Part shown: positions 1 through 64,000 of the stretch, one piece after another
How positions within the stretch are numbered: position 1 is the stretch's first letter
Layout: every line of letters starts with the position of its first letter
From: Cyathus striatus
Lineage: Eukaryota; Basidiomycota; Agaricomycetes; Agaricales; Nidulariaceae
DNA: 64,000 bases
Direction of reading: 5' to 3'
Assembly: GCA_025738555.1 (NCBI GenBank)
Contig: JAOVFP010000002.1
Location: 7,254,001 to 7,318,000, forward strand
Position numbers and translations under genes: made by a program
The notes under the pieces: generated by a model
The model's input: the letters and a program-made list of their open reading frames with translations, nothing else
The model's database searches: none
Told to the model about the DNA's origin: nothing

Positions 1-432
1 AGGATGTATTAGTGACAGGTGGTGGGGAGGAGCTTTGAAGATTAGTTCTTGACTGATTATTGCAAAGTCCACTTGTATTTCAGCTCTTTTTCTTGGGTCA
101 ACTTCCAGGCATGGTGGTTAGAAAGATGATTTTTTGGCACCCATTGAGGTGATTCAGGGGCTTATATTTTTGCAGGATCATATCGCAACTGATGAGAGAA
201 TGCTAAAAATGCATTTTCTGTGAATTTTACTATTTTTTATGGCTGAGTGCCAAATTTTTGGGTCAAAAATAAAAAGATCAGAAATCGAAAAATTGGCTCA
301 TGGAATCTTAATTAATACATTGTAACTATGCTATTCCAACAGTTTTTGGAGTTTAAAACTTATTTGTCACAGCTGAAAAATTCACTTAAGTTTGCTCAAA
401 AAATTGGCAGGTTTTGCCTGTCATGGACTGTA
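1..432. other. AT-rich stretch, no gene recognised
   Basis: I see no gene, repeat boundary or RNA here. CpG is almost absent, as in the following 1.4 kb, which suggests old, formerly methylated DNA. Confidence 0.4.
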
Positions 433-797
433 GATGTGTTATGGAGCATGGGAGACATCCAATCTTTTGGTCACATACTACTAGTATTCACATATCTTTA
501 TTGTTGATGTTTATTAACTCACACAATGTGATTCACATCTGTTCTATATCTTTAACTTTGCCTGTCATCATGTTATCAGATTTAGATGCATTCTTTCCTA
601 AAGATTTCACACAAATATCCTGGTTCAAATGAAACCAAAAAATTGACATGTTCTGGTTGCAGCCATGACTTGGTCTTAATGCATGGCACTCATTGTATGC
701 CTTGACCATTTTCCTTCCCCCCTTTCTTTCCTTCTTTACTTTTGTACAATTTCACAGGGCAGGGCCCAATATTATAGCTCATTTCTTATCTCATCAT
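433..797 (+). repeat. Y0: decayed copy of the Y-module upstream region
   Basis: This stretch aligns by eye with 15787-16186 and 38927-39320, the regions just upstream of the two better preserved Y genes. Most substitutions are CG in the other copies against TG or CA here (for example GGTCACGTACTA against GGTCACATACTA). The copy stops at a CATCAT hexamer (792-797) and resumes at 9290. The module therefore once ran straight into the Y0 gene remnant at 9359. Confidence 0.75.
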
Positions 798-1893
798 TAG
801 TGTTTCTAAACCACATGCCTCCCTCTTATTCAGTTCAAGTTCAAGGCTAGACAATTGTCCCATCAATCTGATTCTTATCAGGTGAAGTACATATTATTAT
901 CTTAGAACATGGAATTTATTGTAGATATTCCAGATGCTGCTTTCTTCTAGGGGGATATATGTGCATGTAATATATATATATTATTAAAATTACATGTATG
1001 TATATGTAAATACATCCTACCATAATTATATCTACTAACAATACATCCTACTATCATACCAACCCATATTATCTTGCAACCCCCCTTCATCTCTCATTTC
1101 CTTCTGTTTACAAAACCTCCACCAGCATCCAGCCCATATGGTGTGTACCACCTCATCTAACCTCAACCTGCTGCACCCACTTGCATGTTGATCCTGCTAC
1201 CATAACTACATTATCAGCTTGTCTCCACTACCAACCAGTCAAAACCCTGATAACCATGGTCCACAACCACCCCTACTCACCCTGTACCAACTACCACCTT
1301 CCCAACCCCAGTACTACCACTTTAATGCACTGTAACTATGCATGCTCACACTCATGCTAGTCATAGACACCATTCCCTGATAGCTTGTGGGTGTTACAAC
1401 TAGCCCAGGTGAGGCAGGGAGGGATACACTGCCAGATACTTGGACTTGCAGACTAGCAATCAAATAGGATAGTGAAGAGGCTGAGGGGGTGGAGGGTACA
1501 AGGGAAAAGAGTGTGGTGCTACTTAGTCTTGATGTGTATGAGGAAGGGAGATGAGATGAGAGCAGTTCCATTTAGTGTTGAATCTGCCACACGCATAGTA
1601 GGCTTTCATTCTGTTTCTGTCATTGAATGAGAAGAAAGCTGAGAACATGTGAATATGAACACATAGCTTAAATGATTTGTCAGGGTGGAGTGTGTCTTGA
1701 AGTCAGAGAGCAGCAATGCATGGTGGTGGAGAAAGAGAAAGAGCACAATGTGACCCCTAGGAAACTGGGGTTTGTTGATTGGTCTCGAGTATCACATGGT
1801 ATTGTTTGTTATTGTTTAATTGGTCCATGGGCGAAGGCATGCCATGCAATGGGAGCTTAGAGGGGACTGAAGGAAGGAGAAACAAGATGTTCA

Positions 1894-2502
1894 TGTCACG
1901 TCCTGTTCTTTTCCACTAGGGACAAGAACCTCAGAGTAGATAGTCTAATAGCGGAGTAACTTGTAGAACATTAGTAGGGTGTGTGGAGATGATGAACAAG
2001 TACGGGAGTAGTGGAACGTTGGCTTCAACTTGTGTGTTGCACCCCTTGGACTTCCAGTTCCGTATTTAGAACAAAGCGGAGTAAGTGGCAAAATAGCGGA
2101 GTTGGCTCAAGGCCCAAGTGAGAGAAGGGTGTAAATGTAGTTGATTTGAAACTGAAGTCTATCTACATTACAGGAGTAATTTATATAGTAAACTACTTTG
2201 TCCGAATGTGTACGGAGTAATGCCCATGGGTATGTGGCATCCTAGGGATAAGTAAACTCCATGAAATGTAGAACATGGTAAACTAGTAGTACGCCTCTAG
2301 ATTATAGTCATAGGAGAAATGGCCGCGGCCGGAGAACGAGGTAGTAATATTAAAGGGAAGGAACAAGTAAACAGTTACAAGTAAACATTAGTAAGGAAGA
2401 GTTCAATATATAACAAGTATACATAGTCCGGAGGAAACATACTAAAAGTGGAGTAAACTCAGAGTTGACTCCAATGGTACAGGGATTGTCACGGATATGA
2501 CA
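1894..2502 (-). repeat. 3' LTR of element 1
   Basis: The 609-bp LTR differs from its partner at 8269-8877 at about 12 positions by my count, all transitions. About 10 of these fall at a CpG in one of the two copies. Confidence 0.93.
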
Positions 2503-2513
2503 GTATCCTCCCA
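2503..2513 (-). other. Polypurine tract of element 1
   Basis: Read on the minus strand, GGGAGGA (2506-2512) lies three bases before the 3' LTR. This is the expected place for plus-strand priming of the cDNA. Confidence 0.6.
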
Positions 2514-2832
2514 TTAAGGCCGAGCCTTCGAGGCCTTTGAGACGAATAGGAATAGTTATGCTTATTTAGCAGTGAAAAAACTCCGGAGATTGCTGAGGGC
2601 AATGCCAGAGGTGGAGTAAATGATACTGTGGCGGAGATAATGAGTCTGGGAGTGAAAATGAAGATAGAAATGAAAATCAAGCTGGAGGAAAATGTGCATA
2701 GACAGGAGAAAATGTTTTGTAGGTTTTGGACTTTGAATTGTTTTTTGGTGTATGTGTGCACTGAGTGCACTAGGGATTGAAACTAAGAAAAAGAGTGAAA
2801 GCGGAGTAAAATGAGTAAAAGCAGAGAAAAGT

Positions 2833-5800
2833 CTAAGTGGTGTCTGGATTGGGCTTATCAGGATATTTTGAATGGAACTCCTGAATAAGTTCAAAAGCAT
2901 GGTCTAGCTCCGTTGCAGCTAGCCAAGTTAACTCTTCGTCCGTGCCCTCGTATCCAGACCAGCAGACTAGATACCGGAGTTTGCATTTGCAACAACAATC
3001 TAACTTGGAGTCACAGATTTCGCTGACTTCGTACTCGATGTCGCCATTAAGTTCCACCGGAGGAGGCGGAGGTATTTCACGTTCAGGGAAAGGATTTTCT
3101 GTGGCTGGCTCGAGCATAGAGACGTGGAAGACTGGATGAACTGAGCGAAAGTTGGTGGGGAGGCGTAAGGTGCGGGAGTGGGATCCAGTCTCGGCAATAA
3201 TCTCGTATGGACCATAATACTTTTCAGCAAACTTTTTTGCTGGACGAGTAGATTTAAAGAACTTAGCGCGGACAAAAGCCTTTGTTCCAACCTTGAACTC
3301 CGGAGCTGGCAACCGACGGTTGTCTGCTCCGACTTGATAATGCTTTTGAGCAAGTGCTATTTCGATTTTGAGGAGTTCGTGAAGTTCTTGGAGGTCAACG
3401 GCAAATTCCCGTGCTTTAGCTGCAGTAACATCTCGTTCCAGATGAACTGTTATTGCTGGGTGATAACCCTTGTTGGCGAAGAAGGGGGTTGTATTAGTGG
3501 TCGAGCTCGGAGTATTATTATACGCGAACTCAGCGAGAGGAAGTAGAACAGCCCAGTTGTCCTGCTGGTAGTTGCAGTAAATGCGGACATATTGCTCCAG
3601 AACTTGGTTGATACGTTCTGTTTGTCCATCACCCTCTGGGTGATACCCGGAGGTAAAGTGCAAGGTCATGTCGAGGACTTTGCCCAATGAACGGAAGAAA
3701 TGAGAGATGAACTCCAAGCCTCTGTCAGAGGTAACATGCTCTGGAACACCATGTTTAGAAAATATGTGCAAGACAAAGAGCTGAGCGAGTTGGGCGGAGG
3801 TAATGGTGTTATAGCAAGGGATGAATATTGCCTGCTTGCTGAAACGATCTACGACGACCAGAATGGAGTTATACTCTTCTGAACCGGACTTAGGAAGTGT
3901 TTCGATGAAATCCATTGAAATAGAACTCCATGGACGTCCTGGAATTGGGAGTTGCTTCAAAGTGCCATAGGGTCGATGCCTTTGGGGTTTAGATCGCATG
4001 CAAGTGGTACAGGACTTACAGTAGTCCTTGATATAAGTGCAGAGGCCGGGCCAAGTGTATTCACACCTGATGATGGACAAGGTCTTGTTTTGACCGGGGT
4101 GTCCAGTGAGGATGTGATCATGCTTGTACTGGAGAACACAGAGGCGAAGGGAGTTGTCATTGGGAACATAGATACGTTCATCGAGACGGAGTAATTTGTC
4201 CATTCTGACTGACCAATGACCAGTGGGATCTCGGAGATGAATGGCGGCAACAGTGTCAGTAGGTTGAGCGATCAGGATATCATGATGAAGCTGCTCAACA
4301 TCCATAACTATGCTAGCTCCGAGAATCGGTAGGAAGAGAATAGTAGCTCGCAATGAGGTAGTGAGTTGTTCTTGAGTGAAAACTGGCCTAAAGTTATGCA
4401 GATTGACTGTGGCGTAGTCGTTATCCCCCTCTTTAGGATAGACATCCCAGTGTCTAGTTAATGCATCTGGTTTAGCTCCGAGCTTCCCCGGACGAAAACG
4501 TATAACTAGATTGAATTGAGAAAGATACTCCGACCAACGGGCTTGACGACAAGTGAGGATCTTGGTGGTGGAGAAGTATTCCAGGTTCTTGTGATCAGTG
4601 ACCACGTCAATTGGAATACCGGAACCCTCCAAGTAATGTCACCATACTTTGAAAGCTTCAAAGATCGCTAGGAGTTCTTTGTCATGGGTGTCGTAGTTCA
4701 ACTCCGGAGCAGTAAAGGTCCTGGAGTGGAATGCTATAGGGTGGATATCGCCATCGTCAGCGATGATAGAGAGAATAGCTCCGAGTGCATAGTCTGAAGC
4801 ATCAGTCTCTACTATAATCTGTGCATCTGGCACCCAGTGTGTAAGCACTGGAGCAGTACTGAAAGCATCTTTCAGATGATTGAACGCCGCACGGCATGCC
4901 GGAGTAAAGTCCCACTTCAAACCCTTCTGGGTAAGACGTGTTAATGAAACAACAATGTCCGAGTAATCTCGGATGAAACATCGGTAGAAATTGGCAAAGC
5001 CAAGGAAAGATTGAACATCTTTCACTTTTCTAGGCTCAGGCCAATCCTGAATTGTTTGGACTTTGTCCTTAGACATTGTGAGGCCGGACGGAGAAAGAAC
5101 GAAACCAAGGTACTCAACAGACTCTGTGTGGAATTCACACTTATCTGCCTGGGCATAAAGACCATGCTTTCGCAATCGACGCAGGACTTCTTTAACGTGT
5201 CGACGGTGTTCCTCCATGTTATTGGAGTAGATAAGAATATCGTTGAGGTAAACTATTATGCACACATCAAGTAAATCCTTGAAGATGTCATTCATAAAAC
5301 GTTGAAAGGCTGCCGGTGCATTGGTAAGTCCAAACGGCATTACTAGCCATTCAAACGAGCCATAGCGAGTGCGAAAGGCAGTCTTCCATTCATCTCCGTC
5401 GGTGATACGGACAAGATGGTAGGTGTGGCGGAGGTCGATTTTAGAATAAATTCGAGCCTTGCGAGGACTATCAAGGAGGTCAGCAATGAGAGGGAGAGGG
5501 TACCTATCCTTCTTGGAAATGGCATTGAGTCCACGGAAATCGACACAAAGCCGAAGTGAACCATCCTTCTTCCGGACAAAGAGCACTGGTGCTCCATGTG
5601 GAGAACGTGAAGGACGTATGAAGCCAATATGGAGATGTTCGTCAATGAACTCCCATAAAGATCCAAGCTCGGATTGGGAAAGGGAATAGATCGTACCAAC
5701 TGGAGGAGAAGAGCCTTCATCCAGATTGATTTTAAGATCATAAGGACAGTGTGGAGCAAGTGTATCTGCTTGGTTCTTGCTGAAGACGTCAGCAAACTCA

Positions 5801-6645
5801 TGGTAGTCTGAGGGAACATTAGAAAGGTCAATGGTCTCTGTGGCCATAGTGGCAGCAGCAGACACAGAGACTACAGCACCGAGATGTATCCTGAAGGTTT
5901 GAGACCCTTCAAGTTTGCTAGCTCTAAGAAATGCGGCAGCATTGATCATAGAGATGCTCGGAGGAGGACAAGAGTCTTGTGGAGAAGATGAGGTCTCATC
6001 TGGTGAAGCAGGTGGCAACGAAGGAGTATCCTTCGGAGCAGGGGTCGACGAAAGCGGAGATGATTCCTCTGTAACAGTAGTTTGGAAGCGAAGTATGCGT
6101 CTCTGTACCCAGTCAATCAACGGATTGTATTGGGAGAGCCAGTTAAATCCTAGAACCACGGAACAAGAAGAATCAAGCAGAGTCACATAAAGTGCAAGGG
6201 AGATGCATTCACCAGATGGAAACATTACAGGCAAAGTAGTACTTTCTGTAAGAGTAGAGTTTGTGGTGCCGTCAAACAGTCGTAATGCTATCGGGGTTAT
6301 AGGAGTGGTAGGTAGGTGATTTCTCTGGACGAAGAATGAGTCAATGAAACAGTGAGTAGAGCCGGAGTCAATAAGGGCAGCATAGGTAAGTAAAATGTTC
6401 GGTGTTATAGGAGATGGAGAGGAGAGCGGTATATGTACAGCCTGAGGGTCAGAAAGAGTGGACACGTTAAGTCTTACCTCCATGAGAGCACAAGGGAGAG
6501 GAACGCGGCCCTCGACTTGTGCAGAGTTACAAGGACCGCGCTCTATTTTTTTGAACTCCCTGTAGTGGGGCTCACCGGGGCAGATGCCTCGGAGGAAATA
6601 GCAGCAGCGCGTGCTCTTGCAGCCGTGGATGTAGCCTTGTGGCAA
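2833..6645 (-). pseudogene. pol: pol polyprotein of element 1 (PR-RT-RNaseH-IN-chromodomain), one nonsense codon
   Basis: The frame is open from 6645 to a TGA at 4639-4641 and then continues in the same frame to 2833. Translation enters through the -1 shift at 6546-6552. The protease has LIDSGSTHCF around residue 92. RT motifs run from about residue 300 to 480 and include the FGLTNAPAAFQ block. The catalytic YxDD box reads YLND, with the first aspartate replaced by asparagine. RNase H spans the nonsense codon. The second part has the integrase HHCC finger, a core with D, D and E (GQTERIN), and a chromodomain at about 2857-3045 (YLVCWSGYEGTDEELTW). The TGA sits where aligned family members have arginine, and CGA to TGA is a CpG transition. 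The Asp-to-Asn change is also CTCGAC to CTCAAC. Confidence 0.93.
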
Positions 6646-8216
6646 TCCTTAGCCATGTGTCCAGCTTTAGCACAAAACAAGCAGAGCTTGTTGTCCAAAC
6701 GACGTTTGCGCTCCTCCGGAGTTAACTTACCATCAGGTCCTAATTTACCTGTTAAGTCCGGACCTTGAGAGGTAGGACGGCGTGGTTGGGCTGTAGACCC
6801 GGAGGAAGTGCTCGGAGTAGGTACTGATGCAGTGTTAGAGGTGGAGGCAGCAGGCTCTGCAGGAGTGTTTCCCTGGTTCCTATTGTTGGAAGCCGGAGGA
6901 AGAGTCTTGGAAGGTGCAGCAGCAACCTTGTGACGTCTCTCCTCAATGGCACGCTCAGTACTGTGCTCCCAGTGGCGCTGATCGAAACCCTGGGCCAAAG
7001 CCTTCATAGGCTGAAGGGATTCAGGACAAGGAATCTCCCTGCTGGAGATTTTGTCCTTAATGCGTGGACATAACCCATAGTAGTATTGTGAGGTGAGGGA
7101 TGGGTCGTCCCAATTCAACAAGGTAGCATACTTGTTGAAATCGATTTCGTACGAAGTGATGCGATGGTTGTTTTCCATCTTCAGTGCACGGATCTCCAGT
7201 TCAGCCTCTGCTCGGGGGTTAGTTTGTCCGAAGTGAGTCCGGAGCAAACTAATGAAAAAGAGCCAATCATCCATCCAGCACTCATAAACATCCTCATCAA
7301 GATGTGAACTGAACAAAGCCCCTGCAGATCCCCGGAGAAAAGTTAACATATAGTCAACTTTCGCCTGGTCACTGTTGTAAAGGTGGGGGTTGTTCCGGAA
7401 ATTTAGGCGGCGCTGAGTTAGGAATGCATCCAGCTTATCGGTGCTAGAGCCATCGAAGATGTCAGGTGCTTTGACTTTCTTGTCACGTGGTGCAGGAGTA
7501 GGAGGTGGCCGATCCATAATGCGCTCGACTATAGTAGTCAGAGCACCAACCACATCTTCTCCGTCGTAATGACGTCGACGAGGGTGGTAGGAGGATGAGA
7601 GAGAGGAGTGAGAGGAGCCATGAGATGAAGGACCAGAGCCTCCTGGTCTGCCAGGCCCACCAGGAGGAGTTCCTCCATGGCCTGCAGAATCTCCGTGATC
7701 AGAGGGAGGAACTTCATACTCAATGTCACCAAACTGAGAATTACCATCAGAGGGCTCATGGTTGGAGCTGTCCTCAGATGATTCATAACCATTGTCCCCA
7801 TTGCCATTATCTCCGGGTGGAGGTGGTGGCGGAGTACTCCCAGCACCTGAAGGTATAGGTGCTTTAGGGGGTGCTAGACCCAGAGTTGGAGCTCGCGGGT
7901 CGGAGTCAATGGTAGCATGTGGAATGAGTGTTGGGTCAAATGGAAAAACAAGCGGCATGGGTCAGGCATTGCTGACATACTCGAATGCTGGTTGAAGCAC
8001 CCATTGAGCATGTCCGGCCAAGACAGGAATTCTCAAGACCAATGCACTGGCCGACTCTGGAACAGGAGAACAAGAAACAGAAAGAGGTCGCAGGACAGTA
8101 GTCGTATGTTGAGTAGCAGATTGCTGAGAAGCCAAACGATTACTGCGTCGGGCATGCAGCGGGATTGTTTGCTGCTGGTGGCTGTGTTGATGAGCAGTCT
8201 CGGTACGAGTAGCCAT
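6543..8216 (-). pseudogene. gag: gag of element 1, one nonsense codon
   Basis: The best start is the ATG at 8216, about 40 bases after the PBS. The frame meets a TGA at 7962-7964 and continues in the same frame to a TAG at 6543-6545. The retrotransposon-gag domain lies in the middle (around KLDAFLTQRR and NPRAEAELEIRAL), followed by a Ser/Pro-rich linker and a CCHC zinc knuckle, CLFCAKAGHMAKDC. An ATG at 7958 just after the TGA could give a shorter product, but the upstream part reads as coding in the same frame. Confidence 0.85.
6546..6552 (-). promoter_or_regulatory. -1 ribosomal frameshift site, A AAA AAA TAG
   Basis: On the minus strand, seven consecutive A directly precede the gag stop TAG. 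In the gag frame they read A AAA AAA, a canonical X XXY YYZ slippery heptamer. Slipping back one base enters the pol frame, which is open here and lies at -1 relative to gag. Confidence 0.75.
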
Positions 8217-8256
8217 CGGAGAAAAGACAAAAATGCGGAGAAGATCCAAGGGAGTG

Positions 8257-8266
8257 AGTTTCAAAT
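8257..8266 (-). other. Putative self-priming primer-binding site of element 1
   Basis: Read on the minus strand, the ten bases ATTTGAAACT begin two bases after the 5' LTR. They do not look like a tRNA 3' end (no TGG). They are perfectly complementary to AGTTTCAAAT inside the same LTR (8519-8528). Tf1-type chromoviruses prime by pairing the PBS with the 5' end of their own RNA, so 8528 would mark the transcript start. Confidence 0.65.
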
Positions 8267-8268
8267 AC

Positions 8269-8877
8269 TGTCACGTCCCGTTCTTTTCCACTAGGGACAA
8301 GAACCTCGGAGTAGATAGTCTAATAGCGGAGTAACTTGTAGAACGTTAGTAGGGTGTGTGGAGATGATGAACAAGTATGGGAGTAGTGGAACGTTGGCTT
8401 CAACTTGTGTGTTGCGCCCCTTGGACTTCCAGTTCCGTATTTAGAACAAAGCGGAGTAAGTGGCAAAATAGCGGAGTTGGCTCAAGGCCCAAGTGAGAGA
8501 AGGGTGCAAATGTAGTTGATTTGAAACTGAAGTCTATCTACATTACAGGAGTAATTTATATAGTAAACTACTTTGTCCGAATGTGTACGGAGTAATGCCC
8601 ATGGGTATGTGGCATCCTAGGGATAAGTAAACTCCATGAAATGTAGAACATGGTAAACTAGTAGTACGCCTCTAGATTATAGTCATAGGAGAAATGGCCA
8701 TGGCCGGAGAACGAGGTAGTAATATTAAAGGGAAGGAACAAGTAAACAGTTACAAGTAAACATTAGTAAGGAAGAGTTCGATATATAACAAGTATACATA
8801 GTCCGGAGGAAACGTACTAAAAGTGGAGTAAACCCAGAGTTGACTCCAATGGTACAGGGATTGTCACAGATATGACA
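8269..8877 (-). repeat. 5' LTR of element 1
   Basis: 609 bp, TG..CA, same length as the partner. It keeps CpG at several positions where the other LTR has TpG or CpA, and the reverse also occurs, as expected from independent CpG decay after insertion. Confidence 0.93.
8519..8562 (-). promoter_or_regulatory. LTR promoter of element 1: TATA box and predicted transcript start
   Basis: On the minus strand TATATAAA (8562-8555) lies about 27 bases upstream of the self-complementary decamer whose first base is 8528. That is the normal TATA-to-start distance and supports 8528 as the start of R. The same layout exists in the 3' LTR. Confidence 0.6.
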
Positions 8878-9289
8878 GTTCAGCCATATGCTATATGTAT
8901 CTATAAGAATAGATATGTGCTCACATGATTTTCTACTTGCTTGCTACCAGATATTGGAATTTGGAGAGATTTGTCTTGACTCTCAGTAAGTATAGTCAAG
9001 CACTATAATAAGTCTTATTTAAGCCTGGATATCACTATTTTACTACTATACCCATGTTATCTATTATTTTCCATTCATACTGGATAGTCTAACTTGTTAT
9101 TTGTGCTTTTTGATTTTTATAATAAATAACTAACAATTTCCTGTCACTATTCTCACACTCCCACTTAGTTCCCACGCAAGATTGGATGATTATGTAAGCT
9201 AATGTGAATGGTTGTGGCAGTCTATCACAATGTTTGGTCGCCTAACAAAGAAGATGAAGAAGCGAGGCATGCAGTTCCGGTACATGCTA

Positions 9290-10052
9290 CATCATACAAT
9301 TTTACTTTGCTTCTTTTAGTTCTATTTCTACTACTAATACTTTAGGACATTATCCAAATTGCACACAATGCTCACACTCATTTTCCTCTTTTTATTAAAC
9401 ACATTTCTTCAGCTTGTCGACACCTCGCCGCTTAATATTCCTACTGGGAACTATTCCTCACCCATCCAGTTACTAGGCAAGAGCTCTACTCCCATCCCAG
9501 AATTATGCATCCTTGATCATGTCAAAGGTCTCACTGCATGCTCTCTTGGGCATTATTTACAGCTGTCTCTCAATCATTGGTCTAATACTGTATCAATCAA
9601 ATCAATTTGTCACCCCTCTGAGTGCGTGACATGCCAATCCATCAAATCAGTTCATCACTTTGGTAGATCCTGTGTGACGCACTAAAATTTTTTGTCACTT
9701 TCACTACTTGAACTAGCAAAGGAAAATTTTTTAGGTCAATTTAAGCCCAAATGGCAAGTTTAACCACTGCAAGAAAAAAATTTGAACCTGCAACTTTGCG
9801 TGACCATTTGAAACCTTCGTCATTTTTGAACGTGACGCGTGACAAGCACTGAATTTCGTCTCGTCAAAAGGGTGCGTGACGCGTGACAGACGAATTGATT
9901 TGATTATAACAGTAACCTGGGTAATTGTACATACAAATGTACCTGCTGAAGGCGAAGGAGAGTGGAAATTAAAATGAAATCATTAGACTGAAAACAATGT
10001 ACTGGGTTTTTATGGCCCCCGAGCTGATTACAGCATGGGCTAATCGGCAACA
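9290..10052 (+). pseudogene. Y0: truncated multi-pass membrane protein gene, first exon only
   Basis: The remnant matches the upstream region and first exon of Y1 (16190-16615) and Y2. It starts at ATG 9359 with a signal peptide (MLTLIFLFLLNTFLQLVDT), followed by the conserved PTGNYSSPIQL segment. A 325-bp MITE (9588-9912) interrupts the frame before the first membrane segment. Homology resumes at 9913 with the TMYWVFMAPELITAWANRQ region and stops at 10052, so the second exon is missing. This copy cannot encode the family protein. Confidence 0.8.
9588..9912. mobile_element. 325-bp MITE with TA target duplication
   Basis: Y1 and Y2 provide the empty site. The insert starts CTGTATCAATCAAATCAATT, ends in its imperfect inverse (AATTGATTTGATTATAACAG), and is flanked by TA on both sides. 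This fits a Tc1/mariner-type non-autonomous element. The interior repeats GTGACGCGTGAC-like motifs. Confidence 0.85.
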
Positions 10053-11290
10053 TTGATTGATGCTTTGTCAGCACTGAGCGGACTGCCTCCTTGTTCTTGT
10101 CAATGTGCTCGTCTCGTCCGGGTCACCTTCTTGCATGTCTTCAACATTCTAATTCCAATTTTATCTTCCAGTTACAGGGAACCGGAACCACGGACATTGA
10201 CAACTTGGTTTATGACTGTTGACGTTGAGCGTTAAATCTTCAGACTGAGGTGTGTCACTGTTATTGTCGACGTGGCTAATTTTATCGCACAGGTACTAAC
10301 CAAAACGTTGGTATCGTCCTATAACTTTTAAGCTTATACATTTTCTGATCAATTATCATACACAAGCTTTACGAAGTCTCCGCATTCTCCACATCGATGT
10401 GAAGACAAGTGGCTAGTAGCGACTCATGCATGCGGCAGGCTTAATATCGATGCCCCAGTAGCTCCTACGAAGAAATCTACAACATAGGAAAGACAACGAA
10501 AGGCGGGGCTATGATATGAGGTGTGGGATAAGTTAAACAGGTATGTTCGGTCACTCTGGCAATATTTTGGCTCTCTTTCGAGATCTCTGATAGGATATGC
10601 TGCAAATCACGGCTACCAGTCCTACCTTCGACTTCCAGGGTTCATGAGATCTCAGTATACGATACCCTTCAGTTTCTCCATTCCTTTCCCGAATCGAGAA
10701 ATAAGCCTACGCCGCTGAGACATCGACTGCTGCGTCATCAGATATTTACTACTCGTGTTCACTACACGTTGCATCTCACACAGATTAATGTGGCTGGGCT
10801 GTGAGGTAAACGTAGCTTAAAATACTGGCCATAACTCCCGCTTGGGTGAGTTTACTCTCTTCCTTCGCTCTCTTTTGTATGCCCTGGTGGGAACACCTAT
10901 TTTCATTGACATTACGCTTGCATATGTCCTACGTTCACTCTCGAAGTTCCTCTGACAGGTATTTCGCTCATTTAGTACACGCGCTCCAACCTCATTAATA
11001 CAGGCTCTCGTCGCGTGGCTTGTAAGAGGGTGCAGTCGTGGTAGAATTATATTATAATTATGATCATAAAGCCTTATTACCATCGCCCCTCTGGATCCCC
11101 GTTCTTGAATAGTGAGTGCCTTCGCATGCTGTTTATCCAATCTCTACATGTCGTACCTAACCCACAGGCTCCTCTGCACACCACCCCCTCCAATTTAACA
11201 TCCCGTTCCCAGTTCACAACGCAAAATACGTTTAGCGTCGCATGATTACGAGTAATGAGAGGGAGACCCGACGGTGGTAGCAGACACGGA
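10053..11290. other. Intergenic stretch between Y0 and X1, nothing recognised
   Basis: Homology to the Y module ends at 10052. Short open frames here (for example 10521-10718) have no recognisable domain and no copy elsewhere in the window. Confidence 0.35.
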
Positions 11291-11813
11291 GTCTTTGTGG
11301 CGTGAATGTATAAATATTATTACATTTATCATAATTTTACAGCCCAAGACTCTAACAATGGGTAGTGCGAAAATCACAGGTCGAAATGGGATTGTGATAT
11401 TATTAACCTCTGTAATCTTAGGTAAACGTGTCAAGGTTGTGTCTTAGACAGTGGGAAATGTACATGGCATGAACACAGCCTCCACTTTAACTGCACATTC
11501 CATTCCTGAAACCCACTGCACTGGACCTACAGTCATCGCGATCATATCACGAACACTCGCAACAAATATCTGAATGTTCGACGCTGCAAAGAACTTCGTC
11601 ATTCAACACGGGGTGTTTATAGAAGTTAGAGATAACGCCAGGCTGTGTATGTAAAGTTTCCATAGTGGATATTCGCTCACAGTGCTAGCAACTCTTATCT
11701 AGACGCCAGTAAACTCTGCAAGCACCCTAGGTTCAAGACCTCGAATGGTCCTCTTGACGCTCGGTTTTCAAAGGTAGCCCAAACTACTCTCACTAATGAT
11801 ATCTTTCTTACAA
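11291..11813 (+). repeat. X1 upstream region (duplicated at 26880-27257 and 29013-29230)
   Basis: This stretch precedes the X1 gene and aligns with the X2 upstream region, where it is split by the TIR element 27261-29012. CpG sites kept here are often TG or CA in X2 up to the insertion. It holds no clear gene and may contain the X promoter. Confidence 0.6.
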
Positions 11814-14197
11814 GCTCCGTAAGTATCGACGTATTCGACAGGGGGATATAAAGCTAGTCGACAGTGTAGAGAAGAACTGGCAGCCACAAAACACCGATGA
11901 TGCTCATGACGACTACATTGTTGAAGTCGCCGGAGAGAACAGAAAGAGAATGGCGCGATTTTACAATGGGAAAAGTGAATATGCTGTGTGTTCAATCCCA
12001 CCTCTGCACATGAACATGTACTTACCTGATAGAAGCGATTTGAAATGGAGCTTGATATGCTATCTAATCTAATGTGGGTGTCATATATACTGCAAAGTAA
12101 GGGGGAGATGACAAACGTTAAATTACATACACCAGGCATCCTAGGATTGCTCAGGTGTTTGGCGTGTGTTATCCAACAGACTCACCTGGGATGGTCTTTC
12201 ATGACGACGGCACGTCTCTCAGAATCTGGTTATTACAGCAGCTTATAACACTTTCATTAGGGATGTATCGAGGTTTTAGTGAATTTGCACTTTCGTTAGG
12301 CCCTTTTCGGCGGGCGGCATTCTGTATAAAATATGTAAGCATTTTCTTTCAAGATTATCATACATAGTGTGTAATTCTATTTCTTCAGACTGAAGAATAT
12401 TTTGTGGGTATCACTTATGGTGCGACGAGTCAACTAAATATCACCAACGCCGTTTTAGGACGCTACGAGTTACTTGTATAAACAATTTCGAGATGATTTC
12501 TTCGCCGAGTCGACGATTTACTGCAGCATGACCAGGAAAAAGGGAACATATTCTCGCTTTGCGCGATGTTATGTTGATTCTCACTGCCATTTAATTATAG
12601 TGTTGGCAGTAAGTTAACAAGTGTAACACAAGTACTCTCAGACTAAATTCTATGCCATTTCTAGATCGGCACACCGAACAACACACGATGTAAATCACAC
12701 AAAAGCTATGCTAATCCCGACACAAATTGGAATGTATTAGATAGGAACATATCGCGCCCATCTCGGCATGAGATCGAATTGGTACAATCGGTTTTCGAAA
12801 TGGACAAGATTGACATGCAATTACAGTCCCAACGGATTAAATACATATCTGCATGGCATTCCGTCCTTCTGTCATCGAGGCGAATTCATTCGAGGACGAG
12901 ACAAGAAGAAACAGTAAAGCTCGGAAGACCAGTTCGGATGTGGGGTAACCTGGGAAGCGGAGAGTTTCCTGATCACCTTCTCTATATACCCGGTAGCTTC
13001 GAATGTGCTAAGACAATCTTTCGAAAAGACCTTCAACAAAGTGTTGTATGGACACATACAGACAATCCATTACTTTCTCATTCAGCGCGGATAGGGGAGG
13101 TGACTCGGTAAGAGAGGAGTTGTCATTATTTGATATCAGTATCTTCCTTATGGTTTGACCTTAGGTTTTTCCTCAACGCTGCTGTAATAGAATCTTTACT
13201 ACTAAGTGCAAGTTTCCAACACCGCACCACAATTTCAACGAAGCTATCCTCTTTTAAAGACCAGCTTTGTCGCGTTTAGCTGAGTCAGGCTCCCAAAATA
13301 CAACATGATCTTGGATTAACTGGTATATCGATATATCACTTGGGAATAGGTCAGGATAACTATTAGGTTGCGATGTGATCATAAAGCTTATTGCGCATGA
13401 TTAGTAACCGATGTACAGATCCAAGTTGATATAAAGCTTCATCATACTCCATTGCATCAGCTCATGAGAAACAATCCAAATGCAGAAATTCAGCTTCTAA
13501 TATCTGACCCTGGAATCAACTATGAGGATGGAACGATCATTCAACCTTCTGTTTCTTGGTTAATCAATATCGAAGGCCAAAATGTCGACAAAGTATTAAA
13601 TCGACTTTTCTCGGCCGAAATTTCACTTTATCCAGTAATCAATTACTGGAATACGTTTGTGTACGATGCCCTACATGAACTGTATAGAAAATATAATTTG
13701 GACACATGCGATTTATCCCGACTGCTCGGCATTCCGATATTCAACCAGAATCAGCGAGGTATGTTTACAGAGATGACATACTCCCCTATCAGCTACTAAT
13801 AATACACAAAGAAACTCTGACTAAGACACAATCGTATGTTGAGGATAAGGTCGTCGACTTTTTTCTCACAGAGTATGAGAAACACAATATCTTAAATTCC
13901 TACGATATTCCTGTGGTTAGAATTCAACAATTATCTTCTCTGTCATGGATTGGGGTTACAATCTTCGAGGATCATTTATCCACCCGGGAAACTCGGTATG
14001 GATTCAAAGAGGACCATGACCACACGAAAGGCACCTATAACGTGGCAATGCGAACTGGAAATGAAGGATGGGAAGATATTATGACTTCGGGTTTATCAAA
14101 CACTGTATATGAATGCGGGGAGTCCTGGATAGAGGCGAAAGACAGCAGCGATTTAATCACTATTGAATGGGAAGACGTCATTTTATCACTAGACTAG
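11814..14197 (+). pseudogene. X1: many-exon protein-kinase-like gene, one nonsense codon
   Basis: I do not know the function. Exons can be joined in frame using GT-AG introns of 47-62 bp: introns 11986-12032, 12074-12135, 12335-12388, 12404-12458, 12609-12664, 13108-13164 and 13759-13811. The start of the first exon and the end of the exon beginning at 13165 are not resolved; a further exon starts at 13419. The early part reads RKRMARFYNGKSEYA, then MHPRIAQVFGVC and VFHDDG. This resembles the N-lobe of the kinase-like proteins expanded in Agaricomycetes (from memory, not searched). A conserved stretch near 13273 reads V-stop-LSQAPK where X2 has VWLSQAPK, so TGG has become TAG. The last two exons (13419-13758, 13812-14197) are open. 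Confidence 0.6.
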
Positions 14198-15130
14198 TGT
14201 TCTTATGATGTATTGTAAGGGCTAAATATCATTGATATTGAGTATTGAAGAAAGGCAACATCATTCGAATTTCATAAGCCTGAGGTACTTGCAGTCACGA
14301 TAACTTATGAAATCTTCTGATTATCTACCGGAAATCTATACATAAAGTTTAACACTTACGTTTAACGCTAAGCACTAAGCGGCTAGCCTCCGAGCGCCTC
14401 CGAACGCTTGTACAATTTCAAAATATTCCATAATCGTCGACGTTCTTTAAGCGTCATTAATTCATTGATTGGCGCTAAGCATGTGTTTTCTGAATCGCAG
14501 CTCGCAAATGCCTAAATGTCCACCGGAACCCCGTACTCAATCCCCTCCATCAAATGCTACTACTTACATGCTCCCCCATGATCGCCCCGTAGAGCAGGTG
14601 TTCTGCCTGCATGATGGAATCGACATTTAACGAGTTCCGCAGCCGCGTTGAAGTCACGTGACTTCCTACATAAACGCACTCTTTCACCTCTGTCTTCACA
14701 ATACCCCCCGATGCTCTCGAAATCGGACCGACTTCTCCCCAACGCCGGACGAACTATCATGCTAACAAGCAATCCAAGCACACGGGTATGGACACGCGAA
14801 GCTAGGGACAGCGGAACTCGCTCACAAACCGAAGAGCTCGACATCAGCATCTCAACATCCGGTCTTTCTGTACTCACCAACGCTACATTTCCTACTTCTC
14901 CTCATGTCACATCCCCTCTCTCTTCACATTTTACATACAAACCCTTCTCTCTCTCTCTCCTTGAAAAACTTACCCTTTTTGCTATCACACTCTTGGCTTC
15001 AAGAAGTTTTTATTCGCTCTTTTGGGTATAATTTTCTACCATTTTTCCTATATATACAGTGTATCTAGCTCTCTAATAATTCAGTGAACTTCACCCCTAT
15101 CACTCTGCCTCGGTCTCAGTCATTGAATAT
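14198..15130. other. X1-Y1 spacer, no gene recognised
   Basis: About 130 bases around 14490-14580 match 38041-38140 upstream of Y2; the rest differs between the two units. The frame at 14648-15031 is Ser/Thr-rich, has no domain I know and is not conserved in unit 2, so I do not call it a gene. Confidence 0.35.
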
Positions 15131-16258
15131 ATTATCAAGTTTACCAAATGATATTTGCCCCCATAAAGTCTGTTTTCCTTAATATATCTTCCATTTGACA
15201 CACCATTCGTAACGCCATGGCTATGCGAATGCATGAAAACCCATTTCTGACATATATCGCTGTAATAACGATATAAAACGGTCGTGTTGCGTGGAGTTTT
15301 CATTTTACTTCAATAGTGGAGATACCTATATGGCGTATCTCTTCAACTTGATGTTGGAGTCTGCTGGTTACATTTGCGACGATTTATACGTATAGCATGA
15401 CAGGGTGCCCTTAGTTACCAAGTGGGTCGTCCAACTTAGATTACACTTCCTTTATCAACCGTTTTCGTTTCCACCTTTCCTTTACGAGCTCTTCTGCTTA
15501 TCTTTTGGATAACGGCTGATAGAATCTATGAGTTCCGATGCCAACTTTCCTCTCAAACAGCTTTATGGAAACTCATGCTCAGTGATCAATCTACATCACC
15601 GGACAAGAATCTTGATGGTATCTCAATCGTTATAAGGCACAAGCAAAACAGAGACAAGAATCGGGTCAAGAACAGCTACTCTATGCGATGTAAGAGCGTA
15701 GATGATCAACTTCTGCAATTTGATCTTGAACGATACACATCTGAGCTGCTTCTGTTCCACCTAAACAATATCTGGCGCATGTGGATGTGTTATGGACCAT
15801 GGAAGACATCCGGTCTTTGGGTCACGTACTACTAGTGTTCACATATCTTTATTTTCTCAGTTGCCAACAACGAGTCTTGCAAGGAATTTCGTTGATGTTT
15901 ATTATTAACTCATGAGATTTGATTCACATCTGTTCTATATCTTTAATTTTGCCCGTCGTCATGTTATAAGATTGAGATGCATTTTTTCTTGATGATTTCC
16001 TACAAATATCCTGCTTCAAATGAAACCAACAAATTGATATGTTCCGGTCGCAGCCATGAATCGGTCTTAATGCAAGGTACTCATTGTATGCCTTGACCAT
16101 TTTCCTTCCCCCTTTCTTTCCTTCTTTACTTTTGTACAATCTCACAGGGCAGGGCCCAATATTATAGCTCATTTCTTATCTCATCATACAATTTTACTCT
16201 GCTTCTTTAGTTCTATTTCTACTACTAATACTTTAGGACATTATCCAAATCACACACA
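15131..16258 (+). repeat. Y1 upstream module with a small conserved frame
   Basis: The module aligns with 38270-39394. It includes an 86-codon frame at 15575-15835 (MLSDQSTSPDKNLDGISIVI) whose Y2 counterpart (38708-39028) is longer. Y1 lacks one base near 15747, which changes its end. The last 60 bases include a pyrimidine-rich run upstream of the Y1 ATG. Confidence 0.55.
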
Positions 16259-17851
16259 ATGCTCACGCTCGTTTTCCTCTTTTTATTAAACACATTTTTT
16301 CAGCCTGTCAACACCTTGCCGCTCGATATTCCTACTGGGAACTATTCCTCGCCCATACAGTTACCAGGCAAGAGCTTGACTCCCATCGCAGCATTATGCA
16401 CCCTCGATCATGCCAAAGGTCTCCCTGCGCGCTCTCTCCCGAGCATTATTTACAGCTGTCTCTCAATCATTGGTCTAATAGCCTGGGTAACTGTACATAT
16501 GAATGTACCTGCTGAAGGCGAAGGAGAGTGGAAATCAAGATGGAATAGATTGAAAACAATGTACTGGGTTCTTATAGCCCCCGACCTGATTACAGCATGG
16601 GCTAATCGGCAACATTGGGGGGCGTAAAGAATTTACCTCGAGTACAAACCACACTGTATGTCCATATCCATATATTTTCAATAGGTCTGCTGTACTTACC
16701 CAAATGTTCCAGATAAACATTGGACTATGGTTCATGCTCACTTCCTTCAAATGGGAGGATTTCATGTATCTATAAATGGTCATAAAGGGGTCGTAGATCC
16801 CGTTGCATTTCGTGCTCTTCTTGCGCAAGGAAAGATACAGTTTCCAATGATGTCGAAAGAAGAGATCCAGGATAAAAGCAAATCTGATACCTTTGCAAAG
16901 TATCTCCTGTATCTACAAGTAATCTGGTTTGGTGTGCAATGCTATGCAAGATTCGACATCGGACTTCCACTTACCCTGTTGGAGGTGACAACTCTGGCCC
17001 TCGTTATGACAAATGGAAGTACAGTACTAACATGGTGGCATAAGCCTTATGACGTCCAAAAACCTATTTTTTTGCAGGCTGCTGATACTTCTCGTCTTTC
17101 CGAAGAGAATTCATCTAGAGACGTAAACAGCGTAGGCGACAAAGATGAAGAGAACTCTTCTAATCTGGCTATGAACATGTACGTGGTGGGACCGAAGACA
17201 CCCCTGCGGGTGCATGTTGATGAATTATCTAATCCGGAGTCAGAAATGGCGACACCGGGCTTACATTTAACCACAGGTAGTAGCCTCCGTAAATCCTACC
17301 GAAATGCAGTAACAACCTCCTGGCACGATGATGGAATTCTGAAAACATTGTGGAATGTGTTGTTTTACTGGCCCATAATGGAACCTGTTCTCGAATTCAC
17401 AGATTCGATGCAACCGTATGACGATCTCACTGGAGTTACCCCATACTATGCAGCAGTGAATACGGCGGCTCGACCTGTATATGGTCTTATATTATTCATC
17501 TTCCTAAATGTAACAAATTTTATGATTGGGAACTTATACGCGTTGGAAGGTTGTAATCATTTCGCATCGGAAGAAGAGCTTTATTTGTATAAGCTATCAA
17601 TATATGGGCAACTCGTTCTACCCTTATCTTATGTGGCCTTCTACATGCTATTTCACCTGCTGAAGGAGAAAGGGTGTCACCGTTGGATTTACAACGCTAT
17701 CCATGGGGTTCAAACACTAATTGTTATTGCCCTAATGGTAGCACGATTTTACATTGTAGTGGAAGTTATTATATCATTTTGTTCACCCCTCCCGTCTGGC
17801 GTGCTCATCAACGTACCCGGGTCGTGGACAGACTTCATTCCGCACATCTAA
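16259..17851 (+). pseudogene. Y1: fungal multi-pass membrane protein, nonsense codon in exon 1
   Basis: Exon 1 (16259-16655) begins with a signal peptide (MLTLVFLFLLNTFFQPVNT). It continues through one membrane segment and the motif LIAPDLITAWANRQ. A 57-bp intron (16656-16712) matches in phase the intron of the minus-strand relative at 45089-45143. Exon 2 (16713-17851) starts with MVHAHFLQMGGFHV, then WWHKPYDV, several hydrophobic segments and an ending in SWTDFIPHI. In exon 1 the codon at 16625-16627 is TAA where Y2 has AAA, so the normal product would stop before the intron. The family is known to me only as expanded Agaricomycete membrane proteins of unknown role. An internal start at 16727 would give 374 residues lacking the N-terminal part. 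Confidence 0.75.
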
Positions 17852-18381
17852 CGTGTTGTACATATATTTGATGTAGACTACCTGATAACATTTGTGTAGA
17901 CGGTATATCAGCTTTCGATGCTTATCTATATAATATTTTGCCGTGACCGAATTTGGCATTTAAATCGGGTCATCTGCTGATGCTGTACATTCGCAATATC
18001 GAGTCTTATAATTCTCTACAGTAGCATCAAGTTGGTATTACTGTCAAATGATGGCAGAACTTCCTTACGTATGTTTAAGTAGTACTTGAGGTTAGTTAAT
18101 CTTCCTCTCGGAGCCGTACTAAGACCTCTGTAACCCTGTACCTTTTTCTGAAGAAGGCGTACTGGAGCTCGAACTTTTTAACGGTCTTGTCCAATGTCAA
18201 CGTCTTGTGCGAGCAATTCTGGTAGTTGATTTTTAGATGTGAAGTTTTATAATAAGATCGTCAAGTTGTAAAATAATGAGCATTAATAAATATCACGCAT
18301 ATATTTTCATTGATTAGTGAAGCTTTGCAGTAAGAAAGACACAGAAGGATACCTTAGTTGAAGCGACGAGTCACGAGAAAG

Positions 18382-21300
18382 CAGTGGTGTCATGACCCAC
18401 GGTTGGACCGAGTTTTACAAATGGGTCGGTCAAATTTGTATACTTGACCAAATATTGGTCAGACTGGTCATGTACGGTCAAGATTATTACATCACATCAC
18501 ACGTCAACGCATCAATGTAGCTGCAGCGCCGCTAATGGCCCGCGCGCTGTCCTTCAACATCACTATCGCCATCTTCACCCTCCCCTACTATCAAATCCAA
18601 CGTTGCTTCTTCATGTACTTCCACCTCAGTATTGGTGACTCTCACCCCTCCTTTCCAATAGTAATCCATAATGTCGCAATTACTGCCTGAATCTGGATAG
18701 CAAAACAAGTCCTTCAGTGGGATGCAAGTCTTTCGTGGTCGAGATCTCGAGGGTCTTGCATGGTTTGAAGAGGAAGGAACTGTGGGAACTATGGGCTGGG
18801 GAAGAGATTCGTTCTGTGGGGCTGCGAGGGTAAATCTAGGAGCTTCTGTGTCTGGTAAGCATGGTGTCTCTGTTTCCTCCTCGCATGCTTCAGCATCTCT
18901 GATCAGTTGATCAGATAGATTTGTAAATGATATAGTGTTTTCTTCCAATATACTAGATATTCTGTGAATCTGTTCTTCACTCCTTGAGGGGTTTGAGGTA
19001 TCATCCACCTGCCCAAACTTGTGCTTCTTTCGATTGGATCCTACACCGGCCTTATTTTCCTCGTGCTTGATGTCGGAGCATACCAGTACGGCGTGCTTTA
19101 CATTTTCAACCTTCAACTTGTTTCATTGCTTTGAATGTACCCAGTCCATCTCGCTGAAAAGGCGCTCGCAACTAGCAGAATTTGCTATCACGCTGAGAAT
19201 TCGAATGGCGCATAAGGTAAGTAGATTGCATCCAGATTTTTCATGTGTATCAATTCCTTTCCAGACCTTTACAAGGTCAACTTCACAATCCTGGAAGTGA
19301 TCATAAGATTTGTAAGTCTGTCTGATCATTTGTTGCACAATGGTTCAAGTTGGATGGTGTAACTCACCTCTTTATCGGCCATTTCTTTTAGTTCTTCTAA
19401 ATGCATCCATTTTGGATGGTACTCCTCTTCGGAGTTGAGATAATCCATGAAGGCGCAGTAAAACTCTGTGCCTGTGGGAGCTTGATCTGGAAAGATATGA
19501 TGGCAGATTGTTTTCACAATATTAAAGAGACCGACATGTGTTAAGTTCTGTGGTCCATGTGCAAAGCAGTTGTTGTGGAGGTATGGGTTTAAAACCACTG
19601 CTGCGATAAAAACATTTTGATCAGCTTTTGCCCATTGCTTCTCAAGGCTTGCATGAATTCCTTCATGTATTTCACCATCAATTTGTGGATTGGAGTAAAT
19701 ACAGAATAGATTTGCAAGTGTAAGCAAGACGTGATACAGATGTGCACTAGGAGCTTGCAGTATATTTGATGTGATTGCGAATGGCTCTAGGAGCTCTTTT
19801 ATTCTATTCAAAGTTAAGGTAGTTATTGATAATATGTGAAACATTGTAAATTAGCACATACAGTCCAACTTCTTTCCAAAAATACTGATTTTCGACTATA
19901 GATTGAATTTCTAAAGCCTTAGCTTTGGCTTCTGCTTTTGCACTGGCACAGGATATAAGAACTGATTTATGTTTTATCCAGCAGGATTTTACTGAGTCTT
20001 GAATGTCAAGTAAACGGTGCAGAGCACAGTAATGTGCTGTCCAGTGCATGATAGCTGGAAGTACAAGTGCAAGAACTTTTCCATTTCCAGTTGTGGATTG
20101 CTCCAAGTTCAGCTTCCCTAAAGCAATACTATGTGAGTTAAACCATTTTATTACCTCTATCGCATTTGGAACACATGCAACCACAGGAATTTTCAGTTGC
20201 AGAAAATCTCCAACAGTTAAATAAATTTGATGTGCCCAACATAGAATCACAATTAATGATGGCTTCATATCCTGGAGCAAGCGGTGCATTTTTCTTGAGT
20301 CACCACCATCATCAGAACACCAAGCAATTACCGAGACACCAATTATGGTCTCGGCATAGTTCATATCATCAAGCACAAGTTTAAGCAACTCATCTCCAGT
20401 TTTTGGGCGAGAAGACACATTGTGAGTTTGTAAAAGGTGCGCCTATAATATTCTTTCATTAGCCCTACTAAATCTAGAACAAATAATAAGTACTATGTAA
20501 ACACCTGTGTGTAGACAGTTATCATTGAAGCAATGATGGAGTGCTTTGCAATATCTTTCCATCCATCACATTGGCCCATTGCAAGCTTTCCAGAAAGTTG
20601 AACTTTCACCTTGTTCTCGATGTTTTTAGCTAATTTTGTAAGAATAGGACCTGCGAGTGTCCTTCGATCAGGCAGTACAGCACCTGGAACCCATTTTCCA
20701 TAGAAAGCACGCATGACATTGCTATTGGAATAGTTCCATGGTGTTCCTGTTGCAATAAGCATTGTGCAGAAGTCCTCATTAAACTCCTGTTGCATTGCAG
20801 GATCTAATTTGTCACCAATTTTATGGCGCTTTTTAGGGTGAGCAACATAGAAGGGAATAGAGGATCTTATTGGCTCATCGGCTTCCATGTGCATGGTAAT
20901 ATCACTGAGAGAGCTGCATGAACTAAGAGGAGTAGCATGAATTGAGCTTGAGGTGCTCAAGTTTGGAGGAGGAATATTTTCTTTGTTACTTTCAGATTCT
21001 TTGTGTTGATCTATGAGAGCATCCAAAGCACGTTTACGCAAACTGCTTTCAACATTATTGCAACTGCGAAGGTGTGGAAGCATATGTTGCTTCGGGCTTC
21101 CAATGTAACAATGAATAGATTTCTGAGCTATCAACAAACTATCAATCAAATAGGTCTGGAAAGGAATGGCAGTCAAAATGTTATATACCTTCCTCAATGA
21201 GCTCATTCTCATTGCAAGGCACTCTAATCCCTATTCCTTCAGCTAGTACATCTGCTTCTCGAAGTTCTGAGACCTTTCTTGCCAAGCATCCTTTGCACCA

Positions 21301-21698
21301 GGCATTCTTTGCACTGGCCTTTGTTTTGTTGTTGGTGTCAAAATATATCCATGCCCAACTGTTTCTAGTAGACATCTATCTGCTGACAAGATAAAGGATG
21401 GAGGGAGACGATTCACCATACTGTATTTTGTGCAGCAATACCACACAAAAAAACTCCATTTCTCAGTCTCCACTCTGGAGCTGCACCTAAGTAAAATGTA
21501 CAAAAGTCCCTAATCCTATGCTTCGTCAATTGAGTTTCCAGCTAATTACTGTTCTATCTTATCTAACCCAATTAGTTCTAAGGGTTCATTTGACCAATCT
21601 CAACCATCAGCAATCTGGTCATTGACCTAGGTCCGATTTGATGGTCAAAAATGACCTGACCAAATTGAACCATGGTTGACTTGACTACAACATCACTG
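18382..21698 (-). mobile_element. hAT DNA transposon, 3.3 kb
   Basis: The element begins CAGTGGTGT and ends in ACATCACTG, hAT-type termini, although the rest of the inverted repeat is weak. The 8-bp target duplication is CGAGAAAG on the left (18374-18381) and TGAGAAAG on the right (21699-21706), identical except for a CG-to-TG change. It encodes one transposase on the minus strand. Confidence 0.88.
18532..21375 (-). pseudogene. hAT transposase with introns, one nonsense codon
   Basis: The start is ATG 21375. Exon 1 has a BED-like Cys pair (WCKGCLAR), and the matching HLRSC lies after the first intron. Introns fit GT-AG and keep frame at 20443-20504, 19804-19861 and 19318-19367; one near 21120-21186 has an uncertain acceptor. 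The DDE residues are visible: D in GQCDGWKD, D in WCSDDGGDS and E in ASCERLFSEMD. A CWAH motif lies between the second D and the E. The hAT C-terminal dimerisation region is at about 19125-19220. A TGA at 19123-19125 follows VHSKQ where related hAT proteins have arginine; the frame continues after it to 18532 with an acidic, low-complexity tail. Confidence 0.85.
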
Positions 21699-22899
21699 TG
21701 AGAAAGAGGTTAGCAGGCACACCACTATGTGAGCATGGAAAATTTATGTTTTGATTTCCACACTGTCAGGAGAAATATGCTTTGTCATCCATGGGTCACT
21801 CTCGCAAGGCAGTCATCACCATGAGAAGACCTCTCTCTGGATGGCTGGATCTGTACCCAATCTGTATCTTGTCTCCCGTCACCCACTAACAGATGTGTAT
21901 CCTCAGCTTCAGCAAATTTCTCTAGATACTAACTTGACCATCTACTTCTTGACAATATCAACCAATTTTGAATGAATCATGCACAATGGATCATGAAGGA
22001 GGGGCGTGCTCAAGGTGTGTTACTACTTTGTCAATATCACTTGTGTTCAAACATTCAAACATTTGAGCTCAAGCTCAAGTGGTGCATACTTCAGAGTATA
22101 CATTTATCCTGTGGCAGATACATATCTCCCCCAAATCTGGCTCCTCACCTAGTCGCTGTCCTATGCAACCACATTCTTGACGACGTCAAAGTTACTCATG
22201 CAGAGAACTGGTCCAACATCAAAGCACATAGCCTCATAGCTGGAAGATTAAGTCATAATATTAGGACAGTAGATGGGGAATGGGATGAATTCTGAGGTGC
22301 ATCAGCTACACTGTACTCTCATCTGGTTGACTACCTTTCAACTTGTGCTTCAACAGGCTTCTCATATGCTCCAGCTTCTCTGATATGCATATGAACAGCT
22401 ACTACTCTGAGCTTTGACCACTTACGCTCAGGAGGTCTTCAAGAGATGCTGTTACCCTCCAGCACTGATAGCAAGGCATACTTTTCCTCTGGACTCAGGC
22501 TATCATTCGACTGCTCCCTACTCTGCTACAATTTTTACAATCTGTTTCATTCAAGAAGTCAAACTCGCGCAACACAGAGGGTAACTTCACTGTGCCTTCC
22601 AACCCCAAAAGGCTATTATCACTGTGGTATCAGTGCACACATAGAGGCAGCATATGGCTACTAGTTCTTACAGAGATAATTGCCAAACATGAATACAGAC
22701 TGTCTGATCCAGTATGCACAGAGTCTTTCATCACCATTCTGTTCCTAATTGAGATGTTTAATATCTACCATCTGCGCTATTACATCCTGCTCACACTGTT
22801 GAGATTATCTTATCTCGACAAAAGCGGATCTAGCGGATCTTACCTAATCATAGAACTCCGTAGCACATACTAGAACCTTCTAGTATGTTTATTCTTAGG

Positions 22900-23115
22900 T
22901 GTTGGAATACAAGAGACAACTGTATTCAAATGTCTCAATGATCCCCGCTCGTGCCACTATGTTTCACTTGTATGTTTCCATTTTATTCTATGACATTATG
23001 CTATTCCTTTTATATGCTACATGTTTTGTATTTAAATCTGTATACTACGTCGTTTACCGTGTGCGTTTACCCCCACAATATACGCCATCACCCAATTTTA
23101 TTAGAGCCTTCAACA
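22900..23115 (+). repeat. 5' LTR of the LTR-gag-LTR element
   Basis: 216 bp, same length as 24191-24406. I see four differences, all transitions. Confidence 0.88.
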
Positions 23116-23296
23116 TAAACGCATGACCTCAGTGTCTCGTTCCACGCCGCTACCGCTGTTCCCGCGCTTCTCTCTGCCACTGGGGGCCGAATCCCTGTCG
23201 TATCGTCGCTCGTCATAACCGTTGCCGTTGCCGCCGTCGTTGATTTATTGCCGTCGTTTTATCGTCATTATCGTCGCTCGTATCGTATTTGCTGCC

Positions 23297-24124
23297 ATGT
23301 CATCAGACACTAAATTTGACAAACTCACCGAGGGAAATTATCAGGAATGGAAAATTTATATGGAGGCGCTACTAACTCGAAAGAGTCTTTTGGAGTATGT
23401 TGACGGAACCACGAGACATCCTGGGGGGACTGAAGGTTCTAAAAAGGTTAAGGATTTTTACAGGAGACAGGCTGAGACACGAGCCGAAATTATTCTTCAT
23501 GTAACGGCTTCCCAACTCGTTCACTGCCGCGATTCGGACCCTTACAATATCTGGACTTCCCTCTCCAACATTCATTCGTTCCGCAGTCGGTCCACTATTA
23601 TTTCACTCCGTTGTCGTTTCCATCGCATTCGCCTCGAATGCTCCGAGACCATGCCTGCCTATATTTCTCGTGTCCGCCATCTCGGTTTTTTACTTGAAGA
23701 AACTGGAGTCCAGGTTAGTGACGATGAATACATCATTACCATCACTGCAGGACTTCCCCATTCGTATGACCCTTTTTTGATCTCAATTGACACACTGCCG
23801 GATTCGGAATACATGCTCGCAAATGTCATCGCACGCCTCAATAATGAATACCAGCGCCAACATATGTATTCAACCTCTCCCCATATATCGACCTCTTCCT
23901 CTGCGCCTGTTGATGAAGCCATGGCCATTGTGCCATCATCTTCCAGTTCTTCTTCTCGTCTTAGCCAGATCACCTGCTTCTCATGTGGCAACAAGGGTCA
24001 CTATCAAATCAATTGCCCATCTCGCACTGCCACCTCCACACGACCTGCCCCACCGACGCCCTCTGTCAAAGCTCAGGAACAAGCCGCATTTGCTGAGGGA
24101 ATTGATACCGACGATGAATTTTAG
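23297..24124 (+). CDS. gag: Intact copia-type Gag (275 aa)
   Basis: The frame is open from 23222, but I choose ATG 23297 (MSSDTKFDKLTEGNYQEW) because copia-type Gag proteins begin this way. Residues 1-200 form the UBN2/Retrotran_gag-type domain (KLTEGNYQEWKIYMEALL; ITAGLPHSYDPF). A Ser-rich linker leads to a CCHC zinc knuckle, CFSCGNKGHYQINC, at about residue 228. The C-terminus is short and acidic (EGIDTDDEF), ending where a protease would normally begin. I see no lesion. It should form particles able to package the element's RNA if a partner supplies Pol. Confidence 0.88.
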   Translation: MSSDTKFDKLTEGNYQEWKIYMEALLTRKSLLEYVDGTTRHPGGTEGSKKVKDFYRRQAETRAEIILHVTASQLVHCRDSDPYNIWTSLSNIHSFRSRSTIISLRCRFHRIRLECSETMPAYISRVRHLGFLLEETGVQVSDDEYIITITAGLPHSYDPFLISIDTLPDSEYMLANVIARLNNEYQRQHMYSTSPHISTSSSAPVDEAMAIVPSSSSSSSRLSQITCFSCGNKGHYQINCPSRTATSTRPAPPTPSVKAQEQAAFAEGIDTDDEF

Positions 24125-24190
24125 GCTTCCGGGGGTGTATGTTTCATTTTTCTCTTTTGTTTTATGATCATTGCGCCATTTGCAGGGGTG

Positions 24191-24406
24191 TGTTGGAATA
24201 CAAGAGACAACCGTATTCAAATGTCTCAATGATCCCCACTTGCGCCACTATGTTTCACTTGTATGTTTCCATTTTATTCTATGACATTATGCTATTCCTT
24301 TTATATGCTACATGTTTTGTATTTAAATCTGTATACTACGTCGTTTACCGTGTGCGTTTACCCCCACAATATACGCCATCACCCAATTTTATTAGAGCCT
24401 TCAACA
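24191..24406 (+). repeat. 3' LTR of the LTR-gag-LTR element
   Basis: 216 bp, TG..CA, followed by the TTAGG duplication. Confidence 0.88.
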
Positions 24407-24728
24407 TTAGGTAGATATAATTATAGTAGCACTATATACGGTACTGCTGTACTCAAACAGCATAACAGCTTAACAGCTCCTTTTACAGCAGTAGATATTT
24501 ATATACACCTCTTGTACAGTATATAAACCCCCCAGTTTTACTGGATAACAATAAGAAAGTCTTTACTCTTCTTACAGTCACTCTAAGCCTCTATCTACAC
24601 ACTCTACCTCTCAGGTGAGCCTGTACCCAGATCAGCAACTGGCCTGTGCAGAGTCCTTGCTGTTTCTACACACACCATTCTTCTCAATACTTGTACAGTG
24701 ATTGGGTCCACTCATAGTGCACAGTTAA

Positions 24729-25786
24729 AGTACCTAGTTTAGTGCAATGTAGTATAAATTAAAATATAAGTAATTTCACTCACACCATGTACACTCACTA
24801 AGAAAGTGCTTGGTGGGTAAGACTCAGATGAAAGGTGCTTCTGGGCAAAGTAAAGTAATGAGGAGTTGTCAAAGACTGACATTCAAGAAGGAATATGGCT
24901 TAGCAAACACTTTGATGTGTGTTTTGATGCACATTCCTTAATCTCAGACTTAGCATGGGCTTAGAACTTCACACTTCTCATTGCACTTAGAATCTCAAAG
25001 CTCACACAAATACTAAAGCATGATGCTAGCTGGTATTTCTTGGGGCACAGGAGACTTCCCTTCTACTACTTAACTCTACCTATTAAATATCCTACAGAAA
25101 CCTGGCTATAAGAACTATATAGTTAATACAAATAGATTAATTGTGCATTAGCTAAGCTGTAATGTAGATGTTTTTGACTAGCTACAAGCATCTGGGATAG
25201 ACCAGAGTAAATCATGGATTGACATACATATGGGTGCCAAGAATGTGTCCACATGGGAAGATAGCAAGTACAATAAGCTATGTCTGCAGGTGAGGTGCTC
25301 CATATGAAGGTGTGATGTTGCATGCTTTGACATGTGGAAATGGGAACCACTGAATCAGCCTGCCAGGAATGCCAGGTCTCAGGCCAGGCTAGGCACCTAT
25401 GGCATGCTGATACACAGCACTGGTACAGCATGGTTAGATAGCAGCAACTGCCATGGGTCTAGTGCTCATGCCTTTTCCTATAATGCAATAACATAGCTTC
25501 AATATCCTATTATTAGAATAGACATGTGCTTAGCTCAATCTCCAGCCTTACTGGTAACTATTTCCCACCAATGTCAAGAATAAACTCTGACCTCAATGTT
25601 TCTATTCTTAGGCACTTTCCTACTTAGGCTAGACATGTCCCTTATTAGTGCAAATAGCTCCCATGCTAGCTAATGGTCTGGGACCTCTACCTTAGCTACT
25701 AAATACAACCTGTAAGTAGCACTTAGAATATAGAAATAAATGTTTTATAGTAGGTAGAAGTATATTAGGTGTATTACAGTTTATTA
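24729..25786. other. 1.06-kb insertion of unknown type, CpG-free
   Basis: Y2 (around 42629) lacks this stretch. Flanking homology runs to CACAGTTA on the left and resumes at TTATGTTGC on the right; CAGTTA/CAGTTTA at the two ends could be an eroded duplication. I see no open frame, terminal repeat or RNA. It contains no CG dinucleotide. Confidence 0.5.
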
Positions 25787-26640
25787 TGTTGCAGATTTGA
25801 ATGGTGTGCATCTTCAACATGTCTATCATATCACTGCCTATCATACCTAACATATTTGACTAAAGTATGCTGAGGGACACTTCATTGCCTTCTTCTCATT
25901 GTCCCTCATCATTTTCCTCTCAACATCTGTTTAGGTTTTCCTTCCAAATTCCCAGCTATTGCAATACATTAGCTAGCCACCTATCCCTCATGCTAGTATC
26001 ACTCATGTTCCAGTCATATGGTCTGTGTGTGTGATGCAGGACACATATTTTGTAGATTCAGTCAGTTATCCAAATATTTGTGCATGTCCTATTTCTTTTG
26101 TTGTCATGCGGGTACATTCTCTGGTTCTTGATAATCATTTTGTGCATGCAAGGATTGTAACATCTTCCCTGTAACCTAGTAATCAGCTGATTGGATATTT
26201 TGATTGGTTCCAGTTTGCAAGGGTGTAGAGAGCACAGTATTGGGCAAGCTGAGGGGCTATTACGCTGAATATATATGGAATATATGTGCATTCATTAGCA
26301 GAGAGTAAAGAAGATTGAGTATACAATGTATGAATGAGTGGTAAATTAAATGTTTATTGCAGTAACTGTGGTCTACTTGGTACAGTGTAGTAAACCAGCT
26401 TCGCAATATTGTACATATGAGTTGTCGAACTTCTAAATATATTTGCAATTTATGAGAACTAGCACTGTACTGAAGAGGAAGATACCTGGTTGCAGGTATC
26501 AATTTGACAAAGAATGTGTGAGTTGGGAAGACATTTGTCTATCCCTCCAGGATCCTAGGAAATTGCAAATGAAAGTGAAAGTATTTTTGCAGGTACAGCA
26601 GTGGCATACTGGTAACTACATGTAATTTTACACCATAAAA
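25787..26640 (+). repeat. End of the Y1 downstream module, CpG-depleted
   Basis: The stretch aligns base for base over long runs with 42630-43480. CG in the Y2 copy is usually TG or CA here (for example TTGCGGACTTGAATGGTGCG against TTGCAGATTTGAATGGTGTG). No gene is recognised in either copy. Confidence 0.75.
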
Positions 26641-26879
26641 CATTCCTTTTGGCTGCTACTTATATACTATCATATTTTCATCTGCAACTGTCTCCTTTTC
26701 TTTCTTTCTCATTTTTATACTGATACATTTATTTTAAACCAGACAAATCATCATGCAGCTTGTTGATTGCATGCCAAGTCATCTCTGTATGATGTTTTTC
26801 CAGTCTAGAAGACAAGCCATAAAAGTTGAAGCTGTTCGGTTTTGATGAATTTCACCAAGAGTTCTCTGGCATTAGACTC

Positions 26880-27260
26880 GGAGTCTTTGTGGCGTGAATG
26901 TATAAATATTTATATTTATCATAATTTTACAGCTCAAGATTTTAACTATGGGTAGTGCGAAAATCACAGGTCGAAATGGGAATGTGATATTATTAGCCTC
27001 TTTAATCTTAGGTATGTAAATGTGTCAAGGTTGCATCTTAGACAGTGGGAAACATACATGACATGAACACAGCCTCCACTTTAACTGCACATTCCATTCC
27101 TGAAACCCACTGCACACTGGACCTACAGTCATCACGATCATATCACGAACACTCGCAACAAATATCTGAATGTTTGATGCTGCAAAGAACTTTATTATTC
27201 AACACAGGGTATTTATAGAAGGTAGAGATAGCACTAGGCTGTGTATGTAAAGTTTCCATA
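26880..27260 (+). repeat. X2 upstream region, CpG-decayed
   Basis: Copy of 11291-11663, interrupted at 27260 by the TIR element. Differences from X1 are mostly CG to TG or CA, for example ACGGGGTG against ACAGGGTA. Confidence 0.75.
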
Positions 27261-27386
27261 CACGGCGGGTTATTATCTGTCAGGTTTCGAACAGTAGTGG
27301 AACCTGTCATGTAAGATGATTGGCAACATATGTCACAAAGAAATGAACTGGTCTGAATACCTTTAAGAACAACATTTAAACTTCAA

Positions 27387-28415
27387 AGTAGTGTTGTTGG
27401 CAGAATAGATGTAATTCTGCCAATATGACAGGCAGAACCTTGGCAGAATGGCAGAAAGAGAGGGGTTCTAGTAATATATGGCAGAATTGATAGACAATTC
27501 TGGGCCCCAGCTCTACTAATTTTGTCAAAACATGGACAGTTAAGGGAATTAGAATTAATAAAACTGTAGGGTTTATCAGAAACTTGAATGTAGCTGACTC
27601 TAAAAGGCTTATAGATAATATAAAGCTTAAATTTTGTTCATGAAATGACTTAGGCAGAGAACAGGTCACTTTATACTAACTTGAAGGTGGGTAGAGGGAG
27701 CTGACAGCCATGGGCACTGGGGGCACTAACCTTTTGAAGGTGGGAAGCTCAGCACTGCCAAGAGGATGACATTGCATGTAAGCATGGATGCTAGTGTACA
27801 GTTGGCAGAATAGAAAACAATCTACTACATATATCTATTATTTTTGGTGGATAAGTTCCATTCTATCTCTTATGTTTTCTAATTCAAGCGTGGCACATGA
27901 ATAATTGTTTTATGTAATATCACTTGGTGTATACAAAGTGTACACTCAATTCACCTGAACTGAACAGAAAATTGCAAACTTACTCCCAGAATATTTGCAC
28001 TGGGACAAAAAGTGTGTGTGTGCTGAACATCACCTGAAATGTTTGTGCACCTTACTTAAAAGTGCACTTTGACTGTCATATTGATCTGTTGGAGAAAGCC
28101 AATTTTCGAATCATGAACTACTTAATGGAAATGTGTATGACTTCATTGAATTGGACCGAGTTGACAAGGGAATTCCACCAGTAATGTTTGAAGAAGAAAC
28201 TCAAGTGGTTAGACATGTGAGAATGATGGGGAATGAGATTAGTGCAGCTTTTGGTCAATCCAAGATAGTATATTCACTACAAATTAGTTTTGCATACATA
28301 GTTTGAAGTTGAAATAGAAATTTTAATTCTGCCAGTATCTGCACAACTTGGCAGAACAAGTTCTGCCGGCAAAATGGCAGAATGAAGGCCAAAACATTCT
28401 GCCCACAGCACTACT
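27387..28415. mobile_element. Nested 1.03-kb TIR element
   Basis: The left end AGTAGTGTTGTTGGCAGAAT and the right end are inverted copies (AGTAGTGCTGTGGGCAGAAT when reversed). TCAA lies on both sides (27383-27386, 28416-28419). The interior repeats TTGGCAGAAT-like words in both orientations. No coding capacity is seen. Confidence 0.7.
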
Positions 28416-28767
28416 TCAAAGGCATGGTTAGGGTGCCAAACTGAACCTGCGTAAGCTGAATGCAAGCCTTTCATTTCCTCAAAAGGAGTTAGCCAGTAAG
28501 TGTTCAACTTTTCTTTATTGGTTCTTTAATTAAGTTACAGATCCAGACCGTCATGCTGTAAGTGACGTCATGGGTTCTATGGACCTTTCATGCAAGTATG
28601 ATACAAAGGATATAGGGCGCACTTGGGGTGCAGTTGCGCAGAGACTTGGAGGGATATTGAATAGTATATGTATTGTTATTTTATTTTCAGTGCACCGCAG
28701 TGCATCAAGCAGTATAAAATTGTCATAAAAAGGGGATTATAGAATAAGTAGAAAATATGCATTTCAC

Positions 28768-28835
28768 ACGGATTGAACCTATGATCTAGCACTATGCAGT
28801 GCATAACCAAAGCCGGTGCTGTGCGTTATTAGCTT
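28768..28835 (-). ncRNA. tRNA-like block with B-box (possible SINE head)
   Basis: Read on the minus strand there is an A-box-like region, a perfect GCACT/AGTGC stem, and GGTTCAATCC, one base from the pol III B-box consensus GGTTCRANYCC. The putative T stem is imperfect and the stem loop has only four bases, so it is not a functional tRNA. Confidence 0.35.
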
Positions 28836-29012
28836 CCAACTTGTAAAAGACTTAAACCTGAGTTGAACGAGCTCGACGTGCCACTGCATCAATCCCTTTG
28901 TCAATTTCAAAGGTACGTAAACCAGTTCAATTCATTGCGACACTTACAGCCGATGATCTTACATGACATATTCCACTACTGTTCGAAACATGACAGATAA
29001 TAACCCGCCGTG

Positions 29013-29162
29013 ATAGTGGATATTCTCTCATAGTGCTAGCAACTCTTATCTAGACACCAGTAAACTCTGCAAGCACGGCTGTGTATGTAAAGTTTCCATA
29101 GTGGATATTCGCTCACAGTGCTAGCAACTCTTATCTAGACGCCAGTAAACTCTGCAAGCACC
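29013..29162 (+). repeat. Short tandem duplication in the X2 upstream region
   Basis: A segment of about 85 bp ending CTCTGCAAGCAC occurs twice in direct orientation. The first copy is split by the TIR element 27261-29012 and has lost CpG (GACACCAG). The second, from about 29077, keeps GACGCCAG and is nearly identical to X1. Confidence 0.75.
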
Positions 29163-30879
29163 CTAGGTTCAAGACCTCGAATGGTCCTCTTGACGCTCGG
29201 TTTTCAAAGGTAGCCCAAACTACTCTCACTAATGATATCTTTCTTACAAGCTCCGTAAGTATCGACGTATTCAACAGGGGGATATAAAGCTAGTCGATAG
29301 TTTAGGGAAGAACTGGCAGCCACAAAACACAGATGATGCCCATGACGACTACATTGTGAAGTCGCCGGAGAGAACAGAAAGAGAATAGCGCGATTTTACA
29401 ATGGACAAAGTGCATGTGCTGTGTGTTCAATCCCTCCCTTGCACATGCGCATGTACTTACCTGATAGAAGCGATTTGAAATGGAGCTTGATGTGCTATCT
29501 AATCTAATGTGGGTTTCATATATACTGCAAAATATGGGGGAGATGACGAACTATTAAATGTCATGCACCAGGCATCCTAGGATTGCTCAGGTGTTTGGCG
29601 TGTGCTATCCAACAGACTCACCTGGGATGGTCTTTCATGACGACGGTATGTCATTCAGAACCTGGTTATCACCACAGCTTACGACTTTAATCAGGAACGT
29701 GTCCAGGTTTTACCGAATTTGCAGTATCTTGGATCCTTTGCGACGAGCAGCATTCTGCATGAAATATGTAAGCATTTTCTTTCAGGATTATCATACATAG
29801 TGTGTAACTCTATTTCTTCAGACTGAAGAATATTTTGTAGGTATTACTTATGGTGCGACTAGTCAACTAAATATTAAAACGCCGTTTTAGGATGCTACGA
29901 GTTACTTATATAAACAATTTCGAGATGATCTCTTCGCCGAGTCGACGATTTACTGCAACATGACCAGGAACAAGGGAGCATATTCTCGCTTTGCGCAATG
30001 TTATGTTGATTCTCACTGCCATTTAATTATAACGTTATCAGTAAGTTAACAAGTGTAACACAAGTACTCTCAGAATAAATACTATACCATTTCTAGATCG
30101 GCACACCGAACAACACACGAAATAAATCACACAAAAGCTATGCTAATCCCGACTCAAATTGGAATGTATTAGATAGGAACATATCGCGCCCATCTCGGCA
30201 TGAGATCGAATTGGTACAATCGGTTTTCGAAATGGACAAGATTGATATGCAATTACAGTCCCAACGGATTAAATACATATCTACATGGCATTCCATCCTT
30301 CTGCCATCGAGGCGAATTCATTCGAGGACGAGACAAGAAGAAACAGTAAAGCTCGGACAACCTGTTCGGATGTGGGGTAACCTAGGAGGCGGAGAGTTTC
30401 CCGATAACCTTCTGTATATACCTGGTAGCTTCGAATGTGCTAAGGCAATCTTTCGAAAAGACCTTCAGCAAAGTGTTGTTTGGACGCATACAGACAATCT
30501 ATTACTTTCTCATTCAGCACGGATAGGAAAAGTAACTCGGTAAGAGAGGAGTTGTCATTGTTTACATCAGTGTCTGTTATGGATATTCAACTATTCCTAG
30601 AAGCTAGCATATTTACTCACCCTTTCCACTTATTTCTCTTCTTCTCTCCTTATTCTGTATCTCGTCACTTCATTACTTCGCAGCTGTGCCGCTTGCTTAA
30701 ATCCGTTATGATCACATCGTTAATACCCTGAGAGGAAGAAGTATTAATTAGGAAAGTCCGAGATCACCAAGCATGATCAGCTCTGGACTCGCGTAGATGG
30801 ACTTTGAAGTATCTACAACATTACTGGACCATTGAGAACGTTCCAGCAACGATAGTAGAATACTCAGAGAATGTACTTT

Positions 30880-31155
30880 CACTGCTGGCGGGCAACTTTT
30901 TTGCGGTTGGCAAAATCCATGTAAATTTGACATCAATAACGTTACATATTGGGTACATATATGCCATCGCAAGATGTAGACAAAATGTAAGCAAAATCCA
31001 TTACTATAAACGGAAATAATTTCCATATATAGGAAAACATTTTGCAAATGTTTTGCCTATGTTTTACAATTGTTTTGCCAATTGCAAAATCTAACGTTAT
31101 TGCTGTCGATTTTGCCGGCCAATGGCGACGGCAAAATAGTTGCCTGCCAGCTGTG
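30880..31155. mobile_element. 276-bp MITE with CAC..GTG ends
   Basis: The left end CACTGCTGGCGGGCAACT and right end (CACAGCTGGCAGGCAACT when reversed) match over about 27 bp. The interior carries several inverted words (GCAAAAT/ATTTTGC). The ends resemble the CAC..GTG termini of the element at 27261. Confidence 0.65.
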
Positions 31156-31554
31156 TCTAGATACCTACAACAGTAAAGAAGTATTTAGAACACTTTGGAA
31201 ACAGTAGTACAGGAAGGTATATAAATGTCAGTAGATAGGTACATTAAATCAATCCTTTTTCAACCTCTTAAACAGCGTGACTGTAAGAGCCAGACTCGAC
31301 TTAAGGCCACAGGCAATACCGTAAAATGTATATATTATTGCCGGTAGTTTACCGTAAAGCATGATGTATGTACGCTGTAAATTACAAGTGCGTCTTAGAT
31401 AGGAAAGGGAGGATTCGCACGTCTCTAAGGAAGGTGATGCACGAGGGTAACACGAGGCGGTCCTCGCAACGTATTAGTCTGTCGGAAAAATCGAGAACAC
31501 CATATTTGCCCAGGTATGAACATATCAGGCCATATCAGGTCGTCAGGATTTTGG

Positions 31555-31740
31555 GGGGGAGATATGGTTTAAAAATCAAGTTATCCGATCTTTTCATTAT
31601 AGTCAGTATTATATGTAATGAACACAATGATGGTTACGATATGGTGTGGTGCTTTTGATCAGGGAGAAATGGTTCAATAATCAACTTATCCACTGTTTCT
31701 TATAGACAGGCATATATCATGAATGATCAACATTGTCAGT
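31555..31740. repeat. Diverged tandem duplication, period about 113 bp
   Basis: Two direct copies share GGGAGA followed by A-T-GGTT-AA-AATCAA-TTATCC, then TATAG-CAG and ATAT. Divergence is considerable. Confidence 0.45.
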
Positions 31741-32469
31741 GAAGGCAGCATTGCTATTAGATTTGCTCACGATATTCACTTTATTTTGTAATGGTGAACA
31801 ATCTATATGCACTCCTGTTACTACACAATAGAGGAAACACATATATTTCCGGAATACTATACAAACTGAGTATGTACTTATAACTACATACTATTTATGC
31901 TAAGTGACCGCTACGTCCAAGCTACGTACCCCACAAACGAAGCAAAGCTGGAAATGTCTCAAATAAAATAAGTGCTACAACTTACCTAGCCCGTGAACAG
32001 TCGTGAACGTGTGGCAAAAGGTGAGAGCCTCGAAAAATAATCATCAACTCACCATGTTTAGAACACTAGTAGTGCTAGACTAAGCTAGTAGATAAGAAAG
32101 ACAGTGCGAAGCGGGGGCACAGGATAGGAGAAATCGAGTGGGGATGGCATTTATGAAGTCAAAACCTGCTCCCTTATATGCATATTTGCAAGATGACGCT
32201 ATGGAGCACTCGCACCCTTGTTCTCCAACCGATGGAGCCGGAATTTGTCTGGAATCCAATTTTACGGCAACAAGAAACATAATCGGTTCCGGCGAATGAG
32301 ACCCTAAGTCAAATGTCATATGGTCATGCTCACAACAAAAGAGCTGTAGGTCTGTCTATCTCGCTGCAGCGCTGAATCCAAACGAGTATGAGATCGTATT
32401 AGGGGGCAGGTTGGTAACACTTTCTTGCAGCGTTTTTACGTGAATCCATGCAATATATTCACTTTTATT

Positions 32470-32740
32470 CAGTATAACTCATATAATATGATCCGATGCG
32501 TGTCCTAGGTATAATGTAAATAGAAATGACCATAGGTAATGTGATCTGATATGCGTATCCTGAGGCAACCTACCAGAATGACCATAAGTGACATCGCCTG
32601 ATTCTCTTGCCTAGAGTGACATAACAGAAATAATCAGAAGTGATATATTCTGATATGCTTTCCTTGGAGCAACTTGTCGGAAATGATCAGAAGTTAACAG
32701 ACCAGATATGTGTTCCAGCGAGCTACAAATCAGGCACGAT
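32470..32740. repeat. Minisatellite of ~53-bp units
   Basis: Five degenerate units follow each other. Each starts near AAATGAYCAKAAGT, has CTGATATG or a variant in the middle, and ends in an ACC/AAC-type word plus CAG. Confidence 0.5.
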
Positions 32741-34629
32741 TGTACCTTATGTGGGCTGATATAGTAGTTAGTGGAAAACAAATCAGTACTTATAATACAT
32801 ACCAGGAATTATGTGACCTTATAAGTGGGCTGATATGGCCCGCCACCATAGCTGATCACATCTTATAAGTCCATCAGGAATATCAGCACCTGATATGGTT
32901 TTTACGATTTTTCCGACATCAGACAGCGAGGTGCGTCGTTATCCCGCCATCATCCCGCCATCAAACCTGATCAGAGCTTGTATGAACGTAATTAATTAAG
33001 GAAATGTTCGTCGATCAAAAGCTTCGTGTGATGGGTCCAGCCTACAGCGATTGGTATATATACCGCAGATTGCTTGAGTGAAACTGCTAGAATAACTATA
33101 TAAAATACCCTGCTTTTATCTATAAGCTATGTACTATTTTTAAGTTATATGTAATTGTTTAAGAGAACTTGTTAATACGCCTAAATACTTCGATTTTTAT
33201 TTCAATTAAAACACATTCAAAGAAACATATGTATGGATCTCAGAGGACCTGGCTGTAATGTTTGAATAGACATTTAATGCAATGTAAAGCTCACGAAATT
33301 CTTGTCTTTTAATGTATAAGAGTATTCTTCCTTAGTAGAATTAACCACACGAAATGGTAATAAAACTAGCGATCTAATGGTGCAATTAGTTGAGTTACGA
33401 TGACTTCTACGTTTTCGTCAGACCAAAACTAAAAATAACCGAATATTGCTGTTAAAAACAATCAACTTTAACTTAAACCATTTTTAATGGCATAATCCTG
33501 TGAATGACACTCCTATTTTGCAGCAGGAAAGTCCCAAACATCTATGTTTTTGTATTGCATAAATTTCTATATGTTACGATAGCACCGGCACGGTGCGCTT
33601 GGGGGTTTATGTAATTGCCGTTTTTCGGCATCCCGATTCCCGACACAGCAGCACTAGCTAATTCAAGTTGTCTGTTGACCGTCCTAATGTGGCACATCAG
33701 CAGTTCTCAATAATATATATGTTACTATTAGGCACATAAATACAATTTCTGAATTTCTGATAACATAAGACAAGGTGGAAACACTCTGTTCGATTTGCAG
33801 TGAGGAGTATAAACATTAAAGCAAATTTAAAAAATTCGGAAATTCGGAAAACATATGAAAAACAAATAAAATGTATGGAAATCATATAATATTCGAAGGT
33901 AAAACATGTACTGTGATATATTAAATGCAACAGCTTCGGAGGATGCGGAAAAGAAGCAAGTCACAACATGATTCATTAATATTGTTGTGAAACACAAGGA
34001 ACCTATATCTCCGCGGTGAAACAAATGCATGCGTTGTATCTGAAATTGGAAATGGCGGCATTGCGTCGGGACATGATATTGTTGCTATCTCGATCCCTTA
34101 TACCATATATGATATCATCGTAAGTATTAGTACTTACGGTTTATTGTAGTACTCACAGCTCACTGCATTATAGTAATTAGTAGTAGGACCTCTCTTGTAA
34201 TTTACAGGCTCCATACATCATGCTCAAGTTCTAATTACAGTGTTTAATATATCAGGTCTACGCTATTAGGTGAAGGCCAAGCGCTAAGTCTCGTACTGTT
34301 GCTAAAAAGGGTACATAGGTATATTTACGTATCTACTCGCTACTTAAAGTACTAGACTACAGTATCTAGTATTGTCGATTGCAGAATATCATCGGATAGT
34401 CCAATCGGCGGTAGCACGTGACTTGTTCGACACTTGTCACTTGCTCTTGATTGACTTACGCTTCGAAGACTCAACTTAACATACACACTACAATAAATAC
34501 TCAAATCGCAAACGTTGTATTCACTCCAAGACTAAATACAACGAGGTACGTTCCCTATTTTTACGTAGGTGTACTTACTCCGTGTATTCATAGGAATACA
34601 CCAACGCTGCAATCGTTAGCAGATCACAA
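32741..34629. other. AT-rich interior of the 4-kb block, nothing recognised
   Basis: I find no open frame with a domain, no terminal repeats and no RNA gene. Confidence 0.35.
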
Positions 34630-35426
34630 CAGTGTCTCCCTTACGCTTCGACCTTACGTTTTTCCTCAACTCTGCTGTAATAGAATCTTTACTACTAAGT
34701 GCAAGTTTCCAACACCGCACCACAATTTCAACGAAGCTATCCTCATTTAAAGACCAGCTTTGTCGTGTTTGGCTGAGTCAGGCTCCCAAAATACAACATG
34801 ATCTTGGATTAACTGGCATATCCGGATATCATTTGGGAATAGGTCAGGATAACTATTAGGTTGCGATGTGATCATAAAGCTTATTGTGTATGATTAGTGA
34901 CCGATGTACAGATCCAAGTTGATATCAAGCTTCATGATATTCCATTGCATCAGTTCATGAAAGACAATCCAAATGCAGAAATCCAGCTTCTAATATCTGA
35001 CCCTGGAATCAACTATGAGGATGGAACGATCATTCAACCTTCCGTTTCTTGGTTAACCAATATCGGAGGCCAAAATGTCGATAAAGTTTCAAGCCGACTG
35101 TTCTCCGCCGAAATTTCACTTTATCCAATAATCAATTACTGGAATACATTTGTGTACGATGCCCTGCATGAACTGTATAAAAAATGTGATTTGGACACAT
35201 GCGATTTATCCCGACTACTCGGCATTCCGAAATTCAACCAGAATCAACGAGGTATGTTTACAGAGATGACATACTCCCCTATCGACTACTAATAATACAC
35301 AAAGAAACTGTGACTAGGACACAATCGTATGTTGAGGATAAGGTCGTCGACTTTTTTCTCACAGAGTATGAGAAACACAATATCTTAAAATCCTACGATA
35401 TTCCTGTGGTTAAAATTCAACAATTA

Positions 35427-35703
35427 CTGTAGACTTTCGACCAACTGTTCAGTCACGCATCACACGACGCTTTGAACTTGAACAGATGTCTCATTAATCA
35501 CGCATCACAGAGCAATTTGAACAGTGGTATATCCGATTTGAATAGAGGTTAGGGTCTATTTTTCGGCGGCTCGCTTCGCTCGCAAAAATTCTTACGAACA
35601 GATATTCCATTCGTCACGCATCACACTGATCCTTGAACAGAGGGTCCAACTGTTCATCGTCGTCACAGCGTAATTCGATGATCAGTTGGTCGAAAGGGTG
35701 CAG
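35427..35703. mobile_element. 277-bp MITE with TA target duplication in X2
   Basis: X1 gives the empty site. The ends are CTGTAGACTTTCGACCAACTG and an inverted copy (CTGCACCCTTTCGACCAACTG reversed), flanked by TA. The interior contains TCACGCATCACA-like words at least four times. This resembles the GTGACGCGTGAC words of the MITE at 9588. Confidence 0.88.
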
Positions 35704-36085
35704 TATCTTCTCTGTCATGGATTGGAGTTACAATCTTCGAGGATCATTTATCCACCCTGGAAACTCGGTATGGATTTAAAGAGGGCCATGACCACACGAA
35801 AGGCACCTATAACGTGGCAATGCCAACTGAAAATGAAGGATGGGAGGATATTATGACTTCGGGTCTATCAAACACTGTATATGAATGCGGGGAGTCCTGG
35901 ATAGATGCGAAAGACAGCAGCGATTCAATCATTATTGAATGGGAAGATGTCGTATTGTAAGGGCTAAATATCGTTGATATTGAGTATTGAAGAAAGGCAA
36001 CATCATTTGAACTTCATCAGCCTGAGGTACTTGCAGTCACGATAACTTATGAAATCTACCGGAAATCTACTAAAGTTTAACACTA

Positions 36086-38040
36086 TAGCCTATCACACGA
36101 GCTCGCCGCTAGTGTCACGTGCCATAGATACCTTCTGCATCGTACTCGTACGACACTCTCATTGTCAATAACCCCCACCCTCTCGAGTCTCCCACCCCCA
36201 CCACCTCAACAACACCGACACAGCATCGGCAACGGCTCCCCCCCCCCTCCGCCGGAACGCCCTCGACCTCAATGCTTCCCCCACGTCGACGTCCTCGGAC
36301 CTCAACATCCCCCTCAGCCTCAAGACCTACAGCGAGGTACGCCCCTCTCCACTCACCTCAGCATCCCCCCCTATCTAATATTTCCCCAGCGTCGTCTACG
36401 AGACGGTAGATGCCCCAGCCTCTCCCACATCTATCACCACCGCTACCACTCGTGCCACCACAATGCTGCGTCGCATCTGGTCACTACAACCACCCCACCC
36501 CCCTCCTCCCTTCCCCTCTTCTCCCTGCGTCACGACGACGGCGACAACGCTACATCATCTAGTCGACGCCGGCGCCAGGTCACTTCCATCCCTCACCTCA
36601 ACAACCCCCTCCTCTGTGCATCACAACCACGACGACACCGCTGGCAAGAGCGGCGTCGATGCCACGTCATCCAGGTCCCCCCACCATCTCCCCCTCAACC
36701 CTCAACTCGCGTGGTACTAGCGTTGACATCAATCGTCATTGATGCTACGCTGCCATGATGTCAGTCCACCCTCCTTCTCCACGCTCTATCGCCCATGACA
36801 CCCACTCCCTTCTCCCAAACCCAGCCCAAACCCCTACCTCAATGACCTCCCATCACCCCAGTAACGTCGTCAGCACTCGACGTTCCAGTGGCCCAACCAC
36901 CCAACATCGCCACGCGCCCACCTACCTCAACGGCCCCAGCCCCTCTCCTCCGTCCTCTCCCCTCTCCCTTCTCGTCCAAAAGAACAAGGGCACATCATCC
37001 ACCCCTTTTCCATCCCTCTCCCTGCGTCATGATGACGCCGCCGCCGCCAACAAGAACGGTGTCAGCGCCGCGTCACCCAGCCCCCTCCTCCTTGCATCAT
37101 GTAGACGACGACACCGCTGGCATGAACGGCGTCGAGACGAGTGGGCAGCCAGGTGATGAGTAGAGGAGGATCGCTCAACGACGATGGCTCCCATCACCAA
37201 CGACAACGCCCACGGAGCGCAATACCCTCACACCCACATCCACATCTACGCCCACGCCCACAACCACAATGCCTACAACAGTGCCCGACGCCCACAACGA
37301 GAACAACGACTTCTACGGCAATACCCATCACGAGGACGATGACAGTGCCCAATTAGGCCAGCGCCCGACGGCCACAACAAGGAAGAGGACAGGGGGGATG
37401 AGGATGGTTGTGCATGGCAGGTATGGTGGTAGCGGGCACATAGCAAGGGGAGCGATGAGGATAGTGGAAAACGCCCGACGGCCACAACAACAACAAGGAG
37501 AAGGACGAGGAGGACAGGAGGGACATTTAGGGTGGTGCACGGCAGGAGGGGCGGCGGCGGCGGGCGTATAGCGCCCAACATCACCATATACCCACCTTCC
37601 TCAACGGCCCAGCCCCTCCTGCTCACTAACCCTTGCTTGTCCCCATCGCCGTGTCCCTAACAGTCTCAGTCTCTCCCACCACCACCACCACCCTTCTCGT
37701 CCACAACGATGTCGACAGCAAGTCATCCAACCCTCCAGCCCGACGATATCACCTCCCCCTTTTATTATATTAGTATAAGTAGTTTTTATCAGTAGTATAG
37801 TTAAATTGTAACTTAGTAGCGCAGTAGTAATATATATATATATTTATTTATTAAAAGCTTGATTTTAGAGAACATGAGTGTGCATTGATATCAAGAGGTG
37901 TTAGAAGATGTGGTATACTGATAGATTATATACATAAATTAAGAACATTATTACTACCTAGAACTATCTAAAGTCTGTGCGGATGCGTGCAGATTCCGTA
38001 CAGATTCGCACAGATTCCTCACGGATCCCAGGCGCAAAAT
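36086..38040. repeat. GC-rich, CpG-rich repeat island between X2 and Y2
   Basis: The stretch is absent between X1 and Y1. It is made of degenerate C-rich modules. A module with CACGACGACACCGCTGGCA-type text recurs at about 36,630 and 37,105. A module starting CGCCCGACGGCCACAACAA recurs at about 37,363 and 37,470. Frames of 60-198 codons occur in several phases at once and are Pro/His/Arg-rich low complexity, so I do not call genes. An AT tract (37,830) and repeated GATTC/CGCACAG words (37,985-38,030) follow. Confidence 0.55.
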
Positions 38041-39394
38041 GCAATGTATTTTCTGACTCGCAGCTCGCAAATGCCTAAATGTCCACCTCGTACTCAACCC
38101 CCTCCATCAAATGCTACTACTTACATGCCCTCTTATATCTGATCGCTCCTTCCAGCAAGTGGACGCATCTCCAATACAGAATAAGTTACCCTGAACAAAC
38201 ATATCCCAATGAATGGCACATAAGTAGGCGGAAGATATAGTTCATAATACAGATTCTGAAAAATACCTAGGAATCGAGTATATTATCAAGTTTACCAAAT
38301 GATATTTGCTCCCATAAAGCTCCATTCGACACACCATTCGTAACGCCGTGGCTATGCGAATGCATGAAAACACGTCGTTTCCGACATATATCGCTATAAT
38401 AACGAGAGAACACGGTCGTGTTGCATGGAATTTTCATTTTACTTCAACAGTGGAGGTAACTATATGGTGTATATCTTCAACTTAATTTTGGAGTCTGCTA
38501 ATTACATTTGCGGCGATTATACGTATAGCATGACAGGGTACCCTTAGTTACCAAGTGGGTCGTTCAACTTCGATTACACTTCTTTTATCAACAATTTTCG
38601 TCTCCACCTTTCCTTTACGAGCTCTTCTGCTTATCTTTTGGATAGCAGCTGATAACATCTATGGGTTCCGATGCCAACTTTCCTCTCAAACAGCTTTATA
38701 GAAACTCATGCTCAGTGACCAATCTACATCACTGGATAAGTATCTTGATGGTATCTCAATCGTTATAAGGTACAAGCAAAACAGAGACAAGAATCGGGTC
38801 AAGAACAGCTACTCTGTGCGACGTGAGAGTGTAGATGATCAACTTCTGCAATTTGTTCTTGAACGATACACATCTGAGCTGCTTTCTGTTCCACCTAGAC
38901 AATATCTGGCGCATGTGGATGTGTTATGGACCATGGAAGACATCCGGTCTTTGGGTCACGTACTACTAGTATTCGCATATCTTTATTTTCTCGGTTACCA
39001 CCAACGAGTCTTCTTGCAAGGAATTTAGTTGATGTTTATTAACTTACGCGATTTGATTCACATCTGTTCTATATCTCTAATTTTACCCGTCATCATGTTA
39101 TCAGATTGAGATGCATTCTTTCTTAATGATTTCATATAAATATCCTGGTTCAAATGAAACCAACAAATTGATCTGTTCCGGTCGCAGCCATGAATCGGTC
39201 TTAATGCAAGGTACTCATTATATGCCTTGACCATTTTCCTTCCCCCCTTTCTTTCCTTCTTTACTTTTGTACAATTTCACAGGGCAGGGCTCAATACTAC
39301 AACTCATTTCTTATCTCAGCATATAATTTTACTCTGCTTCTTTTAGTTCCATTTCTACTACTAGTACTTTATAACATTATCCAAATTGCACACA
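38041..39394 (+). repeat. Y2 upstream module
   Basis: This is a copy of 14490-14580 and 15131-16258. It ends just before the Y2 ATG with the pyrimidine-rich TTCCCCCCTTTCTTTCCTTC tract seen in all three Y copies. Confidence 0.65.
38708..39028 (+). CDS. Small conserved hypothetical frame (106 codons)
   Basis: The frame begins MLSDQSTSLDKYLDGISIVI. The first 64 residues are conserved in Y1 (15575), with several synonymous and conservative changes. After that Y1 lacks one base and ends differently. It may be the last exon of a longer gene, since homology extends about 400 bases upstream. No domain is recognised. Confidence 0.25.
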   Translation: MLSDQSTSLDKYLDGISIVIRYKQNRDKNRVKNSYSVRRESVDDQLLQFVLERYTSELLSVPPRQYLAHVDVLWTMEDIRSLGHVLLVFAYLYFLGYHQRVFLQGI

Positions 39395-41009
39395 ATGCTC
39401 ACACTCATTTTCCTCTTTTTACTAAACGCATTGTTTCAGCCTGTCAACACTTCGCCGCTTAATATTCCTACTGGGAACTATTCCTTACCCATGCAGTTAT
39501 CAGGCGAGAGCTCTACTCCCATCCAAAATTTACACCCTCGATCATGACAATGGTCTCACTCCGCGCTCTCTCCCGAGTATTATTTACAGCTGTCTCTCAA
39601 CCATTGGTCTAATAACCTGGGTAATTGTACATACAAATGTACCTGCTGAAGGCGAAGGAGAGTGGAAATCAAGATGGAATAGATTGAAAACAATGTACTG
39701 GGTTTTTATGGCCCCCGAGCTGATTACAGCATGGGCTAATCGGCAACGTTGGGGGGCGAAAAGAATTTACCTCGAGTACAAACCACACTGTATGTCCATA
39801 TCCAAATATCCCCAATAGGTCTGCTGTACTTACCCAAATGTTCCAGATAAACATTGGACTATGGTTCATGCTCACTTCCTTCAAATGGGAGGATTTCATG
39901 TATCCATAAATGGCCATAAAGGGGTCGTAGATCCCATTGCATTTCGTGCTCTTCTTGCGCAAGGAAAGATACAGTTTCCAATGATGTCGAAAGAAGAGAT
40001 CCAGGATAAAAGCAAATCTGATACCTTTGCAAAGTATCTCCTGTATCTACAAGTAATCTGGTTTAATGTGCAATGCACTGCAAGAATCATCGTCGGACTT
40101 CCATTTACCCTGTTGGAGATGACAACTCTGGCTCTTGTTGTGGCAAATGGAACTACAGTAATAACATGGTGGCATAAGCCTTATGACGTCCGAAAACCTA
40201 TTTTTTTGCAGGCTGCTGATACTTCTCGTCTTTCCGGCACTGACGGGAGCAGTACGCTAACAGAAGAGAATTCATCTGAAGCCGTAAACAGCGTAGGCGA
40301 CAAAGATGAAGAAAACTCTTCTAATCTGGCGATGAACATATACGTGGTGGGACCGAAGACACCCCCTTGGTTGCACGCTGATGAAATATCTAATCCGGAG
40401 TCAGAAATGGCAATGCCGAGCTTACTTCCAACCACAGGTAGTAGCCTTCGTAAATCCTACCGCAATGCAGTAACAACCTCCTGGCGCGATGATGGAATTC
40501 TGAAAACATTGTGGAATGTGCTGTTTTACTGGCCCATAATGGAACCTGTTCTCGAATTCACAGATTCGATGCAACTGTACGATGATCTCACTGGAGTTAC
40601 CCCATACTATGCAGCGGTGAATATGGAAGCTCGGCCTTTATATGGTCTTATATTCTTCATCATCCCAAATGTAACAAATTTTAATATTGTGAACTCATAC
40701 GCGTTGGAAGGTTGCGTTCATTTCGCATCGGAAGAAGAGCGTTATTTGTATAAACTAGCAGTATATGGGCAACTCGTTCTACCCTTATCCTATGTTGCCT
40801 TCTACATGTTGCTTCACCTGCTGAAGGAGAAAAGGAGTGACCGTTGGATTTACAACGCTATCTATGGGGTTCAAACACTAGTTGTTATTGCCCTAATGGT
40901 AGCGCGATTTTACGTTGTAGTGGAAGTTATTATATCGTTTCGTTCACCCCTCCCGCATGGCGTGCTCCTCAACGTACGGTGGGCAGACTTCGTTCCGACC
41001 TTTAACTAA
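39395..41009 (+). pseudogene. Y2: fungal multi-pass membrane protein, frameshift in exon 1
   Basis: Exon 1 (39395-39789) starts with the same signal peptide as Y1. It is two bases shorter, because a stretch near 39525 that reads CCCATCGCAGCATTATG in Y1 reads CCCATCCAAAATTTA here. This puts the rest of the exon out of frame. The intron (39790-39846, 57 bp) and exon 2 (39847-41009) are intact. Exon 2 carries HAHFLQMGGF, WWHKPYDV and at least five hydrophobic segments, and ends NVRWADFVPTFN. An internal ATG at 39861 would give 382 residues without the signal peptide. Y1 and Y2 have different exon 1 lesions, so neither lesion was inherited from the ancestor. Confidence 0.75.
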
Positions 41010-43480
41010 TAGCAGACTATACAACATATTATGCTCGATAAATACATGTAACATGTTGCACATATATTTGATGTTGACTATCTGACAACATTTGTGCAAA
41101 CGGTGTGTCAGCTTTCGATGCTTATCTATATAATATTTTGCCGTGACCGGATGTTGCATTGAACTCGGGCCAACTGTTGATACTGTACATTCGCAATATC
41201 GAGTCTCATAATTCTCCTCAGTAGCATCTTTGTATTACCTGTCAAATGATGACAGAATTTCCTTCCGTATGTTTAAATAGTACTTGAGGTTAGTTAATCA
41301 TCCTCTCGGAACCGTACTAAACACTCTGTAACCCTGTACCTTTTTCTGAAGAAGGCATACCGGAGCTCGAGCTTTTTAGCGGTCTTGTCGCTTGTACTAG
41401 TAATTATGCTGTTGGTTTTTAGATGTGAAGTTGTATTACTTATAAGATCTTCAAGTTGTAAATTAATGAGCGTTAACAAACAGTGCGCACGTGTGTTCAT
41501 TGATTAGTGACACTAGTGACGTTTGAAGCTTTGCAGTAAGAAAGATGCAGATACCTTAGTTGTGTTTGTGTTTGTGTTTTCATTTCCACGCTCACCGATT
41601 GGGTTATCGCCGTGTCGGGAGAAACATGCTTTGTCATCCATGGGTCGTTCATCGTAGTGACCCAATCCATATCTTGTCTCCCGTCCGCTAACAGTTGTGT
41701 ATCCTCGGCCTCAGCGATGTTGTCTGGATACTAGCTTGGCCATCGTCTTCTCCACAACATCAGCCAATTTCGAATGAATCATGCATGAAGCGTGGAGGAG
41801 GGGCGCGTTCAAGGCGCGTTACGTGACTATTACTTCGTCAATATCACTCGCGTCCAAACGTCCAAACGTTCAAGCTCAAGCTCAAGGGGTGCACACATCG
41901 AAGTATACATTTACTTGTGGCAGATACATACCTCCCCCAAACCTGGCTCCTCACCTAGTCGCCGTCCTATGCAACCACATTCTCGACGACGTCAAAGTTA
42001 CTCATGCGGAGAACTGGTCCAACATCGAAGCACATAGCCTCATAGCTGGAAGATTAAGTCATAAAAGTAGGACAGTAGACGGGGGATGGGATGGATTGTG
42101 AGGTACGTCAACTACGCTGTACTCTCATTTGGTTGACTACCTTTCGACTTGTGCTTCAACAGGTTTCTCGTATGCTCCAGCTTCTCTGATATGCATACGA
42201 ACAGCTACTACTCTGAGCTTCGACAACTTACGCTCGGGGGGTCTTCAAGAGACGATATTATCCTCCAGCACTGATAATCAATAGGCGTACTTTTCCTCTG
42301 GCCTCAGGCTATCATTCGACCGCTCCCTACTCCGCTACGATTTCTACGATCTGTTTCATTCAAGAGGTCGAGGTCGCGCAACACAGAGGGTAACTTAACT
42401 GCGCCTCTCAACTCCAAAAGGGTATTGTCACTGTGGTATCAGCGCACACTTAGAGGCAGCGTATCGCTACTATTTCTTACAGATGTCTGATCCAGTATGC
42501 ACAGAGTTTTTCATCGCCATTCCGTTCCTAATCGAGACGTTTGATACCTACCGTCTACACTATTGCACCCCGCTCGCACCATTCCACTCAACGCTCGTAC
42601 AGTGATCGGGTCCACTCATAGAGCACAGTTAATTACGTTGCGGACTTGAATGGTGCGCATCTTCAACATGTCTATCGTATCACTGCCTAGCATACCTAAC
42701 ATACTTGACTAAAGTAGGCTGAGGGACACTTCATTGCCTTCTTCTCATCGTCCCTCATCGTTTTCCTCTCGACATCTGTTTAGGTTTTCCTTCCAAATTC
42801 CCAGCTATTGCGATACATTAACTAGCCACCTATCCCTCATGCTAGTATTACTCACGTTCCGGTCATATGGACTGTGCGCATGATGCAGGATACATATTTT
42901 GTAGGTTTAGCCAGTTATCCAAATATCTGTGTTTGTCCTATTTCTTTCGTTGTTGCTTGGGTACATTCTCTGGTTCTTTATAATCGTTTTAATGGTCTCG
43001 TGAATTTGATTGTAGTCTGTGGATGTTAGAGCGCATGCAAAGATTGTAACATCTTCCCTGTAACCTAGTAATCGGCCGATTGGATCTTTTGATTGGTTCC
43101 AGTTTGCAAGGGTGTAGTGAGCACAGTATTGGGAAAGCTGAGGGGTTATTACACTGAATAGATATGCATTCGTTAGCGGAGAGTAAAGTATACAATGTAC
43201 GAATGAGTGGTGAATTCGACGTTTACTGCAGTAACTGTGGTCTACTTGGTACGGTGTAGTAAACCAGCTTCGCAATATTGTACATATGAGTCGTCGAACT
43301 TCTAAACGTATTTCCAATTTATGAGAACTTGCGCTGTGGTGAAGAGGAAGATAGCCGGTTGCAGGTATCAATTCGACAAAGAATGTGCGAGTTGGGAACA
43401 AGATCCTAGTAAGTTGCGAGTGAAAGTGAAAGTAGGGGGAAGAAAACTCAAATTGAAAGAAAGATGGTACGCGTACTTAA
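41010..43480 (+). repeat. Y2 downstream module, CpG retained
   Basis: This is the CpG-rich counterpart of 17852-18381 and 21707-26640. A minus-strand frame of 164 codons (42907-43401) is broken in the Y1 copy and has no domain, so I treat the region as non-coding. About 200 bases (41,580-41,830) have a third, diverged relative at 61,075-61,297. Confidence 0.6.
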
Positions 43481-43658
43481 GTAGAGTTACATGTGGACTA
43501 CGTGTAACTATGAAATCGAAATGAAACACCTTTTTGCAGAGCATGCAAATTGCCTGCTCTACAGTACTTTAGCGAAATTATCATTTACAAATAGCTTGTT
43601 ATTGAAAGAATCATATACAATGATTACATAGTAGAACTAGTACATCCAAGAGAAATGG

Positions 43659-45540
43659 CTATATGTGAGGGAAAAAGTTCGTCCACTCCAAGGTCTCGAA
43701 CGCAGAGGGAGGAAGAGCTCGAAGTGACAAAAAGGCTTCCACGAGTAGATAAAGCCGTGCCACCACATAGAAAGGAAGCACAATCACAATCACAACCCCC
43801 GTAATCCCTACAAAGATGTTTAAACACACATGCTGCCAATCCTTGTCCCTATGTACCGAACCAATGCGATCTTCGCACATTACATGGAGTGATAAAATAC
43901 CTACATCTAATAATGGTACTATAGCAGTCAAGATCGATGAAATTCGCCATAATGTTCTCTCCGCTGTAGATGGGAAGTCTGAGTTCCATGCAATGCAGTG
44001 GACCAGTCCAAGCGCAACTGTGGATAACACAAATATGACGATAAAGATTAAAACCATGATGGACTCTTGTAATCCACCACTATCTTTAACTATACTTTCA
44101 TCTTCATCGTCGTTAGTAGAATCTGCCATGTAGTATGTGCTAACTCTTGTTCTTTCTGTTTTCTCCTTATCATCATATAGAAATTTACCAATCGGATCCA
44201 AAATCGTCCACATAAACATTATCCGGAAAAGATTAACGAGAACAAAATCGTCTTCATCAAATGCTTTAGCCACTCTATCTTTGACAGTATTGAATATTGA
44301 CATTGGTGCTGAGAAAATGGTAATGATCCATAATGGACCAGGTTCTACACCAGTACTTCGTTGTTTGCTAGTTTCTGGAGTGTAATAGTCGGTGTCTATC
44401 TGAGGCACTTCCAACAATTCGGAACATTCACTTCTGTAGTGAGACTGCAATAGTTCGATCCCACTGTGTTCGCCATCATGCCCTTCATTTATGATCACTG
44501 GAGATTGAACAACTGCTGTATTATCTGCTGAAATCGAGTCAGGGATGTTGGATAGGATTTTGGATGTTGAGCTGTCAGCTTTAGCATTATTTACATTATC
44601 CAGTGAGGGGTAGTTGTCACAGGAAGCCTTGTTATGCTCATCAGCTAATTCCTGTGAGACATTCTCCTTGTGTTCCATATTTAAGGTGCTGCTTACAGCA
44701 TTAGATTTCATGTCTACAGTCTTATCCAGAAAGACTGGTTGCCGAACATCAAAAGGCTTATGCCACCATACGATGGACAGTATAAATGTGCATGAGATAA
44801 TGCTGAGTGTGGTCACCTCCAGCTGCGCCAAAGCTAGTCCTTGCACATGCCTTGCGATACATTGTGTAACAAACCAGAATACCTGAGCGACAAGAATAAT
44901 CTTTGACAGGCCATTCGCTTTGCTTTTATCTGCAATATCTTCTGCTGAAATATTGGGGAATGCAATCTCCCCTTTCTGAAGGAGGTCGTGAAACTGGTCT
45001 GGATACAAGACAGTGGTTCTGTGGCCATCTCTGTATTGAAATCCGCCCATCTGAAGGAAGTGGGCATGCTTGATAGTCCACTCACGATCTGGAACATAAA
45101 TGTTTAAGTAATTGATCACCATAAACTTTGAGTTAGAGCTCACCTTGCCGTTTGTACCTTTTGCAAAGCATACTTGCACCACCCAGTTGATGAATGGCCC
45201 AGTACATAACAAGTTCTGGAGCTATCAAAGTCCAATACATCGTTTTCAGCCTTCTCCACAGAATCTTCCAGCTCTCTTCATTCGGAGCTGGAATATTCAT
45301 ATGTACAGATGACCACGTGCACAGAAAGATTGTCGATATGCATCCCCATACAATGCCCATCATAGAGCGGTGGTTGCAATTACAATTCGCTGTGGAACCA
45401 TCGGAAGCCGCATCAACGAATAACAAGTATAAAGCGTGAACAGCCGTAGAATTTGCGGTAGTATTTAGAATTGGAGAAGCGTCGACTGGCTGCAATGATA
45501 TGTTGCGGAAGAGAAAGTAAAATAGTATATATATGAGCAT
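43659..45540 (-). CDS. Intact multi-pass membrane protein of the Y family (608 aa)
   Basis: Two exons, 45540-45144 and 45088-43659, are joined by a 55-bp intron (45089-45143; GTGAGC donor, TTACTTAAAC branch region, CCAG acceptor). I start at ATG 45540 because it opens with a signal peptide, MLIYILFYFLFRNISLQPVD; the frame is open 38 codons further up. After a cysteine-containing N-terminal segment come a membrane helix (residues about 60-79), IAPELVMYWAIHQ (106-118), HAHFLQMGGFQ (140-150) and a pair of helices ending in WWHKPFDV. A loop of roughly 170 residues rich in Ser, Asp and Glu follows. Then come further helices and the end LEWTNFFPHI. It shares intron position and phase with Y1 and Y2 but is much diverged and has no lesion. 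I know no function for this family. Confidence 0.85.
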
Positions 45541-45807
45541 GTGGAACGGGCAGGTTGATGTTCTGGTGCGATGCCCGGTTAGCGAGTCAAAGAGGGTTGG
45601 GAAAGTGGGCAGATTATATCTAGGAGGATGACTTTTATAAGGCGTAGCGCACACTATTTAAACTGAGATACGCGGAACGCCTGAAAGTCCGAAGTTCCCC
45701 TGATTTCATGAAAACTGGTTCCATTTATCCATTCATTGTTAGCTGTAAGTAGATAATGTATCCGCCTGTCTCATGTCATGTATATTTATCTGAGAAACAT
45801 TAGTAAC

Positions 45808-46990
45808 TGATACGCATGTAAACGAAAACAACGTACCCAATTTAAATTTCGTTATATCTCGATTTCGAGATACCAGTACCGGGCATGTAGAGTGAGGAAA
45901 CAGCGGGGAGGGGCTGAGTTCCCGCGCCGCCTCCCATAAATCACTAAGGGAATAAAAACAAATACACCTATTAAAAACACAACTCCACCTCAGTACTGGT
46001 TTTACACTCTTTAAAACAAATAAATACACAATACTTTACCTTTTACAAATGATGTTGTAGCCTAAACATGAGTATTACGATGCCCAGAAAAGACTATATG
46101 ACCATGACAAAGTCAGCACGAGTTACAAAGTATGGATCCAGACAAAACACGAACTTACCAAGACCGTAAGCAACCCAGACCATGAGACACGAGACACGAG
46201 ATTAGTGAGCTTGAGTGACGACGATGAGGGAACGAGACAATGGAACAACAAGACAGCGAGACAGAGAGGGCGAGCGCGAGAAGTGGGGAAAGGAAGCAAG
46301 AATGGACAGTGAGCGAGTACCCCAACAGTCAGGAGTTCACGCGGGAGCGGAAAACCGACCCGCGAGACCGATGTAAATGAAATGATGTGAAGCGGCCGAC
46401 GCTGCCGCATCGGCTGATTACCCGATTAGGAAGGTAACCGATGGGACGCTCAAACGAGCGCGCGTCGCAGAAAGGGAGCGCGTTGGGTTATGCGCACGAT
46501 TGGCTGACCGCCGCCTGGGTGCTGACAATGCGTTACCTTACAAATGAACCGGGGAAATACCGGATCTCAAATAGAATGTTATTACTATGCAATTTGTAAG
46601 TAGAGTAGGTAGAAAAGGTATATAGTAGACGAAGAGGGAAGAAATAAGGCAGGAACTGCCAGGCATTCTTCCCTCCTGCAGATAGGGTGTGTAAAGACGA
46701 ATCAGACAAGAATCAGAATTAGTTACGAGACGTTTAGATACCGAGAACTATGTACCGAGTTTGCTGAATTGAATCTGAACATTTTGACTTTGAAACACTT
46801 TGACGCGTGAACGAGAATAGCCCGAGTTTAACTTGTTCTATTTTTAATCTGATCTAAATTTGGACTTGAATATTATTGCGCCCCTCGAACTTACTGAATC
46901 TACACCTCGGGATATTAAGTTTATGATTGTATTTGGAATTGCTATTCTAAGTATTAAATAAACTAACTACTCTCGTCGTGTGACTCAACA
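45808..46990 (+). repeat. 5' LTR of element 2
   Basis: 1183 bp. It contains antisense open frames of 95-96 codons that are equally present in the other LTR; these show only LTR identity, not a gene. Confidence 0.93.
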
Positions 46991-46992
46991 TT

Positions 46993-47010
46993 TGGAGCCC
47001 ACCGCGAGGG
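46993..47010 (+). other. tRNA primer-binding site of element 2
   Basis: TGGAGCCCACCGCGAGGG starts two bases after the LTR. The same 18 bases begin two bases after the LTR end at 63419. It would pair with a tRNA whose 3' end has U before CCA. A tRNA-Cys is a candidate because of the GCUCCA end (weak inference). Confidence 0.8.
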
Positions 47011-47125
47011 GGTGAGGGTTCAATTCCAGACAAAGACATTTTATAAAAAGACAATAACTTCAAAATAAAAAATCGAAAAACCGTTGAAAAATCACGGAAA
47101 AATCAGATTAAATTACTAAGTCATT

Positions 47126-48913
47126 GTGGCTAGTGATAAAGCACGTAAACGAACGTCCCGCACTTCGCAGAAAGCAGGATTTGAAGTTTTAGAGCTACCT
47201 GTCAGAAAAAGAGTCAATAAAAATAGGAATCAAATTGAAGGCACTTCTACAGAACTTGTAACACAGTCAACAAATAACTTAGAAGGAGAACCTGAGATAC
47301 AGAGACCTATAGTTGAGACAGAAATTGAGACAAGTACAGTGGATCAATATTACATTCCTGGTGCTTTTTCAATACCAAGTCCACCACCTGAATTATTGAG
47401 TGAGGACTCTGACGGATCAGAAGTAATACAAGCATTAGCAAATACTTTAAGTCAGATCACTCTGGCAGACTTATCAGATAGAGAAAGAGAAGAGGAAATA
47501 AATCCTCTACCAGTATTTGGACCCCCAGAAAGACCACAGACTCCACCACCTGCACCACCTTCAGATAGTGACTCAGAAGACGAAATGGCAAAGGGAATCC
47601 CTCCACCAACAAGTCGTGATAGTCCACAGTGGAATGGAGATGGTAGACGATTAAAAGATTGGCTAAGACAGTTGGAGATGCTCTATGAACATTATGGGGA
47701 GATAGGAGGAAAAAAGCGAGTAAGACATGCAGTGGGATGTATTGAGAAGTATGAAGTGGCTGAGATAGTAGAAAAATTTGCTGAGTCCAAAGCTGATAGC
47801 TGGGAAAAATTTAGGCAAAGACTTTTGACAGAATATGATCCAGATGAAGGGGAAGAGTATGGATCTGCATCAAAGTTAGAGAGAATGGCCAGAAAGCAAA
47901 GACTGATTGGTGATGGTGATTTTCGTGAATGGAAAGAGTTTAAAAGAGCATTTGTAGATGAAGCTGAAAAGGGTGCTGAGCCGGAGAAAAATAGTTTGTT
48001 TACAAACCGTTTCCTGGTGAACACTCTTGGTAGTGTATTTACAGAAGACTTTAGAGAGAAGTTGAATACACACTTGCGATTCATGGACTCTAAAGTTGTA
48101 TCAGATGAAACTTCACCAAAGAAAAGACTGAGAGAGGACCCCTATATTCTGAAAGAAGTTGTAGCAGCAGTGGACAAATTGATGGACACAGCACCAATAG
48201 GTGGAGTTGCAAATTTGTACACAGAGATTGGTGGGAAGTCTGGAAGTATAATCAAAAAGGAAGTAATGGAGAGTGCACTTGCTGGAAGTAGTAAAGACAG
48301 CTATGACAAAGTGCAAAAGGAGATTGAAAGTTTACGGAATGAGATGAGAACTTTGCTGCAGAGTCAAACAGCACTTGTACAAGCACAAAGTAATCAGTAC
48401 CGGCCCCCTGTAAATAATTGGGGACCACCACAGAATACAACATATCAATTCCGGAACCCAGTAAATCCAGGGACAGGAGGATATGGAGGACGTGGCATGA
48501 ACCGTGATTGTCACTATTGTGGGAATTGTACTGATGGACTACGAAATTGCAGGGTGCGAGCAAAAGACTTGCAAGATGGTTTGATAAAAGAGTTATCAAA
48601 TGGTAGAATTGTGATGGGAGCAAGTGGAATGTCGGTCTTTAAACGTGATGGACCACTTAGACGAGAAGTTGAAAGAATAATGCAGATGAAAGAATCTGAA
48701 ATAAGACAAGTCCCACAAGAAGGGAAAGTGACACTTCTTCAAAATACTGGAAGTGGAATGGAACCACCAGCACATTTGTTACAACAGATGCAGCAGTACT
48801 CTGGATGGTTTGAAAGACAAGGCTGGAGTGTACCTTCACAAATGCAAGGAAGTAATGAACAGTACTTGCAGACAAGGGGGGGTAAAGAAACCAATCCTAA
48901 CTCGGATTTTTAA
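47126..48913 (+). CDS. gag: Gag of element 2, apparently without an AUG start
   Basis: The frame opens after TAA 47117-47119. Its first plausible codon is GTG 47126, with A at -3 and G at +4. No ATG occurs in frame until codon 154, inside the conserved region. Residues 1-150 are acidic and Pro-rich. Residues about 160-330 are the gag domain (WNGDGRRLKDWLRQLEMLYE). A cysteine cluster CHYCGNCTDGLRNC at about residue 471 sits where a zinc knuckle belongs but lacks its histidine. The frame ends at TAA 48911-48913, overlapping the pro frame, which is open from 48901. Confidence 0.8.
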   Translation: MASDKARKRTSRTSQKAGFEVLELPVRKRVNKNRNQIEGTSTELVTQSTNNLEGEPEIQRPIVETEIETSTVDQYYIPGAFSIPSPPPELLSEDSDGSEVIQALANTLSQITLADLSDREREEEINPLPVFGPPERPQTPPPAPPSDSDSEDEMAKGIPPPTSRDSPQWNGDGRRLKDWLRQLEMLYEHYGEIGGKKRVRHAVGCIEKYEVAEIVEKFAESKADSWEKFRQRLLTEYDPDEGEEYGSASKLERMARKQRLIGDGDFREWKEFKRAFVDEAEKGAEPEKNSLFTNRFLVNTLGSVFTEDFREKLNTHLRFMDSKVVSDETSPKKRLREDPYILKEVVAAVDKLMDTAPIGGVANLYTEIGGKSGSIIKKEVMESALAGSSKDSYDKVQKEIESLRNEMRTLLQSQTALVQAQSNQYRPPVNNWGPPQNTTYQFRNPVNPGTGGYGGRGMNRDCHYCGNCTDGLRNCRVRAKDLQDGLIKELSNGRIVMGASGMSVFKRDGPLRREVERIMQMKESEIRQVPQEGKVTLLQNTGSGMEPPAHLLQQMQQYSGWFERQGWSVPSQMQGSNEQYLQTRGGKETNPNSDF

Positions 48914-50160
48914 CAAGTCCAAGGAAGGAGCGGCACCAATCACCCAACCAGGTACCACAACCAGTAGCCGCTGGTACTCCGGAGGAAGAACTTAGGCCAA
49001 AAAGTGTACAGCACAATATACCCAATGAGATAGATTCTGTTTCTAATGTTCATGAAGGCATTTCTGTGCCTATGTTAAATAAAAGAAAAGTACAAAATAA
49101 GAAAGATGAAAAAGACTCTACAAAAATAAATAATCAGAAAAACTCAGAAAAAATTATGTTACCATTTCCCGAACGTCCTTTTAAACATGTAACACCATTG
49201 GAGATGGCACCTGGCCATCTACCTATCAGACTAGATGAGTTAGACAGAAAACTGCACCGCAATGTGGCACCAGTTGAACAGAATGTGAATGTTTCAGATG
49301 TTGTTGAGAAAATGATGCAGGCAGAAATAACTCTGACAAACCGAGAATTGTTAGCAGTATCACCAGCTACAAGGGCAGAGGTACAAAATGCTACAACAAG
49401 TAGGCGTATAGAAGTTGAAGTTAGCCAAGTAGAAGAAAACAAAATAAAACAGAGTGTGGTACCAATCAGAACAGTACATATGGAGGAAGTGGATGATGAT
49501 GATGCTCCACCTGTACCAAGTCAACCAAAACTAAGAACTATATTGCTAAGTCAGTTAAAGTTGGATGATCCAAAACGTAGACCTTTCAACAAAAACAAAC
49601 AAGGCAAAGAAATGGAATCGGGATGGGGTTGGCAGTTAAGTGACTTAGCTGTTCAGTACTTTCACAACAAAACTGCAGACAAATGGCAAGCCACTGAACT
49701 TGTGTGTGCAGCCAGAGAGTCAGAGTCTTTGAGGGCTATAAAAGGACTTGTGAATGGACAGGTAGAAAAAGAAGCGTTGTTGGACAGTGGTTCACAGATC
49801 ATCACTATGAGTAAAAAGGTTGCAGAAACTTGTGCCATTTCATTTGATCCCTCTGTGAAAATCAAAATGCAGAGTGCAAATGGAGAATATGAGATGACAT
49901 TAGGACTTGCACGAAATGTACCTTTCAAAATAGCTGGAGTGACCATGTACCTCCAAATACATGTGTTAGAGAACCCACCTTATGAATTATTGCTAGGACG
50001 TCCATTTGACTGCTTAATGGCAAGTAGTATTCAGAATGAATTAGATGGAGGTCAATATATGACTGTAACAGATCCAAACACGTTTGAGAAAATAACCATC
50101 CCTACACATGAGAGAGGGAAGATGAAGATTATCACCGAAGACAGTCAAAATTTTCATTAA
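48901..50160 (+). CDS. pro: pro frame: aspartic protease of element 2
   Basis: This frame is -1 relative to gag and is open from 48901 to TAA 50158-50160. The first 200 residues are linker. The retropepsin domain follows, with ALLDSGSQIITMSKKVAE carrying the catalytic D-S-G and ELLLGRPFDCL as the second conserved block. It ends just after a slip sequence that leads into pol. I see no lesion. Confidence 0.8.
   Translation, partial: LGFLTSPRKERHQSPNQVPQPVAAGTPEEELRPKSVQHNIPNEIDSVSNVHEGISVPMLNKRKVQNKKDEKDSTKINNQKNSEKIMLPFPERPFKHVTPLEMAPGHLPIRLDELDRKLHRNVAPVEQNVNVSDVVEKMMQAEITLTNRELLAVSPATRAEVQNATTSRRIEVEVSQVEENKIKQSVVPIRTVHMEEVDDDDAPPVPSQPKLRTILLSQLKLDDPKRRPFNKNKQGKEMESGWGWQLSDLAVQYFHNKTADKWQATELVCAARESESLRAIKGLVNGQVEKEALLDSGSQIITMSKKVAETCAISFDPSVKIKMQSANGEYEMTLGLARNVPFKIAGVTMYLQIHVLENPPYELLLGRPFDCLMASSIQNELDGGQYMTVTDPNTFEKITIPTHERGKMKIITEDSQNFH
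48907..48913 (+). promoter_or_regulatory. gag-pro -1 shift site, run of U before the gag stop
   Basis: The gag frame ends GAT TTT TAA. A five-T run lets the P-site phenylalanine tRNA slip back one base onto TTT, entering the -1 frame, which opens at 48901. The overlap of the two frames is only 13 bases, so the shift has to be here. Confidence 0.55.
50148..50154 (+). promoter_or_regulatory. pro-pol -1 frameshift site, A AAT TTT
   Basis: In the pro frame the sequence reads CA A AAT TTT CAT TAA. The heptamer A AAT TTT fits X XXY YYZ exactly and lies one codon before the stop. Slipping -1 enters the pol frame, which is open through this point. pol lies at -1 relative to pro. Confidence 0.65.
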
Positions 50161-53100
50161 TCGATGATTTGATCCCTGATCAAGGAGAGGCAGTGCTAAT
50201 TATGTCATATGAACAAAATGAATTAAAGATGGACAGAATGTATATGAAAGATGATAAACCGATGTTAACAGTACAGGACTTGCAATGTGCATATATGATG
50301 GAACAGGCAAGAGATGGACAACTTGAGGATAAGAAAATGGAGGCATTCTTTTTAAGTTTGACACAAGGGACAACTGGTGAACTTGGCAGTATAAAAATGG
50401 ACAACACTGTGAGAGCGTGTTTGGCTGGAAAGAAATATAAGCCGGTAGCTCAGAAAGTTAGACCAGTGTTAGCTGATGTGCCCCAAGAGTATTACATAAA
50501 GCGTGAAATAAAGGGAAATCCTTTAGAGAATATGCCAGAGTTGCCTGTAAAGCCACCAGACTTTGTTCCAACTAAGAGATACACAGATGAACGAAAAGAT
50601 GAAATGGATAAAGTCCATGGACAGGACTTCTTATGGGATGAAGAATGAAAACTGATGCACTGGATGATAAGAGAACAGGAAGAAGCTTTCGCTTGGGATG
50701 ATACAGAGTGTGGGAAATTCAAAGAAGAATTCTTCCCACCAGTACAAATCCCAGTAATACCTCATATACCTTGGGTAGAAAGAAATATTCCTATTCCATT
50801 AGCACTCCGTGAAGAAGTTTGCAGAATTATCAAGTCAAAGATTGATAATGGAGTATATGAACCATCTAATGCATCCTACCGATCAAAGTGGTTTTGTGTT
50901 GTGAAAAAAGATGGTAAAAGTTTACGATTAGTGCATAGTCTTGAACCATTGAACCGGGTGACTATTGCTCACTCAGGATTACCACCAGCAACTGAAGAGC
51001 TAGCGAATCACTTTGCAGGAAGAGCATGTGGTGGGATTTTGGACTTGTATGTTGGATATGATGAACAAGTACTAGCAGAGAGCTCAAGGGACTTGACCAC
51101 ATTCCAAACTCCCTTTGGAGCACTTAGATTAGTAACTTTGCCTATGGGATGGACAAACTCAGTTCCAATTTTCCATGATGATGTAACTTATATTTTGCTA
51201 GATGAAGTACCGGAATACACTAAACCTTATATTGATGATTGCCCATTGAGAGGTCCAGCTACCCGGTATGAGTTAGAAGATGGAGGTTATGAAACAATCA
51301 AAGAAAACTCTGGAATCAGATGATTTGTTTGGGAGCACTTCCAAAATGTGAACCGAATTCTACAGCGAATGAAGTATTCAGGTGGAACATTCTCAGGGAA
51401 AAAGTCAATTCTGTGTGCAGATGAATTTGAAGTAGTTGGGCACATGTGCTCTTACAAAGGACGTAGACCAACTGCTAAAACAATTAACTCTGTAACAAAT
51501 TGGGGACCCTGTGAAGACTTCAGTGATGTTAGAGCATTCCTAGGAACAGTTGTCCAAGCAAGACAAAACATTCCTAAGTTTGTTGACTTAGCTGCACCAC
51601 TGTACAATCTGCTGAAGAAAAATGTAGAGTTCCATTGGGGTGAGAAAGAACAAGAATCAATGATCCTCTTGAAACGAGCAGTTAAAAATAACTTGCCAAT
51701 TCGCAATCCAAACTATGAAAGTAAACAACCCTTGGTTGTAGCAGTTGACACATCATATATTGCTACTGGGTGGTTAATTTACCAAAGAGATGAAGAAAAT
51801 CCATCTAAAATCTACTATGTGAAATTTGGTTCCAAAACATTGTCTGAACGGCAAGCACGATATTCCCAACCAAAGCGTGAACTGTTAGGACTTCGCATGG
51901 TATTAGAAGAAGAACAATATCTTCTATTTGGATGTAGAAACTTAGTCATAGAGACAGATGCAAAATACTTGTTTGGCATGTTGAACAATCCTGGGAATAT
52001 GCCAAATGCAACTACAAACCGTTGGGTTGACTTTATCCGAACAAATTTCTTCTTTAAGCTTGTACATAAAGCTGGAAAGACATTCGGACCAGATGGGTTG
52101 TCTCGAAGGAAGTTTGCTACTGGTGATCAGACAGATTGGAAGTTTATGGATGAATCTGAGGATGATGAGCAACCATATATCCTTGAAAAGAAATTCACAA
52201 ATGATCCTGATCCTCTTCCATTAGAGGAATTTTATGAAGAAATCGATACCCGAACTGGTTTCCTAATTGCAGAGTCTCCATTAGACATAAATGATGAACT
52301 TAAGGAAGCTAGAGAACAGTATCAAGCTGAACTGGAAGTAAAGCGTAACATAGTCAACAATGAAAATTGTCCTGAACAAGTTAAGCAATACCTCTGTCAG
52401 TTTACAACAGCAAAACAAGTACTCCCTGAACCAGAGTACATTGGACCTTACCCGGAAGAACACCGTTTGGAAGCAAGTCGCATCAGAGATGAGAAAATGC
52501 AATTGCTAAAAGATTGGCTGAAAGATACAAGTGTTACACCGGCTGGTTACACTCCAACACAGTTTAAAACATTTAGACGATTCGCTAAGAAGTACTTCCT
52601 GGATGATGGGAAATTATATCTGAAAGGAGAAAATGGTGAACATAAACTCTATGTTGAAAAACCATACCGAATGTACATGCTTCACTCAGCACATGATGCT
52701 CTTGGGCATCGTGGCACTTATGCTACAACCAAACTGATGTCAACAAGATTTTGGTGGCCACAATTGGACATGGATGTAGAGTGGTATGTGAAGACTTGTG
52801 AAGAATGCCAGAAGCGACAACGGATGTTGTTTGAAACACCTCCAGTGTTAACTGAAACTCCATCATTGTTCCAGACTCTGCATGTTGATACACTGCATAT
52901 GGGGGAAGAATTTGCTTCAAATGGTTGCAAGCGTATTGTGCATGGACGATGTGCTCTTTCATCTTGGCCAGAAGCTAAGGCATTGCGAGTAGAAAATGCG
53001 AGATCCATTGGACAATGGTTATTTGAAGACATTATTTGCCGATGGGGTTGTATACAAAAGATTGTGACAGACAATGGGACACCATTCCTGAAAGCTATGA

Positions 53101-53990
53101 AATGGGTTGAAAATAAATACTCTATCAAAGCGATCTCAATCTCACCATACAACTCCAGAGCAAATGGTATTATTGAACGTCCACACTGGGACTTAAGAAC
53201 AATGTTGATGAAAACATGTGGCAAGAACAATCTTAATAAATGGTATTACTTCTTGCATCATGTCCTATGGGCAGATCGTATAACCCCACGGAGGCGTTTA
53301 GGATGTTCTCCTTATTTTATGGTTACAGGTGCCCACCCAGTACTACCATTTGATCTTAAAGAAGCAACTTGGCTTGTAGAACCTCCTTCAGGGATTATGC
53401 CAACTGAAGATTTAATTGCGAGACGAGCACAAGCTTTAGCTAAACATGTACACCATGTTGAACTTATGCGTGAACGAGTAACTGAAGAAAAAATATGCCG
53501 TCTTGAAACAATGGAAAAAGAAGTAGAACACAAAGTACGAGAATGGATATTTGACAAAGGTGACTTAGTATTAGTACGAAGTCCCAACATAGGTAAAATG
53601 TCAAATCAGAAAGGAAGATATAGATACAACGGTCCATATGTTGTAGTTGCACGAGCAAAAGGAGGCAGTTATGTACTCTGTGAACTTAATGGTGTAGTAT
53701 TGCATCGAAAAATAGCCAGAGTACGAGTAATACCTTATTATGCAAGAAAAAGTATACCTCTACCAGACTCTGTTCAAGAAGTTATTGATTTATCTGAACA
53801 AGGCCTATGGGATATGATTGCAGAAGAAGAGCCAGAAGAAGAAATGCGAAATGACATAGAAGATCTTATGTTTAAAAGTGTAAGACTTAGAAAAGAAATT
53901 GAAGTTGACACTCTAAGTGAGTCGGAAAACGAGTTGGATAATGCTCAAGGAGACTTAGACGAAAATTCGGACTCAGGGCATGAAGAATGA
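50151..53990 (+). pseudogene. pol: pol of element 2 (RT-RNaseH-IN), two nonsense codons
   Basis: One frame runs to 53990, broken by TGA at 50646-50648 and 51321-51323. Both stand where the family has arginine, so CGA to TGA is likely. RT has LRLVHSLEPLNRVT, FGALRLVTLPMGWTNS and an intact YIDD box. RNase H has VDTSYIATG, KRELLGL, ETDAKYLFG and GPDGLSRR. Integrase has the HHCC finger (HDALGHRGTY to CEECQKRQ), a core with D in LHVDTLHM, D in VTDNGTPF and E in IIERPHWD, and a GPY motif (YNGPYVVV). The C-terminus is acidic and there is no chromodomain. Apart from the two stops the catalytic residues are all present. Confidence 0.9.
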
Positions 53991-54097
53991 AGACGGAAAT
54001 TCAGATACTTCATAGCTAAATACATACAAAAGATGTACTCTAAAGAAAAACTACGAGCACTACATCGTCGAGAACAACAGAGGACATGAAACTACAA

Positions 54098-55434
54098 CTA
54101 GAATATAGAAGTAGCAATCAGAAAAAGCAAAATAGAACAGAGAATTATAATTACAGTAGCAGAAGCTGCAGACATCTTATCCAATTCAAAGAGCATGCTC
54201 TTCGTGGCGACAACGGACTGCTCAATCTTGGTAGCAGCGGCGAGGAGGTCAGCGGAACGTTGAGCGATAATCACGTCACGGTACCCTAGAGCTTGACCTG
54301 GCTTGTCAGGATATCGGCGCCCTTCGATTGCATTAACAACATTCATAGCCCAGAGACAAACATCTGGGAACTCTAAAAATAAACGGAGTGAGACAAAAAT
54401 AGAATGAAAATATAGCAGAGAACGACGTACTGGGGAATGTCAAGTCAACGCGGATGCGTTTCTTGGTGACAACCTGAACAAACCGTTTGTAAGATGGACT
54501 GTGCAAATCGATATGAGGAAGGGCCTCGTAAGGTACACGTACGGCCTCAGGACGAGTCTCGGTGGCAGACTGTAATGAAATAGAAAAGATATGTCAGTAT
54601 ACAATAAATTACGACGTAGATAAACCACTCGTACCTGTGTTACAACTGGCATAGGTGTAGCAGTGTCATCCACCTGCATATCAGTGGAGTTCTGTGAAAA
54701 GAATTAAGATAGAAACATCGAAATTAAAGAAAGGAATGCATAAAACATACCAGAGCTGCATCAGTAGCAGGAACGGTTACAGCAGGTACCGTAATAACAG
54801 GTACTTGGACTATGGGAGCAGCTGGAACAGCAGGTACGATAGGTGCAGGAGCTTGGGCAGTGACGACCTCGACATCAGAGTCACTGTCAACAGTCTCGAC
54901 GGACTTAATGACCTTTGCGCGCTAAAACAGAGATAAGAAATGATATGATTTAGCTAAAGATAAAGTAAACAAAACGGAATAAAAGAGACTTACACGACGC
55001 TTGACACCAGTACCAGCAGGAGGCATAACAACAGAGACATTATTACGCTTGCGCTGAACATTGGCACAAATCCGAAACACAGCGTTGTAGTACGGCTCAG
55101 GATGAGCGTAGTCGGCACCACCCTTCTCTGCGAGAGTATGGTACAGTTTGCGCAGGGCAAACATAACCTCCACGAAGTCCACTTCCTTCAAAGTATCAGG
55201 ATAGGCCTCGTGATGGGAAAGAATACGACACTGAAACATAAAGACATGAGTATAGTTGAAAAACGAGTGATTAAAACTACTCACAAGTTCACTGTGAGGA
55301 CCGTCAAGGCTAAGAGCCTTGATGTCGATACCCAGAGACATACAGTTCTGAAGACCTCCGACCTGGTCTCGCAGAATACGGCAAGCACTGACAAAAGTCA
55401 AGGTGTTGGTATAAGATTCGACAGAAGCAGACAT
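54098..55434 (-). CDS. Antisense gene A in element 2: intact six-exon gene, 342 aa, C-terminal membrane tail
   Basis: Six exons join in frame without a stop: 55434-55285, 55230-54994, 54921-54751, 54691-54635, 54569-54431, 54372-54098. All five introns are GT-AG, 54-72 bp, with good donors (GTGAGT, GTAAGT, GTATGT, GTACGA, GTACGT). The start at 55434 (MSASVESYTNTLTFVSACRI) is the first ATG before clean coding. Residues 1-130 look helical and folded; about 131-205 is a Pro/Val-rich, acidic disordered linker. After it lies a helical stretch (DVCLWAMNVVNAIEGRRY), then a hydrophobic tail ending SILLFLIATSIF-stop, which suggests a tail-anchored membrane protein. I recognise no domain. It lies wholly between pol and the 3' LTR, on the opposite strand, so its introns are not removed from the element's genomic RNA. 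Confidence 0.75.
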
Positions 55435-55713
55435 GGTAGACGAAAATAAGAATAGGAGTGGGGGTAAATTTCTTTCGGCCACTTACTCCGTCGTTTTTAA
55501 ATCCCCCTACTAAGATGTTCTATCTCCCAGCTCCATGGCTCGATACGACGGTCGGAACTGTAATAAAACACTTGATTGCGTGATTTTTCCGGTAGGAACT
55601 AGAACAGAGACCCACCTGCAACACGATGCTCTTATCTTGCAGAAATACCGATGTTTTTGCGTAGAAACAGGTGCCTGAAGTGTGGCACAATGTTCTGGCC
55701 AAGGCAGGTAGCC

Positions 55714-55750
55714 GAGGACGGCACTAATTCGTTAGTGACGGGGAGGAGGA
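55714..55750 (+). repeat. Internal copy of the PPT region
   Basis: GAGGACGG..TTAGTGACGGGGAGG closely resembles the sequence just before the 3' LTR (57274-57303: GAGGACAG..TTAGTGATGGGGAGA). It lies upstream of antisense gene A as the true PPT lies upstream of antisense gene B. It may be a second plus-strand primer site or the scar of a duplication. Confidence 0.5.
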
Positions 55751-55944
55751 CTTGATGAAATAATACCAGGCCCAAACCAGACCCATAACCTAGAAAACTT
55801 AAAAGAATGAGCGAAAATTTCGATTTTAACAAATCAAATTGAACTTATTAGACTTAATTCATCTGCACTAAAGAAACTATGAGAACGATCGCGCTTTGGC
55901 AAAGAATTTATTCAAAATTTACGACAAACAAGCCAGATGGTAAT

Positions 55945-56886
55945 CTACACCTCGCTCAAAGTAACGAGCGAAGGCACGCTATCTGAAACAACAGACTGAG
56001 CGCGGTTACGAGACCCCCTATGACCACCACGCTGGCTGCGAGAACCACTACCATGAGCAGTACCATGCGTACGACCCATGGGAAGGGGAGTGATGACGAC
56101 AGGTGGAGGGGCAGGGACAGCTGAGTCCGAACGACGAGGAAGGACGAACTCGTACTGCATGATAGACTCGTAAAACGAGCGCGGAACACGAGTTTGACCA
56201 ATGCCCAACCTGGTCTGAGTCTGAAAGAAAGCTGAGGGCACGCCCATAGCCTGGATTTCGGCACCGGTTGCGGTGATAAAAACGACTCCATCGAGAGGAG
56301 CTGGGTAGGGGAAATGAGCCCTTCCTTGACGGTGTCGGAAAGTCGAAACATATCAACGACCTCGGTAATGGTGACGTTGGAGGAATAGACCCCTTGAGAA
56401 CGAAGTCCAGGAAGTCCACCGAGAGTCTGATAGGCCTCGCGGAAAGCTCGAATGTAATCCAATAAATAATAGCTGTACTTCGCAGCTTGGATATTCGCCA
56501 TGGCAGTGAAAAACTGCAGAGAGCGCTGAGCTTCCAAAACAACTGGAAGACGCACAGCTAGATCTATAAGAAATACATAAGTAGATAAAAGAAAAAGAAA
56601 AGAAAATTGACATACTAAAGGCCAAAACGTCGACCTGACCTTGGGGAGGCTCCGCAACAAGAACATGGGACGGATCGTCCAAACGGAAGCTACAGCAGTT
56701 TGCAGAAGAACCCCTTTTGCAGGTAATACAGGCGCTCCCGGGTGCATCCAAGTTGACAATGCAAGGTATCTTGGAACGCGTGCACTGCGCACAGCTATCA
56801 GAGCGCCGGTTGCTGCGCAAACTGAGCTTGACAAGCTCGTCGACGATGTCGCGGATGTCGAGCAGGGAGGCGCCAGTAGAGGTCAT
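55945..56886 (-). pseudogene. Antisense gene B in element 2: Zn(II)2Cys6-type protein, one frameshift
   Basis: Exon 1 is 56886-56616 and starts MTSTGASLLDIRDIVDEL. Cysteines at residues 31, 34, 41, 52, 55 and 63 give C-x2-C-x6-C-x10-C-x2-C-x7-C, within the fungal binuclear zinc cluster pattern. A 52-bp GT-AG intron (56564-56615) joins in frame to exon 2 (56563-55945). Exon 2 reads as coding first in one frame (AMANIQAAKYSYYLLDYIR) and then, after about 56300, in another (DGVVFITATGAEIQAMGVPS), ending at TAG 55945. A single-base loss near 56296-56316 explains this; no intron fits. The C-terminus is Gly/Arg/Ser-rich. A DNA-binding regulator role is an inference from the cysteine pattern alone. 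Confidence 0.6.
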
Positions 56887-57011
56887 GGTGAACACTGAAT
56901 AAAGATCTCAAGTTAGCCATAAAGACAACGAGAAAGAGGAAAAAGTACCTTGAATACGCAAAAGGAAACAGACAAAGTGCGAGAGCACTAGCACTCGTAC
57001 GCAACCCAGCT

Positions 57012-57290
57012 CTATAAAGGCCAACGGTCAGGACCTAAACCAAGGTCTCGAATAAGATAAAAGAACACATGCAGACAAAGAAAAAGAACATACAGTGTGC
57101 TAAACGATCCACTGGGTGCAATACCCCAGGAATAACTTAATGGCGCATCCAGAACAAACTGCATAGCTTGCCGATAAATCCGGATCGAGATACTGGGTCC
57201 TAAAGCCAGTGCAACGGCAGTTAGGGAAAGAGACGGTAGTCCAGAATAGAAATCCACGCGAACTCGTATGACTGAGGACAGTCATTTGTT
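57012..57290 (-). other. Possible upstream antisense exon next to the 3' LTR
   Basis: Two overlapping frames are open (57257-57012 and 57285-57100). The first reads VDFYSGLPSLSLTAVALALG with coding-like codon use, has an acceptor-like CTGTCCTCAG before it and a GTATGT donor within it. It could be a first exon of antisense gene B or a remnant of a third gene; I cannot decide. Confidence 0.3.
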
Positions 57291-57293
57291 AGT

Positions 57294-57303
57294 GATGGGG
57301 AGA
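57294..57303 (+). other. Polypurine tract of element 2
   Basis: GATGGGGAGA ends directly at the first base of the 3' LTR. Confidence 0.7.
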
Positions 57304-58486
57304 TGATACGCATGTAAACGAAAACAACGTACCCAATTTAAATTTCGTTATATCTCGATTTCGAGATACCAGTACCGGGCATGTAGAGTGAGGAAACAGC
57401 GGGGAGGGGCTGAGTTCCCGCGCCGCCTCCCATAAATCACTAAGGGAATAAAAACAAATACACCTATTAAAAACACAACTCCACCTCAGTACTGGTTTTA
57501 CACTCTTTAAAACAAATAAATACACAATACTTTACCTTTTACAAATGATGTTGTAGCCTAAACATGAGTATTACGATGCCCAGAAAAGACTATATGACCA
57601 TGACAAAGTCAGCACGAGTTACAAAGTATGGATCCAGACAAAACACGAACTTACCAAGACCGTAAGCAACCCAGACCATGAGACACGAGACACGAGATTA
57701 GTGAGCTTGAGTGACGACGATGAGGGAACGAGACAATGGAACAACAAGACAGCGAGACAGAGAGGGCGAGCGCGAGAAGTGGGGAAAGGAAGCAAGAATG
57801 GACAGTGAGCGAGTACCCCAACAGTCAGGAGTTCACGCGGGAGCGGAAAACCGACCCGCGAGACCGATGTAAATGAAATGATGTGAAGCGGCCGACGCTG
57901 CCGCATCGGCTGATTACCCGATTAGGAAGGTAACCGATGGGACGCTCAAACGAGCGCGCGTCGCAGAAAGGGAGCGCGTTGGGTTATGCGCACGATTGGC
58001 TGACCGCCGCCTGGGTGCTGACAATGCGTTACCTTACAAATGAACCGGGGAAATACCGGATCTCAAATAGAATGTTATTACTATGCAATTTGTAAGTAGA
58101 GTAGGTAGAAAAGGTATATAGTAGACGAAGAGGGAAGAAATAAGGCAGGAACTGCCAGGCATTCTTCCCTCCTGCAGATAGGGTGTGTAAAGACGAATCA
58201 GACAAGAATCAGAATTAGTTACGAGACGTTTAGATACCGAGAACTATGTACCGAGTTTGCTGAATTGAATCTGAACATTTTGACTTTGAAACACTTTGAC
58301 GCGTGAACGAGAATAGCCCGAGTTTAACTTGTTCTATTTTTAATCTGATCTAAATTTGGACTTGAATATTATTGCGCCCCTCGAACTTACTGAATCTACA
58401 CCTCGGGATATTAAGTTTATGATTGTATTTGGAATTGCTATTCTAAGTATTAAATAAACTAACTACTCTCGTCGCGTGACTCAACA
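57304..58486 (+). repeat. 3' LTR of element 2
   Basis: 1183 bp, identical to the 5' LTR except for one CG/TG difference that I can find. Confidence 0.93.
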
Positions 58487-58889
58487 TAACGCTGGAGGAA
58501 CAGCAGTACTAAATTTAGAATAAGAAGCTCTCAGGCTCGGCCTGGGCCATGTCTGTGGAGGCAGCAGTGAGCAGGAGCCTGGAGGCTATACCACTCAGAA
58601 GCGCCAAACCACAGATATGACATAGCCAAGAACAAACAGTTACTAACAAGGGACCACATATCATACTTATATAGTCTTGCGTATAATGAGAAGAGACATA
58701 TAGTTTCAAAAAGGGCACATGTATTCTGACGATGGGGCCTGCAGTCACTTGACAGCTGCAATTTAGCTTAGGTACAATTATATACTATAGCTTTTATTGT
58801 CCTAGGACATCGATCAGGTCGAGAAGTAAGAGAGGTTGTGGCCCGTCCAACATCTATGAGTAGTTTCCTGTGTTGTATTTCATGAAGGC
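58487..58889. other. Right flank of element 2, nothing recognised
   Basis: Host side of the insertion, after the TAAC duplication. No gene or repeat boundary is seen. Confidence 0.35.
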
Positions 58890-59220
58890 GGTGTCAGCGC
58901 TATGGTCCACGGACAGGTGTTTGTTTGTCGCCGCTGCCACCAACTCCCAGAGACCACCAACCACTTCCTGTTCCTTTGCCCCGCCTATGCGGCCGCACGT
59001 AACTGCCTCCCCAAGCCATCTCACGCTGGGGAAACTTATCGCCACACCTAAGTGTGTCGCCACCCTGTTCCGTTTCACCCATGCAACTGCACGCTTCAAC
59101 TGCACACTGCCCCCCCGGAGTGGGACCCCCCAGACACGTAGAGCCCTTACCAACTACGTGCCAGACAGTAACTGTCCCCAAGAATTGCCCACGCGAACCT
59201 AATATACCACCATCCTTTCC
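58890..59220 (+). pseudogene. 3' end of a LINE-type retrotransposon ORF (zinc-knuckle tail)
   Basis: One frame reads VCRRCHQLPETTNHFLFLCP then AYAAAR, the C-x2-C..ET..HFLF-CP knuckle typical of the end of Tad/R1-like LINE reverse transcriptase proteins. A shifted frame continues with ATPKCVATLFRFTHATARF, which resembles the usual last block. A frameshift lies between them, and nothing upstream of about 58880 is RT-like. This is a 5'-truncated LINE remnant. Confidence 0.55.
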
Positions 59221-61074
59221 CACCACCAGATGATGTATGGCTCATACATTATTCACGGTAATCATAGTAATGACGCGATGTATGGACTACTTTAGTTATA
59301 GTAGGTCCCCTCATCGATTATCCACTGTAATTATAGTGTAGCTTGATGTAGCTTCATACTTACCATAAGCGAAGGATACTTCAATGTGCCCATCCGTCTC
59401 CATCCTGTTTTGTTACCTATGCGCGCCCTGCAATCCCGACGTGCCCATATCCGGAGGTTGGTGCTTGTTTATGTCTTCCATCAACTTTTAATTTGACATC
59501 GTTCCGTTACTTCTTTTTTGCATCAAATTATATTGTTGTTATGCTTTCATACCCCTATGCATAGCAGGATGATATGTTGATGATATGTTTCGTTCCATGT
59601 TATGTTTTTCCGTTATTTATTTTTATTTATTAGTTAATCTATGATGTATTGCATATATGTTTACTGTACTAATATACTACAATTGTGATAGGCTATCCAA
59701 GGAGGTTCTAGAGTACGGTATCATTGAGAGAGCAGACACTGGACAGAGCTTTGGCGTGCACCACTACGCTGCTGGCAGCCGCTCGCAAGTTGCAACCCGA
59801 ACGCTCCGAAACGTTGATAATAATAGTAAATCACGTGGTGATGCATCTCGACTCCAAATTGAAGCCGCCGGAACGCTCGTGCCGTGCCTGCCGCATCATA
59901 TGGAGGTTTATGCAATGCGAAAACATTGAAATTATAACACATTTATTGAGTAGTATAGCGTAATATAAGTGAATATCATACTCATATGTGCTAATATATT
60001 GAATCTGAGCTGTATATACCCTTTGTAAATGCTATATAAGTTTGCTTGAGTTTTGGTCAGACGAAAAAATTACAGTCCTACAGACTCGTGCTTATATACT
60101 ACTAGCATGGTATTCAGAACATTATTTCGTATTGTACTACCATCGGTTGGTTTTGCAAAAGGTATGATAGCATACTTACTCTTCCTTTCTACATCTTGTT
60201 GGAACACATGGACTCATGATTATTGTAGTATGGAAACAATATATGACTAATATGATATGTTGCACTACAGAAATAATGTATGTTTCTTAGGGCTGAGTCC
60301 AAAGCAATATGTTGAACATGCTTTAAGCTAAATATAAATGTATGATATCATTTATATATGTTGATTGAACGTTTAAATGCTGTCATATTTACCGTTTTTT
60401 GATATGTTTTGTGGGCTTTCATGAAAGAGAATACGAAGGTTCAAAGAAGCACCCATTAAATTAGCGGCATGCCGGCATATGATCTATTAATAACAGTTCT
60501 GAAAAGGAAGTAGGCGGCACTTACAAAAAGAGTAATAGAGCGGGCCGTCGCTAGGGTCCCGGGACACACAAGCATTAGCTTCCCTAGCGACAGAGCTCTC
60601 ATAGATGCTTCTCCCTCCTTCCTTACTCGAATGCCACTATGATTACTGTGATCCATACATTGCGTATCCACTGTAATCATAGTGGACAATATATGAAACT
60701 TACGGTATGGCCTGTTCCCACTCGGATCGGACCTCCTCACTGGCACCTCCGGATTACCAGCTCGAGTTCATCTTACAAGTAACTACATACACCAACCAGA
60801 TCATATCCCCTATACCACTTGAGTAATATACACAGTGTAGTCGTTATATATGGTTCTCCACAGCCAATTTAATAAACTAGGATTGAAAAAAAGAAAAAGA
60901 AAAAGACAGGTGTTTGTACGTAGCTTGAGGGAGACGCGGTTTGGCTTTGTCGCGAAATCTATTCCGGAGGTTATGTTCCAGAGGAGAATGAACTTCCAGT
61001 TGTGTTGGTAAGACTCTAAGCTCTAAGAGGGATGGGACAGGATAGTGAACTTAAGTGGAGGAGGGTAATCAAGT
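59221..61074. other. AT-rich intergenic stretch
   Basis: No gene is recognised. Similar words TATCCACTGTAATYATAGTG occur at about 59,321 and 60,667, suggesting pieces of one more repeat. Poly-purine AAAAAGAAAAAGAAAAAG is at 60,886. Confidence 0.35.
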
Positions 61075-61297
61075 GCTGGCCACCGGCGTGGGCTTTCTCT
61101 TTATTTTCCACGCTCTCTAATTGGGCGTCAGAAAACAACATGCTTTGTCAGCTCTGCCTCGGTCGTTCGAGCCGCGTCTCGATTTGTCCGCGCTTGTTTC
61201 CTGCTCTCTCTTACCATCGGCCTCGATGTTTTCCTGGCTCTACTTAGCGCTTAGCTATCGTGCATGATGGAGGGGGCGCGTTCAAGGCGTGTTATAG
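61075..61297 (+). repeat. Diverged fragment of the Y downstream module
   Basis: TTTTCCACGCTC..TTGGG..ACATGCTTTGTCA and GGGGGCGCGTTCAAGGCGTG match 41,590-41,640 and 41,800-41,825. It is older than the Y1/Y2 pair and shows the Y module once extended or occurred further right. Confidence 0.5.
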
Positions 61298-61304
61298 ACC
61301 GGTG

Positions 61305-62155
61305 ACCGGTCGGTTGCGTGACAAGCACATGATATGAACGATTGTATCGTGTCGATATACCGACCGGTCCAACTCGTCGAATTTAGGAGGGGTAAAAGTT
61401 ATCGGCGTTAAGGCTTCAAAAATCACCTTTTTGGGATTGTCGGATCCTGCCGCACTTTTCCCATCTCAGTGCTCGCGCAATCCTTCATCTTTCCAGTGTT
61501 TGCTTCCTGTCCTCCCCCCTACTACCCCCCGCCGACTGTTCCTTAGCTCTACTATTTACACTGCACTTGCATGTTAACACAATGTATTGCACGTATGACG
61601 CTGCATTTGTCCCCATGGCCAACATATAGCACTCAAACAAGCCCTTAACAGCATGCTGCATTGCACAGTCTTATGAATAGCAGCAAGGTCGGCAACGCTT
61701 TTCCATAGCCTCTAAATATCGTACATTCTGGGGCTTAAGCATATAAAATTTTTGGAACGTTCAGAGGATAGATGGAACTCGGGGAAGATGGTGGAGTTAG
61801 GTTGTTGAATTGTGCTGCTTGGTTGGCTGATGGGGGAAAGGCAAGCTACATGGGCTGTACCTTGGTTGTTAGACATCGTGATAGTGCAGATGATTGTATA
61901 TTACATTATATTACATGAAATAGAGGATATAATGTGCATAACTGAAGGAAAACACAATAAAAATGAGAGACGATGAGGGGGATGAGCCATACACGCAAGG
62001 ACTCGAAATCCCTAAAAAGGCAATTTTTGAAGCACAAAAGGCCTTAATGCCGATAACTTTTACCCCTCCTAAATTCGACGAGTTGGACCGGTCGGTATAT
62101 CGATACGATACAATCGTTCATATCACGTGAACGCAGTCTCACGATACCGACCGGT
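61305..62155. mobile_element. 851-bp element with ~140-bp terminal inverted repeats
   Basis: The ends are ACCGGTCGGT and ACCGACCGGT. The inverted repeats contain GATATACCGACCGGTCCAAC and GGAGGGGTAAAAGTTATCGG in inverted copies and reach to about 61,445 and 62,000. GTG on both sides may be a 3-bp duplication. The interior has no coding capacity; this is a large MITE or foldback element. Confidence 0.75.
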
Positions 62156-63419
62156 GTGACGCCACCTGTGCATTTAGGCGTAAAATTGCACATTTCTACC
62201 ATTTACAGTCTTAAATCTGTACACATTAATGAACCCCAGATAATAAATAAAGATCTATGGACTGCTACAAAATAGCAAACCTTGTACTTATTGGCCTTTT
62301 ATTTGGGTTAATATTCAACAGTTCATATCATAAAATATAGTACAAGTGCTTCTATGTCCAACCTACCATTAGCCTGGTGTGTAGGAAAAGATATTAAATA
62401 TTGAAGGGACCGCTTTTCTGCCAGTCACATGACTTGTATATGTTTTAATTTCACTCTGATACCGCTAAGTTGTTTGTTTGGCATCAGGATTGAAGTCTAA
62501 CAAATAGTCAATGACATAAATATGAATTAAAGAATATTTCAAAGTGATGTAGAATAGTCAATTCTTCATCAATCAGGATGATTTTGGTCTTGATCGGAAG
62601 CTAGAATTTAGTACTTTCTATTCTAGTATGATAGGGAATGGTCTCACCGAAGCACAGGCCTGGATAAGAACAAAACATTAGATCAAAGATGACAATTTTA
62701 TGATGATCTACCCAAAATGATCAATGATGAGACACTGTAGCATCTGAAAACCATGGGAATGGAACATTCTAGAGGATTCTAATGCCTCGGAGTAACTCAT
62801 AGTCAAATGATAGCTAAATAAAGACACAAATAAGGACAGGGGAAGTGTTTCAGGTAGATATATGTAGTATACAATGTCTGGGAAAATCATAATAATAGTT
62901 CTGGGCTTTGTATATTTAAGTAGGTACTATAGAGGGTAGAAAGGCAAGCAGATTCGCACCTTTCTTGCCCAGGTACAATAGGTATTGGGTAGTGGTTTAG
63001 GTCTTATTTGTTTCAAAGAATATATTGTTTTGGTTCGCATTTTGGGTATCTTTTGGAAAGAATTGAAGTTCTGAGACTCCAGAGAGGGCCTAGGACTTAG
63101 TTATTTCAATAAAGTGGTTTCATAAGAGTAAAGGGTTGCTCTTGTTTCGGTTTTCTAAGAAGTTGTACTAGCAAAGGGTTGTTAAGACACTTCTACAAAG
63201 TTTAAAGTAGTACAAAGGTGTATTACTTGAATTCTACAATAAAATTCTATTGCATTTCGATTCAAAAGCTTTTCAAACGATTTAAACTTGCATAAGACAA
63301 TAAGAAGGAACACCCACCTTTCCCACAACTCGCACTTAAAGAGTCTTGTGAATTTTATAGTGAAATAAGTTGCAAACATAGAGCCAATTTCACTACTAGA
63401 ACACAAGTACCCCTTTTCA
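62156..63419 (+). repeat. Region containing the 5' LTR of element 3
   Basis: The LTR end at 63419 (..TTTTCA) is fixed by the PBS. The LTR start cannot be placed because the partner LTR lies outside the window. The stretch is AT-rich and has no gene. Confidence 0.45.
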
Positions 63420-63421
63420 AT

Positions 63422-63439
63422 TGGAGCCCACCGCGAGGG
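63422..63439 (+). other. tRNA primer-binding site of element 3
   Basis: The 18 bases are identical to the PBS of element 2 and lie two bases after the LTR end, which shows a related element on the same strand. Confidence 0.75.
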
Positions 63440-63566
63440 CTGGGTAATTATTGTCAAAGTATCTTTAAAACGAACTCAGAAGCCTTTCAAAGAAGTTTAA
63501 AGTCAACCTACTTTAAGCATCTTTTAAATTGGAACTTGTCAATAAAATTCCAATTGTTCATTTAAG

Positions 63567-64000
63567 ACGGCACCTAAAAAGCCTACTCAAAGAACTGAGG
63601 AGGGTGGTACAACTGCTTCTACTAGTGCTCAGAATAACCCCAAACTAAGAACTACTCAAAACTCTCAGAAGGCTGGTTTCACACCTCCACTAGGGAGTTC
63701 ATCTCAGACAACCAGGAGTAATAATCCTGCTGAAAGTAGATTTGAAGAAAGGGTACAAGCAAACTTAGCTGTACAAGAAAGGCGCCAGTCTAGCTCTTCA
63801 CATTTGGTTCAGCAACCTCATTCTATAACTGAATCAAATCCACAAAGAACACCTACAAATTCTGCAGCTCCACCACAAAGTCATATTCAATTTCGAAGAA
63901 ATAGGAATTTTATAAGACCTTCTGTTTCACCACTAAGAGCAAAAATGACGAAACCACATATGCCAAGAGCACTTTCTAATGATGCACCAAGATGGGATGT
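63567..64000 (+). CDS. gag: Partial Gag of element 3, without an AUG start, cut by the window end
   Basis: The frame is open from near ACG 63567 (A at -3, G at +4) to the last base. The N-terminal part is Ser/Thr/Gln/Pro-rich. The first in-frame ATG is at about 63945 (MTKPHMPRALSNDAPRWD), which corresponds to MAKGIPPPTSRDSPQWNG in element 2. The layout matches element 2 although the sequence is much diverged. Confidence 0.6.

Follow-up and report, generated by a model that had tools for sequence, protein, structure and literature searches.

A two-gene, intron-bearing antisense cassette as a probable resident part of a Ty3-type retrotransposon lineage in Cyathus striatus

Retrotransposons normally lose introns when they are copied via spliced RNA. 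In the fungus Cyathus striatus, a 64,000-nucleotide stretch of contig JAOVFP010000002.1 (positions 7,254,001 to 7,318,000; here, the window is this whole stretch) carries a Ty3-type element in which 53991-57303 reads as spliced genes on the strand opposite to gag and pol. The locus raises the question of whether such genes are accidental cargo, as a sequence-only reading of the window had framed them, or belong to the element itself. An intron-bearing gene pair kept through many rounds of copying does fit the rule, since antisense introns are hidden from splicing of the sense RNA. From a comparison with copies and relatives in the same genome, we conclude that 53991-57303 is probably a resident accessory cassette of a Ty3-type lineage, consisting of two protein-coding genes, B then A, that run antisense toward pol.

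Structure of the element and its antisense genes

The Ty3-type LTR retrotransposon spans 45808-58487, with its gag and pol frames in the sense (+) direction. The 5' LTR (45808-46991, + strand, 1184 bp) is paired with a 3' LTR at 57304-58487 (+), and their pairwise alignment gave one mismatch in 1184 aligned bases, which points to a young insertion. The 4 bp TAAC on both flanks of the element was identified by eye as the target duplication, which may include the last aligned LTR base. The frame at 47120-48913 (+) is named gag by position and had no Pfam gag match above the cut-off. The pol frames (48901-53990, +), which comprise protease, RNase H and integrase, are interrupted by two in-frame stops, placed from the ORF limits at 50646-50648 and 51321-51323. 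Above the Pfam cut-off, the gag-pol frames matched gag-asp_proteas, RT_RNaseH and Integrase_H2C2, the reverse transcriptase core frames at 50112-51323 not being among the queries; for integrase, the search of the pol frames returned the zinc domain only and no core domain. Protease, then RNase H, then integrase is the Ty3 (Metaviridae-type) order, and paired LTRs and a target duplication are likewise present. With the pol stop at 53990 and the 3' LTR start at 57304, 53991-57303 is the whole interval between them, exactly where the sequence-only reading had placed the cassette.

Gene A lies on the minus strand from 55434 to 54098 in six exons. Removal of five GT-AG introns (intron 1, 55231-55284; intron 2, 54922-54993; intron 3, 54692-54750; intron 4, 54570-54634; intron 5, 54373-54430) leaves a frame open over 342 codons without lesion. 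Automatic splice models made without homology were wrong; the final model, including each of the five introns, was confirmed by copies of the gene. The spliced antisense gene of six exons and 342 codons that had been read from the sequence is thus borne out, as is its freedom from lesions in a copy whose gag-pol has two stops. Gene A and pol face each other tail to tail, with 107 bases between the end of the gene and the pol stop.

Gene B extends on the minus strand from 56886 to about 55945, with exon 1 at 56616-56886 and an intron at 56564-56615. It has the two exons and single intron previously described, but that description overlooked a frameshift in the window copy, where, in comparison with its relatives, a length difference of one base near 56280 splits exon 2 into two frames; in the copy L019 the gene is open throughout. 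Exon 1 encodes a Zn2Cys6-like motif, C-x2-C-x6-C-x10 to 12-C-x2-C-x8-C, whose six cysteines are invariant in four diverse sequences, the other three being 37-62% identical to the first. No Zn_clus match above the Pfam cut-off was obtained for gene B, and one far relative alone gave a match below it (11.6 bits, with 21 needed).

In profile searches gene A had no Pfam match and no PDB match better than E 0.72. Neither Pfam nor PDB supported a function for either gene, and Pfam gave no match in either to Transposase_28 (Retand TRP28) or another known aORF domain. Searches of a protein database of uncertain fungal coverage returned relatives of both proteins only in Cyathus striatus; their identity to the gene A copies examined here reaches 88%. 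Gene models of this species contain both proteins; by eye, one of them (P0006) has gene B followed by a segment resembling gene A's last exon, which suggests the same order, B before A, in a second assembly. AlphaFold2 models of the two protein families were unusable (mean pLDDT 40.4 and 40.5).

In the window element, gag and pol have CpG observed/expected ratios of 0.34 and 0.44, against 0.92 for gene A, 1.00 for gene B and 1.21 for the LTR, in agreement with the earlier remark that the cassette is richer in CpG than gag-pol; the last 460 bases of pol, at 0.77, are an exception. Gene A has ratios of only 0.12 and 0.06 in the copies L025 and L026, which indicates that CpG decay acts after insertion.

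Inspection by eye of the rest of the window found a second long gag-pol frame set that reads like a Ty3-type element (2833-7961, -), a frame containing a CCHC knuckle and resembling a Copia-type gag (23219-24124, +), and three related multi-pass membrane-like proteins (16685-17851, +; 39819-41009, +; 43659-45221, -), which are a local gene family beside the element.

Conservation and genomic distribution of the two genes

A DNA search of the genome (107 Mb, 24 contigs) yielded ten collinear copies of gene A including that of the window (WIN), one of which (L024, on C5) was matched in pieces. When the window introns were projected onto the ten-copy alignment, all five were kept in place, with GT at 47 of 50 donors and AG at all 50 acceptors; the exceptions are AT at intron 1 in L022 and L023 and GC at intron 4 in L024. 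Their persistence through retrotransposition, which had been proposed, is what placement on the strand opposite to the genomic RNA would lead one to expect. The frame is open in WIN, L019, L022, L023 and L024, has internal stops in L025 and L028, and shifts, as projected, in L021, L026 and L027. Among the seven frame-keeping copies, that is, with the latter three omitted, dN/dS (NG86) was 0.08-0.22 in 21 of 21 pairs at dS of 0.34-2.6, the lowest ratios being rough on account of saturated dS. These values indicate that gene A is under purifying selection; a ratio of about 1 between copies, which the sequence-only reading had named, together with a lack of splicing in every copy, as a sign that the frames are not genes, was not obtained.

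For gene B, the 184 codons that precede the lesion were compared in nine copies, with L026 omitted and stop codons skipped. Ratios were 0.09-0.20 in 17 of 36 pairs and 0.34-0.79 in six, all of them inside the older group L021, L022, L023 and L027, as expected of copies decaying after insertion; the remaining 13 pairs gave no dS owing to saturation. As the frames of both genes are conserved with their introns over many loci, they are not chance frames.

The 80 matches from a protein search of the genome with gene A were grouped manually. They represent 21 loci, of which 18 are strong, with a best E at or below 1.5e-11, and three are weak, with a best E between 0.0017 and 0.0098; among the weak loci, only that on C12 was followed up. 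Eight of the strong loci are not close copies (37-50% protein identity per piece). At 17 of the 18, pol was found within about 3 kb and always on the opposite strand; the eighteenth (L043) retains the exon 1-2 part only, with no pol in the 5.5 kb around it. The corresponding search with gene B gave 17 manually grouped loci, 15 of which adjoin a copy of gene A. The other two are a fragment beside an LTR piece in L030 and a match at C7:3424099. Among the loci examined in the genome, which were all but the C7:3424099 match for gene B and two weak ones for gene A, no free-standing intact homologue of either gene was seen. On these comparisons, genes A and B occur almost only beside one pol lineage, in fixed order and orientation. 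The L030 fragment (L030:4696-5826) stands directly beside an LTR head fragment in a stretch with no pol match, and is a rearranged or deleted derivative.

The association extends to distant elements. In six relatives whose pol is 68-72% identical in DNA (L031-L036), a gene A homologue was present in all six and a gene B homologue in four (L031, L033, L035, L036); a seventh, at C7:3453867, has both, from search alone. Gene A was modelled in L031, L032, L033 and L036 at about 42-46% protein identity, by models picked for similarity to the window protein and hence biased that way. Introns 1, 2, 3 and 5 occupy matching places in the same phase in all four; for intron 4, three models give another phase and the fourth did not recover it. 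The final intron in every model is an artefact of the scoring.

Still farther relatives were sampled among the pol matches listed (40 scored of 86 candidates), at least 19 of which had no strong gene A match. Five were examined: L041, picked for a weak gene A match, and L042, L044, L045 and L046, which had none listed. Their pol pieces are about 42-50% identical, apart from one 25-residue piece at 72%. A gene A profile gave 11 matches at E up to 1, distributed over all five loci and all opposite to pol, with a best E per locus of 1.6e-9 to 2.3e-4, and no match at that threshold in a 50 kb control, the rest of the window. Gene A is thus found antisense behind pol in five of the five far relatives examined. 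A strict six-cysteine pattern that permits no further cysteine in its gaps occurred antisense, once each, in seven of 12 scanned loci (L041, L042, L044, L031, L033, L035, L036), and neither in L045 and L046 nor in the 50 kb control; it misses the close copies L019, L022 and L024 because of an extra cysteine in their motif. In the far relatives the gene B profile scored weakly, at E 0.0017 and 0.91, and the control also matched, at E 0.26 and 0.77.

The framing of the segment as cargo is not supported, given its fixed order and orientation beside pol, purifying selection and its presence with pol only about 42-50% identical. The cassette looks like a long-kept working part of the element and not an accidental load.

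Recombination and copies without the cassette

Compared with eight copies, the window element is 95-98% identical in gag (47130-49130) and 93-96% in the last 2 kb of pol, whereas gene A is 75-86% identical in the five of the eight that carry it. In the same five, third positions at the pol end differ by 7-13% and gene A introns by 21-36%. Against L019, identity in 200-base bins is 94-100% at the pol end, 71-82% over 54000-54800, 98-100% over 54800-55600 and then 71-96%; from this sliding profile the row of L020, misaligned over pol, was left out. By block, identity to the window is 72-76% in the 3' half of gene A, 78-98% in its 5' half, 70-82% in gene B, 82-87% in the LTR head and 74-94% in the LTR tail. 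In a run test over 763 variable sites, 13 of 45 pairs had a longest shared run that was reached by at most one of 1000 shuffles. Correlations between neighbouring blocks over 15 copy pairs were 0.88 for pol with the 3' half of gene A and 0.85 for gene B with the LTR head, and -0.08, 0.11 and 0.33 for the other three, low values that would follow from breakpoints within the cassette and the LTR. The cassette and LTR blocks, mostly far more diverged than gag-pol (93-98%), are by all these alignments a recombining mosaic. Template switching between co-packaged genomes is the usual, established cause of recombination in retroelements.

Two further interpretations were considered and set aside. The correlation between gene B and the LTR head need not be a sign of co-adaptation: physical linkage explains it equally well, since pol and the adjacent half of gene A are correlated to a similar degree (0.88). 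Positive selection as the cause of the divergence was rejected because introns have diverged further than exons in all pairs but L019-L023 and L022-L023 (43 of 45).

Two observations concern the LTRs. For one element, the 5' end (L038) and the 3' end (L023) aligned over 594 bp only, with 92% identity; its two LTRs may come from different elements. An LTR search of the genome pointed to many LTR-like copies: of 386 first-look candidates 40 were scored, and most of those scored were not near a listed pol match, so solo LTRs look common.

Three copies (L017, L018, L020) retain gag-pol and lack both genes. They share the remnants left at the edges, which would fit the spread of a single deletion variant. 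They make up three of the nine near-identical-pol copies among the matches listed (the others are WIN, L019, L021, L022, L023 and L027), a count that omits a pol fragment on C13 and partial gag copies on C10, C2 and C8. Transposition thus needs no cassette in cis; help in trans is possible. L020, the only cassette-free copy dated, has an LTR pair identity of 98.3%, and the window and L019 have 99.9% and 99.8%. The sequence-only reading had held that a one-off capture would be indicated if other copies lacked the segment and the genes occurred alone elsewhere: the first is true of these three copies, and the second is opposed by the 15 of 17 gene B loci that adjoin gene A and the 17 of 18 strong gene A loci that adjoin pol. 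As in the class termed aORF-3R, the coding sequence lies antisense between pol and the 3' LTR and is carried by most copies of the lineage, despite the three that are without it.

Relation to known antisense genes and probable role

Three alternatives to a resident cassette were considered. Capture of a host gene pair by one element, in which it is now a passenger, would explain the spliceosomal introns, the CpG and GC content unlike that of gag-pol and the existence of Cyathus striatus gene models; we regard it as improbable, given that no free-standing intact homologue was seen among the loci considered and that position beside pol is fixed at nearly all strong gene A loci, with deep conservation. 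An ancient capture that predates the diversification of the lineage is possible and compatible with a resident cassette. That the antisense RNA itself matters, forming double-stranded RNA with the genomic RNA and tuning silencing while the proteins are incidental, has been raised for plant antisense ORFs (in the part of PMC7264820 consulted), and the tail-to-tail arrangement of gene A and pol makes overlapping transcripts plausible. Constraint at the protein level, seen in the low dN/dS of gene A and in the kept intron phases, makes this account very improbable. The sharp identity border on the pol side of the cassette, and the gene B fragment directly beside an LTR fragment in L030, would suit a separate mobile element nested in the retrotransposon; yet some borders lie within gene A and their places vary from pair to pair, as recombination would produce, no terminal repeats or target duplications were noticed at the cassette edges (by inspection rather than a dedicated search), and copies outside the retrotransposon are nearly absent, so that we consider a nested element extremely improbable.

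A resident cassette has counterparts elsewhere, compared here on excerpts of the cited papers. In plants, Ty3 elements with antisense ORFs between pol and the 3' LTR include maize Grande (gene23), rice RIRE2, Retand (with a TRP28 domain) and PvRetro13; the ORFs are described as present in most copies of a lineage and of unknown function, with nucleic-acid binding and regulation suspected (PMC7264820; PMC11963269). They share place and strand with the Cyathus cassette, and likewise its presence in most copies of the lineage. The Cyathus cassette differs in having two genes, with five introns and one intron, and a fungal host; its genes, without a Pfam match, are not of the TRP28 family of Retand. 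A term search of the main text of both papers did not find the word 'intron'. The brtn gene of Boty/BcGypsy1 in Botrytis cinerea is an antisense gene between pol and the 3' LTR of a fungal Ty3 element (PMC7264820; PMC8365987), and is likened to the cassette by position and not by sequence; it is one described gene, in an ascomycete. In HTLV-1 (HBZ) and HTLV-2 to -4, antisense proteins arise from a spliced antisense transcript from the 3' end, and HBZ and APH-2 act on transcription (PMC3185765). The likeness is that of spliced antisense genes at the 3' end of an LTR element, with no sequence relation implied; HTLV is a retrovirus, and the HTLV-1 antisense transcript starts in the 3' LTR. In Didymium, a homing endonuclease gene lies antisense inside a mobile group I intron, contains a spliceosomal intron and is expressed in vivo (PMC9548176). 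There too the antisense gene belongs to the mobile element itself and is split by spliceosomal splicing sites, but the element is of another kind and the gene has a single intron of 47 nt. The terms 'antisense' and 'introns' were absent from the main text of a survey of fungal LTR elements (PMC3248453; term search), and in the titles and abstract openings of the open-access literature no multi-intron antisense accessory genes of an LTR retrotransposon were found. By position and persistence, the Cyathus cassette can be assigned to the architectural class of the plant and Botrytis antisense ORFs; what is new in it is the presence of two genes, six introns in all, deep conservation and protein families without known relatives.

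As to how the resident cassette works, genes A and B would be transcribed from the antisense strand, and splicing would remove their introns from the antisense mRNA alone. The sense genomic RNA would retain the introns, so that its reverse transcription would copy the genes with introns in place. Protein B may bind nucleic acid, for example its own LTR, through its zinc-cluster-like motif, with protein A as a putative partner. Blocks of cassette and LTR would be reshuffled onto a near-uniform gag-pol by template switching, as reverse transcription moves from one co-packaged RNA to another. We infer, at about even chances, that the role of the cassette is control of the element itself. A fuller scheme, doubtful as a whole, would have protein B recognise its own LTR within an antisense regulatory unit of two spliced genes; cassette and LTR would co-diversify to escape cross-regulation or host silencing and be swapped among elements that share one gag-pol engine, and antisense placement would preserve the spliceosomal introns through the RNA cycles.

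The role that antisense accessory genes play for LTR elements, an open matter in plants and fungi alike, becomes directly testable with this lineage, which offers young intact copies of the genes, cassette-free sister copies as natural controls and recombinants between cassette and gag-pol.
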